Assembly (NCBI GenBank): GCA_022072455.1
Contig: JAJVHY010000004.1
Location: 310,001-374,000, forward strand
Length of the DNA stretch: 64,000 nucleotides
Origin: Verrucomicrobiia bacterium
GTDB lineage: Bacteria > Verrucomicrobiota > Verrucomicrobiia > Palsa-1439
Reading direction: 5' to 3'
The notes under the pieces were generated by a model. The model had not been told where the DNA came from and did no database searches. It worked only from the letters and a program-made list of their open reading frames with translations. Position numbers and translations under genes: made by a program. Position 1 is the stretch's first letter; every line of letters starts with the position of its first letter. Positions 1 to 64,000 of the stretch are shown here, piece by piece.

Positions 1-486
1 CTGCTGCGCGCCCTGGAGAAGGAGTGCCGGTCGGAGCGCTCGGGCTATGAATCGATGATGACCGGCCTGTTTCTTCAACTCGTTACAGTTTTGGCGCGGG
101 CCTGCACCCCGGAGCAGGTGACGCAGGGGCCGAACGAGCGGGTTACGGCGGTAATCGGACACATGGAAGAGCACTATGCCGAGAGGTTGACGCTTGCCGA
201 TCTCGCGAAAGTCACACATGCGTCGCCCAGCACGCTCATGCGGCTCTTTCGCCAGGCCACCGGCGTGTCGCCGGTTGACTATCTGATCCGTACGCGCATC
301 TGGAAGGCTTGTGAACATCTGGGCAATCCCACCCAATCCATCAAGGATATCGCCTTTGCCGTGGGCTTCAATGACACAAACTATTTCTCGCGCCAGTTCT
401 ATCGTGTCATGCGCACCGCTCCCAGCAAATACAGGGCCGAGATCCACGGCCCCGGCGCGCCCCGCAGTCCGCTGCATCATCGGTGA
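1..486 (+). CDS. AraC-family transcriptional regulator, C-terminal part (5' truncated)
   Basis: The reading frame is open from base 1, so the start lies outside the window. About the last 100 residues form a double helix-turn-helix AraC/XylS DNA-binding domain: the first helix pair lies around LTLADLAKVTHAS, and the second contains the family signature IKDIAFAVGFNDTNYFSRQF followed by a P-x-x-YR-like end. The visible part of the effector domain is helical (LLRALEKECRSERSGYES). The DNA-binding half closely resembles that of the AraC gene at 36277-37257: both share QATG/QATD, P-(V/I)-DYLI, KACE and VGF-D-NYF-RQF. The two probably recognise related operators or arose by duplication (inference). 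It acts in the cytoplasm, probably as a sugar-responsive activator. Its target is not visible here because the upstream side is cut off. A hairpin follows the stop codon. Confidence 0.9.
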   Translation: MLRALEKECRSERSGYESMMTGLFLQLVTVLARACTPEQVTQGPNERVTAVIGHMEEHYAERLTLADLAKVTHASPSTLMRLFRQATGVSPVDYLIRTRIWKACEHLGNPTQSIKDIAFAVGFNDTNYFSRQFYRVMRTAPSKYRAEIHGPGAPRSPLHHR

Positions 487-531
487 TGGCGGGTTGCCCT
501 CCATTGGAGGAGAATGGAGGTAACGCCAGAT
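487..531 (+). terminator. Hairpin after the AraC stop codon (weak terminator candidate)
   Basis: CCTCCATT (498-505) and AATGGAGG (513-520) are perfect inverted arms around a 7-base loop. Pairing can extend outwards between TGGCG..TTGCC and GGTAACGCCA with small bulges. It begins right after the stop codon, but no T-run follows, so a classical intrinsic terminator is uncertain. It might also be an mRNA 3'-end stabilising stem. Confidence 0.4.
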
Positions 532-711
532 GCGAGCCAGACTGCAGCCGGCAAAGGCTGGTTCCGCGTCCGTTGGAGTTGTTGACAACGTCCCGATTAT
601 CCAAGGCAAACAGATCGCCACACTACCAAACGAAAAAGACACTCCCTTGACTGTCGGGGCGTTTCGCGCAACAAAGCGACAGGACACCGTGGCTACACGA
701 CATGAGCCTCA

Positions 712-861
712 CTAATTCGCCCCGATCGTCTTTGGCTTGTTGCCGGCAACATCTTCGCTGCACGATTTGGCCGGGAACTTCCAGTCTGGGTTGTCGCAAA
801 CACCCCGGTCGCGTTCGACCAGCGACGGCTGAACGGTCTGGGTGAGGGTCGTGTATAGGGG
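712..861 (-). pseudogene. Coding-like remnant directly downstream of the URO-D-like gene
   Basis: Immediately after the TAG stop of the URO-D-like gene, the same minus-strand frame stays open for 49 codons and then ends in TAG TGA. The translation contains VQPSLVERDRGVCDNPDWKF and NKPKTIGAN, which has an ordinary protein-like composition, yet there is no start codon or ribosome site. I read it as the decayed end of a former gene or a lost C-terminal tail. The family is not recognised. The rest of 532-711 holds only short overlapping frames with no coding support. Confidence 0.25.
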
Positions 862-1923
862 CTATCCGTTGACGAGCCGGCGCGCTTCGGTTTCACTCTG
901 GCACCAACTCATGATGTACAGGCCGTCCGCGCCGACAGCGTCGATGAGCGGCGCAACTTCCGCGGGGGTGACGCCGATGGCTTGCACACTCTTGCCGGCA
1001 GCTTTGATGCGCCGGTAGAGGTCGTACCATTGCGGTGAACCGCCGCCGGGCAGACCGGCTTGCGGTGTCCATTCAATGGCGTCGAGCGGTTCGATTGCCA
1101 ACAGCGCGTCGAGGTGCTGGAGCGCGTTTGTGCCATCGAGGTGATACATCGAGTAATCCAGCCACGCGCATTGTTCGGTCAGCGCCGGGACGACGAATTC
1201 GCGGAACATGTCGGGGCTGATCATGCAGCAGAAATCGCACTGCACCTTCGCGACTTTACCCGGCCCCCACAGGCCAAACGCCGTGAACGTCGTGCCGCCC
1301 CACGGGTCGCGGACGTACGGCAACATCGCGTCGTAGGTCTCGAAGAAGAGTTGGTTGATGCGCGCGATCTGCGCTTTCACCCACTCAGGGCGTTCGAGCA
1401 AATCGATCAGCAGCAACTGGCCGGCGCGGAGCTGGGCGAGCGTGTCGATGTTCTCGATCAGGTCCGGCAAGCCGACCAGATACCGGCCGTGGTTCTCGCG
1501 GACGCCGTGCGCCAACACGTCGATGTGCCGGTGCCACCACGCGCCGGTGCGGTCGAGCTGAAGCGGCGGATGCGTGTCGGGATCGTGGATGACCGGTTCG
1601 TACCAGAGCGTATCCGGCGCCGGGTGACCAATCGCACCGAGAAATAATCCGAGACTGCCCGGCCCGCCGATGCACGTCCAAAACGCCGGGAACGCTGCGC
1701 CGCCACAGTACGTGCGCGACAGATCGTAGAGCGCCCGGTGCGCCCAGTAGTCGGCATCCGTCCAACCGGCGAGGGGCTCACGTACTTCCGGTTTCGGAAT
1801 GTCTTCCCACGGTTTGTCCTTCGGCGCAAACGCGGCCAGGGCGAGGCCGCGATGTTCCCACCACGCGGTCAATGCTTGCCGGGCTTGTGGCCAGTCCGGC
1901 TTCCAGCGGAGGGTGTCAGTCAT
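862..1923 (-). CDS. Uroporphyrinogen decarboxylase-like (URO-D superfamily) protein
   Basis: A 353-residue cytoplasmic protein of the URO-D/corrinoid methyltransferase TIM-barrel superfamily. Supporting segments are the N-terminal W-x-PDWPQAR and WWEHRG region, the central LLLIDLLERPEW helix, and the late MYHLDGTNALQHLDALL and GVTPAEVAPLIDAVGADGLYI motifs. A true heme-pathway HemE is unlikely: the HemE signature near the N terminus is absent and the gene sits in a catabolic setting. The family's HxCG metal motif reads HLDG here, so the Cys ligand is missing. The start is ATG at 1923, giving an ATGA 4-bp overlap with the stop of the upstream dioxygenase gene. Translational coupling is therefore expected. 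A longer reading to 2007 would run inside the upstream gene and adds only a basic, low-complexity stretch. The substrate is unknown; a demethylation or decarboxylation step in sugar catabolism is only inferred. Confidence 0.8.
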   Translation of the reverse strand: MTDTLRWKPDWPQARQALTAWWEHRGLALAAFAPKDKPWEDIPKPEVREPLAGWTDADYWAHRALYDLSRTYCGGAAFPAFWTCIGGPGSLGLFLGAIGHPAPDTLWYEPVIHDPDTHPPLQLDRTGAWWHRHIDVLAHGVRENHGRYLVGLPDLIENIDTLAQLRAGQLLLIDLLERPEWVKAQIARINQLFFETYDAMLPYVRDPWGGTTFTAFGLWGPGKVAKVQCDFCCMISPDMFREFVVPALTEQCAWLDYSMYHLDGTNALQHLDALLAIEPLDAIEWTPQAGLPGGGSPQWYDLYRRIKAAGKSVQAIGVTPAEVAPLIDAVGADGLYIMSWCQSETEARRLVNG

Positions 1924-2708
1924 CTTGGGCCGTATTTCTCGGCGGTGTCGTCGGCGTGGTTGTACACGAGCTTGCCGGCTTTGACGAACGGCGTCGCCAA
2001 GGCCCAATAGTTGCCGGCGTTGTTAAGAATCGGTTCGCCGCTGTATTGCGGGAGGTAAATCCGGCGCATCCGCGGTGTCGTGTTCGCCCCGCTGCGGTGG
2101 AAATTGTAGCTGGTGAACGCCACGATGCTGCCGGCGGGCACGATGATCGGGTCGCCGGGATCGCTGCCGGTGTAACCGACCAGGTCATTGGAGCCGGCTT
2201 CCTGTTTGTGGTCGAAGATCGTGTGGTTCGTGCCGCCGCGTGAGTGCGGCAGGAGATAAACCGTGCCGTTCGCCTCGTTGACATCGTCGAGTGTGCACCA
2301 GCAGGTCAGATACGGCTTGTGCGGGTGTTGCCGGCCGACGTAGCCGCTGTCCTGATGCCAGGCGAACTTCATGCCTTGCTCCGCGCCTTTGATGACCCAT
2401 TGCTCGTTGAAGAGGTAGACGTCCGGTCCGAGTGCCGCCTGCGCCACCTCGGCCATCAACGGACTAAAGATGAATTGCCACATCCGCTGGCTAAGCCGGT
2501 AGCGGTTGCTGATGAAATAGCGTTTGCTCCGGTGATTGATGCCCTCGACCTGCGCGCCGCGGGCGTCCATCTGCGAGTCGTAGTAGCCGAGGAAGTAGGA
2601 GCATTCCTCGCGCAACATCGCCAGCATGTCGGCCGGGATCACGCCTGGTAAAATCATGTAGCCTTCGGTCCGGTAGAGTTCACGATGCGCGTCAGTGACA
2701 ATATTCAT
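1920..2708 (-). CDS. Phytanoyl-CoA dioxygenase (PhyH)-like Fe(II)/2-oxoglutarate oxygenase
   Basis: A 262-residue protein with a PhyH double-stranded beta-helix fold. The facial triad is visible as WHQDSGY (His118, Asp120) and NFHRSG (His204), with Arg residues 9-12 positions later (RMRR) for 2-oxoglutarate binding. The N-terminal HRELYRTEGYMILPGVIP is the usual opening of the family. Such enzymes hydroxylate or oxidatively remove groups from small molecules; the substrate cannot be read from sequence. The start at ATG 2708 was chosen because the domain begins there, and because a longer frame to 2852 would run into the divergent AraC gene. It is first in a two-gene operon, overlapping the URO-D-like gene by ATGA. 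The divergent AraC gene with a palindrome between them suggests regulation by that protein. Confidence 0.85.
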   Translation of the reverse strand: MNIVTDAHRELYRTEGYMILPGVIPADMLAMLREECSYFLGYYDSQMDARGAQVEGINHRSKRYFISNRYRLSQRMWQFIFSPLMAEVAQAALGPDVYLFNEQWVIKGAEQGMKFAWHQDSGYVGRQHPHKPYLTCWCTLDDVNEANGTVYLLPHSRGGTNHTIFDHKQEAGSNDLVGYTGSDPGDPIIVPAGSIVAFTSYNFHRSGANTTPRMRRIYLPQYSGEPILNNAGNYWALATPFVKAGKLVYNHADDTAEKYGPR

Positions 2709-2735
2709 GCGCCGCATCTTAGCGGGTGGTTGCGG

Positions 2736-2748
2736 TGAGAACTTCTCA
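2736..2748. promoter_or_regulatory. Perfect 13-bp palindrome between divergent genes (operator candidate)
   Basis: TGAGAA-C-TTCTCA is a perfect 6-1-6 palindrome located 27 bases from the PhyH-like start and 33 bases from the AraC start. Its position in the 73-bp divergent intergenic region suggests an operator for the adjacent AraC protein or another repressor. AraC sites are more often direct repeats, so the binding protein is uncertain. Confidence 0.45.
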
Positions 2749-2781
2749 TTTTCGGGCGAGTTGTTATCATTCTCTGCCGTC

Positions 2782-3594
2782 ATGAAAGAACAGCTCCGCC
2801 TGCCCGCGCATTGCGAAGGCAGCCTCTGGTTGCACTGCAACCACGGGCGCATCTTCGCGATGCACCATCACGTCGAGCTGGAATTCAACCTGGTCACGCA
2901 CGGCACGGGCCTTTACCTGCTGGCCAATCGCAAATACGAAATCCGCCGCGGCGACCTGCTCTGGCTCTTCCCGGCGCAGGAACACGTGCTTATCGAACAG
3001 TCGCCCGATTTCAAAATGTGGATCGGGGTCTTCAAGCCCCAGCTCGTCAACCGCGTCGCACAGGATGCGCCGGCGCGAACGTTGCGCGAGGCCGACCCTG
3101 CCGGTCACTTCAATCGCCGGCTCGCGCCGGCAGGGTTGCGCCGCCTCGAAGCGTTATACGAGGAGATCGAAGCCAGCCGCGCCCAGACCGGCCTCTACAA
3201 CGCGGGCCTGGCGTATGCGTTGTTGACGACGTGGGATGAATTCGTGGCCGCCGCGGACGTCGCGACCGGCGTCGATGTCCATCCCGCTGTCGAGAAAGCG
3301 GCGCGCCTGATCCGCGACGTCACGACCCGCTTGCCGGTGGAGACGTTGGCGCAGCAAGCCGGCCTGAGTCCGTCGCGGCTGAGCCGGCTGTTCAAGCAAC
3401 AGACCGGCGTGACCTTGCTGGACTTCCGCAACCGGCAACGCCTCGAACGCTTTCTGGAGTTGTACGGCACCGGCCAACGCCAAAAGATGCTGAATGTCGC
3501 GCTGGAAGCCGGCTTCGGCAGCTACCCGCAATTCCACCGCGTCTTCAAGCAAGTGATGGGCTGTTCCCCCGCCGCCTACCGGCGCGAGCTATGA
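2782..3594 (+). CDS. AraC-family transcriptional regulator
   Basis: A 270-residue AraC/XylS regulator. The N-terminal half is a cupin-like sensor (MHHHVELEFNLVTHGTG, then EIRRGDLLWLFPAQEHVLIE). The C-terminal 100 residues carry the double HTH: VETLAQQAGLSPSRLSRLFK, then MLNVALEAGFGSYPQFHRVF and SPAAYRREL. The start was set at ATG 2782, where the cupin begins; the longer frame from 2695 would overlap the divergent promoter region. No clear Shine-Dalgarno is visible. It is divergent from the PhyH/URO-D pair and probably controls it and perhaps the isomerase-oxidoreductase fusion downstream (inference). A small GGTGGT-AA-ACCACC hairpin (3595-3608) follows the stop. Confidence 0.9.
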   Translation: MKEQLRLPAHCEGSLWLHCNHGRIFAMHHHVELEFNLVTHGTGLYLLANRKYEIRRGDLLWLFPAQEHVLIEQSPDFKMWIGVFKPQLVNRVAQDAPARTLREADPAGHFNRRLAPAGLRRLEALYEEIEASRAQTGLYNAGLAYALLTTWDEFVAAADVATGVDVHPAVEKAARLIRDVTTRLPVETLAQQAGLSPSRLSRLFKQQTGVTLLDFRNRQRLERFLELYGTGQRQKMLNVALEAGFGSYPQFHRVFKQVMGCSPAAYRREL

Positions 3595-3725
3595 GGTGGT
3601 AAACCACCGCCAAAATCCACGCAGCTACCGACCAAACAACTCTGCGGGTGTCCTGCTTTGAAAACCGCGCGACAGGACTCTGTTATCTCCTTGCAAGCCA
3701 GCTTCCCAATTGCTTACCTCCCCCA

Positions 3726-5690
3726 ATGAACACACTTTCCTTCATGTCCGCCAATTTCGTCGCCCGCCAACTCGGCTACAAGATGCCCGGCGGCTGGAGC
3801 CAAGGCGACACCGCCACTAACGACTACTTCCGTCCGCTCGCAACTTTCGGCGAACGGTTCGACGCCATGCTCGCCGAAGTCGTCGCGCTCGGCTTCGACG
3901 CCATTGACCTCTGGGCTGCCCACCTCCACTTTTCCTGGGCCACCCTTGAACACATCGAAATCGCGCGCGCCCTCCTCGCCAAACACAAACTCCGCGTCGT
4001 CAGTTACGCCGGCGGGTTTGGCGGCAACGTCCCCGAATTTCGCGCCGCCTGCCGCCTCTGCGCCGCGCTCAACATTCCCGTCCTCGCTGGCGGCACCGGC
4101 CTGCTCAAACCCGCCCAGACCAGTGGCGACATTCGCCAGCTTACGGGTGGCAACCCTGACCGGGCAGCCCTCGTCGCCAACCTGCGCGAGTTCGGCCTCG
4201 TCTTCGGCTACGAAAATCATCCCGAGAAAACACCGGGCGAAATCCTGGACAGGATCGGCGCCACCGACACCGACGTCATCGGCGTCGCCGTGGATACCGG
4301 CTGGTTCGGCACGCAAGGTTTTGACGGCGTCGCCGCACTCCGGCAACTCGCCCCGCGTCTCAAACACATTCATCTCAAAGATGTCAAAGCCCGCCGCGCC
4401 GCCAAGACCGGCTTCCAAATGATCGACATGGGCCACGAGACTTGCCGGCTCGGTGCCGGGATCGTCGGCATCGAAGCCTGCCTCACGACACTCGCCGAGG
4501 TCGGCTACCGAGGCGCGATCAGCATCGAACACGAACCGGAAGAGTTCGATCCCCGCGACGACGTTAAAGCCAGCAAGGCATTCGTCGAAGCCAGCTTTCG
4601 CGCCCGCGTTGTCCCCCCCAAGAAGCAACTCCGGTACGCCGTCGTCGGCTGCGGCAACATTGCCGGCGCGTACGCCACTAATCTTGCACCCTATCCCGAA
4701 TTGAAACTCCTCGGCGCGCACGACCTCGATCCCGCCCGGGCCCAGGAGTTCACGAAAAAGTTCGGCGGCAAAGTTTACGCAACGCTCGACGAAGTTCTCG
4801 CCGACCCCGCGGTGGATTGCGTCGTCAACCTCACGATCCATCACGCCCACGTCGAGGTCATCACCAAGTGCCTCGAAGCCGGCAAGCACGTCCACACCGA
4901 GAAACCCATCGCGATGACGTATGCCGACGCCAAAAGACTGGCCACCCTCGCCCGCCGGCAACGCCGCCGGTTGAGTTGCGCCCCGGTCACGTGGCTCGGG
5001 GAAGCGCAACAAACCGCCTGGAAACTGATCCGCGACGGCCAGCTCGGCACGCCCCGCGTCGTCTACGCTGAGATCAATTGGGCCCGCATTGAAACCTGGC
5101 ACCCGAATCCCGCGCCGTTCTACGATGTCGGCCCGGTATTCGACGTGGCGGTTTATCCGCTGACGATGCTCACCGCGTGGTTCGGCGCCGTGCGCCGCGT
5201 CACCGCCGCCGGCAAAGTCGTGCTGCCGGACCGCAAGACAAAGGACGGCATCCCCTACACTGTAACGACGCCTGACTGGCAGACCGCCTGCCTGGAGTTT
5301 GAGTCCGGCCTCCTCGCGCGCGTCACCGCGAGCTTCTACGTTGGCAACCTGTCCCGAACTCGTGAAGGTCTCGAAGTCCACGGCGACGCCGGCTCATTGA
5401 TACTCGATTCCTGGACCAACTTCGCCTCCGCCGTGCGCTTTGGCCAGTTTGGCGAAACCGCCATGCCGGTGCCGTTGGTGACCGAACCCTATCAAGGGGT
5501 CGAATTTGGTCGCGGCGCCGTTGAGTTGGCCACCGCCCTTCGCGAGAAACGTCCGCATCGCAACGGGGCTGAACACGCGGCCCATGTCGTCGAGATCATG
5601 CAAGCCATCCTCACTTCGGTGAAGACCGGCAAGGCCGTGAAAGTGAAATCAAAGTTCCCCGCGCCGGCGCCGATGCCGTGGGCAAATTGA
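3726..5690 (+). CDS. Bifunctional sugar isomerase/epimerase - Gfo/Idh/MocA oxidoreductase fusion
   Basis: A 654-residue fusion. Residues 1 to about 295 form a xylose-isomerase-like (AP_endonuc_2) TIM barrel with a plausible intact metal site: Glu163 (GYENHPE), Asp190 (VAVDTGW), His216 (HIHLKDV) and Glu268 (ISIEHEPEEF). Residues 302-654 form a Gfo/Idh/MocA NAD(P)-dependent dehydrogenase: Rossmann glycine motif AVVGCGNIAG at 305-314 and the catalytic-lysine motif EKP at 392-394. The two activities often occur as separate neighbouring genes in inositol or sugar-acid pathways. Here they are joined by a short PPKKQ linker, suggesting substrate channelling between keto-sugar isomerisation and redox (inference). 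The start is ATG 3726; the longer frame from 3648 adds an unconvincing Cys/Pro-rich leader. It converges on the GH35 gene and ends 3 bases before a probable terminator. Confidence 0.88.
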   Translation: MNTLSFMSANFVARQLGYKMPGGWSQGDTATNDYFRPLATFGERFDAMLAEVVALGFDAIDLWAAHLHFSWATLEHIEIARALLAKHKLRVVSYAGGFGGNVPEFRAACRLCAALNIPVLAGGTGLLKPAQTSGDIRQLTGGNPDRAALVANLREFGLVFGYENHPEKTPGEILDRIGATDTDVIGVAVDTGWFGTQGFDGVAALRQLAPRLKHIHLKDVKARRAAKTGFQMIDMGHETCRLGAGIVGIEACLTTLAEVGYRGAISIEHEPEEFDPRDDVKASKAFVEASFRARVVPPKKQLRYAVVGCGNIAGAYATNLAPYPELKLLGAHDLDPARAQEFTKKFGGKVYATLDEVLADPAVDCVVNLTIHHAHVEVITKCLEAGKHVHTEKPIAMTYADAKRLATLARRQRRRLSCAPVTWLGEAQQTAWKLIRDGQLGTPRVVYAEINWARIETWHPNPAPFYDVGPVFDVAVYPLTMLTAWFGAVRRVTAAGKVVLPDRKTKDGIPYTVTTPDWQTACLEFESGLLARVTASFYVGNLSRTREGLEVHGDAGSLILDSWTNFASAVRFGQFGETAMPVPLVTEPYQGVEFGRGAVELATALREKRPHRNGAEHAAHVVEIMQAILTSVKTGKAVKVKSKFPAPAPMPWAN

Positions 5691-5692
5691 TG

Positions 5693-5715
5693 GGCGGCGG
5701 GGCCGCCGTTCTTCT
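5693..5715 (+). terminator. Probable intrinsic terminator of the isomerase-oxidoreductase gene
   Basis: GGCGGC-GGG-GCCGCC is a perfect 6-bp GC stem with a 3-base loop starting 3 bases after the stop codon. It is followed by the T-rich GTTCTTCTC. It lies in the 39-bp gap between convergent genes and could serve both strands weakly. Confidence 0.5.
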
Positions 5716-5729
5716 CGCGATCAAGATGG

Positions 5730-7718
5730 TCAGGTAGTCTTTAGTCGAAAGATGTCCGCGCTCTTCCGGTCGACATCCACGATGGCTTGACGGCGGCGTA
5801 CCGGAATCGTCTCACCCGTCGTGAGGTTGACCAATTCTTGGAAGTCGTCATGCGGAAAAACCACGACGAACCGCGCCGCGGTCGGATAGTGATTCAACAC
5901 AAACAGAATCACTTCGCCGTTCGCACGATGCAGGATGGCGCTGCCGAGGTTGCGCGGTTGCCGGTACTCATGACTACCGCCACTCTCCTTCCAATCCAGC
6001 CAACACACTTCCGTTTCGGGTCGGATGTGCACGTGCGGCTTGGGTACAAACCGGCGGATGAGCTTGGCGACATATGCGATGCTCTCCAAGTGTTCCTCCT
6101 CCGGCTTCTCCTGGGCGAGGTAGTCACACTGGATTCCCAACTTCACCGGCGAAGGTCCGCTGACCACGAGGATGCCGCCGCGTTTCACGAAGACCTGACA
6201 CGCCTTGATCGTTGCCGGCGACAACACCGGTGAACCCGGCAAGAACGCCAGCCGGTAATCTTGCAGCCGCTGAGGCGCGGCGACGGTGTCAACGACACCG
6301 GGTTGGACGCCGCATTGTTCGACCAACCGGAACAAACCTTCGTATTCCGCGCTCGCCTTGCCGGCTTCGATGCCGGCAATCTTCGGCTTGCCGATGTGGA
6401 GATCGTTGTCGGCACAGGGCGCAGGGTCGCCGATGCCGGTATGTTGGTGCGAGGCCAAGTCGTAGATGATCGCCACGTCGGTCTGGGGCACGAGCGCGTC
6501 CCAGTTCTTGATCTTGTTGAAGAGCAAGTCCTGCGTTTCGCGCAGCACTTCGAGGCTGGGCCGGACGTGTCCGTGCGAACTGACCGGCGTGTCGCCCCAG
6601 CAATCCCGGTCGTGAAACATGAACCACGCGATCGCCTTGCACCCGTGCGCCAACGCGCACCGCGCCATGAACCGCATGTGATCGTCGCTGACGCGCGTGT
6701 CGCCGAGATTCAGCTTCCATGTGCCACTCATGAACTCGGCCGACCACGTATACCGGAGACTCGCGTTCATCAACTTCAACACGCGCGCCATCGAATGGTA
6801 GCCGGAGTAGCTCATGAACACGCCCCGGTAAAAGTCGTAGCCGACAATGCCCTTCGGCCCGACCGCCGCTTCAAACTCCGGCATCCGTGTCGGAACGCCT
6901 TCGGGCCGGTGTGGGTTGAAGTTGGTCATGAAGGTCACGTCGCGGATGCCGTTCTCCTCGTGCATCGCGCGTAACCGGCGGATGTATTCGCTCATGCACC
7001 ACGTCTTGAACTCCAGCCAGTCCACGTACTCCGGCAAGTCGGCGCCGATCTCGTCCGGGACGGCGCGCGGCGCGGGGCGCAGCTTTGATTTCCGCGCGTG
7101 CAGGAATTGCTCCCAGTAGCCGCCGGGGCGGACGTTGACCGGGTTGTAATCGGAATCGAGGAAGCTGTCCTTGACGATGTAGCTGATCTCGTTGTCGAGA
7201 TTCAGCATCGTGATGCAACCGCCGTTCGACTTCAGATGCGGCAGAGCAATCGCGTCGGTCGCGGCGAACCAATGCCGGACGAGGGCCAGATAGTCCGGGT
7301 GGAGATACGACGGTTGCGAGCCTTCCTTGCGGCCGATCCAGTAGCCTTGGGTGGTGCGGTTCTGCCAATCCCAGACCATCATGTTCGGGTCGCCCATGAT
7401 CAGCCAGTGGGGTTGACCGCCGTAGGGCATTTCGTTGCAACAAAACGGGCCGCACCGGAAGTTCAGGTTGAGGCCGTGTTTTTCGACGAGTTCGAGGAAC
7501 CGGTGCAGGTTCAAGCGCGGATTAGTCTTGCCGGTGAAGTCGAAGCGACCGGCCGGATTCTTTTTGTCGGGTCCCGCGATCGCATGCGTGCCCCACTGGA
7601 CGTAGGTGGTGACGCACCGCAGCCCGGTTGCCTTGAACCGTTCGAGAATGCTTTCCCAATACCGGGGGTCGAGACGAAAATACTGAATCTCTGCGCCAAA
7701 GATTTCGCGGGAGTTCAT
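5730..7718 (-). CDS. GH35-type beta-galactosidase
   Basis: A 662-residue cytoplasmic enzyme (no signal peptide). The GH35 clan-A TIM barrel is shown by FRCGPFCCNEMPYGG at about 87-101, the counterpart of the family motif RPGPYICAEW. The acid/base is Glu177 in LNLDNEISY and the nucleophile Glu328 in YTWSAEFMSG. After about residue 430 comes a flavodoxin/GATase-like domain (DVAIIYDL, GGILVVSGPSP) like the trimerisation domain of GH42 enzymes, then a beta-sandwich tail. It would release terminal beta-galactose from imported oligosaccharides. The start is ATG 7718, overlapping the upstream oxidoreductase stop by ATGA; a frame extended to 7850 would lie inside that gene. It is the last gene of the long minus-strand cluster. 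Confidence 0.85.
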   Translation of the reverse strand: MNSREIFGAEIQYFRLDPRYWESILERFKATGLRCVTTYVQWGTHAIAGPDKKNPAGRFDFTGKTNPRLNLHRFLELVEKHGLNLNFRCGPFCCNEMPYGGQPHWLIMGDPNMMVWDWQNRTTQGYWIGRKEGSQPSYLHPDYLALVRHWFAATDAIALPHLKSNGGCITMLNLDNEISYIVKDSFLDSDYNPVNVRPGGYWEQFLHARKSKLRPAPRAVPDEIGADLPEYVDWLEFKTWCMSEYIRRLRAMHEENGIRDVTFMTNFNPHRPEGVPTRMPEFEAAVGPKGIVGYDFYRGVFMSYSGYHSMARVLKLMNASLRYTWSAEFMSGTWKLNLGDTRVSDDHMRFMARCALAHGCKAIAWFMFHDRDCWGDTPVSSHGHVRPSLEVLRETQDLLFNKIKNWDALVPQTDVAIIYDLASHQHTGIGDPAPCADNDLHIGKPKIAGIEAGKASAEYEGLFRLVEQCGVQPGVVDTVAAPQRLQDYRLAFLPGSPVLSPATIKACQVFVKRGGILVVSGPSPVKLGIQCDYLAQEKPEEEHLESIAYVAKLIRRFVPKPHVHIRPETEVCWLDWKESGGSHEYRQPRNLGSAILHRANGEVILFVLNHYPTAARFVVVFPHDDFQELVNLTTGETIPVRRRQAIVDVDRKSADIFRLKTT

Positions 7719-8722
7719 GCGCCCTCCGGCAGGTGGACTTCGCGGCCTTCCTTCGCGGCCAACTCCGCCGCAAAGACCGGCAACACCGCGCGAGCGCCAT
7801 CTTCGAGCGCCGGGTAGTTTGGTTTGCCGGTGCGAATCGCCTCGTGCCATTCGAGGAGGTTCTTGAACTCGTGCTGCGGGTCGGAAGCCGGCAGTTCGAC
7901 CGGTACGCGCGGCTCTTGCGGTCCGCGGAGACGTTCCTGAAACCAGGCTTTCCGCTCAAACGTGTTCAGGTACAAGTTGCCCTTCGTCCCGAAGATGCGC
8001 AGTTCGTGGCAATACGCCGTGACGTGGTAGCAGTTCAACGTGCCGACCAACCCGCTCGCGTGCCGGAGCAATACATTCGCCACATCCGCGGTCTGTGTGA
8101 CGGGGTTCGCGTCGTACCGCATCATCGCCTGCACCGCCGTGACCGGGCCGAACAACCAGTTCAAGCCATGCAACGCATGCACGCCGCATTGAAACAGCAT
8201 CCCGCCGGGATTCTTGTCGGCCAACCCGCGCCAATCGCCGGGTTTAATCTCCAGTCCGCCCGAGTGCGACGAGTTCTCCTCGTAGGCCGCGACGACGCCG
8301 AGCTTGCCGGCGGCAATATAGTCGTGCGCCAACTGCAGGAGATTGTCGCTCGCGCAATGGTTGTGTCCCAACCCGACGACCTTGCCGGTCTCGCGCTGGA
8401 CGCGGCGCAGTTCGTTCACCTCCGCGACCGACGGGCACAATGGTTTCTCCACAAACACATGCAACCCGGCCCGCATCGCTGCGATGCTCAAGGCCGCATG
8501 CGAATCCGCGCCGGTGCTGATGACGACGCCTTCGAGTCCGGGATGCTTCAACATGGCGGCGAAGTCGGGGTACGGCTGGGCCGACTCTTCCTGCGCGGCT
8601 TGCGCCAGCCACTCCGGCTTCCGGTCACAGACGGCGGCAATCCGAAACAGACCAGTCTGGCGCAGCAAGTGCCGGCGATGTGCACCGAAGTTTGCCACGC
8701 CAATCATTCCCACCTGCATCAT
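7715..8722 (-). CDS. Gfo/Idh/MocA family NAD(P)-dependent oxidoreductase
   Basis: A 335-residue dehydrogenase. It has the N-terminal Rossmann fold (VGMIGVANFGAHRRH), the signature VEKPLCP with catalytic Lys93 or so in EKP, and the substrate-side motif GGMLFQCGVHALHGLNWLFG that supplies a conserved His. Members oxidise or epimerise sugars and sugar acids, or act as retaining glycosidases through transient oxidation; which applies cannot be told from sequence. Two adjacent ATGs (8722 and 8719) are possible. Either way the start overlaps the stop of the upstream GH42-like gene by 4 or 1 bases, and its own stop overlaps the GH35 start by 4 bases. It is therefore translationally coupled on both sides. 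Confidence 0.88.
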   Translation of the reverse strand: MMQVGMIGVANFGAHRRHLLRQTGLFRIAAVCDRKPEWLAQAAQEESAQPYPDFAAMLKHPGLEGVVISTGADSHAALSIAAMRAGLHVFVEKPLCPSVAEVNELRRVQRETGKVVGLGHNHCASDNLLQLAHDYIAAGKLGVVAAYEENSSHSGGLEIKPGDWRGLADKNPGGMLFQCGVHALHGLNWLFGPVTAVQAMMRYDANPVTQTADVANVLLRHASGLVGTLNCYHVTAYCHELRIFGTKGNLYLNTFERKAWFQERLRGPQEPRVPVELPASDPQHEFKNLLEWHEAIRTGKPNYPALEDGARAVLPVFAAELAAKEGREVHLPEGA

Positions 8723-10797
8723 GGTTTTTCTCCGAGATAAAATAGTTTGGTCTGCGGCCCGGCAACGTCCAGTTGAATCTCCGCCAACTCGCCGAGTTTA
8801 CGTTTCTCAATCATGTCCCACACCGGCGTCGCCGCCGGTAACTTGATGACGCGCTTGCCGGGCCGGACGCTGTGCACCGTCAACGAACACGAGTCCGCAA
8901 AAATCAAATCATCCGCTTCGCCGTACACATGCGTCCCGCTGAACCGCGCAATCTCCCGCAGCAACTCCGCCGGCAACGGGACGGCGCAACTGAAAATGAC
9001 CGCGTAGTCTGCGAATTGTTTGATCCCCAAGCCAACGCCGTCGCGCGCTTGCGGCCACTGGATGCCGCCCAGGCGTTGCAGGTCACCGGGGATGAGCACC
9101 GGGCCGTACGGCAGCGAGTCCCCAAAGTCGAGTCGCGGCAGGTTCGCGGTAATCGGATGATCGAACCGGTCGATCGTCACCAACCGGGGTGACTCCATCT
9201 TCTCGCGTGTGATCGGGATGCCGGTCAGTTCCGTCGTGCCGCCGTGGATCCCGGTCGCCGGACCGAAGATGGCGAGGTTGCCTTTGCGGAACACTTTCTC
9301 GCGGATCAACGCGATGCGTTCCGGTGTGAGGCGAAAGAGATTGGGAAAGAGAAAGACCTTGTGACACGCCGGGAAGTTCGCCTTCGCCAAATCCTCCAGC
9401 AGATGAATCCGAACCGGCACGCCACACCGCGCAAGACCGTAGAGCCGCTGCTGTTGCACCGCGAGCCATTGGTAGCCGAGCGTCAAATCCTCTTCGAGCA
9501 CACTCCAGTCGTCGATTACCATCACGATGCTCGGCACTTCGCGCCGCTCCCAATGCGTGGCCGCTTCGTGGACGCGTCGCCGTTCGCCGAGCAGGGCTTG
9601 AATCTGGTCGTCCATGAAGAAACTCGCGCCGCACACATCCATCGGATACGTGTTGAACCCGCGCGACAACGCCGCGCCAAGATTGCGCCACAAGCCGGCG
9701 CGCACCTCGGTCATGTCCTTCATCGCGTTCCAGCGCCCCTGCTCCGGCAAGCTGAACGTCCGCGAGTCCTCCTCGATCCACATTGACTTCCCGCGCAGCA
9801 CCGCCGCGTCGCCAATGCCTTCCGGCTCGTAGCCGAAGCCCATCCCGCGATGCAGGTAATCGTGCGGCGTGATGACGATGTCCAGTTCCGGCATATCGAG
9901 CAGTTCCGCCATTCCGAAGGCGCCGGACGCGGCGTGCAACAACCAGCCGCGCTGCCGGTAATCCCCCTGCCACCGCGCCCCCAGCGGCCAGCCGAGCATC
10001 GTCTGCTTGAACGCGTCGAACCCGACGAGCTTGCCGGGCGCAACCTTCTTCACTGCGCGCGCCGCGATCCGAAACGCCTGCGTCGTCATCTCGCGCATGA
10101 ACCGGCAATATTCGCGTTCGAGATGCTTTTCTTCTGGCTCCGGCCAATGCAGCGTCGGTGGCCGGTTCCGCTCCGCCGGTATCGTCGCGGTCGGATCTTT
10201 CAACCACGTCCGGAAACCCGCCAGCGCCACGGGGCTGTAGTCGAAGCAATAACCTTTGTTCACCAGGTTCGACGTCCCTTCGTCGAGCGGGAACACGAGA
10301 TAACCGGCCACGCGCTCACCCCACGGTTGCGCCTCGCAATACCGGACGATGTTCTCAACCATCAACCCGTACTGCTCGTGGAAACGCACCGACGCCGTCG
10401 AGGCGTGGTCGTAGCGTTTGCCGTCGCAGTTCACCAGCAACTCACCGGAAAACTGTTCCCGCCACTTCTTCGGCGGCCCGGCCCCGATCCGCACCCAGAA
10501 CCGGGCGTCGGGACAATGCTTCAGCACCAGCGCCGCATGCCGGCTCAGGTTGTCTTCCTGCACTGCGGGAAAGACGTTATGGTCCGTCCAAAATGGCGTC
10601 GTGAACCAATCGCCGTCCACGCCACCGCGCGCGATGAGCAGGTACCACCGGCACCCGTGCGCGGCGAACTTGCGGTGGATTTCATCCCCTCCCGGGCGCT
10701 CTGCCGGGAAGGTGTAACTGTACGCGTAACAAGGCTCGGACTGGCCGTCCACAAACAGCGTCGGTTTCCCCCGGTAGGTGCGCAGTTCAACTTTCAT
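8719..10797 (-). CDS. GH42/clan-A-like glycoside hydrolase
   Basis: A 692-residue protein without a signal peptide. The first 400 residues look like a clan-A TIM barrel of the GH42 kind: VAGYLVFPLDEGTSN places Glu173 where the acid/base is expected, followed by CFDYSPVALAGFRTWLK, a segment typical of GH42 proteins. KSMWIEEDSRTF provides candidate nucleophiles at Glu342/343. The second half has a GATase-like domain (KVFLFPNLFRLTPERIALIREKV, then LAIFGPATGIHGG). The exact substrate is unknown; a beta-galactoside or related hexoside is likely. The start is ATG 10797; a weak AAGAAGAAG purine tract lies upstream. The 114-bp gap to the transporter gene upstream holds no obvious terminator. Confidence 0.72.
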   Translation of the reverse strand: MKVELRTYRGKPTLFVDGQSEPCYAYSYTFPAERPGGDEIHRKFAAHGCRWYLLIARGGVDGDWFTTPFWTDHNVFPAVQEDNLSRHAALVLKHCPDARFWVRIGAGPPKKWREQFSGELLVNCDGKRYDHASTASVRFHEQYGLMVENIVRYCEAQPWGERVAGYLVFPLDEGTSNLVNKGYCFDYSPVALAGFRTWLKDPTATIPAERNRPPTLHWPEPEEKHLEREYCRFMREMTTQAFRIAARAVKKVAPGKLVGFDAFKQTMLGWPLGARWQGDYRQRGWLLHAASGAFGMAELLDMPELDIVITPHDYLHRGMGFGYEPEGIGDAAVLRGKSMWIEEDSRTFSLPEQGRWNAMKDMTEVRAGLWRNLGAALSRGFNTYPMDVCGASFFMDDQIQALLGERRRVHEAATHWERREVPSIVMVIDDWSVLEEDLTLGYQWLAVQQQRLYGLARCGVPVRIHLLEDLAKANFPACHKVFLFPNLFRLTPERIALIREKVFRKGNLAIFGPATGIHGGTTELTGIPITREKMESPRLVTIDRFDHPITANLPRLDFGDSLPYGPVLIPGDLQRLGGIQWPQARDGVGLGIKQFADYAVIFSCAVPLPAELLREIARFSGTHVYGEADDLIFADSCSLTVHSVRPGKRVIKLPAATPVWDMIEKRKLGELAEIQLDVAGPQTKLFYLGEKP

Positions 10798-10911
10798 CGA
10801 GCAGCTTCTTCTTAACAAAGCCAACAATTCCCTGCATTAACTATCGTGCTTCAACCAGCGCGGGCGCGATTCGACGATTGGATTGGACAAGAAGTCGCCC
10901 CGTGGCCGCAG

Positions 10912-12903
10912 CTAAAACGGTGAAGCGGAGATAGCCGTGGTAATCAAGTTCGCGGCCACGCCGATCAACGCAACGAGGCCCGCCCCGGTGCCATAGCCGG
11001 CGGCCACGACCGGCATCACTTCGAGGACGCGTTTCTGGCCGTATTTCTTTTGGAAGTAATATTTCCCGATGAGCGCGCCGACAACCAATGGCACAAACGC
11101 ATGCGGCATGCTCCCGATGCCTTGGACGAAACCATAAACAGCCATCACCGGTAAACTGAAGGCCGACAGCAGCGCGAACGCAATAATGCAGAACGAAAAC
11201 GATCCGGCAATCACGCCGGGATGAAGAGCCTGATAAAACAACGGTTGCGCCCCGCCGGTATTCAGGGTCGCCGAGTAGAGCAGGACCGTATTCTTGGCTT
11301 GCAGGTCCCACATTTTTTGCGCGTACGGGTAAAGTTCCGACGGAATCGTTCCCGATTTCCAGATGAACCCCCAGAACACGAAGCTCAAAAGAAAACTCAA
11401 CGGCACGACCAAACAGTCGGCTTTTACGTACGACCAGAAATTCGTGCCGGTCAGCTCATTCGTGCGGAAATCCTGCGCGCGCCCACCGTAGTTTTCCACC
11501 GGGATCGGCGCCAACCAAATCTCGACTCCCTTGAAACCCGAGAGGATATACGCTGCTTCCCGGATGAAAGGAATTTCGACGTGTTGACCGACAATGCCGA
11601 TCAGCCGGGCATTAATGTACGAAATCAGCGGGGTATACAGGAATGTAAAAAACAAGAGGAAGATCACCGGGAAACCCGGCACCAACGCATGGCAAACCCC
11701 CACGACGAGTAGCGACGCCACGATGTAGATGCTCAGGGCGAGCCACGGCGAGAAATCACCACGTCCGGGCGGGGTTTCCCAAACGTTGGCGCGGCGTGCT
11801 TGCTCGGCGCGATTCTGCCGCAACTCACGCGTCTTGCGCAGCATGTCGCGACCAGTCTGGTAAATCGAGATCGCGGCGATCGCACCGGTAATCCCGAGGG
11901 TGAAACTCATCCAGAAATCGATGGAATTGTTGAACGTGGTGGCGACGGTGTCCATGCCGGGCTGCCAGCGCGTCAGGACGCCCAGTTGATGCAGCAGCGG
12001 ATTCATCGCCAACGTCAGCAGAATTGCACTACCCGTCCCGACGACCGCCCAGAACGGCACCACCATGCCGACGATGAGCAACCCCAGATCAATGACGACG
12101 CCGACTGGCGTGGCCGGCAGGAATCCTTCAGTCAACGTCGTCGCGTCGTACCACGGCAGCGGGATGACTTGAACCGGTTTCGCCAGCACAGCGCCGGTCA
12201 CCAACGGGATCCCGATCTGCAAAATGGCGAAGAAGAAACCGATCATTGCGCCCAGTGAAAACATTTTCCATTTCCAGGTGGTCTTCCGCTCGCCGGATTC
12301 CGCGAGGGCCATCGAGCCTTGCGCACTGATGCCGGCAAAAGGGAAGGGAAGACGTTCGATGTCGGAGGTCAGACGAAACAGGAAATAACCGAGCGTGTAA
12401 CTTTGAATGCGGCCAATGACCATCATAAACAATATCAACAACACCGGCACCAGCCACGCATGATCCCACAGACTGCGGCTCCGGATGGCCAGACTGCCGG
12501 CAGCCGGGGCAAACCACGCCGGAAATTTACCGAGCAAACCAAGATCGCGGACGGCGTCGCTTTGGACGAAGTACTGGCGCCAGATCAAAGCGGCAAACGG
12601 TCCCCCGCCGGCCATCGCTCCGGCCACCGCAAGGAGGATCACCAGTTCCTGTTTGCTCAACGTCCGCATGGCGCGCCGGCTGACTTCGGAGAAGATGATC
12701 AACGTCACCCAAGCCGCCGCGATACCGCCGCCGGTCATCAGGCTCAAGTAAATCGCGCCCGGCATCATCAACAAACCGCAGAACAAGGCACCGGCGACCG
12801 TGATCCACGTGAAGCCGTTCTGAAACTCCGTCGGCGTTTCCAGAATGGACCGGTAAGCCTCCAACTCTTTGTCGGCGGCGACGCGGGAGCGATCCTTAGC
12901 CAT
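10912..12903 (-). CDS. OPT-like (DUF6784/DUF6785-type) multi-spanning transporter
   Basis: A 663-residue integral membrane protein with about 14 hydrophobic segments and resemblance to the oligopeptide-transporter (OPT) superfamily. A family-like segment reads RLPFPFAGISAQGSMALAE, and Gly-rich helices such as GGGIAAAWVTLIIFSEVSRR follow the N-terminal cytoplasmic tail. OPT proteins are cation-coupled importers of peptides and metal chelates. For the PVC-type relatives the substrate is unknown; the location among glycosidases suggests a glycan fragment or glycopeptide (inference). The start is ATG 12903, giving an 8-bp overlap with the upstream FtsX-like gene stop. Longer readings to 12951 lie within that gene. 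It pairs with the second OPT-like gene at 18016-20622. Confidence 0.75.
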   Translation of the reverse strand: MAKDRSRVAADKELEAYRSILETPTEFQNGFTWITVAGALFCGLLMMPGAIYLSLMTGGGIAAAWVTLIIFSEVSRRAMRTLSKQELVILLAVAGAMAGGGPFAALIWRQYFVQSDAVRDLGLLGKFPAWFAPAAGSLAIRSRSLWDHAWLVPVLLILFMMVIGRIQSYTLGYFLFRLTSDIERLPFPFAGISAQGSMALAESGERKTTWKWKMFSLGAMIGFFFAILQIGIPLVTGAVLAKPVQVIPLPWYDATTLTEGFLPATPVGVVIDLGLLIVGMVVPFWAVVGTGSAILLTLAMNPLLHQLGVLTRWQPGMDTVATTFNNSIDFWMSFTLGITGAIAAISIYQTGRDMLRKTRELRQNRAEQARRANVWETPPGRGDFSPWLALSIYIVASLLVVGVCHALVPGFPVIFLLFFTFLYTPLISYINARLIGIVGQHVEIPFIREAAYILSGFKGVEIWLAPIPVENYGGRAQDFRTNELTGTNFWSYVKADCLVVPLSFLLSFVFWGFIWKSGTIPSELYPYAQKMWDLQAKNTVLLYSATLNTGGAQPLFYQALHPGVIAGSFSFCIIAFALLSAFSLPVMAVYGFVQGIGSMPHAFVPLVVGALIGKYYFQKKYGQKRVLEVMPVVAAGYGTGAGLVALIGVAANLITTAISASPF

Positions 12904-15900
12904 GGGCAACCTCCTGCAACAATTGTTTGGCCTCGGCGAACATCTCGCCACGATCGGCTTCCGTTGTGGCGCGCCAGTTGAGGAATTGTTTGCGCAAGGC
13001 CGACAGGAACGGTTTGACCGTGCGTTGCCACGACGCGGTGTGGCCGCTCTGTCGCACGAGCGTAATGCGGGCGATGAACTCGCCCGTCTCGGGATCCGTC
13101 GGCAAGGCGATTACCAGCCGTTGCGAAACGCCGAGATCATAGGGCTTGAGCCAAACCGTGGTGGCCAGCGCCGGGATGAGTTCCGCGGCGGCCTTCAATT
13201 GCACTTCGGGCGGCGCACAGTAGAACGGCCCCGAGCTGCCGGCGCCGTTGGCTTCGAGCCAACGCCGGAAATAGCTGATCACCGCCACCCGGTCATGCGC
13301 CGTGAAGGTGAAGGGCAGATTGAATTCCATCGTGTCGTGCTTGGCTTCCGGCACGTCCCAACTGACGACACCCGAAGGCGACGCCAACCGGGCGGCGTCG
13401 CGCGCCGGGATGAGCGTCGACAGCAACACCGCCGCGCAGATGGCCCACGAGGCGTAGACCGTTTCGATTGAACTGTAGTCCATGTTCATCCCTCCGGTCA
13501 GATGGATCGCGGACAGGACGCGCCCGGTCGCCTGACTGAGCACGTACCCGAGCATCGCGCCCACCACCGAGTAGACGCAGGCCTCGGCCATAAACATGAA
13601 AAATACATGGTTTGGCGCAATGCCGACCGCATTGTAGACGTAGATTTCATCTTTGCGTTCGTACACTGAGCCGCGCATCGTGTTGAACACAGTCAGCGCC
13701 GCGATGAGGATCGGCACGAGCAACTGCAGCAACCCGGCGACGGTCGTTTCCCGGCGCCGCGAGCCGTAGTACCCCACGCCGTCGACGGCGTAGTAGGCGG
13801 GTTGGCCCGTCCGCTCAAGATAATCGAGGACGACGCGGCGCTGTTCCTTGTAATCCACCGCGCCGTGCCGCGGGGCATCCGGCGCGACTTGATACGCCAC
13901 CTTCGGGAACAGGATCCGACATTCCACGGTCACGGCTTGCTCCCCCGACTTGAGCTGCGGCATCTTGTTCACCAGAATCACTTGCGAACCATTCAATCGG
14001 TTAATCGTTTCCGGGACACCCTGCGTGCCGAGTGTCTGAATGCTGTTGATGTCGTAGGGTAGGATGGACTGACCGTCGAGGCCGAGACACTTCGTCAATC
14101 CCACCGAGTCGATGATACCGAGCACTTCGTACGCTTCGCCGCGGATGTCGACGAAGATGTTGGTGGTGTTGACGTCATCCCGTGTAATGCCAAGGTCCTG
14201 CGCCATCGTGTCTGGCAAGATGACAGAGTTGCGCACTTGGCGCCCCACCCGGCTCGCCGCCAACCGTTCGGCCCGCGACTGCGGCGGTCGCGGGAACCAG
14301 CCGCGGTTCGTCAGGAGGAACTGATCGAGTTGGGAAAACTGCGGTTCACTCCAGTCCAACCGCACCGCGGAATTGACCTTGGCGCGCTTGGCAGTCGGAG
14401 TGCCGTTGACGGTGAATTCGCGGTCGACGATCACCTCGACATTCTGCAGTTGGGCGGAATTATTCAACTCCGGCACCAGCCAATCGGTGGTCGCGATCGG
14501 ATATTGTTCGCCATAGATTTGTCGGATATTCTGCACTTGGGCAGCGGCGATCGTTTTGAAGTTCGGGTTCCGCAGCAGGATGCCGTTCCACGCCGTCCGG
14601 GCGGTCGGGTATTCGACGTTGACGAGGTCGCTGGATACCGACGTGAAGCAGATCATGACGAAGGTGATCAGAATCAGCGTCAAGCACGTCAGCCCGGTTC
14701 GTACTTTGCGCCGCCGCATATTGTTCAGACCGAGCAGGAAGGAGGCCCCCACGACACCACCTCGGTTGATGTCGGCGCCTTCCACACGCCCTTCCTTCTG
14801 CCGTAGCTCTTTGATGTTTTGCCGGAACTTGCCCCCCACCATCAGTGTGACCAGCAGCGTCAGGAGCATGATCACAAACCCCAGCAAAATCATCATCGAC
14901 GAGCGCACCATCTGAAACGCCGGGTGGAAGATGCGCAGCAGCGTGAACATCACGAGAAAGATGATCGCGATGGCCAGCAGTTGTTTCCGAATGTCGGCGT
15001 AACCAAAGATCAACTTTTCGGCAAACAACACAAACGGGACCAGCAACCCGAGATACCACAAAATCCCGATGACCGCCTGGCTGATGCGGCTACGAATAAC
15101 CGGGTGGTTGTTGATGCCGTAAGCGAGACTCGTCCCGGCCGCATTCACCGCGGCGACTAGGTCGAACTGCGCCAGTTTCTCCCGGGCCACACCGAGCCAT
15201 TCCTTGGCGCGCGCTTGGAACGCCAGCATCTGTTCATCCGCCATACCATACCGCTGTTGCAAATCCAAGCGCTTCGCCGCCGTGCGCACCATCGAGCCGG
15301 CCGCGTCCAAGTGCGGGAGTGCCAGATTCGGAGTGTCATTGGCAAGGTAGCCGGCCCCAAAAATATCCGCCTCTTCCGCAGTGACCGGCACCGCGGGGTT
15401 CGCGTTCAGCATGAACGCCCGGTACGTCTGAATCTCCGGGTTCTCGGCTGAGCCATCGAGCAGGCCGAGGTAGATCGTCTGGTCGGGTTCGAGAAACGCT
15501 GTCAGTCCACCGAGGAACAGCCGCGGGGGTGGCGTCAGGCCGGCTTGGCTCAGGTAATCGACACGGACAAACGGGCGCATCGTCCGCGGGTTGATCCGGT
15601 TGTACAATGCGACCGGCGCACACCGGAACAACGCGATGTTCATCGGCTTTGGCGCTTGGCCGGTCGTGGCGACCAGATCGGCGCCGGGAACATTCTCATT
15701 GCGGAACAATGACTGACTGGCCGCACCCGCGTCCTTGATATACAGGAGATGACCGGCCTCGTCGAAGCGCGCGGCGTCGCCACTCAGCCGGCCATAGACA
15801 TGAAAATCAAAACACACCGGTCGCGCATACCGGCCGTAGGGATTAACCGGCAGGATGGGATAGAGCCGTACGCCCCGGCTTTGATTGTCGGTCAAGGTGC

Positions 15901-18019
15901 GGTTTCCCGGCTGGACGACGCGCACAAACGTGTGGCGCCCCATCGGATGGCTGGCCACCACGGCGGCCACGCCCACATTCCCAGCCACCGCAAACACGCT
16001 CCGTTGCCGGTCGGACGGGATCGTCTTGAAAGTCATCCGGCCAAACGCCAGTTCCAGCAACGTCCGCCCGAGCACCGGGACTTGTTGTGCCACCGCCTCC
16101 ATCCTGAGGTCGTCCGCCTTGTCTTCCGGCGTGCCGACTTTCGGCGGAAAGAATCCGTAGTTGCTGATCGTGAAAGCGAGTCGCCCACAGCGAAACCAAA
16201 CTTCTGATTCCAATTCCGTGAACGACGGCGAAATTCGGTTGGGTTGCTCTGGGCTCCCGGCGGCATCCCGCGCACCCCAGCTAATCGTCTTGAAGGCGGC
16301 GTTGCGCTCGGCGCGCGGGATCTTTTCGAGAACCATGTTCGCCAAATCGGTGATCTGCGGCTCCACGACCGTGCCGGCCCCCGGCGTGCCGATGAGGATT
16401 GCCAAATCCTTAAGCTGCCGGCTGCCGCCGGAATATAATTCCAGGTTCACTGTCAACGTTCGCGCGTACGGCGCAAACCGATCGCGAACCCCCAGCAAGT
16501 CCGTCAGCTCTTGGATACGCTGCCGGTGATACTCCGCGAGCCGCTGGAAATGTTCGCGGGCCAGCCGCGCATAATCCCACTCCGCAAACTCCGGCCGGCG
16601 CGCCAACTCCGCGATGGGCAACGCCAACAAATTCGCCGACCGGTTGTCGAGCGTCTGCGCCTGCAAGTAGGCGCGCAAGAGCGGGTGACTGTTGGCCTCA
16701 TCCTTGCGCGCAGCGTCGCTGGCCTGCTGGGGATCGAAGCCATCCCGGAACACCGGGCTGCCGGCCCGCAAATACGCGAGCCGCGCTGCCAGCGCCGCTT
16801 CCTTGTGCTGCAAATTGATCTCGCCGGCAACCGTCAGGAACTCCTTCTTGAACCATTCATGGAAGTCCCCGTCCTGGGGCGACCACGACTTCAGCTCATC
16901 GAGAGCCGGCGCCGTGCGCGCCGTGTATTCCAACCAACGCTTCTCATCCGCCAACCGTGCTTCAAGTGGCCGGTAATCCGAACGTTGCTGCGAAAATGTT
17001 TCGAGCGCCTGCATGAGTTGGCAAGCGCCGCTCAGCGCTTGGGCGTGACCGGCAGTCGCGATAAACACAACATCGCGCTGTAGTTGCCCCCGATACCGCG
17101 CCAGTGCGTGGGCATAGTCCAGCATGACCGCCAGCGAAATGCTTTGTTCCCCGCCCGGCGCCTGATCCGGCACGAGCGAGTTGCTGTCGTAAAAACTCGT
17201 CACCACCAACGCCTCGGCCTTTGGTTGTTCGCCGTGCAGCACGCCGAGGACATTGCGCACCGCCTTGGTCTGCCACGTCACCCGGCACCGAATCGTGACG
17301 GCCGTCCCGGCGTATTTCTCGATCGGGCCGCGCACGAGGAACCGCGGGTAGGTCGTCTCGTCGTTGGTGACCAGTGCTTCCCACGGGCTGGCTGCATCCG
17401 GGTCAGGCTGCAGCGACTTCGCGAGACCGTCCTCGCGCACGAGCAATGCCGGGACGCCGACCGCGGCAAAGTTCCGCCAGCCTTCGGCGGCGTCGAGGAG
17501 CGTCACCCCGATGCTTTGTCGTGGATCGTGGCCGGTCAGAAACTTGAGTTCCGTGCCCTCGGTGACAACGAGATTACCGGAGACAACGCAACTGACCGGT
17601 ATGAGCCCGGACGGCGTAAAGGGAAAAAGCTGCACATCCGGTAACGGTCGGCCACTGGAATCGCTGATCTCGCAAACCTCTGTGACCGGCACGACCACCG
17701 GGAATTCCTGCGTCTGCACCTCCAGGCCGGCCTTGCGAAATTCCTCCACGATGTACTGCTCGGTCCGGTAAAACCCGGGGCTGCCGCTGAGACGGCTGCC
17801 GAAGGACGCGATTTCGTGAACGCGCGCCGCGTAGTCCTTGCCGTGCAAGGCTGCGAGCAACGGCGCTTCAGAATAGTTTTGCTGGAACGGCGCCTGGTGC
17901 GTCCGCTCGGGCGGTTCGGCAAAAGTGATAAACCAGTACAGCGTCGCGAGACCGAGCACCGCGAACAACGCAGCGACGATCCATTGGGCACTGGCGGGGA
18001 GGGATTGCCGGTCGCTCAT
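12896..18019 (-). CDS. FtsX-like permease with N-terminal degenerate M28 peptidase-like domain
   Basis: A 1707-residue membrane protein. A TM helix lies at about 12-33, followed by an extracytoplasmic region whose residues 60-345 follow the M28 zinc aminopeptidase layout, with a PA-like insert around 140-240. The M28 metal positions are lost: the HxD motif reads SFYDS (Phe276), the GAxDnaSG loop reads GGEQSIS (Asp to Gln292), and the EE pair reads GH (324-325). This looks like a non-catalytic binding domain. Two TMs near 985-1030 and one near 1045-1070 precede an FtsX/MacB-type permease: GLNNMRRRKVRTGLTCLTLI near 1100, a periplasmic domain, then three TMs at about 1430-1545 with AALTVFNTMRGSVYERKDEI, the usual FtsX coupling region. 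A cytoplasmic C-terminal domain follows. No ABC ATPase is encoded nearby. ATGA overlap with the upstream gene and 8-bp overlap with the downstream gene imply a coupled three-gene unit. Confidence 0.82.
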   Translation of the reverse strand: MSDRQSLPASAQWIVAALFAVLGLATLYWFITFAEPPERTHQAPFQQNYSEAPLLAALHGKDYAARVHEIASFGSRLSGSPGFYRTEQYIVEEFRKAGLEVQTQEFPVVVPVTEVCEISDSSGRPLPDVQLFPFTPSGLIPVSCVVSGNLVVTEGTELKFLTGHDPRQSIGVTLLDAAEGWRNFAAVGVPALLVREDGLAKSLQPDPDAASPWEALVTNDETTYPRFLVRGPIEKYAGTAVTIRCRVTWQTKAVRNVLGVLHGEQPKAEALVVTSFYDSNSLVPDQAPGGEQSISLAVMLDYAHALARYRGQLQRDVVFIATAGHAQALSGACQLMQALETFSQQRSDYRPLEARLADEKRWLEYTARTAPALDELKSWSPQDGDFHEWFKKEFLTVAGEINLQHKEAALAARLAYLRAGSPVFRDGFDPQQASDAARKDEANSHPLLRAYLQAQTLDNRSANLLALPIAELARRPEFAEWDYARLAREHFQRLAEYHRQRIQELTDLLGVRDRFAPYARTLTVNLELYSGGSRQLKDLAILIGTPGAGTVVEPQITDLANMVLEKIPRAERNAAFKTISWGARDAAGSPEQPNRISPSFTELESEVWFRCGRLAFTISNYGFFPPKVGTPEDKADDLRMEAVAQQVPVLGRTLLELAFGRMTFKTIPSDRQRSVFAVAGNVGVAAVVASHPMGRHTFVRVVQPGNRTLTDNQSRGVRLYPILPVNPYGRYARPVCFDFHVYGRLSGDAARFDEAGHLLYIKDAGAASQSLFRNENVPGADLVATTGQAPKPMNIALFRCAPVALYNRINPRTMRPFVRVDYLSQAGLTPPPRLFLGGLTAFLEPDQTIYLGLLDGSAENPEIQTYRAFMLNANPAVPVTAEEADIFGAGYLANDTPNLALPHLDAAGSMVRTAAKRLDLQQRYGMADEQMLAFQARAKEWLGVAREKLAQFDLVAAVNAAGTSLAYGINNHPVIRSRISQAVIGILWYLGLLVPFVLFAEKLIFGYADIRKQLLAIAIIFLVMFTLLRIFHPAFQMVRSSMMILLGFVIMLLTLLVTLMVGGKFRQNIKELRQKEGRVEGADINRGGVVGASFLLGLNNMRRRKVRTGLTCLTLILITFVMICFTSVSSDLVNVEYPTARTAWNGILLRNPNFKTIAAAQVQNIRQIYGEQYPIATTDWLVPELNNSAQLQNVEVIVDREFTVNGTPTAKRAKVNSAVRLDWSEPQFSQLDQFLLTNRGWFPRPPQSRAERLAASRVGRQVRNSVILPDTMAQDLGITRDDVNTTNIFVDIRGEAYEVLGIIDSVGLTKCLGLDGQSILPYDINSIQTLGTQGVPETINRLNGSQVILVNKMPQLKSGEQAVTVECRILFPKVAYQVAPDAPRHGAVDYKEQRRVVLDYLERTGQPAYYAVDGVGYYGSRRRETTVAGLLQLLVPILIAALTVFNTMRGSVYERKDEIYVYNAVGIAPNHVFFMFMAEACVYSVVGAMLGYVLSQATGRVLSAIHLTGGMNMDYSSIETVYASWAICAAVLLSTLIPARDAARLASPSGVVSWDVPEAKHDTMEFNLPFTFTAHDRVAVISYFRRWLEANGAGSSGPFYCAPPEVQLKAAAELIPALATTVWLKPYDLGVSQRLVIALPTDPETGEFIARITLVRQSGHTASWQRTVKPFLSALRKQFLNWRATTEADRGEMFAEAKQLLQEVAHG

Positions 18020-20622
18020 GGCATCCCCGCATAAACATCCATGACGCCGTGGAACCGGAGGTAGATCCCCACGGCGTCAAAGATCACAATTGACGCGATG
18101 CACGCGAGGAACATGCCGACACAGAACGGCACCAGCCCGCGGCGAATACTTTGCGCGCCGCCCAGCCGCAGCAGCACGACGCGCAGTAACCACGCCAGAA
18201 AGAGGACAAACCACGCACCGCGCATGAAGTGGCTCGATGCCAGCACGTAGCCGATCGGGTGCAACGGGAACCACATGAAATTCGCCCGCAGCGTCGCGAG
18301 CACCAGAGTGATGAGGATGCCGAGGCCGAGGCCCTTGGCGTTTGGATTTTGCAGGAAGTTCAGCGCTTGTGCTTCCGGCGGGACCGCGAGCGTCCCGCCG
18401 GCAAAAGCGCGGTCGGCGTTTTGCGCGCCGGCGCGAAACTCCCCGAAGTACCAATTCTGTTCGTAGGGCCACATCTGTTTGAAACTGCTCGCGCCAAACC
18501 CATACGCCCAGCCCAACATGACAAACCCACCGATGAGCAGTCCGCCCAGCAACCCGAGGGTCAGCCCCGCGCCGACATCTTGGGGCCGGACCCGGAAGTG
18601 CCGGCCGAGTTCCATCATCTCAACTTGGGCCGGGGCGATCAGCAGGAAAACGGAAGTACACATGAAGCCTGCCGCGATCGCGGCGACCAGCATGCCGGTT
18701 GATTGGAACAGTGCAAAGCCGCCGACTGCGGCGACGAATTGCATGCCGTAATACGGGGTCAGATAGCCGAAGGGCGCGCCGCATTCCGCGCGAATCTTGC
18801 TCGCCGCAAACCCACAGACAAGCATGTAACCGAAAAACAGCAGGCTCGCGCCGGCCCCCATCTGGGTCCAAAGGCCCCACGCCACGAAAATACCAAGCGA
18901 GGCGACCACCATCAACAGCGCGGTCCGGTACGAGACGAGTTCCGTGGATTCGTCCGGGGTCGCTTTGGCCCGGCCGAACGCAATGCGTATGACCTTCGCC
19001 AAGTGGTGCCGGCCGACAAACAGCGCCAGCCCAGCGTAGGCAATGAATCCGCCCATTGCCTGTTGGAATTCCCACGGGTAACCGGGAAACCGGGTCCAGT
19101 TGAACGCCGTCCCGCCCAGTCGCCACAACTGGAAGATCAGAAAGCTGGCCCAGAGTGAAAAAAGGATGTCCGTCTCAATCAACAGCGCGATTGCCAGCAA
19201 ACAGAACGGCAACGTGCTGATGTTGACGATTTCGAGGTAGGACTTCAGCACCGGGCTGGTCACAAACGAGCTGAGTTGTGTGTCCCAGATTGGGGCCGGC
19301 ACGCTCGGATTATAGAAATTGATGCCTTTCAACAAGACCAACGGCAGCGTCACCGCGAAGCCCACCCACATGATTTTGTTACGGAAAATCGCCAGCCGCC
19401 CTTCGCTCGTCGTAAACAGATACTTCGGCAGGATCGTCAGCGGATAGGTGAAGCGCTCGTTCTCGACCCATTGTTTGCGCATCAACACATTCAACCCAAG
19501 AAACCCGAGGAACAGCCCGCCGATCAACAGTCCCCACGCCAGCAGTGGCCGAGTCCATTGCGCGATCGGAATATAACCGGTCAGCAGATATTTCAGCCCC
19601 GCCAAGCTAAACATGTTTGTCGGTCGCACGATCGTGAAATTCCGCTCGTGCGCATCGAGCGTGGCGAGGTTCTGTTCCCGCACGACCTTCCGCCCGGCAA
19701 ACGCGCCCGCGACCGCCTCGACGTTGAAGAACTGCCAGTCGAGCGTCGCCACCTGCCCGGCGCCGGCCAACTCGACCTTCAGCGTCAACTTCTCGCGCAA
19801 CGTGGCCGGGATCGTTACCGGGTTGACCCCCACCCGGCGCATCCCGCCCGGCAAAGCAAACGTCGGCTGCGTTTCTTCCGTATTGACGAGCAACGGGGTG
19901 GCCGGGTTGTCGTCCGCCTGCATCAGCACACTGTACGCCGACCCCTTGGTCAACCCGCTGGCCTTGACGAGCACCGCAAAGAGAAAAGTCTCCCCCGGTA
20001 TCAGCACTTCGCGACCGCGCGCATCGTACCGGTGAATCGTGACCGCCAGTGTCGCGCGTTCGGCGGCGTTGTCGGTATTGCGCAGAACCGGCACTTTCCA
20101 CCGCCGGTTCTTCCAATCCAGTTCAGTCCAACCAAGTTGTTGGGGAGCCGACGCCGTGAAGTCAGCCAGTTCATTCTCGAACCGGCCATTCGCGATCAAG
20201 TTGTCGCCGTGCGGCCAGAGCATGGGCGGCAAGCTTTCGTACGATTTGAAATCCTGATGATGCGGGATGGAGGTCACCAAGCCGAAGATCCGGTGCCAGA
20301 GGCCCTGCGTCATCAGCGGCGCGGACAGGATGAGTGCCGAGTAAATCACCACCAGTTCGGCGGTCACGAGGCGGAATGACTTGCGGACTTTGTAGAGCAA
20401 GCCGCCAATGATCAGGAGCGCCCAGATCACGCCGACGGCACTGTTCGGCGGCGAATTCTCCGCCAGTGGTCCGCCCGCGCAATATAACTCCTCATACTCG
20501 ATCCAAATCCCCATCACGAACATCGCCACAATCGCAATGACGACCGACCGCAGTGTTACCCCCCGTTGGCCTCCACCGGTATCCGTTGGATCCAGTTGAT
20601 TGGTGGAAGGTGTTTCGGACAT
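18016..20622 (-). CDS. OPT-like (DUF6785-type) transporter with extracytoplasmic jelly-roll-like insert
   Basis: An 868-residue membrane protein with about 14 hydrophobic helices. After three N-terminal TMs, residues 125-335 form a long hydrophilic insert. It opens with DNLIANGRFENE (140-151), very like the NGdFE start of CBM4/9/16-type carbohydrate-binding jelly rolls, and runs through beta-rich segments to LDWQFFNVEAVAG. The remaining helices resemble OPT-like DUF6785/DUF6784 proteins (KIRAECGAPFGYLTPYYGMQ, then NFMWFPLHPIGYVLASSH). Its stop overlaps the start of the FtsX-like gene by ATGA. A carbohydrate-sensing or uptake function is inferred from the insert and the neighbouring fucosidases. 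The 91-bp gap before it (20623-20713) has no clear terminator or promoter. Confidence 0.78.
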   Translation of the reverse strand: MSETPSTNQLDPTDTGGGQRGVTLRSVVIAIVAMFVMGIWIEYEELYCAGGPLAENSPPNSAVGVIWALLIIGGLLYKVRKSFRLVTAELVVIYSALILSAPLMTQGLWHRIFGLVTSIPHHQDFKSYESLPPMLWPHGDNLIANGRFENELADFTASAPQQLGWTELDWKNRRWKVPVLRNTDNAAERATLAVTIHRYDARGREVLIPGETFLFAVLVKASGLTKGSAYSVLMQADDNPATPLLVNTEETQPTFALPGGMRRVGVNPVTIPATLREKLTLKVELAGAGQVATLDWQFFNVEAVAGAFAGRKVVREQNLATLDAHERNFTIVRPTNMFSLAGLKYLLTGYIPIAQWTRPLLAWGLLIGGLFLGFLGLNVLMRKQWVENERFTYPLTILPKYLFTTSEGRLAIFRNKIMWVGFAVTLPLVLLKGINFYNPSVPAPIWDTQLSSFVTSPVLKSYLEIVNISTLPFCLLAIALLIETDILFSLWASFLIFQLWRLGGTAFNWTRFPGYPWEFQQAMGGFIAYAGLALFVGRHHLAKVIRIAFGRAKATPDESTELVSYRTALLMVVASLGIFVAWGLWTQMGAGASLLFFGYMLVCGFAASKIRAECGAPFGYLTPYYGMQFVAAVGGFALFQSTGMLVAAIAAGFMCTSVFLLIAPAQVEMMELGRHFRVRPQDVGAGLTLGLLGGLLIGGFVMLGWAYGFGASSFKQMWPYEQNWYFGEFRAGAQNADRAFAGGTLAVPPEAQALNFLQNPNAKGLGLGILITLVLATLRANFMWFPLHPIGYVLASSHFMRGAWFVLFLAWLLRVVLLRLGGAQSIRRGLVPFCVGMFLACIASIVIFDAVGIYLRFHGVMDVYAGMP

Positions 20623-20713
20623 TGAATCGAAGCCGTTCTAAATGCTGACTGACTGATCAACGGATGTCCGACGCGGGATGTCGCGGGCGATGGTCGTGGA
20701 TTGACATCGTGGA

Positions 20714-21694
20714 TTACCGGAGTGCAATTCCAGATTTCTCCAGGCGGTTGAGATTGCGGCGCAAGCGCAGGAGCGCGTCCCGGTAACGCTTGGGAATCAA
20801 TCCGTGCCGGTCAGGGCCGACGTCAAGCAGCAGATTGGCGCCGCGACTGCGAGCGACGAGATACATCCCGAGCAACTCGGCGTCGCTGCGGGGTTGATCA
20901 CTCTCCACGTAGAACCATTCCTTGCCAATCGGCTCACAGACTTCGCCGGGTAGATAGAACTTTTTGCCTTCGATTTCGCGCCAGGGCTGGTGTTTCGTGT
21001 GACTGTTGGGCAGAAACCGTTCGATGGCGATCAAGTCGGTCGGCCAAGCGTAGGCGACGTTGAACTGCGAACCATCGCCAATGCCGTGGTTCATCATGAT
21101 CACCGCGTCCGGCTGCCAGCGGGCGATTTGCGCGTAGAGCTTGTTCCGGTAATCGCGCGGCAGAACACCGGGAATATCGATCCACACTTCGCCGATGACG
21201 CCGTATTGCGTCAGCAGTTCTTCCAGTTGTCGCCACTGAAACTCCCGGTATTCCTCAGTGGTGTACGCCTCACCCCAGTTGGTGTAGCTGGGTGTGAGCG
21301 ATCCAAACCGGTTGTGATTATCCCACGAGCAATAGTAGAACCCCGGCATGACACCGCGTTTGGCGCAGGCGGTCACGAACGCCGCGACGACGTCGGTTTT
21401 GTTGCCACTGGTGCCGACATGGTAGTCGTTGCATCGGGTCGGCCAGAGACAATGACCGGCGACGTGTTTGGTGGTGAGCACGGCGTATTTCATTCCAGCA
21501 TCGCGCGCGACACTGATCCATTGATCCACGTCGAGTTTGTCGGGCGCGTACAACGTCGATGGCTTGGCCCCTTTCGATAGTTCGTAGCCATCGAACGTGC
21601 TAATCCCGAAATGAATGAACATTCCGTACCCCAAGGCTTCCCATGCTTTGAGTTGCCGGAGCGACAAACGTTGGTGTCCTTTATCAGTTGCCAT
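20714..21694 (-). CDS. GH29 alpha-L-fucosidase (short, intracellular)
   Basis: A 326-residue GH29 catalytic TIM barrel without a signal peptide or C-terminal beta domain. Motifs: GYGMFIHFGIST near the N terminus, GMKYAVLTTKHVAGHCLW, and GEVWIDIPG with Asp173 at the position of the GH29 nucleophile. The end GANLLLDVGPDRHGLIPKR is also typical (LLLNIGP-type). It is shorter than most GH29 enzymes (about 450-600), so it is a stripped-down catalytic domain. The start ATG 21694 has a good Shine-Dalgarno (AGGAG, 6 bases upstream) and overlaps the preceding gene by 11 bp. It probably cleaves fucose from imported oligosaccharides. Confidence 0.87.
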   Translation of the reverse strand: MATDKGHQRLSLRQLKAWEALGYGMFIHFGISTFDGYELSKGAKPSTLYAPDKLDVDQWISVARDAGMKYAVLTTKHVAGHCLWPTRCNDYHVGTSGNKTDVVAAFVTACAKRGVMPGFYYCSWDNHNRFGSLTPSYTNWGEAYTTEEYREFQWRQLEELLTQYGVIGEVWIDIPGVLPRDYRNKLYAQIARWQPDAVIMMNHGIGDGSQFNVAYAWPTDLIAIERFLPNSHTKHQPWREIEGKKFYLPGEVCEPIGKEWFYVESDQPRSDAELLGMYLVARSRGANLLLDVGPDRHGLIPKRYRDALLRLRRNLNRLEKSGIALR

Positions 21695-23279
21695 TGGATG
21701 CTCCTATCGCCAAGGCGGCCACCGCCGGGAGCTTGGACTGCCGTAAGATGGCGGCCACTTCCGCCGGTAGCGCTTGGTCATTGTTGAATGCCTGTCCGAA
21801 AACAGCGAACGCCAGCGGGACGATCCACCGGTCTTCTTCCGCCGCCACCCGTTTCGCCACCGCCGGCCAGACCGACTTGGGTAATCGCTCCAGCCCGATC
21901 GTCAACCGCGCGTGGGCGGCAACCAGCCGTGAACGCTGCACCGCGGAGTCGGCGGGCTTTGCGCCGGCACCCCGAATTTTCAGCGCGGCGAGGGTATACA
22001 AATTCTGCATCCACGAATCCACCACCGGTCCCGCGGCCCCAGCATCACCACAGCGGAGCGCGGCAATCAGAGCGCTCTCCCGTCGTTCATCCGCTTCCGT
22101 GAAACTTTCGTTGAACTCGCCCGGCGCCAAGACGCGGGCCGGGTTCTGCCGGACAATTTCGTGTAGAACGCCCAGCGCCGCGGGATCGCCCAGCCAACCC
22201 AAACCATCCACCGCGGCCAGTTGTACCGCCTGGAACTTCTCGATTGCCGCCTTGGTGGCCGTGGGATTCAGATCCGGATCAACGCCGGATGATTTGTGCT
22301 CCAACGCATCCGCCAATAAATCATCCAGACTCTGTTTGGGCGGGGCGGTGACACCTTTTGTGAACGCCATCCGCAACTGTTCCTTCGCCCCACTGACCCG
22401 ACTCAAACCGAGCAATCGCAAACCCAGTGCGACTTTTTCCAGTCGGCCCGAGTCGATCAACGCTTTGGCCACCACGGCAAAATCCTGATCAGCGACCGGC
22501 GCCGCAGCTTCCAAGAGTTGCTCAACGGCGTTTGTGCCGGTCGTTGCCGCTTGCAGTTGCGCCAACACCGCGGCTTTCCCTGGCCGCGCGCGGGCTGACG
22601 GCGCGAGCCACGTCATGGCCTGCGCCAACACCGCCGGCCATTGACTCCACTCCCAAAACGCCAGCCGGCCGGCCGGCGGATCACCCATGACACTGCCGGC
22701 AAACACCGCCACCCGGCCCTGACCAAACGTCCCGGTCACCAAGAGTGGTTGCTCGTCCGCCGTCAGCACCACGGTCGCTCCGGGCTTGGTTCGAATGTTG
22801 TGCCGCCAGAACACGTGCGGTTGTGCATCCCCTTTGACCGGCGTGAGCCGCGCGCCGGTAGGAATCGCGACGAGATTCGGGTCGGCTGAAAATTCCACGG
22901 GGGCGATCTCTTCCAGTTCCGTGCCGTGGTATTCACCGCCAAACGCATAATAGCCGCCCAGCATCAGCACGGCACCGCCTTGCGCAACATACCATTTCAA
23001 CAACGCCCGCCCTTCCGCACTCAGCGACTGCCCGTTGATGTTGGCCAGAATGACCAGGTCATACCGCGCCATCTCCTCGGCGGTGCTGGGAAACGGGCCG
23101 GAGACACTGTTGGGTGAGTGCCAAACATTGACGCTCCGCACACCACCGAGCGCGGCGAATGCAGAATCACACTGATAGAGCTCGTACCACAGCCCGCGCA
23201 CGGCGAGAACGCGGCGCGGTTCAGCTTGCGATTGGCCACTCAGCCACAATGTGAGCAACACCATCACCAGGGTTCTCAT
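21684..23279 (-). CDS. Secreted protein with GATase1/ThuA-like domain and helical repeats
   Basis: A 531-residue protein with a clear signal peptide (MRTLVMVLLTLWLSGQSQA). Residues 20-230 resemble a class-I glutamine amidotransferase-like Rossmann domain (DLVILANINGQSLSAEGR, then GGAVLMLGGYYAFGGEYHG), a fold often found in secreted proteins of Planctomycetes and Verrucomicrobia with no amidotransferase activity. No catalytic Cys-His-Glu set is obvious. Residues 240-531 are alpha-helical with HEAT-like character (LGVLHEIVRQNP, ESALIAALRCGDAGAAG). It may be a periplasmic binding or scaffold protein. Its start overlaps the upstream gene stop by ATGA, and its stop overlaps the GH29 gene. Confidence 0.6.
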   Translation of the reverse strand: MRTLVMVLLTLWLSGQSQAEPRRVLAVRGLWYELYQCDSAFAALGGVRSVNVWHSPNSVSGPFPSTAEEMARYDLVILANINGQSLSAEGRALLKWYVAQGGAVLMLGGYYAFGGEYHGTELEEIAPVEFSADPNLVAIPTGARLTPVKGDAQPHVFWRHNIRTKPGATVVLTADEQPLLVTGTFGQGRVAVFAGSVMGDPPAGRLAFWEWSQWPAVLAQAMTWLAPSARARPGKAAVLAQLQAATTGTNAVEQLLEAAAPVADQDFAVVAKALIDSGRLEKVALGLRLLGLSRVSGAKEQLRMAFTKGVTAPPKQSLDDLLADALEHKSSGVDPDLNPTATKAAIEKFQAVQLAAVDGLGWLGDPAALGVLHEIVRQNPARVLAPGEFNESFTEADERRESALIAALRCGDAGAAGPVVDSWMQNLYTLAALKIRGAGAKPADSAVQRSRLVAAHARLTIGLERLPKSVWPAVAKRVAAEEDRWIVPLAFAVFGQAFNNDQALPAEVAAILRQSKLPAVAALAIGASNGN

Positions 23280-25534
23280 GGGAGTGCCTCCCGCGAAGTG
23301 TAGTCAATGACGATGGTTTGAAAGAATCGCAATTCCGGCAACCGAACCGTGACGGTACCGTTCGTCGTCTTGTCGCTGAGCCGTTCGTGACGTGATTCTG
23401 GTAACGGACACAGACTCCACGAACCCGTGACCTGCGCATCGGCGGGTAAGTGAACGGTTACCGGCAAGTCGCGGATGAGCGGCGGCGTCTGCAGCGCATG
23501 GTTGCTGTAAAACTTGTAGTCTGCCGGAATATTGAGCAGATGGATGACGATCCGGCGTTGATCCCCGCCCCGATTGAGTTTCCGCACCAGCGGTTGCCAG
23601 CATAAGAACGGCGCCGGATTCATCCCGCCAAACGTCACCACTTGCTCCGGTTGGCTGACCGGCCGCATCCGGTTATCCCAGATAAACTCGGCATACCGGA
23701 GCGCGTGGCGTTGGTGTTGGCCGAGATCGCTTTCGAGCGCGCGGTAGTATGGGTGCGAGCCGGTGGCTAACATGACCGCGGACACATACACGGCGTCCAA
23801 GGCGGTGGCGACCGTAGCCGGTGTCTTTTCCGGCACGGCGTGGCCGGTGTAGAGCGGACCGAGATGGCCGTTGTGCGGCCAGACCAGATCGCGCCAGTGA
23901 ATCAAGGCCTGCGCATAACTTTGCAGCGATGGACTGCGCTCCTGGCGAATGTCCTCGGCCATGACCATCCCCCCACCGCTACACATGATGTCGAGCGCGC
24001 CGACCCGATGATCCGCCTCGATCAATGAGTTATAACCGAATTGGAAGCCGGGCACTTCGCGCTCGACGAGTTCGCGGGTTAACTTTGTCGCCTTCTTCGT
24101 CCATTCGTTGCTGAAATAGGAATCGTACCGGACCCCGTCCCAACCAAACTGCCGGTGGCTCGCCACCAACTGCGCCGCATGATACCGGATCGCCGCCAGG
24201 CTGTTCGTGTCGTCTTGGACCAAGTTCGTATAGTACCAGGCATGGGGCGGGGGAATCTTCTTGGCGTACATGCCCGGCCAGTAATCGAGCACTTCGGTGT
24301 AGAACCCGCCGTTGGCAATCCACTCCGGATGCCGGCGCATGGTCTCGAACCCGACTGCGCCATCCGTGCCCCAGAGATTGGCGTACACCGTCGCGGCCAT
24401 GCCGCACCGGTGCGCAGCGTCAATCAGGTTCTTGGTGCCGCTGATCGAATGCGTGTATTGCGTCTGCCCGCCGAAGAAATCTTCCCGCTGCGGTGTGAAT
24501 CCGCTGAAGTCGCATTCCGCCCAGAAGAAACATTCGAAGCCGGTAAAGCCCTGCGCCCGCCACTGGCGGATCTGCGCCTCCGCGTGGGCCGGATCTTTGA
24601 AGGTCAACCCGCGATTGTCGGCCTGACCGGCCAGGAGCGCGACCTGCCAGAAATTGGTGGCCACCGCAAACACCGCCGACTGTCCCGACTCACGCCCGTC
24701 CGGCAGCCGCGTCTGGGCCCGGATTTCTGCGCCCCAATACATCTCGCGCAGAATCAGCGGGCCGCGCCAACTGTTCGACCCACCCGCCGGCACATCGAGC
24801 GCCGTTGTCGCCAAGACCTGCGCCGCCGCCAAACCGTGCCGGCACTCGACCGTAAGTTCAGCGCGCACCGGCACCGCCCCCAGATTCCGCACCACGACGT
24901 CAACGGTGCCGGTCTGACCGGGTTGGTAGACAACCCGGTCGGTTTGCACCGAAGTCACCACCAGCGGCGACAACAGCTCAATGTACGGTTCTTGTCCCAA
25001 CAACCGTTTTGAGCGGGTGCGCGCCGTGGTCAGCGGCACCAAATCCCCTTCCCCCTCCAGTTGCGTTTCGTCCTCCGGGACGAGACTGTCGTCAATGGTC
25101 GGCGGGACCTGCGTCTGGTTGCGGTGGCGTTGGCTTTTCCGGCTCTGAAAACTCCACGTCACTTTGACCGGCACTTTCCCCGGTTGCGAGACGACAAAAT
25201 CCACAGGAACATCTGTGAAGACATCTGGTTCAGCGAACTGCAACCGTCCCACCGTCCGAGTCTGCGCCCCAGCTTGAATCACAATTTCAACCCCGCTGAT
25301 CGACGCGTCCCCAAACGGCGCCAGCGCCAGCGGCACATGCAACCGGTAGCGGCCGACGGCCAACGCTTCCCGGCTCCTGCCGCGCAGGAGCAGGCCGGAC
25401 TCCTGCTGGAGATCGCCCACAAAGCACTCCGTCGCCGAGGCCGGCGCGGTTTTCGCGACGGCAATCTCAAGTTCCCGCGCCAAAACCACCGACCGGGACA
25501 AGGCCAGCGCGACGAATATCAGGATGATCTTCAC
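23276..25534 (-). CDS. Secreted TIM-barrel glycoside hydrolase-like protein
   Basis: A 752-residue exported protein (signal peptide MKIILIFVALALSRSVVLA). Residues 20-290 are beta-sandwich domains (GTVDVVVRNLGAVPVRAELT). Residues 300-640 look like an alpha-amylase/GH66-like TIM barrel: GFTGFECFFWAECDFSGF, GMAATVYANLWGTDGAV, and FGWDGVRYDSYFSNEW, where DGVRYDS resembles the strand-4 nucleophile segment. MVMAEDIRQERS later supplies a possible acid (Glu). A C-terminal beta domain follows. The exact family is not recognised, so the substrate is unknown; action on extracellular or periplasmic glycan is likely. Only 6 bases separate it from the upstream gene. Confidence 0.62.
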   Translation of the reverse strand: MKIILIFVALALSRSVVLARELEIAVAKTAPASATECFVGDLQQESGLLLRGRSREALAVGRYRLHVPLALAPFGDASISGVEIVIQAGAQTRTVGRLQFAEPDVFTDVPVDFVVSQPGKVPVKVTWSFQSRKSQRHRNQTQVPPTIDDSLVPEDETQLEGEGDLVPLTTARTRSKRLLGQEPYIELLSPLVVTSVQTDRVVYQPGQTGTVDVVVRNLGAVPVRAELTVECRHGLAAAQVLATTALDVPAGGSNSWRGPLILREMYWGAEIRAQTRLPDGRESGQSAVFAVATNFWQVALLAGQADNRGLTFKDPAHAEAQIRQWRAQGFTGFECFFWAECDFSGFTPQREDFFGGQTQYTHSISGTKNLIDAAHRCGMAATVYANLWGTDGAVGFETMRRHPEWIANGGFYTEVLDYWPGMYAKKIPPPHAWYYTNLVQDDTNSLAAIRYHAAQLVASHRQFGWDGVRYDSYFSNEWTKKATKLTRELVEREVPGFQFGYNSLIEADHRVGALDIMCSGGGMVMAEDIRQERSPSLQSYAQALIHWRDLVWPHNGHLGPLYTGHAVPEKTPATVATALDAVYVSAVMLATGSHPYYRALESDLGQHQRHALRYAEFIWDNRMRPVSQPEQVVTFGGMNPAPFLCWQPLVRKLNRGGDQRRIVIHLLNIPADYKFYSNHALQTPPLIRDLPVTVHLPADAQVTGSWSLCPLPESRHERLSDKTTNGTVTVRLPELRFFQTIVIDYTSREALP

Positions 25535-25540
25535 GATTGC

Positions 25541-28500
25541 TTATTTCAGACTTGCCCGGTCCGGCACAGGAGGCAGACCCGGGTAGGTCCATTCGGAGAT
25601 CTCAACCTGATGCCTCCCCTCGGTCACGCCAAAGGCCATGGCAAACTGTGGCGTGGCAGTTCCCTTGTTGATCGTATGGTCGTCTGCAAACCCAGCATAC
25701 CAACGGACCCCGTCCAAGCAATACATGGGCCGGACAATCTTTTCGGGCCAAGTGCAGACCAGTGTCCGAGTCACGCCGTCCACTGTTCCCTTGATGCCGT
25801 GGGCGGTGAAAGTCAAATCGAACGGGCCGACCCCGCGCACGCCCACGTTTCCGACCGTGAGCCGGCAGTACGTGCGGTCCAGCGCAACCAAGCGAATCCC
25901 CGTGGGGCTGATCTGCACCGCCGCCCGTCGCGCTTCGATGGCGATGTTCCCGTCCTGCAGGGTGATGGGGGTGGCGCCAGCCGCCTCAACCAGGTATTCA
26001 GAGACATTTCCCTCGACTGCTTTGCGGACGCCGTTCACAAGGGGTTGATGGTCCTTCAGCGTCGGGGTGTAGTTGATCTTCAACGGCACAACCGCCGCTT
26101 TGACGACGGCTTTTTTCAAGTTCGCCAGCGCAATGGTTTGCTCAATCGGGGCGACGCCTTCGATCACGTGCCCTTGATAGCCGACCTTGCCCGATCCGCC
26201 GACCAGCGCCAGTGTCACCGTGTCTTTTCCAACCCGCACGGTTCCGGCGCAGCCTTCGAAGGCCACGTCCTCGGCGGCGAAGGCAAACGGCGAAGAAGAC
26301 AGGAACACGTAGTCGGTCTGTTCGCTGGTTTTGATCTTCGCCGCTCCCGGTTTCAAAGAAATAACTTCCGGTGGCCTTTCGCCTTCGGCCTGAGGATACG
26401 CAACCCAGAAGTAGTCTTCGCCCGGTCTCTTGCCAAGGCGGAGAATCACGTGTTGCTCGGTAACTCCGACCGGCTTGGCGTTCGTGATCGCCGATCCGTC
26501 GCCGTTTCTCCAGTTACGAGAAACGGATTGGTTGTTGCGGAAGTAGCCGGGGCTCTTGCCCCCACCGTAGGCGTGGATATGCATGTTCTGCTCCACCATG
26601 TCCACCTGAAGCGGTTCTTTCTGGGCGAAAACAACTGCCAGTTTGGTCGGCCATTCCGTATCGACCATGATGCGCGCCCCCTCGAGGCGGACATCCGTCT
26701 TGCGCCCGAGCAGGTCGAGGTTAAACCAACTGGCCAACTGCGTGTCGCCATAAGGGCGCACACTGTCGCGGAAAACGAAATAGTTCGGGCCTTTCGGATT
26801 GGCGCTCTTCAGGAAGAGCACTTGGCGATCCCAATCGAACGGTCCCGGTTTCTGTTCGATCCCGGCAGCCAACGGCCGCGCGTTGCCGGTTCCGACAGGG
26901 GGAATTCCCTGGGCTTGGAGGAACTCACGTTTGCCGCCGGGACTGAAGTACCAGTCCGGGTATCCGACGGAGGACCAAGCGTAATCCACCGTTTTTCCGA
27001 ACGCATGGTCCAAGATGTTGGCGTCGGTCCAGGAGTGGGGCATCCGGTTGGCAGGACTCCCGAACCGCAGGAGATTGCACATATCGAACTCCTTGCTGCC
27101 ACTGCCGCCGTACTGGAAGGGCTGATAGGGCACCAGCATCGCCCCTTTGCTCATCAGAACGAAGTGGCCTTGGTCCTCGGGCCAGTGACTCCAATTGTAG
27201 CCGCTGCGCAGAAAAAGGTACGTCTCCTCCGGGCCTTGGTGCGCCCGGAAAATAATGCCGACTCCCGGATAAATTTCGCTTTTCAGAGCCGGTTCCTTCG
27301 GCTGGATCCAAGGCCGTTCCAGAGCCACATTGATGTCATTGTCGCCGGTTCCGTTTGCCAGCCAAGCCCAGCGCAGGTTGGCGGCGAGTTCCGGATATTT
27401 TTCCGCCAGCACGCCGGACGCCTCCATGAAATGTCCACTGCGGGAGGGTGGACTGTTGGCCATGCCCGGTACCATCCGCACCTGCCAGCGGCTGTCATAC
27501 GGCGTCAGCAGATTCATGTAGTATGACCAGTCCTGGCGATTATACTCCTGAAGCCGGTCGGTTCCCGGTGCCGCCGCCGCCTGCAACCCCATGATGCCGT
27601 TGTTGAGGCGTGCATAACCGTGCATGTGATACGCGCCGCCATACTCGAACCAGCCCCCCCCGGGCGCCATATTGACGCCGGTCTTGTACTGTAAATACTC
27701 GTCCGCATGCATCAGCCACTTCGCGTACATCGGATGGTCTGGCAGCAGGGCGATGTAGGTGCTCATGCCGGATGACACCGCCACCCCCATATTGGGCGGA
27801 CCGGTATGCGAGCCATTGGCGTAACTGATGACATCGCCCTCCATATAGAGGTACGCCGCCAAGGCCAGTTTGGACCGGATATACCGGCGATCTTCGTCCC
27901 TCAAGCCGGGCCAGGCTAGGATATCATCGGCCAAGCCGGCCTTGATATAAGCGCCCATCCCCATGGCATGGTGGCCGACGGTGGGCGTACTGACCATGTA
28001 CTGGACCTGCCCATCCAATTGGCGACGGACATCTTTCATGCGGGTTGCCGCCACCTGATCGTCGCCTGTGGCCAGATACCCTTTTCGCAACTCAGCTGCG
28101 AGCGGGGACTGCCCGGCCGTCTTCCTCAGCGCTTCGATCTGGTCCGGCTTCAGGAAGACGCGCGGATACGTTGGTTTCCCATCGGGCCACTCAAGAATAT
28201 AATCCTTATAGCGATCCAGACTGATCACACCGTACAGCAACCGCGCCAGGGCCAGCGGCCCGCGCACTTTGTTGTCACCGAGACGGGCGACTGCCGGGTG
28301 GGCAAGTAACAGTCCCCAAATACGTCTGCCATAGGTCGCCGGCAAATAGTTCTCATGTTCGAGTACAGAGAACGGTGCCGTTTCGGAAGTGACCTCACGC
28401 AACCACGAGGCATGCCGGAGCGTCATGGGCAGATGCAGACTGATCTGCTTGCTGTCGGGGGTGTGAACATCAATGCCGATCATCCGCCGCCAGTCTCCCT

Positions 28501-29458
28501 TGTTCAGTGGAACGAAACCCACGACGGGATACCGGTTGGAATTGGCAGCCATGTCAGCGGCATTGAACACGCCGAGCATGGTCAAGGGAGCGTACCAGGC
28601 GCTATCGGGTATAATGATCCATGGCGACTGGATTGGCTCAGGAGTGACCCCAAGCGAAGTGATGGGGGTAATCTTATTCTTCTCGAAGCCGGTCCCGCTG
28701 GTGGCAGAGGCCTGCTCGATCATGTCCGGCGTCCAGCCGGTTGTCAGCGATAGCTCCCAGTAATCCCGGCCGTCCAGTTCTCCCGCGTCGAATTCCTCCG
28801 TCACGCGAGCCAGCGGCACGCGCTCGCTGACGCGGATCGTCGCGCGATACCAACCGGCGGGGGCGAAGTCCATCTCGTAGCGAATCTCCGCGAACACGGG
28901 CCCCTCGGCGGTGACGCGCACTCGCAGCGCTTTCACCGGTCGCTGTGTGAGGATTCGACCCGCGCCGAGCCACGGTCCGTCCCCGCTGCGGAAGGCGAGG
29001 ATCGGCGCCGGCAAGGTGGCGGCGGCGACCGGCTTGTCGAACGTGTCCGCGCGCGGTGCCGCGAGCCTCACGCCGAAAAGCCCGTTCTCCACGATCAGAC
29101 CGGCCTGTTCACGAGTCAGCTTCAGCGGGGATGCGGCCACCGGCCCCTGGCCATCATCACGAAGCCGGTACACGGCATTGCTGTTCGCCGGCAGGTCCGC
29201 CACGAAACTCAGTGTCGCGGCGCCATTCGATGGCGCCGGTGCAACCTGCACGGGGAGGGACTGTCCCTCCGGACCGGTCAAGCGGAAGGCGCTGGCCCCG
29301 CCGTTGGGAATCGTCACCGAGTAGCTGATGACATCAGGGGCAAAGCCTCGGCCGGTGAAATCCTTCAGCTCAATGCGGCGCTCGCCCGCCATCACGGCGC
29401 TGGCCGCGCTCAAGGCCGCCGCCAGTATTGCTTTCCCGTATCGCGCGTTGCTGTTCAT
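25541..29458 (-). CDS. Secreted heparinase II/III-like (alpha/alpha-toroid) polysaccharide-active protein
   Basis: A 1305-residue exported protein. The start at ATG 29458 gives a proper signal peptide (MNSNARYGKAILAAALSAAS, cleavage near VMAG) with GGAG upstream. Residues 25-420 are beta-rich. At about 440 the segment YPRVFLKPDQIEALRKT is the characteristic opening of alpha/alpha-toroid polysaccharide lyase and heparinase II/III-like domains. Helical toroid sequences follow (RSKLALAAYLYMEGD, HADEYLQYKTG), with candidate catalytic Tyr/His in FEYGGAYHMHGYARL. The C-terminal 600 residues form a large beta-sandwich region. Lyase activity is inferred, and the glycan is unknown. A real lyase would need a uronic acid in the substrate. 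It could also be a hydrolase using the same scaffold. Confidence 0.6.
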   Translation of the reverse strand: MNSNARYGKAILAAALSAASAVMAGERRIELKDFTGRGFAPDVISYSVTIPNGGASAFRLTGPEGQSLPVQVAPAPSNGAATLSFVADLPANSNAVYRLRDDGQGPVAASPLKLTREQAGLIVENGLFGVRLAAPRADTFDKPVAAATLPAPILAFRSGDGPWLGAGRILTQRPVKALRVRVTAEGPVFAEIRYEMDFAPAGWYRATIRVSERVPLARVTEEFDAGELDGRDYWELSLTTGWTPDMIEQASATSGTGFEKNKITPITSLGVTPEPIQSPWIIIPDSAWYAPLTMLGVFNAADMAANSNRYPVVGFVPLNKGDWRRMIGIDVHTPDSKQISLHLPMTLRHASWLREVTSETAPFSVLEHENYLPATYGRRIWGLLLAHPAVARLGDNKVRGPLALARLLYGVISLDRYKDYILEWPDGKPTYPRVFLKPDQIEALRKTAGQSPLAAELRKGYLATGDDQVAATRMKDVRRQLDGQVQYMVSTPTVGHHAMGMGAYIKAGLADDILAWPGLRDEDRRYIRSKLALAAYLYMEGDVISYANGSHTGPPNMGVAVSSGMSTYIALLPDHPMYAKWLMHADEYLQYKTGVNMAPGGGWFEYGGAYHMHGYARLNNGIMGLQAAAAPGTDRLQEYNRQDWSYYMNLLTPYDSRWQVRMVPGMANSPPSRSGHFMEASGVLAEKYPELAANLRWAWLANGTGDNDINVALERPWIQPKEPALKSEIYPGVGIIFRAHQGPEETYLFLRSGYNWSHWPEDQGHFVLMSKGAMLVPYQPFQYGGSGSKEFDMCNLLRFGSPANRMPHSWTDANILDHAFGKTVDYAWSSVGYPDWYFSPGGKREFLQAQGIPPVGTGNARPLAAGIEQKPGPFDWDRQVLFLKSANPKGPNYFVFRDSVRPYGDTQLASWFNLDLLGRKTDVRLEGARIMVDTEWPTKLAVVFAQKEPLQVDMVEQNMHIHAYGGGKSPGYFRNNQSVSRNWRNGDGSAITNAKPVGVTEQHVILRLGKRPGEDYFWVAYPQAEGERPPEVISLKPGAAKIKTSEQTDYVFLSSSPFAFAAEDVAFEGCAGTVRVGKDTVTLALVGGSGKVGYQGHVIEGVAPIEQTIALANLKKAVVKAAVVPLKINYTPTLKDHQPLVNGVRKAVEGNVSEYLVEAAGATPITLQDGNIAIEARRAAVQISPTGIRLVALDRTYCRLTVGNVGVRGVGPFDLTFTAHGIKGTVDGVTRTLVCTWPEKIVRPMYCLDGVRWYAGFADDHTINKGTATPQFAMAFGVTEGRHQVEISEWTYPGLPPVPDRASLK

Positions 29459-29537
29459 GTCTCTGCTCCATTCTGGTTCTGGCACTATAACTCGTGCGGG
29501 GATTGCAATGCCTTAACGATCTGGCCAAACACTCGGA

Positions 29538-31316
29538 CTATCTCGCCAGCCAGGCCATGACCGGTTTTGGGAACACGGGTTTGATCTTGCCGCGCTGTCG
29601 CTGGGGAATCTCAAAGCAGGCGAAGATGCCCCATCCGCGACCACCGGCTGTATCGAAGGCAATGACGATTTCGTGATCGCCCTTGGACAACCGCAGATCA
29701 ACCTTGGATCTGCCGGGCACGGCAGGATTGATGAGACTCGGGACGGTCAGCGCCACGCGGCCGTCCACGAACACCTTGGCACCGCCGTCGTGGCCCAAGT
29801 GTAAACGCCAGACGCCGGAACCCGGCGTCCGAAAGACATTGCCGATATAAACAAGCCCATCCTTGTCCCCGAACAAATCGTGAACACTGATGAAGCCTTC
29901 GGGTTGACTCGCGCGAACGGACTTCCACCCGAGCTTGTCGCTGAGCTGGACGCCGCCGGCCCGGATCACGTCTCCCTTTTTGGGCAACAGCCGCGAGACC
30001 TTCCATGCGTCCACCTGCGGAGAGACCCACTTGCCGGAGAGATCCACCAGCGGAACATCCGGCGAGACAGGCCCGGCATTGAACAGTTGGATGGGCGGCG
30101 TCCGAAAGGTCAACTCCACCACACCGACGTGATTGGTTTTGTCGGGACATTTCTCCGGCAGCCCTTGGATCACCAGCCGGTCAGCCGTTTGCGTAAACGA
30201 CAATTTCTTGTCGCTAGGATAGAGACGGGCGCCCCGCAGTTTCCAGGTGAGCGCGCCGATGGCCAGTTCGCGGCCCGGCCAGCGTGAGCACCAGAAGTAA
30301 TACTGCCGGCCCTTCCGGGTCCAGTTGCCCATGCCGGAGGTCAGGGCTCCGGCGCGGTCCACTGGGCCGTAGACAACCCCTCCGTAAGTCTTCAGCCACT
30401 GGCCGACTGCTGTCAAACGCTCGACCGCTTCGCGGGGAACGGTACCATCCGGGTGCGGCCCGATGTTCAACAGGAGGTTGCCGCCGTTGGCGGTGCAAGT
30501 GCGCAGCATGTCGAGCACTTTGCGGGAGGAAAGCCAGTCCTCGGGAGGCGTTGGCTGCCAGCCCCAGGATCCATTAAAGGTCATGCAGGCTTCCCACGCG
30601 CGATCACCGGCGGCCGGCTTGATGTGTTCTTCCGGTGTCCCAAAATCCTCCGGGATTTGTGCGCGGTCATTGATCAGGATGTGCGGCTGCAACTCACGCA
30701 CCATGGCATTCAGCCGGTAACTGTCCCACGCCTGCGGCGAAGTGAGCGGCCAAGACACGTCGTACCAGAGGATGTCGATCTTGCCGTAGTGGCTCATCAG
30801 CTCGCGGACGCAACCCCGCGTGAAATTGACGAACCGTTGCCGCGCGGCTTCTTCCTTGGCGCACCGAATCCCATCCGGGTGATGCCAATCCATCAGCGAA
30901 TAGTACAAACCGACCTTGAGTCCAACTTCGCGCGCAGCCTCGACATATTCGCGCACCAGATCGCGCCGGGGACCGCGCTGCACGGCGTTGTAGTCGGTCA
31001 TTTTCGTGTCCCAGAGGCAAAAGCCCTCGTGGTGCTTCGTGGTCATGACCATGTATTTCATGCCGGCGCGTTTGGCCAAGGCGGCCCATTCGCGCATGCA
31101 GCGCGGCTTCGGCTTCCAGGTGGCGGCGAGTTTCTCGTACTCCGGCACGGGGATGCGCTCCAAGTTCATGGCCCATTCATTGCGCCCCAACTGCGAGTAC
31201 AACCCCCAATGAATGAACATGCCGAAGCGCGCCTCTTTCCACCAGCGCCGGCGGCGGGCGCCGGTCCGTTCGACGCGGTCCAGATACGCTTGCTCAACCG
31301 GAGTTGGATTGGCCAT
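29538..31316 (-). CDS. GH29 alpha-L-fucosidase with C-terminal beta-sandwich
   Basis: A 592-residue GH29 enzyme: [20 protein letters not shown] near residue 25, [34 protein letters not shown], and [11 protein letters not shown] with Asp186 as the nucleophile. [16 protein letters not shown] closes the barrel. A galactose-binding/PA14-like beta domain follows (residues 440-592: [20 protein letters not shown]). No signal peptide is seen. The start is uncertain: ATG 31316 has GGGA 8 bases upstream, while ATGs at 31322 and 31352 are possible. All overlap the end of the GH95 gene, so the two are translationally coupled. It probably removes fucose from glycan side chains, complementing the inverting GH95 enzyme. 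Confidence 0.88.
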
Positions 31317-33654
31317 GGGCATTTCCCGGGGTGGTGATTGGTTCAACGACATAACTTTTCCCAGCCAGTGTCGCCAACTCGAAGACCGGTTCGGTCGTGA
31401 CTGTGTCGTGTATCCGAACCTTCGTGCCGGCCGGAAATGGGTTGGCAATCCGGCACGGCTGGCCCAGCAGGCTGCGAATCTCCGCGCGTGTGAGCGAGCC
31501 ATTCCGGAAATCAATACTGACCTCGAAACCGCCGCGCGCCCGCAAGCCGCGCACAAATCCGGTCGGCCAAGCCCGTGGCAGCGCCGGCAACAGACGCAGG
31601 AAACCTTCATGGCTCTGCAACAGCATCTCGGCAATCCCGGCGCAACCACCGAAATTGCCGTCAATCTGGAACGGCGGACAATTATCGAATAAGTTTGGCA
31701 ACGTGCTCTTGCCCAGCAGCAGGCACACGTGCTCGTGGGCCTGTTCCGCCTCACGAAACCGCGCCCAGAAATTCACAATCCACGCCCGACTCCAGCCGAC
31801 ATGTCCCCCACCCGCCGCCAACCGCGCTTCGAGAGACTGGCGCGCGGCGGCCATCAACTCGGGCGTCCCCTCCGTCGTCAATTGGTCGCTCGGGTGGACC
31901 CCAAAGAGATGCGACATGTGTCGGTGGCCGGGCCAAGGTTCATCGTAATCCTCGATCCATTCCTGCAGACATCCGCTCCGCGGACTGATCTGGAGGGGCG
32001 CGAGGCGCTGGCGGGCCTGCTCCAGTTCGCGTTGGAACGCTTGCTCAGCCGGCGGATGACCCAGGGCCGCGAGCGCCCGCAGACAGTTGGTGAACAGACT
32101 GTAGGCAATCTGCAAATCCATCGTCGCGGCATAGGTGAACATGGACTCCGTGCCGTCGCGCTTGCGGAACGTGTTCTCGGGCGAGTGCGAGGGACTGGTG
32201 ATCAGATGCCCGGCCCCCGCCACGCCCGCCGGTGCTTCCACGAGGAAATCCAACAAGAATTCCGCCGCGCCTTTCAGCAGCGGCCAGCCTTCCCGGCGCA
32301 AGAATTCGAGATCACCGGTAAACGCGTAATGCTCCCACAGATGTTGCGCCAACCATGCGCCACCCATCGGCCAGATGCCCCAGACACCATCCATCGGAGT
32401 CGTGCAAGCGAAGATGTCCGAGACATGGTGCATCACCCAGCCCCGCGCACCGTAATGCTGCCGGGCCGTGTGCGCACCGGACTTCACACAAGCCGACATC
32501 CACTGGAACAGCGGCGTGTGGCATTCGGAGAGATTGGTCACTTCGGCCGGCCAATAGTTCATCTGGATATTGATGTTCGGGTGATAATCGCTGTTCCATG
32601 GGGCCTGGAAATGGTGATTCCAAATCCCCTGCAAATTCGCCGGCAACGACCCGGGCCGCGATGACCCCATCAACAGATACCGGCCGTATTGAAAATAGAG
32701 CGCCATCAGTGCGGGATCGTTGGCCACGTTCCGCAAGCGTTCGTCCGTCGGCAAGTCTTCGGCCGCCGAATGTCCCAAATCGATCTCGACGCGGCCGTGC
32801 AGGGCCGCGTGATCCGCGACATGCGCGGCGCGCAACTCGGCGTAAGATTTTTCCTCCGCCCGGTCCAGCACCGCGCGACAACGCACCGCCGGATCCGCCG
32901 AATAATCATCCGGCCCCACATAACTGGTCGCGCCGGCAAGCTGAATGGTCACGGCATCCGCGCCGGTAATCACCAGCGCATTGCGGCGCGTTTCACACTG
33001 GCCGCCTTCCAGATGGACACGCGCCTCCGCCTGAAACGTCAGGCCAGCGGCTCCCACCCGGCCCGTCAGAACCAGCCGATTCGCGACCGCCACGTAACTG
33101 GTCACGTCTTGGCCACGATCCAACCGGAGCCGATATTTGATTGTCCCCGGTCGATCGGCGGACAGGCGCACGACGAGCACCTGATCCGGCGCCGAGACAA
33201 ACGCTTCGCGAAGATGCGTGACCGGCTGTGGCCAACCGGCATTCCACCGGAACGATACCCTGTGGATGCCGGTCCTGAGGTCCAATTCCCGCCGGTAGTT
33301 CCAATCATCAACGTCCCAGTCGGTCGGGTCTCGCGGCAGTATGTCCAACAGCAAATCCGCCAACGGCTGGTACGACTCAACCTCCGGAGGAATCCCCAGC
33401 ATCGTGCGCCCGGCCAAGTCGGCCGCTTCCTGATTCTTGCCGGCAAACAACAACTCGCGCACCGCCGGCAACGCCGCGAGCGCGGCTGGATTCGTCCGGT
33501 CAATGGAGCGCCCGGCCCAGACGGACTCTTCGTTCATTTGCAGTTGTTCGCGCCAGATGCCGCCAAACACCATCGCCCCCAAACGTCCGTTGCCAATTGG
33601 CAGCGCCTCCATCCACGCGCCGGCCGGCTGCCGATACCATAACGAATTGTTCAT
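31294..33654 (-). CDS. GH95 alpha-L-fucosidase
   Basis: A 786-residue GH95 enzyme with all expected parts: the N-terminal beta-sandwich ([17 protein letters not shown], then [10 protein letters not shown]), the (alpha/alpha)6 barrel, and a C-terminal beta domain. Catalytic residues are in place: Asn360 and Asn362 ([11 protein letters not shown]), the acid Glu493 (SPENTF) and Asp665 (QIDGNFGG). GH95 enzymes are inverting and usually act on alpha-1,2-linked fucose (or L-galactose) on galactose, as in fucosylated xyloglucan or milk- and mucin-type glycans. No signal peptide is present. The gap to the upstream GH95-like gene is only 12 bp, and the end overlaps the GH29 gene. Confidence 0.93.
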
Positions 33655-33666
33655 CGAGATTGATTC

Positions 33667-36180
33667 TTACGAGAGGGCAATGACCGGAACATGGTTCAAT
33701 GGGCACGCGGTTCTCTCCAGTGCGTAGAGGTGACCGGTCGCAGTATCGAATTCCAGAATCTCATCAACGCCGGCCGGGCGTTCCAACACGACGGCGGCCT
33801 GATCCAAATCCCGGACGCGCACCGCGGTCGCGCCGAACGGATTCACCACCCGACAGCGCTGGCCGCGCAGACTCTGAATCAGCGCATACGGAACGTGGCC
33901 GTCGCGGAACTCACTGCTCACCAGAAACGCGCCGCGAGCGCGGAGCGAATGGAATGCGAAATGTCCCGTCAGCGGCGTCGCCGGGAACAACCGGAGATCG
34001 CCGGCATGCGACTGGAGCAGCATTTCCGTGATGATCGCCGACGGGAAGGCCGACCCCGCATCCACCGCAAAGGGTGAGTGCCCATCCTCGGCACCGATAT
34101 CCGGCGGGTCGCCGCGGTTGATGTTGCCCGCCTCTGGAATCGTTTCCAGATGACCGAGGATTTTCGCCATGTAGTCGCGATCCCCCATGCGGGCGGCAGC
34201 CAGGAAGGGAAAACACCGGTCCCAGGTATCCAGCGGTTGGGGGCCGCCAAGCCATTGGTCATAGGTGGCCCGCGCCTGCTTCCGCTCCTCTTCGCCACCG
34301 TGCCAGGCATCAATTTCATCCCCCACGGTGATGGGCCAAGTCTCGAAGAGCGTCGGGTGCATGAACTGCCGCGCCCCGCGCTCGAACCAATCCTCGGACG
34401 GCTTCCAAGTACCGTCCGGCCAGACCGGCAGCGGTGCCAGCCGCTCGGCGGCATTCCGCCAGTCGATGGCGAGATCCGCATCCACGCCCAGAATAACCGC
34501 CGCCTGGGCCGCGTTCCGCAGGGTCAACCGGAACATGGTCAGGTCCACCACACTATTGCGCATGAAGTCCTCCAGGCCTTCGCACCAGGAGTCGTACTCG
34601 TTATAGCGCGAGGGAAATATCACCAGCCGGCCCTGCAAGTCCTCCTGGAGATAGGCGCGGTAGAACGTGGCCACATCCTTCAGCAGCGGATAGCCGACCG
34701 CGCGTAGGAACTCCAGGTCGCCGGTGAAGTCGTAGTAATCCCAACAGCACTTCACGGCCTCGCCCCCGGTCGCCACGCTCATCGGCGTCGAATTGTAGAT
34801 GCCGGCGCAAGAAACCGGCTCGCCCGTGAAACTCATGCCGAATGGGAAGGCAACCCCCGGCAACTCGTAAAATTTCGCGGTGGCGGAACGCATGCGTTCC
34901 GCTGTGCGTCGCACGACGGCGATCCACGGTTCCATCAGCTCGGCATGATTCGTGGGGAGCAATCCTAGGTTGTACTTCGTTTCCTCGTAACCCAGCGTGA
35001 AAGATCCCCAGTTGAGGTAATTCCCCTTGCGCCAAGGCGCGCCGTACGCGGGACAGACCTTGCCGGGGCGGCGGGCAGAACCCGCCTTGTAAAGCCCCCA
35101 GTACCAGGAGCGCTCGGACATGCCCTTGGGCAGCGCGACCCAGGAGCGGTTCCAATACCGGTTCCACCACGTATTGTGTTCGGAGGATATCGTGCCATAT
35201 CCAACCGCGAGGGCGTGCTCGAGGCGGCGGCGCGCTTCCGCCACCGTATCGGCGGCATCGCGGGAACTGACCACGGTCACATAGATCGTCAGCGGTCCGT
35301 CCTGCGGACGCCCCCGCGCCCGGAGGTCGCCAGCATCCACGGAGTATTGCAGCCCCTTGATATCCGAAGCCACCATCACCGTATAGAATTCGTCACCCGG
35401 CAGCGGCATGGAGAACCAGCCGAACCGCCCGTCGGTCTCTGCATGCGGACGGTACTGCCGGTCGAACTCGTCCTGCGAGACACCCCGCTGGCGGGCCAGA
35501 TCGGACAACTCGGCCGGGTCACGACCAAGCTCAAACCGGACCATGCCCATATTATTGATCTCTTGCGGCGGGCGCAACCGGACGGCGATGACCTCCTCCA
35601 AACGCGAGGCGATGGACTGAATCCAGAACGGGCCACCGTCCACCCCGTTCTGGTAGACACTGAATTCCGTCGAGACGATAGCCTGAGCCATGTTGGCGTA
35701 TTCCTTGACGTTGTAGAACGTGCCGGACCGGCAAAGCTGGAGCGTCAGCCGCGCGCAGGTCGACGGCACCGGCTCCGCTTGGCGAATCTGTTCGCCGTGA
35801 TGGCGGATGGCGTGCTTCACCGAGACGTCGCCGGCCGCCACACGCCGCCGAATCTCGGCCAGCGTCAAACCCGCGGGATAGGGATCGGGCAGCGGCACGT
35901 TATCCCACCAGACATCGTTCTTGGCAATATGCAGCGTGTAGTTGTCGGGATACCCCATGATGGCGGCGCCAATATCGCCATTGCCGATCGGCAACGCCTT
36001 GCGCCAGTCCAGCGTGGACCCTGGCCGGTCGATATTGTTGATGCCGCACCGCCACACCGGATCGCACTTCACCCGCAGGAAGCGGGCGCTCATGGTTTCT
36101 TCCGGCAATTCGGTGAGCAACCCCCGGTTGGGCTGCGCATACCGCAAGGCTTGGCGCGGTTGGAGCTGGTTGTCAGGCAT
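33667..36180 (-). CDS. GH95-like (DUF5703-type) protein with altered catalytic site
   Basis: An 837-residue protein of GH95-like layout: N-terminal beta domain (ALPIGNGDIGAAIMG, HIAKNDVWWDN, the latter reminiscent of DUF5703), a helical barrel, and the late FPSAIITEMLLQSHAGDLRLFPATP segment matching the region after the catalytic Asp in GH95. The conserved N-x-N loop of GH95 is replaced: the aligned segment reads SFTLGYEETKYN, with no Asn pair, and the SPENTF acid motif is not found (FPSRYNEYDSW instead). Activity is therefore either different from fucosidase or lost. The start ATG 36180 has GAGGAAA about 7 bases upstream. It is the first gene of the long minus-strand cluster and is divergent from an AraC gene 96 bp away. 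Confidence 0.7.
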   Translation of the reverse strand: MPDNQLQPRQALRYAQPNRGLLTELPEETMSARFLRVKCDPVWRCGINNIDRPGSTLDWRKALPIGNGDIGAAIMGYPDNYTLHIAKNDVWWDNVPLPDPYPAGLTLAEIRRRVAAGDVSVKHAIRHHGEQIRQAEPVPSTCARLTLQLCRSGTFYNVKEYANMAQAIVSTEFSVYQNGVDGGPFWIQSIASRLEEVIAVRLRPPQEINNMGMVRFELGRDPAELSDLARQRGVSQDEFDRQYRPHAETDGRFGWFSMPLPGDEFYTVMVASDIKGLQYSVDAGDLRARGRPQDGPLTIYVTVVSSRDAADTVAEARRRLEHALAVGYGTISSEHNTWWNRYWNRSWVALPKGMSERSWYWGLYKAGSARRPGKVCPAYGAPWRKGNYLNWGSFTLGYEETKYNLGLLPTNHAELMEPWIAVVRRTAERMRSATAKFYELPGVAFPFGMSFTGEPVSCAGIYNSTPMSVATGGEAVKCCWDYYDFTGDLEFLRAVGYPLLKDVATFYRAYLQEDLQGRLVIFPSRYNEYDSWCEGLEDFMRNSVVDLTMFRLTLRNAAQAAVILGVDADLAIDWRNAAERLAPLPVWPDGTWKPSEDWFERGARQFMHPTLFETWPITVGDEIDAWHGGEEERKQARATYDQWLGGPQPLDTWDRCFPFLAAARMGDRDYMAKILGHLETIPEAGNINRGDPPDIGAEDGHSPFAVDAGSAFPSAIITEMLLQSHAGDLRLFPATPLTGHFAFHSLRARGAFLVSSEFRDGHVPYALIQSLRGQRCRVVNPFGATAVRVRDLDQAAVVLERPAGVDEILEFDTATGHLYALERTACPLNHVPVIALS

Positions 36181-36276
36181 AGTCAGATTTCCTCTTCACA
36201 CGTGGATGTTGCGACGCTAGCGCATCCCGGTCGTTCGCACCTTGATTATTTCATCAGCTTATAGCACAATCTGCGC
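36181..36276. promoter_or_regulatory. Divergent promoter region of the fucosidase cluster and its AraC gene
   Basis: A 96-bp AT-richer gap between divergent starts. It contains a short CGCTAGCG palindrome (36215-36222) and TATAGCACAAT near the AraC start, but no hexamer pair with good spacing. It must contain the cluster promoter and probably the AraC binding site, judging from position only. Confidence 0.4.
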
Positions 36277-37257
36277 ATGGCGCACGCCCCGCGAATTGAG
36301 CAGATCAGCATCGCCAAAGCCTTCCTGAATCGGCCGCCCTTCATTCACGTGATGCACGGCATGCTGGATGGCCGGTCCCTGCCCGTTCACCGGCACAACT
36401 TTTCGGAAATCGTGTTTGTGCTCGGCGGCGAATGCGTCCACATCGAAAACAACACCTCGTACCAGGTCCGACCCGGCGATGTCTTAACCATTCTGGGTGC
36501 CGCTTCACACGGCTTCACCAACACCCGCAAGTTCGAAATCTGCAACGTTGCGTTCCAGCCGCGCGTCTTGGCAGCCTACGCCGCCATGCTGAGTTGCTTG
36601 CCGGGGTATCAGGCACTGTTCCAACCACCCCCGCGCACGAGCCGCCGCCCATCGCCGCGGGAACCGTTCCACCTCCCACCGGATGAACTCGGGCCAATCC
36701 TGAAATTACTCCACAACATGGAGCAAGAATGGCTGGGCAAACGGCCGGGCTACGAAGCACTCATTACCGGCTCATTCCTCCAGTTGATTGTCGCACTGTC
36801 GCGGGCCGGTTCCGGCTGGGGCAGACGCCAGGAAGTCGGCCAGAACCCGTGCGTGGCCACGACCATTCAATTCCTGGAGCAGCACTACGCCGGCCCGATC
36901 ACGCTGACCGCGCTCGCCCGCAACGCGCATACGTCGGTGACCAGCCTGCTGCGGACCTTCAAGCAAGCCACTGATATGACTCCGATTGACTACCTCATCC
37001 ACCTGCGCCTCCGCAAAGCCTGTGAACTCATGGCCAACCCCTCCCTCCCAATCAAGGAGATCACTTTCAAGGTCGGGTTCTCTGACAGCAACTACTTCGC
37101 CCGGCAGTTCCGCAAGGTCATGGGCATGAGCGCCAGCGAGTTCCGCCACGGGCAAGGACGCAAGGCCTATCGCCGGGAGAAACTGGTTGCCAGCGCGTCC
37201 GGCCAGAGCGGACGCCGCCGAGTGTCCCGACAACTTCGAGTCCTTGCCCCTGCTTGA
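36277..37257 (+). CDS. AraC-family regulator (probable activator of the fucosidase cluster)
   Basis: A 326-residue AraC regulator. Residues 15-110 form a cupin sensor (SLPVHRHNFSEIVFVLGGEC, then YQVRPGDVLTILGAASHGF), as in RhaS/RhaR-type sugar sensors. A helical linker follows, then the double HTH at about 200-290 (ITLTALARNAHTSVTSLLRT, then IKEITFKVGFSDSNYFARQF). A basic tail of about 30 residues ends the protein. It is divergent from the GH95-like gene, the standard position for a local activator of a sugar operon. Its DNA-binding domain is strikingly similar to the truncated AraC at 1-486. No clear Shine-Dalgarno precedes the ATG. Confidence 0.9.
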   Translation: MAHAPRIEQISIAKAFLNRPPFIHVMHGMLDGRSLPVHRHNFSEIVFVLGGECVHIENNTSYQVRPGDVLTILGAASHGFTNTRKFEICNVAFQPRVLAAYAAMLSCLPGYQALFQPPPRTSRRPSPREPFHLPPDELGPILKLLHNMEQEWLGKRPGYEALITGSFLQLIVALSRAGSGWGRRQEVGQNPCVATTIQFLEQHYAGPITLTALARNAHTSVTSLLRTFKQATDMTPIDYLIHLRLRKACELMANPSLPIKEITFKVGFSDSNYFARQFRKVMGMSASEFRHGQGRKAYRREKLVASASGQSGRRRVSRQLRVLAPA

Positions 37258-37385
37258 CCGGGGAATGGCTTGAGAGCCCCAATGGAAAACGAAACTGCTG
37301 GTCAATGAAACTGAAAGCCACGCGATGGTCGCGAGGACTGGGCATCTGAGAAATGTCAGGATCCATGGCATGCACGGAATCACGC

Positions 37386-38462
37386 ATGAAGATTACGCCA
37401 CTCACACGCGCAGAAGTCCAAACAGTTGTTGAAGGTCGCGGTTGTGCGCCGCGGGTGCCGGTGTTGTTGCATCAGTGGACGTATCCCGATGCTTTTGGTG
37501 ACCGGGCCGCCCAAGTGCAAGCCATCCTGGATCAATATCCACAGGATGCCCAGGTGATCGCGTACCGGCCCCCGGATATTTATACCGGCCTCCCCGACGA
37601 CCCGGAGTATCGTTGGGTGAATTATGACAAACCGGTCGACACCGGCGTTGAGCGTGGCCTTGATGAACAGGCGGCCATCGGCGACTGGTCGCAACTGGAT
37701 GGTGTCATCGCCCATTTCCCCAATCCCGACTATCCAGGATTGTTTCCATCCAATCCGGCCGACGACGGGCGTTATCGGATTGCGCACTGGTGGTACGGCC
37801 ACTTTGAGCGCCACTGGTCGTTACGGGGGATGACCAATGCGCTGATGGACTACTATACCGACCCGGATGCGGTTCACCGATTGTATCGCGCGTATACCGA
37901 TTTCTGCCTCCGGTTGATTGAGCGCGCCAAACATGAGCTCAAGGCCGATGCCATCTATTGGACGGACGACCTCGGCACGCAGACCGGGACGTTCTTTTCA
38001 CCAGAGATCTTCAACATATTCTTCCGGCCCTACTACGTCGAAATCATCGATAAGGCGCACTCACTGGGGATGCATGCGTGGCTGCACACATGCGGCAACG
38101 TGGAGCGGTTCTTGCCGGGTTTTATTGAAATGCGCTTGGATGTCATTCACCCGATTCAGAAGTATGCGATGGATGAAATCAAGATTGCCCGTGAGTTTGG
38201 TGGAAAGCTTTCCTTTTGGGCCGGCTTCGATGTGCAACGGATCATTCCGTACGGGACACCGGAAGAGGTCCGGCGCGAGGTGCGGCATCTCATGGATACC
38301 TACGCGCGCGCGGATGGCCGCTTCCTGCTGACGGCCGGCAACGGAATCACACCGGATACACCGATTGCCAGTCTCGCTGCCTTGTATGACGAAGCTTATT
38401 CGTATGGTGCGATTGTCGGCAAACGACTAACGCATCACCCGGGGCAATCCACCCGCCAATGA
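37386..38462 (+). CDS. Uroporphyrinogen decarboxylase-like protein with HxC metal motif
   Basis: A 358-residue URO-D superfamily protein. The C-terminal part contains MHAWLHTCGN (His234, Cys236), matching the zinc-binding HxC of MtaA/MtbA/CmuA corrinoid methyltransferases, followed by the typical RLDVIHPIQKYAMD and LSFWAGFDVQRIIPYGTPEE segments. That makes a methyltransferase-like role more likely than heme synthesis. No corrinoid-binding partner is encoded nearby. The start is taken at ATG 37386; an alternative ATG at 37365 has AGGA just upstream and would add 7 residues. It lies in the same orientation as the AraC gene, 128 bp downstream, and may be co-transcribed. The intervening bases hold no other gene. 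Confidence 0.82.
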   Translation: MKITPLTRAEVQTVVEGRGCAPRVPVLLHQWTYPDAFGDRAAQVQAILDQYPQDAQVIAYRPPDIYTGLPDDPEYRWVNYDKPVDTGVERGLDEQAAIGDWSQLDGVIAHFPNPDYPGLFPSNPADDGRYRIAHWWYGHFERHWSLRGMTNALMDYYTDPDAVHRLYRAYTDFCLRLIERAKHELKADAIYWTDDLGTQTGTFFSPEIFNIFFRPYYVEIIDKAHSLGMHAWLHTCGNVERFLPGFIEMRLDVIHPIQKYAMDEIKIAREFGGKLSFWAGFDVQRIIPYGTPEEVRREVRHLMDTYARADGRFLLTAGNGITPDTPIASLAALYDEAYSYGAIVGKRLTHHPGQSTRQ

Positions 38463-38574
38463 CCGGCGCGGTTGCGTGGGCATGGCCCCACCCATGATGG
38501 CGGAAATGTCGGCTGGATGCGGATTGAGCTTGGCGCGGGGCCGCCCTTGAGCGGGACGTTGCCGGCGGGTGCAT

Positions 38575-38730
38575 CTCGTCACTGCCGCCATGACAGGCGA
38601 CGCAGCGGATTGGGCGGGATGCCTGTCGTGTAGGTATCCCGCCGCGGGCATGGTTGCGACTCCCCGAACGGCGGGATACCCCGAAACGACACGAGGCATC
38701 CCGCCCTACAAAACCGGCGGCAGTGACGAG
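38575..38730. repeat. Nested inverted-repeat element (MITE/REP-like)
   Basis: A 156-bp non-coding element bounded by perfect 15-bp inverted repeats (38575-38589 and 38716-38730, outer sequence CTCGTCACTGCCGCC). Inside are two further pairs: GGGCGGGATGCCT with its complement near 38693-38706, and GGTATCCCGCCG (38633-38644) with CGGCGGGATACC (38669-38680). The inner and outer arms are themselves versions of GGCGGGATNCC. The whole can fold into one long stem. No target-site duplication is visible. The remaining bases between 38463 and 38808 hold no gene. Confidence 0.65.
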
Positions 38731-38808
38731 CGACGTTGACGGTGGTCGGGTCGGTTTTCGCTTCCCACCACCCCCGGTTTGCTGCTACTGGTGGCATTGG
38801 AGGAACAC

Positions 38809-39504
38809 ATGAGTTTCATCGCGACGATCTTCGGCGGCGGTTCACAGGACAACACCGATGCTCACAAGCGCAAGACGATTGTGGCCATTGTGGCGGTTGT
38901 GGTCATCATCGGCTCAATCGGCTGGCTGGCGAGGACAATGCTGCCTACTACCCCGAAGATCAACTTGGCACCATTTATCGGCGTTGGCGAAACCTTGGCC
39001 GAACAGACCGCCAAGGTGCTCAGTGGTCATGGTCGAATCGTAGTGCTCCGGGAGTCCGTCCATTTGACCGAAAGCGTCGTGATCAAAAGCCAGTGGAAGG
39101 CGTTCCAAGACAGTCTGAAGGCCAACAGCAACATTGAGATTGCGGCCGTTGAAAACATCAAGATGACCGAGCAGAACCCCGGAATCACCATCACGCGCGA
39201 GGAATTCGATACCCTCCTGAAAAAGTATTCCACCGTGAATGCGATCGTTTCATTCGTCGGCCTGCCAGAGGAGGACCTTTCAAGGCCGGACGTGCCAGCC
39301 GGTCCGACTCCGAAAATCATCGCCTATTTCTATGCCTCGTCCCCCGCAAAACAATTCTTCGCAAATGGCAGTGTCACCGTGATAATACGTCCGCGCCTGA
39401 TGGCGGAAGTAAACACGGGCGCTACTCCCAAGTCGCCTCGCGAGTGGTTCAACAAGTATTACCAAGTCTTCGACGAGTCCAATTACCAGACGATGCCGGA
39501 GTGA
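38809..39504 (+). CDS. Small membrane-anchored protein of unknown function
   Basis: A 231-residue protein. The start ATG 38809 has AGGA 5 bases upstream. A soluble N-terminal 22 residues precede one TM helix (TIVAIVAVVVIIGSIGWLAR), with the rest outside the cytoplasm. The exported part has alternating beta/alpha character (KVLSGHGRIVVLRES, KAFQDSLKANSNIEIAAVEN, TLLKKYSTVNAIVSFVGLP) resembling one lobe of a periplasmic-binding-protein fold, but no family is recognised. It stands alone between the inverted-repeat element and the first PEP-CTERM gene. Confidence 0.7.
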   Translation: MSFIATIFGGGSQDNTDAHKRKTIVAIVAVVVIIGSIGWLARTMLPTTPKINLAPFIGVGETLAEQTAKVLSGHGRIVVLRESVHLTESVVIKSQWKAFQDSLKANSNIEIAAVENIKMTEQNPGITITREEFDTLLKKYSTVNAIVSFVGLPEEDLSRPDVPAGPTPKIIAYFYASSPAKQFFANGSVTVIIRPRLMAEVNTGATPKSPREWFNKYYQVFDESNYQTMPE

Positions 39505-39595
39505 GTGGCCGTCTCCCGGTTCCGGTTTCCGGACTTGATGACGACTACCCCGCGCTCGCCGGCAAGTATCCTCTCGCAAGATTGCGGTCTCCCTG

Positions 39596-40000
39596 TGGTT
39601 GCCGATGGCAAGCCAGTACCCGCTCAGATTATGCTATAATTCGATGATATCGTTAAGGCCGAAGCCAGCACCGCATGGTATGGTCACCCAGTTAAGGCCG
39701 GGATTAAGACTCGTGATCAACAACGCACGACAATGTCCATTCCGTTGTAACACCGCAGGTTCGGTGGGGGCGCTCACCCTCCGGGAAGCAGGCAATATCA
39801 TCAACGCACCCAGGGATCCGAAAGCAGTCGAGGTCAAAATCAAACACTCAGTCAAATTGCAGCCGGGGTTTTTACGGTTTGTGCTCCCTGTGTGTTTACT
39901 GCTGGCGGCGGCAGTGCCGAAAATGCATGCGGCGACGGCGACTTGGACCAATTACGTCACCACGCTTTCCGACTACTGGACTAACAGCGTCAATTGGAAT
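39596..40000 (+). repeat. Leader direct repeat, copy 1
   Basis: A block of 405 bp nearly identical to 43093-43517. It covers the promoter, a long leader, the signal-peptide region and the first mature residues of the PEP-CTERM protein. Differences are scattered point changes, a 1-bp indel and a 21-bp insertion in copy 2. It marks a recent tandem duplication or gene conversion of the gene fronts. Confidence 0.85.
39632..39640 (+). promoter_or_regulatory. Extended -10 promoter upstream of the first PEP-CTERM gene
   Basis: TGCTATAAT is a perfect TGn-TATAAT extended -10 box. No good -35 is seen 17 bases upstream, as is usual for extended -10 promoters. Transcription would start near 39647, leaving a leader of at least 33-66 bases. 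The same box is conserved at 43129-43137. Confidence 0.55.
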
Positions 40001-42970
40001 CCGGTGACTGTCCCCGGCGCGACTGCCAATAACGACGCACATATGACCAATGACGTGGCGCTCACGTACACCAACATCCTCAATTTCGGATTGTCCGCTG
40101 CCATTCGCACCAATTCGCTTGTCAACCCCTCTGGTGAAGCATGGCTGGTTGTTACGAACAATGCTGCAGGGACAGGGGTGAACCTCACCAATACGGTCTT
40201 CGTTTTGAACAGCGGCGGGCGACTGCAAATCGACAGTGGCGCGGTGGTCACCGGGATTACTACGTTCACTTGGTTGGGCACCAATGGCGCCATCTATCTC
40301 AACAACGGCGGCAAGCTGTTCACAGCCGCCGCGGTCACCATCGGCAACGGCATCTCGAATGTCCAGGCCACCGTCAGCAGCCTCAGCCCCACGGGTCAGG
40401 GCGGTACCTGGAATTACCTCGGTCTGGGCCTGACGGTTGGCTCCGGGGCATCCACCGGCACTGTGCTGAACGTCACTGGCGGGATCCTTACCAATACCGG
40501 GGTTGTCACCGTCGGCAGCGGCACTGCCAGCGCGTTCAATCGGATGACCGTCACCAACGCCACGCTGTTCAGCACCGGACTCGCGGTCGGCTCCAACTCC
40601 TCGAACAATCAGCTGTCGGTGTTGTCCGGTGCGACGTGGAACATGCTGAACAACGCGGGGACCATCGGCGGCATCGGCGCAGCCGCGACCGGCAATGTCT
40701 TGATGATCAATGGCGGCACCCTCACCAACCTTAACCTCCTCTATGTCGGCAATGGTGGAGCCAAGCAGAACAGCCTGGTCCTCACCAATGGCGGCAAACT
40801 TTTTCTCACGCTAGATCTCACCGTTGGCGGCAATGGCCTGAACCACAGCAACAGTGCGACCATTGGCGGCGTCGGTGCAGAGGTTACGCTTTCCGCCTCT
40901 CGAAACATAGTGGTCGGCATGGCTGGCGGCGCCAGCGGCAACACGCTGACCGTCACCAATGCCAAAGTCTTCGGCATTTTGCACGTCGGCGGACGAGGGG
41001 ACTTTGGTGCGGGTAATGCCGTTACAAACAACACCGTGATCCTCTACACCAACACGGTTTGGAATAATAATGGCGGAACCCTGACCATTGGAGGCGCTCC
41101 CTCGTCGATTAGCAACTCACTGGTCATCAATGGTGGTGTGCTGACCAATGTCAGCAGCGGGGGCGTCAGCGTTATCGGTCATAACCAGGCTGTTCCCGGC
41201 TCCCCGACCTTTGGCAACAGTCTGACGGTCAGCAATGGCGGCCGGTTATACATCCCTGGCGGGCTCACGGTGGGGAACTATGCAGGGGCCAGTAACAACG
41301 CCTACAACGTGGGCGGCCTCGGCGCGATGAGCACCGTGTCCCACCAAGGGATCACTGTGGGCAACTCGGGTGGCTCCGGCAACACGCTGACCGTGACCAA
41401 TGCCTATATGTTCGCTGGGGGAACGGGACAGCTGAATATTGGCTGGGGTTCCAGCACCAACAACAGCGTCTCCGTCTTGGCGGATGGCACTCTCAATTTG
41501 GCCAACAGCTACATCTACATCGGTTTCAGCGGTAGTAGCCCTTTCAACAACCAGATGATCGTCAACGGGGGCACCGTCACCAACGTCAATACCGTTGCCT
41601 TGGGCCAGTCTGTGGCGGGGTACAACGGCAGCCTGACAATCTCCAATAACGGCAAATTCTTTGGCGGAGCGGTCTACGTCGGCAACACCGCCGGTTCGAC
41701 CAACAACAGCTACAATGTCGGCGGCTTCGGCCTGCCCAGTTTCGCCTCCAATCAATTGATCAGCGTCGGCGCGGTCGCCAATGCCAACAACAACCGGCTG
41801 ACGGTGACCAACGCCACCTTGCTCAGCGGCGCCACCACAATCGGCAACGGCTCGTCGAGCAACACCGTCACCGTCCTGAGCGACGCGACCTGGAACCTGC
41901 TCGCCGGCAATCTCACCGTCGGCAGCGGCACGGCGACCGGTAACGTCCTGACGATCAACGGCGGCGGCGTCCTCGAAGCCAGCGGACTCGTCACCGGCAC
42001 CGGGGCCGGCAACCTCATCACCAACTTCGGCGGCGTCTTCCAGTTCACCACCGCCACGCCGACGATCAACACCAACGGCAATGCCGGCGGCAGCATCTTT
42101 CTCAGCGGCGGTACGATCGCCTTTCGCAACGTCAGCAGTGGGCTGAACCTCACGAACAACACCGACACCGCCCGGCTGGGGCGGCTGACGTACAGCGGCG
42201 ACAACACGCTGCGGTTGAATAATTCGACTGCGACCAACACCGTCGTCGGTGGCTACACGTTCCAGACCGGCGGGGCGTTCAACAACTACAACCGGCTCGA
42301 AATGATCGGCGCCACCAACGCCATCACCGGCACCGGTGTCACGATTGGCAGTGGCGGCTCGTTCCTCGCCAGCAACACGGTGGCGACGTTCAGCGGGGTG
42401 TTCACTAACCACAGCGCGAATGCCCGGCTCATCGACAGTGCGGTGAACTTTACCAACGGCCTGCACGTGGCCGGCACGCTCAGCCTCGTCAACAGCTACG
42501 TCAAAGGCGGCGGGACCAAGACGATTGACGGGTCGGGTCGGATCGAAGGCAACGGCACGATTGTTGGCGACGCGACAGTCTCGGGTGTGATTGCGCCCGG
42601 TTTCGGTCCCGGCACGTTGGTGTTCAGCAACAACCTGACGTTGGCCGGCAGCTATCAGGCAGACTTCGGCGACGGCGGCAACGATCAACTCATCGTGGTG
42701 GGGGATCTAACTTTGACAGGAGCGACGCTGGATCTGACTGTCGGCGGTGGCTTGACCGGCGCGGCGTATGTGATTGCGAGTTACGGGGATTTGTTTGGGA
42801 CGTTCAGTGTCACCAACGGGATGCCGGTGGGGTACACGTTGGATTACAACTACAACAGCGCGAATCAAATCGCGATTGTCGTAATACCGGAGCCAGGACC
42901 ACTTGCTTTAGTCGTCTTTGGGCTTGTGGCACTGGGGACGATCACCCATTACCGCCGGGCCCGATTGTAA
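39713..42970 (+). CDS. PEP-CTERM surface protein with beta-repeat (autotransporter-like) passenger
   Basis: About 1085 residues. A signal peptide (LRFVLPVCLLLAAAVPKMHA, then ATATW) lies about 45-65 residues after the chosen GTG. The body is a Gly/Asn/Thr/Ser-rich beta-helix-type repeat: units like VTVLSDATWN, TGNVLTINGG and NSLTVSNGG recur about every 25-45 residues. The C terminus is a PEP-CTERM signal: VIPEPGPLALVVFGLVALG followed by a TM and HYRRARL. PEP-CTERM proteins are processed by an exosortase at the cell envelope; none is encoded in the window. The start is uncertain: GTG 39713 is conserved in the paralog, ATG 39680 is an alternative whose frame is not conserved, and a later TTG could also be used. 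The protein is probably an extracellular-matrix or surface component (inference). Confidence 0.85.
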   Translation: MINNARQCPFRCNTAGSVGALTLREAGNIINAPRDPKAVEVKIKHSVKLQPGFLRFVLPVCLLLAAAVPKMHAATATWTNYVTTLSDYWTNSVNWNPVTVPGATANNDAHMTNDVALTYTNILNFGLSAAIRTNSLVNPSGEAWLVVTNNAAGTGVNLTNTVFVLNSGGRLQIDSGAVVTGITTFTWLGTNGAIYLNNGGKLFTAAAVTIGNGISNVQATVSSLSPTGQGGTWNYLGLGLTVGSGASTGTVLNVTGGILTNTGVVTVGSGTASAFNRMTVTNATLFSTGLAVGSNSSNNQLSVLSGATWNMLNNAGTIGGIGAAATGNVLMINGGTLTNLNLLYVGNGGAKQNSLVLTNGGKLFLTLDLTVGGNGLNHSNSATIGGVGAEVTLSASRNIVVGMAGGASGNTLTVTNAKVFGILHVGGRGDFGAGNAVTNNTVILYTNTVWNNNGGTLTIGGAPSSISNSLVINGGVLTNVSSGGVSVIGHNQAVPGSPTFGNSLTVSNGGRLYIPGGLTVGNYAGASNNAYNVGGLGAMSTVSHQGITVGNSGGSGNTLTVTNAYMFAGGTGQLNIGWGSSTNNSVSVLADGTLNLANSYIYIGFSGSSPFNNQMIVNGGTVTNVNTVALGQSVAGYNGSLTISNNGKFFGGAVYVGNTAGSTNNSYNVGGFGLPSFASNQLISVGAVANANNNRLTVTNATLLSGATTIGNGSSSNTVTVLSDATWNLLAGNLTVGSGTATGNVLTINGGGVLEASGLVTGTGAGNLITNFGGVFQFTTATPTINTNGNAGGSIFLSGGTIAFRNVSSGLNLTNNTDTARLGRLTYSGDNTLRLNNSTATNTVVGGYTFQTGGAFNNYNRLEMIGATNAITGTGVTIGSGGSFLASNTVATFSGVFTNHSANARLIDSAVNFTNGLHVAGTLSLVNSYVKGGGTKTIDGSGRIEGNGTIVGDATVSGVIAPGFGPGTLVFSNNLTLAGSYQADFGDGGNDQLIVVGDLTLTGATLDLTVGGGLTGAAYVIASYGDLFGTFSVTNGMPVGYTLDYNYNSANQIAIVVIPEPGPLALVVFGLVALGTITHYRRARL

Positions 42971-43092
42971 GCTGATTGGGCGCGTCTTAGCTCCACTTTT
43001 GAGTCTGATGGGCGAGGGCGCATATTGACACTGCCGCCCGGTTCATGGTTCCACTCCGGTGAAGACCCAAATCTGGATCGCGGGCGCCCCTC

Positions 43093-43517
43093 TGGTTGCC
43101 GATGGCAAGCCAATACCTGCTCAGATTATGCTATAATTCGATGATATCGTTAAGGTCGAAACCAACACCACATGGTATGGTCACCCAGTTAAGGTGGGGT
43201 CAAGGCTCGTGATCAACAACGCACGACAACGTCCGGTTCGTTGTAACACCGCAGGGTCGGTGCGAATGGGGCTCGGTTCGGTGGGGGCGCTCACCCTCCG
43301 GGAAGCAGGCAATATCGTCAACGCACCCAGCGATCCGAAAGCAGTCGAGGTCAAAATCAAACACTCAGTCAAATTGCAGCGGGGGGTTTTACGTTTTGTG
43401 CTCCCCGTGTGTTTGCTGCTGGCGGCAGCAGTGCCGAAAATGCATGCGGCGACGGCGACTTGGACCAATTACGTCACCACGCTTTCCGACTACTGGACCA
43501 ATAGTGTCAATTGGAAT
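43093..43517 (+). repeat. Leader direct repeat, copy 2
   Basis: A 425-bp counterpart of 39596-40000, displaced by 3497 bp at its left end. It carries a 21-bp in-frame insertion (RMGLGSV in translation) and lacks 1 bp found in copy 1. Confidence 0.85.
43129..43137 (+). promoter_or_regulatory. Extended -10 promoter upstream of the second PEP-CTERM gene
   Basis: The box TGCTATAAT and its flanks are identical to those of the first copy. Expected transcription start is near 43144. Confidence 0.55.
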
Positions 43518-46500
43518 GCCGCGACCTATCCCGGGGGGCTGGCAAATGATGAAAGTGCGTATCTAACGAATCCGGTCGGTGTTGCCTACACCAATATTCT
43601 TGATTTCAATTTCAACCGCCGGATTGCCACGTTGGCCATCTCGAACACCCTCGGCGAGGCTTGGCTGATCGTCACCAACGCCACGCTCACCAACACCACC
43701 TTCGCCCTCAACAGCGGCGGCCGGCTGCAAGTTGACTCCGGCGGGATTTTCAGCAACACCGGCACGGCGTTCACTTGGTTAGGCACCAATGGCGCAATCT
43801 ACCTCAACGATGGCGGTAAGCTGTTCACGGCCGCCGCGGTCACCATTGGCACCGGCAGCAGTATGACCGGCCTCGTCACCAGCACCAGCGGCGCCGGTAA
43901 TGGCGGCGTTTGGAATCTCCTCAACCAGACCTTGACGATTGGCTCAGGTGTGGCCGGGGTGGGCAATGTCTTGACGATCGATGGCGGCATCCTCACCAAC
44001 ATGCAACTTCTATATGTCGGCAACAGTGGAGCCGCGCGAAACAGCTTGGTCGTCAGCAATGGCGCCAAACTTTCGCTCACTTTCGATCTCTATGCCGGCG
44101 GCAACGGCCTGAACCGCAGCAACAGCGTCACCCTTGGCGGTCTCGGTGACGTGGTCACAGTTTCCGCTGGTCGAGCGGTAGTGGTTGGTCAAGGGAACGG
44201 TGCCAGCTACAACACGCTGACCGTCACCAATGCCAATGTCTTCGGCTTTTTACACCTCATCCGTCCCGACAATGGATCTGGTGGTACAAATAACACCGCG
44301 ACCCTCTACACCAACACCCTTTGGAATGGCAACAGCGGAACTCTGAACGTTGGATCCGTTCCCCAGTCGGTCAGCAACTCACTCGTCATCAATGGCGCTG
44401 TCGTGAGCAATCTGAGTGCGAGCGCCGCCAGCGTTGTCGGTGGTAATCTCGGGTCGTTTGGCAACAGTCTGACGGTCAGCAATGGCGGTCAGCTCTACTG
44501 GCGTAACAACCTCGTGATTGGGAACTTGGCGGGTGCCAATAGCAATGCCTACAACGTGGGCGGCCTCGGCGCGATGAGCACCGTCTCCAACGCCACGTTA
44601 ATTATTGGCGTGTCGGGCGGCTCCGGCAATACGATGACCGTGACCAATGCCAACCTGTTCAGCGGGAGCTCGGTCGCCATTGGCCAACAAGGGTCGAGCA
44701 ACAACAGCGTCTCCGTCTTGGCGGGCGCTACTTGGAATATATTCAACAACGGCATCAACATCGGCCACAGCACCACCCCCAACGGGAATGTCAACAACCA
44801 GATGACGGTCAACGGAGGCACCGTTACCAATGCCGGAACGGTGATCCTTGCCAATGCTGCGCTGGGGTTCGGCAACAGCCTGACGATCTCCAATGGCGGT
44901 AAGTTCTTTTCCAGCTCAGTCCTCGTCGGCAACTTCGCCGGTTCCACCAACAATAGTTACAACGTCGGCGGCTTCGGCTTGTCCAGCACCGTCTCCAACG
45001 GCGCGATCACCGTCGGCATTGCCAAGGCCGGCTTCAACACGATGACCGTCACCAACACCACGCTCCAGAGCGGCGCGGTGACCATCGGCAGCGGCTCATC
45101 GAACAACACCGTCACCGTCCTGAGCGACGCGACCTGGGACATGCTCGCCGGTGCCCTCACCGTCGGCGCCGACGCCGCGACCGGCAACGTCCTGCGCTTG
45201 GAAGGCACCGCCGCCATCATCAACATCGGCACCTTGCGCCTCACGAACAATCTCAACCAGATCCGCTTCAACGGCGGCACGCTGAGTATGACGGCCGCGT
45301 TTGTAAGCAACCAGGTCTTCACAGTCGGCGACGGCACGCAACGCGCCACGCTCGATGCCCTGGCGGGCGGCATCAACACTTTCGGCAGCGGCCTGTTGAT
45401 CTCCAGCAACGCCACGCTCCAAGGCGTTGGCACCATCCGCGGCACCACGATCCTCACCAACGGCGGTGTCATTGCCCCCGGCAACAGCCCCGGCACCATC
45501 AACGTCCAGGACATGATCTGGTACGGCGGCGGCATCTACAGCAACGACGTCATCAATTTCACCAGCGGTCCCGGCGTGGGCTGGGACTACATCAATGGCG
45601 CCGGCTCGCTGGTGTTCAGTAACAACGCCGCGAACTTCATCATCCGCCTCGATAGCGGCGGCGGACCGGCGGCCAACTTCGACAGCAGCCTCGACTACGC
45701 ACTGGTCATTGCCGGCTTCGCCAATGGCATCACCAACTTCAACTCGATCACGGTGGACACCAGTGCGTTTGCAAATCCCTTCGGCGGCAGCTTTGGCACG
45801 ATGGTCAGCGGCACGAACCTCTACCTGACCTACAACGGCCTCAGCGTAACTCCGAACTTCACCTGGACCAACGCCGTCAGCGGCTCGTGGAGTTCCAACG
45901 AAGTCTGGTTGGGCGTTGCGGCCCCACCGACCAACGGCAGCGCGGCGCAGGTGCTGCAATTCAACGGCGGCGGCAGCACCGCGTACATCGCCACCAACGA
46001 CCGCACGAGCACCGGAATCTCCGGCATCTTCACCAACAACAAGATCGTGTTCAACAGCACGGCCAGCGCCACCAATGTTCTGGCCGGGGCGACGCTGACC
46101 TTTATCGGCAGCGACGCCGGCCTCTATCAGCAAGCCGGCGGGGCCTTCATCGTCAGCAACGCGATTGTCATGGCGGGAAACATGGTGGTCCGTGGCTCGG
46201 GTTCAGGCACCGTCATCCTGACCAATACCATTACCGGCACCGGCCAACTCACCAAACTGGGCACCGGCTTCGGGCTGGTCTTGCATGGCTCGAATAGTTT
46301 TGCCGGCCCGGTCCTGGTCAACGGCGGCACCCTGACGCTGCAGAACCAGTACGCCCTCGGCATGAACAGCATCACCGTCAGCAATGGCACGGTGTTTGTT
46401 AACACGGGGTCGCAGTTCAACTTTGGGTTTGGGACGAGTCAACAGAACTTGCTAATCACCGGGGCCGGTTCCACATGGACCAACGGCAATGCACTGACGG

Positions 46501-49500
46501 TCGGACGAATTTCCGGTGCGAGCCAATCGCTCAGCAACTCCCTGACAGTGGATAACGGGGCCTCGTTGCGGGTGGCGGGTGGAATTCGCGTCGGCGAAGG
46601 TGCATCGGCGGTGTTTGAGAGTATGTTCAACAGCCTGATCGTCACCAACGGTGGCCAGGTCTTTAAGACGGGTACCGCCGGCAGTTATGTCGGTGACACC
46701 GCCTCGAGCAACTTGGTCAAGATTGTCGGCGGCGGGACAGTCGGGACGACTTCGGTCTGGAACAACGGCGGCGGCAGCACATTCTATGTCGGCTATGCCG
46801 GTGGGACCGGCAATCGGTTGATCATTGATGGCAACGGCGTCACCGGCGGAGCGCTGTTGACCAACCTCACGGCGGCTACGGCGTTGGTGGTCGGTGACAA
46901 CACCACGCGCGGCAGCGGCGGCAACAGTCTGGTCATTACCAATGGCGGACGACTGATTGTGGGCGGAGCCGCAATCATTGGCAATGGCGCCTCGAACAAT
47001 TTGGCTACAGTCAGCGACAATGGGAGTTGGAACAACGGCAACCAGAGCCTCACCATCGGCTCCGGCGCCGCGACCGGCAACGTGTTGCGGGTGGGCGCGG
47101 ACGGGGTGGTGACCAACATCAGCACGCTGGTCATCGGGACCGGCGCGGCGCGCAGCAATGTCGTACAGTTAAGTGGCGGCACGGTTTGGGCCACTTCGGT
47201 GATTGCCACCAGCGTTGGCAACCGGGTAGCCTTCGACGCCGGCACGTTGGGCGCCGGCACCTTGACCTACAGCAACAGCGCCGCGTTGGTGGTGGGCGAC
47301 GGCAGCAGCGCGGCCACGCTCATCCTGGGCAGCGGCAACCATAGTTTCCAGCAGGGAATCGAACTCCGCAATAACTCGTATCTCAAAGGCACCAACAACG
47401 CCACCCTCGGCGCGCTGATCACCAACACGTTGATCAGCGGCGCCATCGCCATCGGCGCCGACGCCGGCAACACCTTCACCATTAACGGCCCGATTGTGGG
47501 CACCGCCACAACACTGACGAAGCAGGACGGCGGCACCGTGGTCCTGAGGGGCACCAACACCTACACCGGCACCACCCTCGTCAATGCCGGCACGCTGACG
47601 ATTGGCAACACCGCCGGCACCGGGATCAGCGCCGCGCCGGTCACGGTCAGCGGGGGCAATTTCGTGGTCAACAACACCGGCGCCACCAGCACCGGCCTCG
47701 GCGTCGGGCTGACGGTCTCCAGCGGCAGCGCATTCATCACCAACACCGCTGGCACCGGCGTGGCCGCCAACGTCGCGGTCAACGGCGGTAATCTGTTCGT
47801 CAACAATACCGGCGGCACCGCCGTCAGCGCCGGCCAGACTGTGACCATCGGCGGCGGCACGGTGGCCGGCAATGGCTCGATCGCCGGTGCGGTGGTGCTC
47901 AACAGCGGTGGGACGCTGACGGCCGGCAATAACAGCATCGACACACTGACGATGGGCAGCCTAAACCTCAACGGCGGGAATCTCGTGGTCGGGTTCAATA
48001 ACTTCACCGGCCAGACTAACGACCAGTGGACGGTGACCGACAGCGGCGGGTTGACGATCAACGGCGGCACGGTGCTGCTCTACACCAATAATTCGACGGT
48101 CACGTTCGACCAGGTCGGCACGTACCAGCTCATTGGTTACAGCGGCAGCATCGGCGGGCCTGGCGTCGCCGGGTTGAGCGTGGGCAACCCAACCGGCAAC
48201 CGCACCTACACCTTCAGTGAGTTGGGTGGCTATGTGATCCTGGGAATCGGCGGCACCGGGGTCGGCTGGAATCCCGGCTACCCCTTAGGCGATACGTGGT
48301 GGACCAATGCCGCCAACTGGGGCGGCGGTGGCGGCCCGGCGCCAGTGGCGGGGGAGCAACTTTTGTTCGATGGGAACGTGAAGCGCAACAACACGAATAA
48401 CTTTGCCTCGAATACCCAATTCGCGGGCATCGTGTTTGCCAACTCGGCTGGCGCGTTCGTCCTCAACCCGATGGCGGCCGGCACCAACGTGGTCAACCTC
48501 ACCGGCAACGTCGTCAACTACAGCGGTAATCAGCAGACAATCAATCTGCCGCTGGTGCTGGACGGCGCCACGCGGGCGTTCAACACCCTCAATGGGAACA
48601 TCGTTGTCAACGGTGCAATCAGCGGGTCCGTTCCCACAGCGGGGTTGCTCAAGCAGGGCAGTCAGCGGCTGGAACTGACCGGGGTCAATACCTACTCCGG
48701 CAACACCGACATTCAGAATGGCGTGCTGCGCGCCACCCATGGCGTGGGTCTGCCGACAGCAAGCAATCTCAGGTTCAACGGCGGCGTCTTTGAGAGCGCC
48801 GGTAATTTCACGCGGGCGACCGGCACGGTGGCGGGCGCGGTGCAATGGACCGGCAGCGGCGGGTTCAGCGCCTATGGTGGAACGTTGACGGTCAATCTCA
48901 GCAGCGCCGCGCCGCTGACGTGGGGGAGCGGGGCGTTTGTGCCCGGCGGCAGTACCTTGAAGTTCAGCTCAGCGGATGCGAACAGCACGGTGGTCTTTGT
49001 CAATCCGCTTGATTTGAATGCCGCGGTGCGGACGATTGAGGTGGCGAACGGGAGCACGTGGGTGGACGCGGATCTGACGGGAATCGTTTCCGGCGGGGTG
49101 GGCGGGCTGACCAAGACCGGCACGGGGACACTCCGGTTGAGTGGCAACCAGACCTACAGTGGCGCGATCAGTGTCAACAGCGGCGGGTTGATTGTAAATG
49201 CGTCGATCTCGGGTGGCGCGGACTTGAGCTTGGCCAGCGGAACATCTCTGTCCGGCACTGGCACGCTTGGGCGGGTGATCAGCGGTGCTGGAACAGTCGC
49301 GCCCGGCAGCAGCCCCGGCATCCTGACGGTGAACCAAGTGAATCCGGGTGGCGGCTTGGACTTCAACTTTGAGTTTACGAACATTGGCTCACCGAACTAC
49401 ACAGCGCCCGGCGCGAGTCTGAATGATGTGTTACGCATCACGAACAGCACACCATTCACGACGGCGCTGGGATTGGGCAATACGGTGAATCTGTACGTGA

Positions 49501-49835
49501 GCGGCGTGACGTTGACACCCGGTATCACGAACTGGTTCCGGGGCGGGTTCTACACCGACACGGCTGCGAACTTCGACGGCTCGATCACCAACGCCACGTT
49601 CAACTGGTATTTCAATAACGCCTTGCAGGGTGCCCCACTCGTGGTGCGGACAGTGGATGAAACGTCCACGCCCACACAATTCGGTGGAATCAATGGCTGG
49701 GTGATGGAGTTTGGTGTGCCAGGCGAAACCGTCGTGACTTCGGTGATTCCCGAACCGAACGTGCTGATGTTCTGGCTCAGCGGCGCCGTGGTGGTCTATG
49801 CAGCTCGCCGCCGCGGTCGCCGGCAGCAAAGCTAA
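43209..49835 (+). CDS. Giant PEP-CTERM protein with autotransporter-associated beta-strand repeats
   Basis: About 2208 residues, a tandem paralog of the preceding gene. It shares the same leader, signal peptide and N-terminal TWTNYVTTLSDYWTNSVNWN segment, then the same class of beta repeats for about 650 residues. It then extends with further domains beginning TPNFTWTNAVSGSWSSNEVW and GWNPGYPLGDTWWTNAANWG. At least four autotransporter-associated repeats (PATR type) are recognisable, for example LTKTGTGTLRLSGNQTYSG and LTKQDGGTVVLRGTNTYTG. The C terminus VIPEPNVLMFWLSGAVVVYA plus ARRRGRRQQS is a PEP-CTERM signal. The start is uncertain (GTG 43194, GTG 43209 or ATG 43266). It is probably a large surface or matrix protein. 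No outer-membrane beta-barrel autotransporter domain is present. Confidence 0.85.
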   Translation: MINNARQRPVRCNTAGSVRMGLGSVGALTLREAGNIVNAPSDPKAVEVKIKHSVKLQRGVLRFVLPVCLLLAAAVPKMHAATATWTNYVTTLSDYWTNSVNWNAATYPGGLANDESAYLTNPVGVAYTNILDFNFNRRIATLAISNTLGEAWLIVTNATLTNTTFALNSGGRLQVDSGGIFSNTGTAFTWLGTNGAIYLNDGGKLFTAAAVTIGTGSSMTGLVTSTSGAGNGGVWNLLNQTLTIGSGVAGVGNVLTIDGGILTNMQLLYVGNSGAARNSLVVSNGAKLSLTFDLYAGGNGLNRSNSVTLGGLGDVVTVSAGRAVVVGQGNGASYNTLTVTNANVFGFLHLIRPDNGSGGTNNTATLYTNTLWNGNSGTLNVGSVPQSVSNSLVINGAVVSNLSASAASVVGGNLGSFGNSLTVSNGGQLYWRNNLVIGNLAGANSNAYNVGGLGAMSTVSNATLIIGVSGGSGNTMTVTNANLFSGSSVAIGQQGSSNNSVSVLAGATWNIFNNGINIGHSTTPNGNVNNQMTVNGGTVTNAGTVILANAALGFGNSLTISNGGKFFSSSVLVGNFAGSTNNSYNVGGFGLSSTVSNGAITVGIAKAGFNTMTVTNTTLQSGAVTIGSGSSNNTVTVLSDATWDMLAGALTVGADAATGNVLRLEGTAAIINIGTLRLTNNLNQIRFNGGTLSMTAAFVSNQVFTVGDGTQRATLDALAGGINTFGSGLLISSNATLQGVGTIRGTTILTNGGVIAPGNSPGTINVQDMIWYGGGIYSNDVINFTSGPGVGWDYINGAGSLVFSNNAANFIIRLDSGGGPAANFDSSLDYALVIAGFANGITNFNSITVDTSAFANPFGGSFGTMVSGTNLYLTYNGLSVTPNFTWTNAVSGSWSSNEVWLGVAAPPTNGSAAQVLQFNGGGSTAYIATNDRTSTGISGIFTNNKIVFNSTASATNVLAGATLTFIGSDAGLYQQAGGAFIVSNAIVMAGNMVVRGSGSGTVILTNTITGTGQLTKLGTGFGLVLHGSNSFAGPVLVNGGTLTLQNQYALGMNSITVSNGTVFVNTGSQFNFGFGTSQQNLLITGAGSTWTNGNALTVGRISGASQSLSNSLTVDNGASLRVAGGIRVGEGASAVFESMFNSLIVTNGGQVFKTGTAGSYVGDTASSNLVKIVGGGTVGTTSVWNNGGGSTFYVGYAGGTGNRLIIDGNGVTGGALLTNLTAATALVVGDNTTRGSGGNSLVITNGGRLIVGGAAIIGNGASNNLATVSDNGSWNNGNQSLTIGSGAATGNVLRVGADGVVTNISTLVIGTGAARSNVVQLSGGTVWATSVIATSVGNRVAFDAGTLGAGTLTYSNSAALVVGDGSSAATLILGSGNHSFQQGIELRNNSYLKGTNNATLGALITNTLISGAIAIGADAGNTFTINGPIVGTATTLTKQDGGTVVLRGTNTYTGTTLVNAGTLTIGNTAGTGISAAPVTVSGGNFVVNNTGATSTGLGVGLTVSSGSAFITNTAGTGVAANVAVNGGNLFVNNTGGTAVSAGQTVTIGGGTVAGNGSIAGAVVLNSGGTLTAGNNSIDTLTMGSLNLNGGNLVVGFNNFTGQTNDQWTVTDSGGLTINGGTVLLYTNNSTVTFDQVGTYQLIGYSGSIGGPGVAGLSVGNPTGNRTYTFSELGGYVILGIGGTGVGWNPGYPLGDTWWTNAANWGGGGGPAPVAGEQLLFDGNVKRNNTNNFASNTQFAGIVFANSAGAFVLNPMAAGTNVVNLTGNVVNYSGNQQTINLPLVLDGATRAFNTLNGNIVVNGAISGSVPTAGLLKQGSQRLELTGVNTYSGNTDIQNGVLRATHGVGLPTASNLRFNGGVFESAGNFTRATGTVAGAVQWTGSGGFSAYGGTLTVNLSSAAPLTWGSGAFVPGGSTLKFSSADANSTVVFVNPLDLNAAVRTIEVANGSTWVDADLTGIVSGGVGGLTKTGTGTLRLSGNQTYSGAISVNSGGLIVNASISGGADLSLASGTSLSGTGTLGRVISGAGTVAPGSSPGILTVNQVNPGGGLDFNFEFTNIGSPNYTAPGASLNDVLRITNSTPFTTALGLGNTVNLYVSGVTLTPGITNWFRGGFYTDTAANFDGSITNATFNWYFNNALQGAPLVVRTVDETSTPTQFGGINGWVMEFGVPGETVVTSVIPEPNVLMFWLSGAVVVYAARRRGRRQQS
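46235..49200 (+). repeat. Four PATR-type repeats within the giant PEP-CTERM protein
   Basis: Four units of about 33-38 residues match the autotransporter-associated beta-strand repeat pattern LTK-G-GTL-L-G-NTYSG-T-V-GGTL. They lie at about 46235-46350, 47500-47610, 48640-48740 and 49104-49200. They are spread through the second half rather than tandem. Confidence 0.6.
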
Positions 49836-49865
49836 ACCAGCGCGACGCCAATCTCGGCAATATTA

Positions 49866-49881
49866 TGGCGGTGCACCGCCA
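49866..49881. other. Perfect 16-bp palindrome downstream of the giant gene
   Basis: TGGCGGTGCACCGCCA is a perfect palindrome 30 bases after the stop codon. It could be an operator or a loop-poor hairpin; no T-run follows, so termination is doubtful. The remainder of 49836-50095 holds the decayed leader copy and no convincing gene. Confidence 0.35.
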
Positions 49882-49972
49882 GCGGATGCCCGGCAAAAAC
49901 GCCACACCCGGCTGAATGAAATGGGAATACTTCAGAGCTCCATCGCGAAAACGCGGGCGTGGAATCACCAGA

Positions 49973-50053
49973 TCGATGGCCAGCTGGCGCATGCTCAGAT
50001 CATGCTACTAATAGATGAAATCGTCGAGGCCGGAGACTGTCGCCGCATGGTAG
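49973..50053 (+). repeat. Decayed third copy of the PEP-CTERM leader/promoter region
   Basis: Clear similarity to 39600-39677: shared blocks CGATGGC, GCTCAGAT-ATGCTA, GATGA-ATCGT, AGGCCG and CCGCATGGTA in the same order and spacing. The -10 box has become TACTAAT. It sits just upstream of the DUF4838 operon, so it may still act as a weaker promoter or be a relic. Confidence 0.5.
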
Positions 50054-50095
50054 CTTATCTTGGATCATTAACGAAGCCGGCAGATCCAACTTGAG

Positions 50096-52537
50096 ATGCA
50101 TGACAATCCCGTAATTGAGCTCGCGCGGAACGGAGCGCTGAAGGTTACCGTGCGGGCGCGCTCCGGCGCTCCGGCGGCCGAAGAATATGCCGCCGAAGAA
50201 TTGCGCCGCCACCTGCAGGAAATGACAAGGGCCGGCCCCTGCCGGCGTTTCCGGTTTCACGCGGCCCCACATCGGATCTTCATCAACGATCGGGAAGCTG
50301 CCGCCCAGTCCGGTCTTGATGTGCCTGCCGACTTGGGTGTCGAGGAGTTCCTGATCGCAACGCAGGGCCCCGACCTGCACGTCCTGGGTGGCGGGCCACG
50401 GGGCGTGCTCTACGGTGTCTATCACTTGCTCGAATCACTCGGCTGCCGGTGGTTCACACCCGAGATCAGCCGCATCCCGAAACGCCGAACCCTCCGGCTC
50501 GCGCCGCTGTCCGTGCGGGCGAAACCGGCATTCGAGTATCGCGACAATTTCAACTGGGACACCGGCGACCCCGTCTGGCGAGTCCGGAACCGATTCAACG
50601 GGTGGCACACCCCCCTGCCCGACTACATGGGGGGCCAGGTGACCTACGGGGACGGGCTGTTCGTGCACACGCATTTCAGTCTCGTGCCGCCGGAACTCTT
50701 GTTCGACCAGCATCCGGAATTCTTCGCCATGCAGGGCGGTCGCCGCCGGCGCGATGCTGGCCAATTGTGCATGAGCAACCGCGAAGCCATGCGCGTGGCG
50801 GCGGAGGAGGTCCTGCGTCGCATGCGGGCAGAGCCGCGAGCGACGATCTTTTCCGTGTCCCAGATGGACGGCGGCGGATACTGCGAATGCCCGGACTGCA
50901 ACGCGGTGGCCGCCGAGGAAGGCGCACAGAGCGCCAACGCGCTGCGGTTCGCCAATGCCGTGGCGGAAATCACCAGCCGCGAGTTTCCCGATAAGTTGAT
51001 CGATACCCTGGCCTACGGATGGACCGTGGACGCGCCCCGGCACACCCGCCCGCATCCGAACGTGCGTGTGCGGCTGTGTTCGATCGCCACCTGTCTGGCG
51101 CATCCGCTGGGCACGTGTGCGGACGACGGCAGCGGCTTGGCCGGCAATGGCGCTCAGTTCCTGCGCGCTTTGGAGGCTTGGGGACGGATGACGAATCAAC
51201 TTCACATCTGGCACTACTGCACGGATTTCTCCCATTCGGTGCTGCCAGTGCCGAACTTCGAAGAGTTGCAGGGGAATATCGCCTTGTTCAAACGTCATAA
51301 GGCGTATGGGATTTTCATGCAGGGGTTCGGCGACGAGGGCGGCGGTGCCGAGTCTCAGCTACTGCGCGGGTATCTCATCGGCAAGTTGCTGTGGGATCCA
51401 AAAACGCCCCTCTGGTCAACCGTGGACGACTTTCTTGGCGGTTGCTACGGCCGTGCCGCCACGCCGGTGCGCCGCTACTACGACATCTATCATCAGCGCC
51501 TTCGCGAAGACCGCCGCTTCCATTTCAGTCTCTATGAGCCGCCAGCCAGCCGCCTCTTCGACGAAGACTTGGTCGCACCGGCCGACACCGCCCTCGCCGA
51601 GGGAGAACGCCTTGTTCGCGGCCCCCAGCGCTTCCGGGTGCGGCTGCTGCGGGACGGCTTGGCATATGCGCGGCTCTGCCGCGCGCTGCCCACCGCCTAC
51701 CGGCTGCAAGAAGACACCTACGGTCCGACCGGAGATTCCGGCGCGCTGAGCGTCAGACTGGATAAACTGGAACAGGATTGGCGACGAGCCGGAAAACTGT
51801 TCATGGGCGAAGGCAATCCGACGAAAGATGTGGTGACCTCCATCCGTCGCCGGCTGCGATCACATCCGGTGGATTGGCTGCGGGACGGCGACCGCGCGGT
51901 GGCCATTCTTCCCACCCTTTGCGGCCAGATCCTCGAATGGCGCTGCCATGGCCGCCAGTGGCTGGTCCCGGCCATTCCGGAAGATTTCGCCTACCCATCC
52001 CCTGCCGGCTACATGGAAATCCCGGGACACGTTTACAATGTGTTTCAGTGCCGTCGGTGCGGCGATTCTCTGCAACTTAACACCCGACTGAACGATGGCC
52101 TGCGGATCACGCGAACCCTGACTCTCACCGGCAATACGCTTGCCATTGTCTCACGGATCGTAAACCGCAGCGAGAAGACGGTTCGTTGGTCGTGGGGCGC
52201 CCGGACGTTTCTGGCGTACCCAGGGGCAGGAGAAGTCGCTTTTCAATCCGCGACGGGCCCACAACGCATCGCGTGGGGAGATATTCCACAGACGTCCAAC
52301 CCACCCCACGGCGCGCGGGCTTTCGAAGAGGGGCTCCTGCCGAACGGCGAGTGGCGGGTGATTTTCGCGGGCTTCACTGTGACGCATCGGTTCAGCGGGC
52401 ATTCGTTCATCCGGACCACGCTCGGCCGGTCCGACCAGCGCCAGGGGCTGAGTCTTTATGTCTGTACGGATAATCTGAACACGGCGCCGGGTGATGGGAT
52501 TGAAGTGCGGCAGGAGTTGACCATTGAGAAGACTTAG
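50096..52537 (+). CDS. DUF4838-type glycoside-hydrolase-like protein
   Basis: An 813-residue protein without a signal peptide. The N-terminal 140 residues resemble the GH20b/GH67-N-like domain found before many glycosidase barrels (EEYAAEELRRHLQEMT, then GVLYGVYHLLESLGCRWFTP). The central TIM-barrel-like DUF4838 region carries the hallmark VSQMDGGGYCECPDC (about residues 259-273) and NALRFANAVAEI. The Cys-rich CECPDC pair may bind metal. The C-terminal 200 residues form a beta-sandwich (ITRTLTLTGNTLAIVSRIVN). Relatives lie in polysaccharide-utilisation regions, but their activity is poorly defined. It heads an operon, and its stop overlaps the next gene by 14 bp. Confidence 0.75.
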   Translation: MHDNPVIELARNGALKVTVRARSGAPAAEEYAAEELRRHLQEMTRAGPCRRFRFHAAPHRIFINDREAAAQSGLDVPADLGVEEFLIATQGPDLHVLGGGPRGVLYGVYHLLESLGCRWFTPEISRIPKRRTLRLAPLSVRAKPAFEYRDNFNWDTGDPVWRVRNRFNGWHTPLPDYMGGQVTYGDGLFVHTHFSLVPPELLFDQHPEFFAMQGGRRRRDAGQLCMSNREAMRVAAEEVLRRMRAEPRATIFSVSQMDGGGYCECPDCNAVAAEEGAQSANALRFANAVAEITSREFPDKLIDTLAYGWTVDAPRHTRPHPNVRVRLCSIATCLAHPLGTCADDGSGLAGNGAQFLRALEAWGRMTNQLHIWHYCTDFSHSVLPVPNFEELQGNIALFKRHKAYGIFMQGFGDEGGGAESQLLRGYLIGKLLWDPKTPLWSTVDDFLGGCYGRAATPVRRYYDIYHQRLREDRRFHFSLYEPPASRLFDEDLVAPADTALAEGERLVRGPQRFRVRLLRDGLAYARLCRALPTAYRLQEDTYGPTGDSGALSVRLDKLEQDWRRAGKLFMGEGNPTKDVVTSIRRRLRSHPVDWLRDGDRAVAILPTLCGQILEWRCHGRQWLVPAIPEDFAYPSPAGYMEIPGHVYNVFQCRRCGDSLQLNTRLNDGLRITRTLTLTGNTLAIVSRIVNRSEKTVRWSWGARTFLAYPGAGEVAFQSATGPQRIAWGDIPQTSNPPHGARAFEEGLLPNGEWRVIFAGFTVTHRFSGHSFIRTTLGRSDQRQGLSLYVCTDNLNTAPGDGIEVRQELTIEKT
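52512..52516 (+). promoter_or_regulatory. Shine-Dalgarno that fixes a TTG start
   Basis: AGGAG lies exactly 7 bases before TTG 52524, inside the end of the DUF4838 gene. It is the only well-placed site, and the TTG is followed directly by a signal peptide. This supports a TTG start with 14-bp gene overlap. Confidence 0.65.
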
Positions 52538-55100
52538 CCCCTTTGCCGGTTACATCTGCATTCTGCTCACGGCGGTCTCGTTCGTGACGGCCCGGGCAGA
52601 AGACGCCTTGTACCCGCGCCCCCGTCAATTCAAGGGAGCCACGCCGGCCGAGGTGCGGACCTGGCAGAAGGAATCCCGCGATTTTCTGGCCAAAACGCTT
52701 TTCGGCCGCGCCATGCCGGACAAGATTGACCTCAAGATTACAGAGGAGCGGATTGCCAGCAAAGGCACGTTCGATCTGTACCGGGTGATTTATCAGTCCA
52801 CCCTTTCGCGCACCAATTACGCTCTGGTTTCCGTGCCGAAGGGCCAAGGGCCGTTTCCCGCCATTCTCGCGCTGCATGGGCACGAATGCGCGACCGATCC
52901 CGAGGCCTTCCTCCGGGAGGGGCATGTTGACGACTTCTGCCGTTATTTCGCGCAGCGGGGGTTCGTGGTCGTCTGCCCGGATGTGCTCAATCACCAGTTG
53001 CAGCCAGAAGCTGGCTTCACACTCATCGGCACCTGGCTGTACGATGCGTTGCGGTGTCTGGACTACCTGGCGGCGCGCAAGGATGTCGATCCCGACCGAA
53101 TCGCGTCGGTAGGACTATCCACGGGCGGATTCCTTTGCCTGTACGCCGCGGCATTGGATGAGCGGATTAAGACAGCGGTGCCCGCCGGCGCCTATTCCAC
53201 GATGAAACACGACTTTGCCCATTTCAAATGTCCGCCCGGTTGCGATTGCGGCACATCGAAAATCGAGGGTTTTCGCGATCTGGATTATTGCGATGTGGCG
53301 GGCCTAGTCGCACCTCGCGCGCTCCGGGTGATGCACGGGAAGCAGGATCCGGCTTTCTACCCAGGCACCGACCCCAAGAGCATCGTCGGGACCTCGCAAA
53401 CAGCCGTCATGAACCAAGGTGATTTCGATGCCGCCGTAGCGGAAACGCGGAAAATCTACCAGGTCTTCGGAAAGCCCGAACTCTTCGACGTGTACTGGCA
53501 TCCCAAAGGGCACGCTGTGGACAATCCGGCGGCCTTTGATTCGATCCGGAGCCGGCTTGGCATCACCACACCTCTCGTGACTCTCGCCAAGGTCACGCTG
53601 GATGGCCTTTTCGGCGAATTCATGGTCCTGCAACGCGAACAGCCAATCTCGATTTGGGGACGAGCCACACCGGGCGAGCATCTGGTTGTAACACTCGGCA
53701 ACCAGTCGGTGAACGCCACGGCGGATGCGCAAGGGAAATGGCGTGTCTCGTTTGCCGCCATGAAGGCCGGGGGGCCGTACGCGTTGAAGGCCGAGGGCGA
53801 CACGGTGGCGAGGGCGCGCGATGTGCTAATCGGCGATGTCTGGGTGTGCGGCGGGCAGTCGAACATGCGGTTCAGCATGGGCCAGGCCCTGGGCGGCAAG
53901 GAATTCCTGCAGAACACCTACACCAATCTGCGCGTCTGTCCGATGGACGGGCCGATTCGCAGCCGGCCGATACTGGATGCGCCTCCAGGCACGTGGGCCA
54001 TTGCCGGTCCGGGAGCTCCGGCCTGTTCCGCCGTCGCCCAGGCCTTCGGTCGCGAGCTTCAGGCGCATTTGGGCGTTCCCATCGGCCTGATCGTATGCGC
54101 GGCCAATTCCACGCCGATCGAGTCGTGGATGCCGAATGAAGCATTCAGTTCCGACCCCGAACTGAAATACATCCTCGCTGAAATGGACAAAGCGATCAGC
54201 AACCAGTGCGCCGAATTGGATGCCATGCCGGCCAAATTCGAAGCCTGGCGAAAAGAAGCGGACCAGCGCGAGCGCGCCGGCCAGACGGTGGAAGGCCCGC
54301 CAAGTTGGGGCAAAGGGGATCCGCGGCAGAGCATTTTCCGGCCCGCCGTCTTGTTCAACGGGTGCATTGCCCCTCTGACACAACTGCCGATCAAGGGCGT
54401 GATCTGGTACCAGGGCGAATCGAACGGTAGCATGGCAGATGAATATCGCCGCGAACTTCCCGCGCTGATCCAGGGCTGGCGCGCCGCGTGGAAGCAACCA
54501 GACCTCCCCTTCCTGATCGTCCAGTTGCCCACCTTCCGACCGCAACGCGTCGAAACGAACGGTTGCACCTGGGCGGAGCTGCGCGAAGCGCAGTTGATGA
54601 CCTGGCAGAAGGTCAAGAACACCGGCATGGCCGTCACCATTGACCTTGGCGTCGATCCCAAGGATCCGTCACAGGACCCGCTGCATCCTCCCAACAAGAT
54701 ACCCATGGGACAGCGCCTCGCCCTGACGGCGCGGGCTGTCGCGTACGGTGAGAACTTGGTCTATTCCGGCCCCATCTACAAAGCCATGAAAGTGGAGGGC
54801 GGGAAAGTTCGTCTGGCGTTCTCGCACATCGGCGGCGGACTCTTGGTGAAAGGCGACGCATTGAACGGATTCACCCTCGCAGGGGACGACAAGAACTTCC
54901 TGCCGACCACGGCTGTTGTGGAAGGCAGCGAGGTGGTTGTTTCCTGCGACAAGGTTCCCGCGCCAGTCGCCGTCCGCTACAACTGGGCATATGAACCGAC
55001 ACCGCTGGGCAACCTGTACAACAAGGAAGGGTTGCCGGCATCGCCGTTCCGTACGGACGACTGGCCGGCGCTCACAACGGGAGTCAAGTGGTGGTTCTAA
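52524..55100 (+). CDS. Exported alpha/beta-hydrolase - sialate O-acetylesterase (SASA) fusion
   Basis: An 858-residue two-domain esterase. The signal peptide MRRLSPFAGYICILLTAVSF ends near TARA. Residues 30-350 form an acetyl-xylan-esterase/dienelactone-hydrolase-like domain: GLSTGGF with nucleophile Ser199, LALHGHE, and a late YWHPKGHA supplying His. Residues 360-858 form a SASA/SGNH esterase: beta domain FGEFMVLQREQPISIWG, then VWVCGGQSNM with Ser446, GVIWYQGESNG, and DPLHPPN with Asp718/His721. All catalytic residues appear intact. This would remove acetyl groups from two kinds of position on a glycan. SASA enzymes (CE20-like) include xyloglucan acetylesterases, which fits the GH95/GH29/GH35 set (inference). 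Only 2 bases separate it from the next gene. Confidence 0.85.
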   Translation: MRRLSPFAGYICILLTAVSFVTARAEDALYPRPRQFKGATPAEVRTWQKESRDFLAKTLFGRAMPDKIDLKITEERIASKGTFDLYRVIYQSTLSRTNYALVSVPKGQGPFPAILALHGHECATDPEAFLREGHVDDFCRYFAQRGFVVVCPDVLNHQLQPEAGFTLIGTWLYDALRCLDYLAARKDVDPDRIASVGLSTGGFLCLYAAALDERIKTAVPAGAYSTMKHDFAHFKCPPGCDCGTSKIEGFRDLDYCDVAGLVAPRALRVMHGKQDPAFYPGTDPKSIVGTSQTAVMNQGDFDAAVAETRKIYQVFGKPELFDVYWHPKGHAVDNPAAFDSIRSRLGITTPLVTLAKVTLDGLFGEFMVLQREQPISIWGRATPGEHLVVTLGNQSVNATADAQGKWRVSFAAMKAGGPYALKAEGDTVARARDVLIGDVWVCGGQSNMRFSMGQALGGKEFLQNTYTNLRVCPMDGPIRSRPILDAPPGTWAIAGPGAPACSAVAQAFGRELQAHLGVPIGLIVCAANSTPIESWMPNEAFSSDPELKYILAEMDKAISNQCAELDAMPAKFEAWRKEADQRERAGQTVEGPPSWGKGDPRQSIFRPAVLFNGCIAPLTQLPIKGVIWYQGESNGSMADEYRRELPALIQGWRAAWKQPDLPFLIVQLPTFRPQRVETNGCTWAELREAQLMTWQKVKNTGMAVTIDLGVDPKDPSQDPLHPPNKIPMGQRLALTARAVAYGENLVYSGPIYKAMKVEGGKVRLAFSHIGGGLLVKGDALNGFTLAGDDKNFLPTTAVVEGSEVVVSCDKVPAPVAVRYNWAYEPTPLGNLYNKEGLPASPFRTDDWPALTTGVKWWF

Positions 55101-55102
55101 GC

Positions 55103-56374
55103 ATGACGAACAATCCCATGAAAGACGTCTTTGAAAGAAGAACGAATGGGCGGTCCAAGTTCTCGTTTGTCGTTGTCGCGGCGGCGGTGACTCTTCTTTT
55201 TGCCCCGGCGTCCAGCCGGGCTGATTTCAGTGTCGCCAACATATTCGGCGACCACATGATCCTCCAGAGGGGAGTCGCCGTGCCCGTCTGGGGGCGGGCC
55301 GATCCGGGCTCAGAAATCACGGTGCGGATGGCCGAGCGCACCGCCGCAGCCAAGACGGGGACGGACGGCCTCTGGCGGGCCGAGCTGCCGGCGATGGATG
55401 CCGGGGGGCCTTACGAGATGACGATCTCCGGTCCTGCAAGCATTGTGCTCAAGAATGTGCTCGTGGGCGATGTCTGGCTCTGCGTCGGCGATGCCGGTAT
55501 GCAGAAAATGGCCGGTCAGGTGCCAGTCGCCACACAGATCCTCGCCCGTCAGCCGGCTTCGTTGCGGACGTCCGTCCCGGGAACGCAGTCAACGTCCACG
55601 TCGGCGCCGGATTTGTCCCGCCGCACCGGCTGGTCCATGGGCACACACGTCAACTCGCAGTACTTCTCCGCCATCGGCATAGCCTTTGCGGATGAATTGC
55701 GCGAGCGCTTAGAGAAAAAGGATCTTCCCATCGGCCTGATTCAGATTGCGGGTCCGAACACGCCCATCGAAGCCTGGGTCCCACGCGGTTCGCTCACCGT
55801 CAATCCGGAGACAAAACTGCTTGTGGATGCGTACGATCAGGCGGTTGCGTCCTACCGCAAGGCGACGGAGGCGCTAATTCCCACCTACAAGCAGTGGCGC
55901 GCGGATATGGAGAAGGCCGAACAGACGGGATCCGCCTGGCCCCAGTCGCCCAGCCTGCCGCCCGAACCCCGCTCCAACAACAGTAAGCCCTGCGGCTACT
56001 TCAACGGCGTTATATCTCCGCTTGCCTCATTCCCGGTGAAAGGCGTGGTTTGGAGTCACGGGGAAACCGATGTGAATCGAGCCGGATTGTACCGCCAGAT
56101 CTTCCCGATGGTCATCCAGAGCTGGCGCGATGCTTGGAAATCCCCGGATCTGCCCTTCTTGTTCGTCCAACTCGGCGCGTCCGGCGCAAAGGCCGGAGAA
56201 GCGAAAGAAACAGCATGGGCGGCGCTGCGCGAGGCGCAGAAATCGGCCGCCGACCTTCCAAAGACCAGCATGGTAACGATTCTGGATGTTCAAGGATCGG
56301 ACGCTCTCCTCCAGATCGGCAGGCGTCTGGCGGAAGCTGCGCTGAAGACGGCTTATGGGAAAGCCACGCAGTAG
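55103..56374 (+). CDS. SASA-domain protein lacking the catalytic serine (pseudo-esterase)
   Basis: A 423-residue exported protein (signal segment SFVVVAAAVTLLFAPASSRA). It keeps the family layout: FGDHMILQRGVAVPVWGRAD, VGDVWLC, and PVKGVVWSHGETD. The catalytic GGQSNM motif reads VGDAGM, with Ala131 at the Ser position. The oxyanion YQGESN motif reads SHGETD. The C-terminal DxxHPP dyad is absent because the protein ends about 100 residues early. Sequence elsewhere is well conserved, with no frameshifts, so it is a maintained non-catalytic paralog rather than decay (inference). It may bind acetylated glycan or pair with the active paralog upstream. Confidence 0.85.
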   Translation: MTNNPMKDVFERRTNGRSKFSFVVVAAAVTLLFAPASSRADFSVANIFGDHMILQRGVAVPVWGRADPGSEITVRMAERTAAAKTGTDGLWRAELPAMDAGGPYEMTISGPASIVLKNVLVGDVWLCVGDAGMQKMAGQVPVATQILARQPASLRTSVPGTQSTSTSAPDLSRRTGWSMGTHVNSQYFSAIGIAFADELRERLEKKDLPIGLIQIAGPNTPIEAWVPRGSLTVNPETKLLVDAYDQAVASYRKATEALIPTYKQWRADMEKAEQTGSAWPQSPSLPPEPRSNNSKPCGYFNGVISPLASFPVKGVVWSHGETDVNRAGLYRQIFPMVIQSWRDAWKSPDLPFLFVQLGASGAKAGEAKETAWAALREAQKSAADLPKTSMVTILDVQGSDALLQIGRRLAEAALKTAYGKATQ

Positions 56375-56419
56375 AACAACTATCGAACGCAGGAACAGCG
56401 AGAAAACAGAGGAGATCGA

Positions 56420-57997
56420 ATGACGAACACAATGCGGTTGTGGTTACTGGTTGCCATGCTCCTGCCCTTCAGTGCGCGGGCGGAGCTGAAGTTGAGCGGC
56501 CTTTTTTCCGACCACATGGTCCTGCAGCGAGACGCGCCATGCTCTGTCTGGGGCTCAGCCACACCCGGCGCTGAGATTACGGTTCAAATCGCCGGCCAGA
56601 CGGTGAAGGCCAACGCGGACGCGGGCGGACGCTGGCTTGTCAAACTGGCGCCCCTGCCGGCCGGTGGCCCCCTCGAACTCGTCGTCTCCGGCGGCGGGAA
56701 GACCATCACGATCAAGGATGTCCTGGTGGGCGACGTCTGGATCTGTGGCGGGCAGTCGAACATGGTGCTTCCCTTAAGCCGGGCGCTGGGCGCCGCCGAG
56801 GTGCTGACGAACACCTACGCCAAGCTGCGGTTGTCGCTGGCCGGGTCGCCCGTGCGCGGACAACCCGTGCTCGAGGACTCGGCCGGGAGCTGGGCTATCG
56901 CCGACCCAAGCTCCATGGGTGGTTTCTCGGGAGTCGGTCTGATTTTTGGCCGCGAATTGCAGCAGCATCTCGGCATTCCGATCGGCCTCATCCAATGCGC
57001 CGCGAATGGGTCGGTGGCGGAAGCTTGGACTCCGCGGGAAGCGATGGCCACCAATCCGGCGCTGAGCGACATGATCGAGATTGTGGATAAAGCCATCGAC
57101 ACCCATCGTTCGCGGTTGGCCGCCTGGCCAGACGCGTTCACGAACTGGCTCAAAGAGTCCGACAACCGGGAACGGCGCGGGGAACCGATCCCGCCACCGC
57201 CCTCGATGGGACAGGATCCGCGAGTCAACCCCTACCGGCCTTCCGGGATGTTCAACGGCGGCATCGCGCCGTTGACGCGGTTCGCCATCAAGGGCGTGGT
57301 CTGGTACCAGGGAGAATCGAACGGCGGTTTTGCCTACCAATACCGGGAACTGTTTCCCGCGCTCATCGCCGGCTGGCGGGCGCACTGGAAGCAGGGTGAC
57401 TTCCCTTTTCTGTTCGTCCAACTGCCAACCTACCGGCCGCGGAATCCCGAAACCAACGGTTGCTCCTGGGCCGAATTGCGGGAAGCGCAACTCATGACGT
57501 GGAAGCGCGTGAAAAACACCGGCATGGCCGTGACGATTGACCTCGGAGCCGATCCCAACGATCCCAAGCAGGATCCCCTCCATCCGCCGAACAAGATTCC
57601 GGTGGGCCAGCGGCTGGCGCTGGTTGCCCGCGCCGTGGCCTACGGGGAGAAGGTCGTCGCTACCGGCCCGATCTATGATTCGATGACCAGCGAAAGCGGA
57701 AAGATCCGGCTCAAGTTCTCGCACATCGGCGGCGGGCTTTCGGTCAAAGGCGACCGGCTCGAAGGCTTCACGATTGCCGGCGCGGACAAAGTCTTTGTTC
57801 CGGCTGCCGCCGCAGTCAACGGCAACGAGGTGGTTGTATCCAGCGACAAGGTGCCCGCGCCGGTGGCGGTCCGGTACAACTGGGACTATGAGCCGAAACC
57901 GCTGGGCAACCTCTACAACAAGGAAGGCCTACCGGCTTCGCCCTTCCGGACCGACGACTGGCCCGGGTCGACGGCGACAGCGAAGTACTGGTGGTAG
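56420..57997 (+). CDS. Sialate O-acetylesterase (SASA/CE20-like), catalytically intact
   Basis: A 525-residue exported esterase (signal peptide MRLWLLVAMLLPFSARA). The start ATG 56420 has GAGGA 7 bases upstream. It has the beta domain LFSDHMVLQRDAPCSVWGSA, then VWICGGQSNM (Ser113), GVVWYQGESNG, and QDPLHPPN (Asp385/His388). The whole is collinear with the C-terminal domain of the 52524-55100 fusion, including the ending EGLPASPFRTDDWP, so the two are close paralogs. It probably removes O-acetyl groups from sugars in the periplasm, exposing the glycan to fucosidases and galactosidases. Confidence 0.9.
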   Translation: MTNTMRLWLLVAMLLPFSARAELKLSGLFSDHMVLQRDAPCSVWGSATPGAEITVQIAGQTVKANADAGGRWLVKLAPLPAGGPLELVVSGGGKTITIKDVLVGDVWICGGQSNMVLPLSRALGAAEVLTNTYAKLRLSLAGSPVRGQPVLEDSAGSWAIADPSSMGGFSGVGLIFGRELQQHLGIPIGLIQCAANGSVAEAWTPREAMATNPALSDMIEIVDKAIDTHRSRLAAWPDAFTNWLKESDNRERRGEPIPPPPSMGQDPRVNPYRPSGMFNGGIAPLTRFAIKGVVWYQGESNGGFAYQYRELFPALIAGWRAHWKQGDFPFLFVQLPTYRPRNPETNGCSWAELREAQLMTWKRVKNTGMAVTIDLGADPNDPKQDPLHPPNKIPVGQRLALVARAVAYGEKVVATGPIYDSMTSESGKIRLKFSHIGGGLSVKGDRLEGFTIAGADKVFVPAAAAVNGNEVVVSSDKVPAPVAVRYNWDYEPKPLGNLYNKEGLPASPFRTDDWPGSTATAKYWW

Positions 57998-58054
57998 CCG
58001 GGATTCACACATGAAACGCGTAATTCAGCATCCATCGAACGACAAGGGGAGAAG

Positions 58055-59296
58055 ATGACAAAGACAACAATCACGCGACTCGTACAAACATGGGCAGCCA
58101 TCTGTCTGATGTTCCCGTCCGTCATCGAGACCCGGGCCGACCTGCTTGTGAACGGACCCTATGGTGATGGAATGGTTATTCAGCGCGATGTGCCAGTGCC
58201 GGTCTGGGGCACGGCGGCTCCGGGCGAAGAAGTGACGGTCGCGTTCAACGGCCAGACCGTTTCCGGCAAGGCCAGCGCGGACGGCGCGTGGAAGGTCATT
58301 TTGGCGAAAATGTCGGCGGGCGGCCCCTGGGACATGGAGATCAAAGGCCAAAGCAGCGTGACCTTGAAGCGAGTCTATGTCGGCGATGTCTGGCTCTGTG
58401 CCGGCGGGCAATTGGCGGATCTAGCCGCCGGCAACGTCAAGGGCACGGCGCAACTGATTGCGCAGCCTGTGCCGCTCTTGCGGATCGGTGTGCTGGCGCG
58501 CGCCAGCGTGGGTGCGCCCGTCTCGCGGTTCGCCGGCCGCAACGTCTGGATGGAAGCGTCCATGAGCGGTGGGGTGGCGGGATATTCGGGCCTGGGTCTC
58601 TATTTTGGGATGGAACTGCAAAAACAGCTCGGCGAGCCGCGTATGCCTGTCGGCATCATGGTCGGGACCTCGGCCAATACTCTCGTCGAGTCGTGGACGC
58701 CGCGCGCCGCGCTGGAAGCAGACGCGGAGTTGAAACCGATCGCGGAAGCGTACGACAAGGCCGTCGCCGACTATCGAAAATCAGCGGAGAACTACATTCC
58801 CCTTTTCCAGCAGTGGGTCCGGGACATGGATCAGGCGGAAAATGCGGGCGCTTCCTATCCCCAGGGTCCGCCTCTCCCGCCCGAGCCGCGCTCTGACAAC
58901 CGCAAGCCGTGCGGTTTTTACAATGGCACCATCGCCCCGCTAATTCCGTTTCCAGTCAAGGGCGTCGTCTGGAGTCATGGCGAATTGAACATCCAGAAGC
59001 CGGAGCAGCACAAACGCCTCTTGCAGGCGTTGATCGGCGGCTGGCGGGCGGCGTGGGGTGGGGCGCAGATCCCCTTCCTGATGATCGAAGTGTCACCTGC
59101 CGTGCCGGACCCGGCGGCGGGGGCCGACGCTCAGTGGGTCGCGCTTCGCGAGTCGCAGAAGGCGGCCCTCAGCCTGCCGGGCACCGCGATCATTCCGACA
59201 GCCGACATTGGCAACAAGGCCGAATCGATACCGGAGATCGCCAAACGTTGCGCGCAGGCAGCGATGAAAACTGCTGGCGCCAGTGTGTCGAAATAA
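58055..59296 (+). CDS. SASA-domain protein lacking the catalytic serine (second pseudo-esterase)
   Basis: A 413-residue exported protein; ATG 58055 has GGGAGAA directly upstream. The layout matches the pseudo-esterase at 55103: YGDGMVIQRDVPVPVWGTAA, VGDVWLC, RKPCGFYNGTIAPL and FPVKGVVWSHGELN. The catalytic motif GGQSNM reads GGQLAD (Leu120), the YQGESN motif reads SHGELN, and the DxxHPP dyad is missing with the same early C-terminal end. It shares the SHGE and PPLPPEPRS-NRKPCG features with the other dead copy, so the two inactive proteins form their own subfamily. Confidence 0.85.
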   Translation: MTKTTITRLVQTWAAICLMFPSVIETRADLLVNGPYGDGMVIQRDVPVPVWGTAAPGEEVTVAFNGQTVSGKASADGAWKVILAKMSAGGPWDMEIKGQSSVTLKRVYVGDVWLCAGGQLADLAAGNVKGTAQLIAQPVPLLRIGVLARASVGAPVSRFAGRNVWMEASMSGGVAGYSGLGLYFGMELQKQLGEPRMPVGIMVGTSANTLVESWTPRAALEADAELKPIAEAYDKAVADYRKSAENYIPLFQQWVRDMDQAENAGASYPQGPPLPPEPRSDNRKPCGFYNGTIAPLIPFPVKGVVWSHGELNIQKPEQHKRLLQALIGGWRAAWGGAQIPFLMIEVSPAVPDPAAGADAQWVALRESQKAALSLPGTAIIPTADIGNKAESIPEIAKRCAQAAMKTAGASVSK

Positions 59297-59306
59297 AGCT
59301 GAGACA

Positions 59307-62300
59307 ATGATGAACAACAGAAAAACGGCCCGGCGATTCCTTCATGCCGGTTTGGCGCTGATCGCCGCACCCGCCTTCGCGGCGGCCGAACAAGTCACCC
59401 TGACCTTCGACCAACCGCAGACGGCCGGGATCAGCGGCTTTCGTGCGTTGTGGGATACTCCCGTCGTCCTGAGCGAATCGGGCATGGTTCACATGGTTTT
59501 GAATGACCGGTTCGGCAGCGGAGTCAGCGCGATCTGGGAACCATCGCGCCGGCTAGCCTCCAAGAAGGGGAAGAACTTGGAATTTGGCACGTGGTCCGGC
59601 AACTTCTGGGCGGCCCCGAAGGCATCGCCTGACGTTCCCGGCGCGCTCGTGTTTGATGCGGTGCATCGCAGCCTGCTGGTGCGGTTTCCCGGTTCGGCCG
59701 AAGCACTGGCCGCCAAGATGAAGGAGGGGTATCAGGTCGAAAAGGTCGAACTAGTCCTGCCCTATCGCAGCACCGAACTCTGGGCGGAGGGTTATCGCCC
59801 GCCTTCCGGTATGTCGTTCGCGGGCCCGTATTGGGCCACGGCCAAGTTCCAGTGGCACGCCGTCGCCTGGATGCTGCGGCGTCCCTGGGTGGCCGATGAG
59901 CAGATCGGGCCGACGTACAATGCCTTCATCAACGGCGCGGGCTTCTGGGCGAAGTACGGCGCCCAGGATCCGGAGGAAGACCGCTTCCCGACCCAATTCG
60001 GTCCGGCCGAAGTCTCGTCCAATCAGCCGCTCGGCCGGCTCGACGTCACCGCAGCCGTGACAGATGTAACTTTCGGGCGCACCACCGGAGAACGTCTGCG
60101 CGCGCTTGAGGAAAACGGCTTCCTCGTGCGGAAATGGGAATTGTACGACGTCAAGGATTGGCGCAACGGGTACGAATGGGGCACGGCAAGCGGCGGACGT
60201 GGAATCTTGGTTCAGACGCCGCGTTTGGAGGTGGTCTTGGCCCGCGGGAAGAAACAGACCGTCAAACTTCCTGCGCCCGCGGACTTGGGGAGACTGGCGG
60301 CGCAACTGAAAAGCGACGGGCGCGGTGGCAAACCTACTGCGCTCATGCCGTCGGCGACGCAGATTGCCGGCTTCGTGGAGAAGTTCAAGTTCGCCAAACC
60401 TGCCTGGATGCCGGAATGGCAGTGGCAGCGAGTGCAGGAACTTTACGCGCTCGGCGGCGCTCGCGCTCTTCCCTCCACACCCGAAGCGTTTGGCCGGTGG
60501 ATTGACGGCCTGCTGTCCGTTCCTCCCCGCGCTTGGAGCGGTTTCGACGCGGTCGAACGCACGCAGGAGACCCTGCTCTATTCCGAAGCCATGCCCGAAC
60601 CGGTTCTTGACCATCAGAAGCTGTACTGGACCGCCTGGCTCATGCCGGATCGTGACATATCGGAACTGGTGCAGGGTTACATCGGCGGCGACAAGGCGCA
60701 GGAATACTACCAGCGGACCCGTGACTGGCGCGGCAATTTCAGCGTGTACCGGACCTATGTACACGCCATGGGCACCATGAATTTCAACCACTGGGCCACT
60801 GCCGGCGTCCTGCTCGGCGGAAAAATCATCGGTTCGGAAAAGATGATGGCTGAAGGACGCCGCGGTCTGGAGCAATGGCCCCTGCGCACTTGGTGCTGGT
60901 TCGACGGCAGCACCCAAGAATCCATTGACCATTATTATTTCGCGCATTCGCTGACGGCGCAAAAAGTGTTTGCGGATCTTGGTCCATCTCATCTGGATCA
61001 AATGATGGGCGAAAGCATCCTCGCCAAATCGGTGGAAGAACTGACTTCCTCCTATCATCCGGGCCTGCGGCGATTCATCGCTTCATCTTCGCGGACGGGG
61101 ATCGCTTACCTGCTGACGATTCAGGACGGCCTGCAATACATCATCCACACCTTGTCCCGCAACGGCGCGCTCACCGACGTTGGTAATCCGGTGACCCCCG
61201 GCAGCATGCCGGCCATCGGCACGCAACTCCCGCCGGGGCTCGTCGCCCAGCAGACCCTGAACGGGCCGTGGGCGCCCGAATGGCTGGCCGGCATGGTCGA
61301 CGACAAGCCGCTGCCTTACGAAATGACCGTGAATTACAAAATGTGGGGCAAGTATGCTCAAACGCCGCTCTGGCGCCGGACCTACTTGGGCAACCATTAT
61401 GGCCTGGCCTGCCTGGATGTGGCGGTCCAAAACGAGACCGTCCCGGCCATGGCTCAGTGGCGGCGCACACCGGCTCCCGTGACCAAGTCCGAGGAACTCG
61501 GCACGTTAATTGTCCGGTACGGCATCAACGATACCGAACTACTGGATAGCATCTTTCGCGGCAGCACGAGCCGGAACCCAAACGGATATGTCGGGGCCCA
61601 AGGTGGGCACACTGTCGCACTCCAGCACCACAACAAGCTGATCCTGCTCACGAGCCCGTATGACCAGCTCCAAGCCATCTACGGCCGTCCGATCCCCAAG
61701 GATATCTTCAGTCTGCAGACGACCATCGGGCTGTTCAATTTCCAACCCAACCCCTCCTGGGAAATGTATTTCGATGAGAAGCGCGTGGCCGAATTCCCGG
61801 CCGCCGGAAAGATTGGTCAGCGGATCACCATCCGGGATGGCGTCAGTTATATCGGGCTAATTCCCATTCCGGGAACCGACCTCGGGCGCAACCAAGATGT
61901 CGTCATCAAGCCCGGCGGCGCGCCGGTGGAGATGCAGGGTGGCGGCAAAATCGCGCCGACCTTGCTGATCGAAGCCTACAACTTCAAGGCGGATCAGCCG
62001 ATGAACACCAATTCGATAAACTGGAAAGCGGTGGATCAGGCCTATGGCGGGTTCGTGATCGAGATGGGCGACGCCACCGAGTACAAGGACTTCGCGGATT
62101 TCCAGAAACACATTCGCGAAACGAAACTGGAACTGCGCTGGGATGCCGCGGCAGCCACACTGCATCTCGTCTATCGCAGTGCCGGCGATACGCTGGAACT
62201 CGGCTACCGTCCTGAATATGCCGGAAACTGGGATCGGCAATTCCCGACCGACCAGGTTTTCCCGTACCGGCGCGTCAACGGTGCCTGGCCGTATCTCCCC

Positions 62301-62783
62301 GAGGGGATTGACCGGGACAGCACCCTGACGCAGCAGGGCCGGGCGGGACGCTTGGAGAAAAACGGCGCGGTGCTGACTTCCGCGCCGGGCAAGATGATGT
62401 ACATCCAGACCGACCCGAAATCCGGCACCTACGCCGCCCTCAATCCGTTTCCCGATCCCGCACCGTGGGTGTTCTCGGTCCCGGGTGGCGTGAGCATCGA
62501 GGCCGACGGTCTCGTCAGCATGACCCGCGCGCTCGTCCGACCGGGCGAGAACCGATTTCAGGTGGACTACGCCGTCCGCGCCGACCAACACGACGAGACG
62601 ATGGCCACCGCAATGCTGCTCTTCGGACTCCAGAATGAGCCAATCGTCGAGTTCAACGGCCAACCGCGCCAGACGATTCCTGTGGAGGTGGATGGTCGGA
62701 AAGCCTTCGTTCTGCCGCTGGCCGAAACACCGGCAGCGGATATGGTAGCCACGGCGATCGCGCGCTACCGGAGAGGAAAATGA
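59307..62783 (+). CDS. Large secreted protein of unknown function
   Basis: An 1158-residue exported protein (signal peptide RRFLHAGLALIAAPAFAAAE). Two ATGs in a row (59307, 59310) are possible. Residues 30-330 are beta-rich (EKVELVLPYRSTELWAEGY). Residues 340-700 are helical, with Trp/His-rich stretches (WCWFDGSTQESIDHYYFAHS, WMPEWQWQRVQELYALGG) suggesting an alpha/alpha barrel or toroid. Residues 700-1158 are again beta-rich (GYVGAQGGHTVALQHHNKL). The layout recalls polysaccharide lyases or glycosidases, but no family motif is recognised. Its position in the esterase operon points to glycan processing. The stop overlaps the next start by ATGA. Confidence 0.65.
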   Translation: MMNNRKTARRFLHAGLALIAAPAFAAAEQVTLTFDQPQTAGISGFRALWDTPVVLSESGMVHMVLNDRFGSGVSAIWEPSRRLASKKGKNLEFGTWSGNFWAAPKASPDVPGALVFDAVHRSLLVRFPGSAEALAAKMKEGYQVEKVELVLPYRSTELWAEGYRPPSGMSFAGPYWATAKFQWHAVAWMLRRPWVADEQIGPTYNAFINGAGFWAKYGAQDPEEDRFPTQFGPAEVSSNQPLGRLDVTAAVTDVTFGRTTGERLRALEENGFLVRKWELYDVKDWRNGYEWGTASGGRGILVQTPRLEVVLARGKKQTVKLPAPADLGRLAAQLKSDGRGGKPTALMPSATQIAGFVEKFKFAKPAWMPEWQWQRVQELYALGGARALPSTPEAFGRWIDGLLSVPPRAWSGFDAVERTQETLLYSEAMPEPVLDHQKLYWTAWLMPDRDISELVQGYIGGDKAQEYYQRTRDWRGNFSVYRTYVHAMGTMNFNHWATAGVLLGGKIIGSEKMMAEGRRGLEQWPLRTWCWFDGSTQESIDHYYFAHSLTAQKVFADLGPSHLDQMMGESILAKSVEELTSSYHPGLRRFIASSSRTGIAYLLTIQDGLQYIIHTLSRNGALTDVGNPVTPGSMPAIGTQLPPGLVAQQTLNGPWAPEWLAGMVDDKPLPYEMTVNYKMWGKYAQTPLWRRTYLGNHYGLACLDVAVQNETVPAMAQWRRTPAPVTKSEELGTLIVRYGINDTELLDSIFRGSTSRNPNGYVGAQGGHTVALQHHNKLILLTSPYDQLQAIYGRPIPKDIFSLQTTIGLFNFQPNPSWEMYFDEKRVAEFPAAGKIGQRITIRDGVSYIGLIPIPGTDLGRNQDVVIKPGGAPVEMQGGGKIAPTLLIEAYNFKADQPMNTNSINWKAVDQAYGGFVIEMGDATEYKDFADFQKHIRETKLELRWDAAAATLHLVYRSAGDTLELGYRPEYAGNWDRQFPTDQVFPYRRVNGAWPYLPEGIDRDSTLTQQGRAGRLEKNGAVLTSAPGKMMYIQTDPKSGTYAALNPFPDPAPWVFSVPGGVSIEADGLVSMTRALVRPGENRFQVDYAVRADQHDETMATAMLLFGLQNEPIVEFNGQPRQTIPVEVDGRKAFVLPLAETPAADMVATAIARYRRGK

Positions 62784-64000
62784 AGGCCGACGATCGCTCC
62801 GGGCGGTTTCTGCAATTTGTGGATGGCGTCAGCGCCGAATTCTACACGGGGTCCTGGGATATCATTCCGATCTTCGAGGAATTGACCCCAACCCGCTCCG
62901 CCCGCTACGCTTCTCCCGAAGAGGCGGCGGGAGAGAAGGACTATGTGGCCCTCAAGGTGACCGGCGCGATCGACGCGCCCCGCACCGGGATGTGCGCGAT
63001 CAGTCTCGGCTCTGCTGGCCAAAGCCAGTTGCTGATTGACGGCAAGGTCGTCACGGTGAACCTCGGCAGCCCTCCGGAAATGAACTCCGTCAACGATGCC
63101 ATCACCCTTGCAGCGGGCCGGCATGCGATCGTGCTGATCTATTTGAGCAACCAGAATCCGCCCCGGCTCACGTTGACGATCTCCGAACCACTGCCGCTGA
63201 TCCTCGACCGGCTGCATTGGCTCTACATCGGTTGCGAAGGCGACTGGCCGAAGTCTTGGTGCTTCATGAGTGGCGCATTGGCGCCGGGCCGGAGAATGCC
63301 GCCGATCGTCTACTTTCTCCGACTGGATGGCGTCGAGTACGCGCCTGACGAGACCGCACCGGACCGTCGCTCCCGGATCGGCTGGAACCTGGCGGAGGGC
63401 GATTTGCCAAGCCCCGTCTCAACATGGAAGGCTGGTGCCGTTGACGTGCGCATCCAGCATGTGGCCGCGCGCGTCTGTTCGGATGCCGCCACGGCCGTGT
63501 TCACCCGCGTGACACTCCGCAATTCAGCACCCTCCGCCCTGCGCCCGACCCTGTGCATCAGTGCGTCTCCGGAGGCGGAGATTCCGTTGACCCGTCCGCC
63601 CGACCAGGTTCGGGACGGTCTGATGCTGTTTGAGGCCACCACGACGTCCGGCGAGTCCGTCCACTTCGATTTCGTCACCCGCGCCTGCGGGACCGCCACC
63701 CGCACGCAACTGGAAGAGGCCGGTGGCTTCAGTGCGAATCTGGACCAGACCTGTGCCGCGTTCCGTCGCCGCACTGCCGGACTGGCTCAGCCACTGGTCC
63801 TGCCGGAGCCGGAACTGGTCGCGATGTACCGGGCTCTTCAGTTCGTGACTCAAATATCCACCGTGCGCGCGGCCAACGGCGACTGGGAACTGCGCGGCTC
63901 CGGCAATTCACCGGGTACCATTGTGCAGTACGATCGCACTTTTTCGCACGACGTGCCGAACATGGTCGAACAGCTCATTTTCGAAGGCGATTTCGCTACC
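62780..64000 (+). CDS. PA14-domain, alpha/alpha-barrel glycosidase-like protein (3' truncated)
   Basis: Open for all 407 codons to the window edge, so the C terminus is missing. ATG 62780 overlaps the upstream stop (ATGA), with GAGAGGAAA just before it. No signal peptide is seen. Residues 10-135 read like a PA14 domain (FVDGVSAEFYTGSWDIIPIF, then QSQLLIDGKVV and LAAGRHAIVLIYL). Residues 140-340 form a beta-sandwich, and the last visible stretch (YDRTFSHDVPNMVEQLIFEG) looks like the start of an (alpha/alpha)6 barrel as in debranching or GH65/GH78-like enzymes. Specificity is unknown. Confidence 0.65.
   Translation, partial: MKADDRSGRFLQFVDGVSAEFYTGSWDIIPIFEELTPTRSARYASPEEAAGEKDYVALKVTGAIDAPRTGMCAISLGSAGQSQLLIDGKVVTVNLGSPPEMNSVNDAITLAAGRHAIVLIYLSNQNPPRLTLTISEPLPLILDRLHWLYIGCEGDWPKSWCFMSGALAPGRRMPPIVYFLRLDGVEYAPDETAPDRRSRIGWNLAEGDLPSPVSTWKAGAVDVRIQHVAARVCSDAATAVFTRVTLRNSAPSALRPTLCISASPEAEIPLTRPPDQVRDGLMLFEATTTSGESVHFDFVTRACGTATRTQLEEAGGFSANLDQTCAAFRRRTAGLAQPLVLPEPELVAMYRALQFVTQISTVRAANGDWELRGSGNSPGTIVQYDRTFSHDVPNMVEQLIFEGDFAT

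Follow-up and report, generated by a model that had tools for sequence, protein, structure and literature searches.

As judged from their sequences, three overlapping genes of a Verrucomicrobiia bacterium, here called A, B and C, are parts of a larger conserved set that also includes a second FtsX permease (P), one or two LolD/MacB-like ATPases (N) and a small PqqD-domain protein (D). The system is apparently undescribed and widespread. The three genes lie in a 64,000-nucleotide stretch, hereafter the window, which carries neither P nor N nor D. On balance we favour a reading in which a Type VII ABC engine moves periplasmic domains that serve two OPT-fold proteins, the window copy sharing the engine of a second set encoded on contig C9 of the same genome.

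Table 1. Positions of the genes, domains and gene sets discussed (window coordinates unless a contig is named)
Feature	Position	Strand	Basis
A: predicted OPT-fold membrane protein, DUF6785 + DUF6784, 868 aa	18016..20622	-	Pfam; AlphaFold model
A, residues about 140-305: putative CBM-like jelly-roll ectodomain	19708..20205	-	fold match
B: pseudo-M28 ectodomain + FtsX-type permease, 1707 aa	12896..18019	-	Pfam; model of residues 1-1100
B, residues 45-663: M28-like fold with inserts, zinc-site motifs lost	16031..17887	-	model fold match and homologue motifs
B, residues 1090-1550: FtsX permease region	13370..14752	-	identity to 11 ATPase-linked homologues
B, residues 1560-1707: C-terminal tail, presumed cytoplasmic (inferred from topology)	12899..13342	-	identity comparison
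C: putative OPT-like membrane protein, 663 aa	10912..12903	-	conserved family; Pfam OPT in 8/25 family members
Same-strand run upstream of A: two GH29, two GH95-type, a GH66-like and other genes; outside the core system	20714..36180	-	Pfam
C9 set, order A-B-C-P-N-D-N	contig C9 (L012)		read from locus
C1 set, order A-P-N-B-C-N-D-D	contig C1 near 235-248 kb (L015)		read from locus

The overlapping genes and their products

The three genes are intact minus-strand frames with the coordinates given in the first-pass annotation, which had described an overlapping trio of two OPT-like proteins and an FtsX-type protein with a pseudo-peptidase ectodomain. The overlaps, of 4 bp (ATGA) between A and B and 8 bp (ATGGCTAA) between B and C, were confirmed on the sequence, and a chance arrangement can be excluded because the gene set is conserved across phyla. 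A longer frame for C, starting at the GTG at position 12951, is unlikely, since the ATG at 12903 is preceded by AGGAGG and fits the start of most homologues. The run of genes on the same strand as the trio also contains a GH35/42-like gene (Pfam). As had been claimed, Pfam scans of 25 window ORFs, a set that does not include the ORF at 59283-62783, revealed no SusC/D, TonB-dependent receptor or known sugar transporter. Directly downstream of C (8719-10797) lies a gene for a 692-residue protein that has no Pfam match even at an E value of 10. Elsewhere in the window, four adjacent plus-strand ORFs (52524-59296) match the SASA carbohydrate-esterase family, and an autotransporter-like ORF of 2213 residues (43194-49835) contains passenger-associated-transport repeats.

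The only Pfam families matched by protein A are DUF6785 (4.8e-72) and DUF6784 (1.1e-19); the OPT family is not matched. Its AlphaFold model (pLDDT 91.7, pTM 0.92) can be superposed on barley Yellow Stripe 1 across 547 residues (3.9 A rmsd, Z 24.2, 9% identity), and on the strength of this model we assign an OPT fold to A. The ectodomain of A gave no match in a Pfam sequence search. Its modelled fold matches CBM16, 61, 22 and 4 with Z values of about 14-15 (CBM16 TMt 0.77), with meprin, GH101 and Cry jelly-rolls scoring alike. The DUF6785 match is unbroken in shorter A proteins (L155, L015), and its best stretch in window A begins at residue 350, consistent with an insert. The window C protein has no significant Pfam match, and 8 of 25 members of its family, window C not among them, match Pfam OPT (best 2.2e-8), which suggests that C is OPT-like. 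The two OPT-like proteins of the earlier description are thus supported by a model fold for A and by family matches for C. Sequence searches of the PDB with the A and C alignments yielded nothing significant. Homology between A and C was considered and rejected (16% probability in profile comparison), and the A and C profiles did not detect each other.

Protein B matches Pfam FtsX (3.1e-13) and M28 (4e-5), with a weak match to Nicastrin (0.0069). Residues 1-1100 were modelled (pLDDT 88.3), and the ectodomain model aligns with M28 aminopeptidases over 273 residues at 2.4 A (Z 29.0 for BSAP and 28.9 for the Vibrio/Aeromonas aminopeptidase); the transferrin receptor and GCPII are also among its fold matches. 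At what we take to be the positions of the M28 zinc and catalytic motifs, the EE pair is missing from all 40 B homologues inspected, window B included, and the first zinc histidine (HxD) from 38 of the 40. The pseudo-peptidase assignment is therefore upheld, and to judge from these motifs the M28-like domain of B is inactive as a peptidase.

The wider gene set and its distribution

P matches Pfam FtsX (1e-14) and is closest to MacB/FtsX/LolE, and the best match of N is LolD (231.3 bits, 9.5e-69). PqqD was found above the curated cut-off in all nine small D proteins scanned. Presence across the phylum was determined by separate B and C searches, apart from the locus-built profiles. C is present in 31 of 194 genomes of the phylum and strong B matches (E <=1e-38) occur in the identical 31, the next genome scoring 3.4e-11 through the FtsX part alone. 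Co-occurrence elsewhere had been named beforehand as the test that could refute the trio as a unit, and this result did not refute it.

The arrangement was read in 43 phylum stretches (the window, L012, L015 and L046-L085), 42 of which contain both B and C; L080, with B alone, falls outside the 42, as do the stripped or partial stretches L177-L181. A was found in 39 of these 42, P in 39, at least one N in 40, and A, P and N together in 36. P and N are both absent from the window and from L053, and L083 is without P. The six family profiles (A, B, C, P, N, D) derive from loci that were later counted, so the scores are partly circular, and the adjacency counts are conditional on the choice of stretches, by B within the phylum and by C for the named loci described below. 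The shared 31 genomes and the 36 complete stretches bear out the view that the three families belong to a conserved set for which no paper was found. The full-text search, which covered open-licence literature, retrieved no paper for DUF6785 or DUF6784, none that treats PqqD, the OPT family and FtsX jointly, and none with any three of M28, FtsX, OPT and Planctomycetes together. In L054, L057 and L065, three pseudopilin-like genes with N-terminal GFTLxE motifs lie ahead of the system.

Searching species genomes for the C family yielded at least 542 confirmed stretches, the best 80 of which were kept as named loci. The record titles of these 80 include Lentisphaerae, Verrucomicrobia, Planctomycetota, Armatimonadetes, Latescibacterota and many Desulfobacterota. 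B accompanies C in 62 of the best 80, and A, P and N are present as well in 43, many of the contigs being short. Desulfobacterota have the order P-N-B-A-C, among them the cultivated Desulfatibacillum alkenivorans DSM 16219 and Desulforhopalus singaporensis DSM 12130, and D is close by in many. The other 18 of the 80 have C but no B, and contig ends do not explain several of these cases, such as L128 and L148 from Latescibacterota. C stands alone in five of the 80, including the same two loci, each in a 22 kb stretch. The Latescibacterota records L128, L140 and L148 have C without A, B, P or N, and their neighbours differ from those of the other loci but are common to these records.

The engine of the window copy and the nature of the substrate

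The absence of an ATPase, which the first-pass annotation had found odd for an FtsX-type protein, holds for the window and for 12 kb past its low-coordinate end, where no homologue of N or D was detected and the sole match to P was the FtsX domain of B itself. It does not hold for the system: ABC ATPases and a second permease are present at nearly all loci, and a trio without an ATPase is exceptional. An ABC ATPase linked elsewhere, which the same annotation had proposed to look for, was found: a B search of the genome revealed two further copies, on contigs C9 and C1, both with P and ATPases, and the genome has exactly three A and three C genes in total. No orphan engine was found near the window; other P matches in the genome (C6, C17, C3 and C1 near 497 kb) were weaker and distant. 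Genes that on reading the sequence resemble TonB, ExbB and ExbD directly follow the C1 set (L015:17865-19609). In the C9 set, two genes adjoin A on its upstream side (L012:17486-19980), one of them a DUF4159 gene and the other assigned to no named family.

The FtsX transmembrane part of window B is as similar to those of 11 close, ATPase-linked homologues (0.812), in which P and N lie downstream of C, as these are to each other (0.810), and the corresponding identities of the tail are 0.676 and 0.625; the FtsX coupling segment is slightly less conserved in window B (0.76 versus 0.784 in the others). Because the FtsX and cytoplasmic parts of window B are as conserved as those of its ATPase-linked homologues, the window trio is most likely energised in trans, by P, N and D of the C9 set. 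A recent duplication of the C9 set is not supported, since the C tree groups the C9 copy with L087 (100/99 support) and not with the window. On contig C12 of genome G114, an A-B-C set that lacks an engine comes immediately before one that has P and N, which by analogy suggests a precedent for engine sharing; on contig C116 of the same genome, B and C are the only members of the set in the 19 kb read. The window trio could also be a decaying remnant that has lost its engine and its function, given that it lacks P, N and D whereas its close homologues have P and N. We regard this as very unlikely, since the three overlapping frames are intact, pN/pS against the C9 copies is 0.39 for A, 0.44 for B and 0.22 for C (rough values, with synonymous sites near saturation), and the FtsX helices and tail of B are not relaxed.

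We propose that the trio is the substrate-facing half of an inner-membrane complex with a Type VII ABC engine (MacB/LolCDE/FtsEX-like) at its core. Where the set is complete, B would pair with P, and the LolD-like ATPases would drive both. ATP binding and hydrolysis would act through the FtsX helices on the large periplasmic ectodomain of B, the inactive M28 fold of which may serve as a binding and lever domain, and the movement of this ectodomain would pass substrate to the OPT-fold proteins A and C, or receive it from them, with D acting on the cytoplasmic side. By borrowing P, N and D from the C9 set, the window copy would serve the fucosidase operon as an A-B-C module that prefers a substrate of its own. 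OPT proteins are known as ion-driven transporters and Type VII engines are not known to move substrates across the inner membrane; direct coupling between the two would therefore be unprecedented. Also against the proposal are three phylum loci with B and C that lack P, two of them N as well, the named loci with C but no B, the slightly lower conservation of the coupling segment in window B, and the failure of the A and C profiles to detect each other. It is a speculative and somewhat unlikely extension of this proposal that the system represents a transporter class not seen before, with a Type VII engine powering an OPT-fold pair and exchangeable A-B-C modules sharing one engine, and that it forms, in these Verrucomicrobiota-type bacteria, part of the missing SusCD-free route for oligosaccharides.

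The location of the trio amid GH29 and GH95 genes raises the question of whether it is a fucoside transporter specific to the fucosidase operon. GH29 genes are also found near the system in G114:C12, G192:C127 and L106, and in L090 an L-fucose isomerase gene (L090:374-2152) precedes A by about 140 bases in the same orientation; a protein of L091 guessed to be a rhamnose isomerase proved to be something else. Within 10 kb of 47 C genes from 30 genomes, 3 GH29 genes were observed, the window itself being counted, versus about 1.1 expected (Poisson P 0.098; positions entered by hand, and G185, in which C is a contig-edge fragment, left out). The enrichment is not significant across these genomes, so GH29 proximity was rejected as an indication of fucose specificity. 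The 74 flanking proteins in 17 stretches from close relatives also have mixed functions, and we consider a dedicated fucoside transporter improbable. Candidate conserved non-core neighbours among independent close relatives proved to be mainly pairs of overlapping stretches of one contig, plus two pairs of common regulators. In 27 of the L118-L165 loci, P is present with a flank of over 500 bases; by their record titles these loci are Desulfobacterota, apart from a few entitled just Pseudomonadota or Proteobacteria. The short flank contains a gene of GT28-like, DUF2334 or related type in 16 of the 27, and in L146 such genes lie further out (L168). The Desulfopila run in L167 consists of DUF2334, GT28-like, histidine phosphatase, GT4 and GT28-like genes, the GT4 protein being closest to the exopolysaccharide protein EpsE, below the cut-off. 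No matches to these Desulfobacterota-type neighbours were found in the 42 phylum stretches searched. The CBM-like ectodomain of A and the glycosyltransferase neighbours in Desulfobacterota are suggestive of a glycan, and a glycan-type substrate is a plausible and reasonable guess; of the roles suggested earlier, glycan transport is to this extent favoured but not established and sensing is hypothetical, and a link to fucose is not borne out by the GH29 counts.

Peptides or modified peptides, rather than glycans, would be the substrate in another reading. Peptides are imported by known OPT proteins and exported by some Type VII ABC engines, their ends are bound by the M28 fold and their leaders are recognised by PqqD domains, so that the PqqD matches in D, the M28 fold of B, the OPT fold of A and the OPT profile matches in the C family would all be accommodated. 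However, the zinc motifs of B are lost, A bears a CBM-like domain in the window lineage, and glycosyltransferase genes adjoin the Desulfobacterota loci; we find a peptide substrate doubtful. Lol-like trafficking of lipoproteins or (glyco)lipids, in which A and C would be scaffolds and not transporters, would agree with the closeness of N to LolD and the resemblance of P to LolC/E and FtsX, but N (231 versus 307.75 bits) and P (45 versus 362.45) miss the curated Lol cut-offs and known Lol systems have no place for two OPT-fold proteins, making this explanation quite unlikely. The Type VII engine serving an OPT-fold pair, plausibly with a glycan-type substrate, remains our preferred reading.

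Comparison with known systems

We place the system with the Type VII ABC kind, and do not class the trio as a LolCDE or MacB system, an active peptidase or a SusCD locus. The scores obtained against the curated LolC/E and LolD models fall below the cut-offs for B (23.5 versus 473 bits) as well as for P and N. Those against MacB (P 49.8, N 213 and B 32.5 bits; cut-off 966) do likewise, and matches to the FtsX equivalog model are far below its cut-off. A shares its fold with the OPT/YSL transporter Yellow Stripe 1, and 8 of 25 members of the C family match the OPT profile, but A differs from these transporters in its low sequence identity, in the lack of a Pfam OPT match, in its CBM-like insert and in its linkage to an ABC engine. 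The B ectodomain resembles the M28 aminopeptidases in fold, but it lacks their zinc motifs and is fused to an ABC permease. Nicastrin and the transferrin receptor are inactive M28 relatives; B shares the fold with them, and differs in its permease fusion. As in SusCD polysaccharide utilisation loci, glycoside hydrolase genes form a run of which the trio is part, but no SusC/D was present in the 25 ORFs scanned and all parts of the system are of inner-membrane type.

The system would be a candidate for SusCD-free oligosaccharide handling in this phylum, in which the relevant passage of PMC8857213 calls for work on non-SusCD transport. It would also place DUF6785 and DUF6784, Pfam families of unknown function, in a functional setting, and the engine-less copy suggests an unusual design of interchangeable substrate modules with one ATPase in common. 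If a Type VII engine does power the OPT pair, a secondary-transporter fold would become ATP-driven.

In passages on Type VII systems, a review and a structure paper (PMC5985334 and PMC12646458) present these as engines working in the periplasm, their function set by partner proteins, and no OPT-type partner is mentioned there. Our system would join the small group of characterised Type VII ABC systems as one whose membrane partners have a transporter fold. It shares FtsX-type permeases and, in its full loci, separate LolD-like ATPases with MacAB-TolC, LolCDE, FtsEX-EnvC, YbbAP-TesA and BceAB-BceS, and is distinguished from all of these by two OPT-like partners, a pseudo-peptidase ectodomain fused to one of the permeases and a PqqD-domain protein.

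Follow-up and report, generated by a model that had tools for sequence, protein, structure and literature searches.

Four same-strand genes of the window (the whole analysed stretch of 64,000 nucleotides from a Verrucomicrobiia bacterium) carry SASA (Pfam) domains and follow each other in the order active-dead-active-dead, as the first-pass annotation had described; all four frames are open and clean, and the proteins are CE20-type (Table 1). The end of the preceding DUF4838 gene overlaps the start of P0001 by 14 bases, and the ATG of P0002 lies 2 bases past the P0001 stop. For the product of the gene that closes the run, no match above cut-off was obtained in Pfam, NCBIfam or PDB, and a promoter/terminator scan gave no signal beyond chance. 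GH29, GH95 and GH35-like genes among the neighbours point to an acetylated, fucosylated glycan as the probable substrate. The CE20 family assignment, the AXE1/DLH-like domain on P0001 and the rebuilt block V in P0001 and P0003 are points absent from the earlier annotation.

Table 1. Features of the esterase run (52524-59296) and its flanking genes; positions are those of the window.
Feature	Coordinates	Strand	Description
DUF4838 / GH67-N-like gene	50096..52537	+	Pfam PF16126, E 5e-84; directly 5' of first esterase
P0001, active copy 1	52524..55100	+	858 aa, AXE1/DLH-like domain and CE20-type esterase
P0001, catalytic Ser codon	53859..53861
P0002, dead copy 1	55103..56374 (GTG start option 55088)	+	CE20 pseudo-esterase
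P0002, CVGDAGM	55481..55501		altered serine motif
P0002, WSHGE	56051..56065		replaces YQGE
P0003, active copy 2	56420..57997	+	525 aa, full CE20 architecture
P0003, Ser codon	56756..56758
P0003, His codon	57581..57583		block V
P0004, dead copy 2	58055..59296	+	CE20 pseudo-esterase
P0004, CAGGQLA	58397..58417		altered serine motif
P0004, residues 225-287	58727..58915	+	long helix and PPLPPEPRS loop
P0004, WSHGE	58970..58984		replaces YQGE
Next gene	59292..62783	+	exported-looking protein; closes esterase run

The motifs on which the two active copies had been called intact (CGGQSNM, WYQGESN and DPLHPPN) are all present in P0001 and P0003, comprising the block I GQSN with the catalytic Ser, the block III (Y)QGE (WYQGES) and a block V His (within QDPLHPP in P0001), which lines up with a His conserved in each of the 156 other non-redundant full-length homologues in the alignment. 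The earlier view of DxxHPP as an ordinary intact motif holds for the His but not for its surroundings: the family mostly has (D/N)xH (141/156, the remaining 15 having neither or differing), whereas P0001 and P0003 have PxH, with the Asp three places before the His in a longer loop of 14 residues. Lacking an Asp/Asn two places before the His, these proteins are classed as variants rather than standard members of CE20/SASA. They are putative acetylesterases, and the chemistry of their unusual block V could be altered. D-P-L-H in a 14-residue loop occurs in none of the 156 other homologues and only in the three partner-bearing active copies, the third being P0008 of a second genome (see below). 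The modeled P0003 (Z 49.8 to 7kmm over 426 residues at 1.6 A; residues 22-514) consists of an N-terminal sandwich, an SGNH domain and a C-terminal sandwich, with no inserted ancillary domain. In P0001 the N- and C-terminal beta-sandwiches around the SGNH domain are assigned by sequence (60% identity to P0003); its start is signal-peptide-like, and the protein is not SASA alone, its N-terminal third being an AXE1/DLH-like alpha/beta hydrolase (about residues 100-235).

Both dead copies show the reported changes, i.e., an altered serine motif (GDAG in the CVGDAGM of P0002, GGQL in the CAGGQLA of P0004), SHGE replacing YQGE (WSHGET and WSHGEL, respectively) and the C-terminal catalytic loss, the block V His being gone from each. 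Missing from both are the serine, the oxyanion Gln next to it, YQ of block III and the His of block V, and both chains stop with the SGNH domain (after its last helix), short of the ~110-residue C-terminal beta-sandwich. A serine displaced by one or two residues (GGQL or GGAT in alternative alignments) was considered and rejected: no Ser is found there, block I shows no restoring relocation, and the oxyanion Gln and the His of block V are lost as well. This pattern of motif loss is far from chance, because 156/156 other full-length homologues keep the block V His and, fragments aside, the serine is lost only in the window's dead copies and in one protein of a second genome, G427 (188 homologous ORFs in the loci compared). 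Ser, oxyanion Gln and His are missing from all three of these dead copies (P0002, P0004 and P0007 of G427), which therefore represent the CE20 fold and not CE20 enzymes.

Recurrence of the pair outside one genome, on which the earlier reading was said to depend, was found in G427, a member of another class of the same phylum. There, P0007 lies directly 3' of an active copy (P0008) in the same DUF4838 cluster, with the gene order GH95-like, DUF4838, pseudopilin, active CE20, dead CE20 and with identities to the window of 64% (GH95-like), 58% (DUF4838), 65% (active) and 48% (dead; 39% to the other dead copy). The active and dead copy are adjacent on the same strand with the dead one downstream in 3/3 cases (gaps of 2, 57 and 50 bases), a small sample of three dead sequences from two genomes that may reflect one transferred cassette. 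Beyond the window genome and G427, no further active-clade or dead-clade protein turned up in the overlapping sets of genomes searched (384 of the window's own class, 198 of the G427 class, 346 of the G160 class, 288 of the G116 class, a phylum draw of 388 and 11 of the window's own order), several of these searches scoring just the few top-ranked candidates in each genome. Other phyla were covered by a contig pattern scan alone, with no dead copy among the best 80 loci.

In a tree built with the catalytic columns removed, the dead copies group together and so do the active ones, as had been anticipated, with support of 100/99 for the dead clade, 100/99 for the active clade and 99/98 for the two as sisters. 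Derivation of each dead copy from its own active neighbour is ruled out by AU tests, which reject a P0001+P0002 clade (p 1.5e-4) and a P0003+P0004 clade (p 6e-5), and a pair duplication solely within the window's lineage is disfavoured (p 0.036 for a P0002+P0004 clade). We also looked for gene conversion between the active genes and saw no tract of unusually high identity. The proposal that the two couples were made by duplicating a pair fits these data: the dead-copy topology (P0002,(P0004,P0007)) is supported, and the tests do not reject the matching active topology (P0001,(P0003,P0008)) (p 0.10), although P0001 and P0003 are joined in the best tree. The trees fit one old active/dead split followed by pair duplication.

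The dead copies are under purifying selection and recur past one genome. Their dN/dS, for which a value near 1 had been named as contrary evidence, is 0.47/1.09 for P0004/P0007 (<=0.43), dS being close to saturation; of 200 simulations at K>=0.3 per lineage, 0 left a neutral frame open, and codon composition is like that of the active genes. Frames open at such divergence, this dN/dS and a confident CE20-fold model demonstrate maintenance, and, together with recurrence, rule out decay: the dead copies are not decaying pseudogenes. Their orthologues do evolve faster than the active ones (dN 0.47 vs. 0.28), pointing to some relaxation, and a whole domain has been lost, as might be expected of functionless leftovers of tandem duplication that are being lost. 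We consider this explanation very improbable in view of clean frames at 39-48% identity, the low dN/dS, shared origin, retention in two classes, a high-confidence fold and a codon composition as in active genes.

The CE20 fold (N-terminal sandwich and SGNH) is present in the model of P0004 (pLDDT 88.6; Z 43.4 to 7kmm over 322 residues at 1.7 A) and is recognized in P0002 from its sequence. Among the dead copies, block I and the C-terminal third are poorly conserved but the helix/loop at P0004 residues 225-287 is highly conserved; in that segment, constraint on the dead copies equals or exceeds that on the active ones. Sites invariant in the dead copies only are enriched in this segment (Fisher p 0.006 for a segment picked after inspection; window scan p 0.047), a modest and post hoc signal. 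By alignment, the helix/loop occupies the position of the ancillary domain that is inserted in other CE20 enzymes (PMC12313940). This distribution bears on the possibility that the dead protein binds glycan on its own, its old cleft or N-terminal sandwich holding polysaccharide and bringing the esterase or glycosidases to it with no fixed complex. Retention of the fold and N-terminal sandwich and of Trp306 and other family-invariant residues, and the occurrence of His308 and Asn208 in the former pocket of all three dead copies, would suit such a role, as would the known binding of glycan in the active site of CE2 esterases (2w9x, 2wab); but the cleft-lining block I varies freely, the C-terminal sandwich is lost and constraint peaks in the helix/loop 225-287, and we regard free glycan binding as possible though not probable. 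There is little to recommend new chemistry in a pocket repurposed with His308 (replacing the invariant Gln), Asn208 and Cys286: WxHG and Asn208 are indeed identical in the three dead copies at 39-48% identity, where the family has YQG and G, but ~29% of columns (112/381) are invariant among these three sequences anyway, so that three sequences do not set these sites apart; there is no evident acid or metal site, and block V is gone.

Overall, the anatomy, single origin, recurrence and constraint of the dead copies are direct observations, and the earlier interpretation is upheld in part, through the clustering, recurrence and constraint, with pair duplication fitting. We lean, somewhat beyond even chances, towards two secreted CE20 enzyme/pseudoenzyme couples, in which the dead protein is a non-catalytic partner, likeliest a heteromer subunit. 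It would be co-produced and physically associated with the active esterase; as the couple also occurs in another class, the dead copy is probably a helper of the living enzyme. In the scenario proposed, an ancestral esterase would have been duplicated in tandem, the downstream copy losing the nucleophile, oxyanion hole, catalytic His and C-terminal sandwich and retaining the fold, the export signal and its position beside the active copy; the couple would then have been duplicated, one couple being common to a bacterium of another class. The dead subunit would most likely stabilise, position or switch on the active copy with its uniquely rebuilt block V loop. A more specific version, tentative and in our estimate unlikely, has the pseudo-esterase as a trans lid or activator, the counterpart of the cis ancillary domain, docking over the active copy via the helix/loop 225-287 and completing or gating an active site in which the rebuilt block V has come to depend on it, in an obligate hetero-complex. 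Some pseudoenzymes act as decoys or brakes, and the dead copy might in principle compete for substrate or repress the active esterase; but the locus holds no hint of inhibition, and two copies beside two enzymes fit a subunit better, making this highly improbable.

Signalling and a small number of eukaryotic enzymes offer well-studied examples of catalytically dead paralogues. In the literature searched by title/abstract, no CE20-type enzyme/pseudoenzyme couple was found, and we know of no pseudoenzyme neighbour for SIAE, the vertebrate enzyme. CE20 acetylesterases (XacXaeA 7kmm, Fl8CE20_II 9h4u, PpCE20_II 9ega; PMC8245568, PMC12313940) have the same N-terminal sandwich and SGNH fold as the window copies and share the C-terminal sandwich, Ser, Gln, YQGE and His with the active ones; in contrast to them, the window copies lack the inserted ancillary domain, D-P-L-H stands in place of (D/N)xH in the active ones, and the dead ones are without Ser, Gln, His and C-terminal sandwich. 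SIAE (8f9o-8f9r) has a CE20 core that likewise lacks the ancillary domain, matched by the dead copy at Z 41.6 and by the active copy at about 46; unlike the window couples, it is a full-length active single-chain enzyme. The trypanosome AdoMetDC/prozyme system (PMC5201418), an active enzyme with a dead paralogue, offers a model for the partner role, although its fold is unrelated and the heterodimer and activation proven there are a proposal for the CE20 couples. Beetle GH28 polygalacturonase pseudoenzymes (PMC6549527) are inactive paralogues of a polysaccharide degrader retained in the same pathway, but are eukaryotic, have an unrelated fold and do not form neighbouring couples within an operon-like series of genes.

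The proteins of the couples are small, secreted-looking and easily tested. Should the dead copy prove to be an obligate subunit, assaying such esterases one gene at a time would underestimate their activity, and a family that varies in its cis lid domain would gain a trans-lid form.

The alternation of active and dead SASA esterase genes claimed by the first-pass annotation for 52524-59296 is borne out, with all four frames open on the plus strand; the dead copies P0002 and P0004 lack the block V His of the SGNH catalytic motifs, as had also been claimed, and in addition the C-terminal ~110 residues. Between the active and the dead gene lie 2 bases in the first pair and 57 in the second, the first esterase has a 14-base overlap with the upstream DUF4838 gene, and all four N-termini look signal-peptide-like when read by eye from the sequence. 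The active copy P0001 is a fusion, with an AXE1/DLH-like alpha/beta hydrolase N-terminal to the esterase, yielding one protein with two different esterase folds.

Features of the window and of the related locus L166 in genome G427 (same phylum, another class)
Feature	Position	Strand	Motifs
GH35/42-like	5730		
Long frame	8719-10827	-	
Long frame	10912-12951	-	
GH29 fucosidase	20714		
GH66-like	23276		
Long frame	25541-29485	-	
GH29 fucosidase	29538		
GH95	31294		
GH95-like	33667-36180	-	
AraC regulator	36277		
Long frame	39599-42970	+	
PATR/PEP-CTERM-like exported protein	43194		
P0001, active	52524-55100	+	CGGQSNM, WYQGESN, DPLHPPN
AXE1/DLH-like part of P0001	52524-53560		GLSTGG
P0002, dead	55103-56374	+	block I CVGDAGM; block III WSHGE
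P0003, active	56420-57997	+	CGGQSNM, WYQGESN, DPLHPPN
P0004, dead	58055-59296	+	block I CAGGQLA; block III WSHGE
Exported-looking protein	59292-62783		
Type II pseudopilin-like	L166:8070-8915		
P0008, active	L166:8993-10570		
P0007, dead	L166:10621 (ATG)-11904		block I GGATVD; block III WCHGD

Loss of catalysis is rare among relatives of these genes. Truncated fragments aside, the serine is absent, across 188 aligned homologous ORFs, only from the window's dead copies and one G427 protein, and the block V His is kept in 156 of 156 non-redundant full-length homologues in a fresh alignment. Of the 83 family positions conserved at ≥85%, 59 are retained in two or all three of the dead copies, and many of the lost positions fall in blocks I, II (G207, G208), III and V. 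The SASA oxyanion hole is provided by the block I Gln, positioned by the block III QGE motif (SGNH review, PMC9487903); both are altered in the dead copies. In AlphaFold2 models, for which proteins of the window and of related loci were aligned as input, P0003 (pLDDT 92.6) matches the CE20 enzyme XacXaeA (7kmm) with Z 49.8 over 426 residues at 1.6 Å, C-terminal sandwich included, and P0004 (pLDDT 88.6) with Z 43.4 over 322 residues at 1.7 Å, ending at the last SGNH helix, so that the dead copy is predicted to be a trimmed yet complete SGNH domain with an N-terminal sandwich.

Recurrence of the pair elsewhere, set as a test by the first-pass annotation, was found in G427. When 388 genomes of the phylum were searched with a profile built from both dead copies, one strong relative emerged (contig C45, 469 bits), all non-pair homologues scoring below 300 bits. 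The gene order there is GH95-like, DUF4838, type II pseudopilin-like, active P0008 and dead P0007, the last truncated as in the window and likewise lacking the block V His; identities to the window are 64% (GH95-like), 58% (DUF4838), 65% (active) and 48% (dead). The pseudopilin-like gene has no counterpart at that place in the window. The dead profile found no further orthologues in the window's own class (384 genomes), own order (11), the class of G427 (198) or two other class-level draws (346 and 288), these sets overlapping and the class searches scoring the best candidates per genome. With the active-copy profile, a clear gap separates the three partner-bearing copies (at least 1045 bits) from the rest (at most 530; 129 and 52 genomes), and thus the active and dead clades are so far known only together, in three of three cases and two genomes.

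A maximum-likelihood tree of 42 rows (blocks I and III removed, alignment ended before block V, bootstrap not fully settled) groups dead with dead (100/99) and active with active (100/99), as had been anticipated, and unites the two three-member clades (99/98) to the exclusion of every other homologue, in agreement with a quick tree of 60 rows. P0001+P0002 and P0003+P0004 clades were rejected by the AU test. Among the dead copies, P0004 joins P0007 (100/93), a P0002+P0004 clade being rejected (p 0.036); among the active ones, P0001 joins P0003 (99/87), and the matching alternative P0003+P0008 survives the AU test (p 0.10). In the simplest history, one tandem duplication was followed by the downstream copy losing its catalysis, the pair was then itself duplicated, and one pair was inherited separately or passed laterally between classes; we infer that such a transfer may have occurred. 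Substitution rates, another check that had been proposed, give dN 0.47 and dS 1.09 for the dead orthologues P0004 and P0007 and dN 0.28 and dS 0.96 for the active ones (NG86), the resulting dead-copy ratio of 0.43 being an upper bound because dS is near saturation. A frame of such length stayed open in 0 of 200 simulated runs at ≥0.3 neutral substitutions per site. The dead copies are thus faster-evolving than the active ones yet clearly constrained.

The window is rich in genes for glycan degradation and the founding CE20 enzyme lies in a Xanthomonas xyloglucan locus alongside GH95 and GH35 (PMC8245568), which together point to an acetylated, fucosylated, galactose-bearing glycan as the probable substrate. 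The GH95-like protein, whose G427 orthologue lies beside the esterase pair, reaches only 83 bits to GH95, apparently lacks the N-x-N pair of GH95 at the corresponding position and possibly represents a diverged enzyme family. For the exported-looking protein of 1163 residues that immediately follows the second pair, Pfam, NCBIfam and PDB gave no match above cut-off, and four long frames (679-1314 residues) inside the cluster likewise gave none in Pfam.

As to function, 141 of the 156 homologues have (D/N)xH at block V, nearly always 7-8 residues past the preceding Asp; D-P-L-H in a 14-residue loop occurs in P0001, P0003 and P0008 and in no other of the 156. The set of enzymes with a dead neighbour therefore coincides with the set whose catalytic loop has been rebuilt, the best hint that loop and partner belong together, one clade counting as a single evolutionary correlation. 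In another CE20 enzyme, Fl8CE20_II, the water of the triad is coordinated by the block V Asp, which is also the anchor of an ancillary domain lying above the active site and itself contributing to that coordinated water (PMC12313940); P0003 and P0004 both lack this domain, its place being filled by a long helix and a loop rich in proline (alignment; helices from the model). Taken as a ratio of dead to active copies, the share of invariant columns drops to about 0.5 around block I and to 0.3 in the C-terminal third; it stays at 0.94 in the long helix (225-265) and reaches 1.5 in the next loop (266-287). The segment 225-287, picked after inspection, holds an excess of dead-only invariant sites (Fisher p 0.006), while an unbiased window scan peaks at 206-245 with p 0.047; the pattern is suggestive of an interface at 225-287. 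That the dead copy acts as a free glycan-binding protein ranks next among the readings and seems rather unlikely; that it serves as a lid in trans, an idea overlapping with the partner reading, we hold somewhat less probable still. The most likely reading, which we favor by a modest degree as a whole statement, is that the dead copy serves the esterase next to it as a non-catalytic partner, for which AdoMetDC/prozyme (PMC5201418) and beetle GH28 (PMC6549527) offer precedents of a dead paralogue acting as a partner or in the same pathway.
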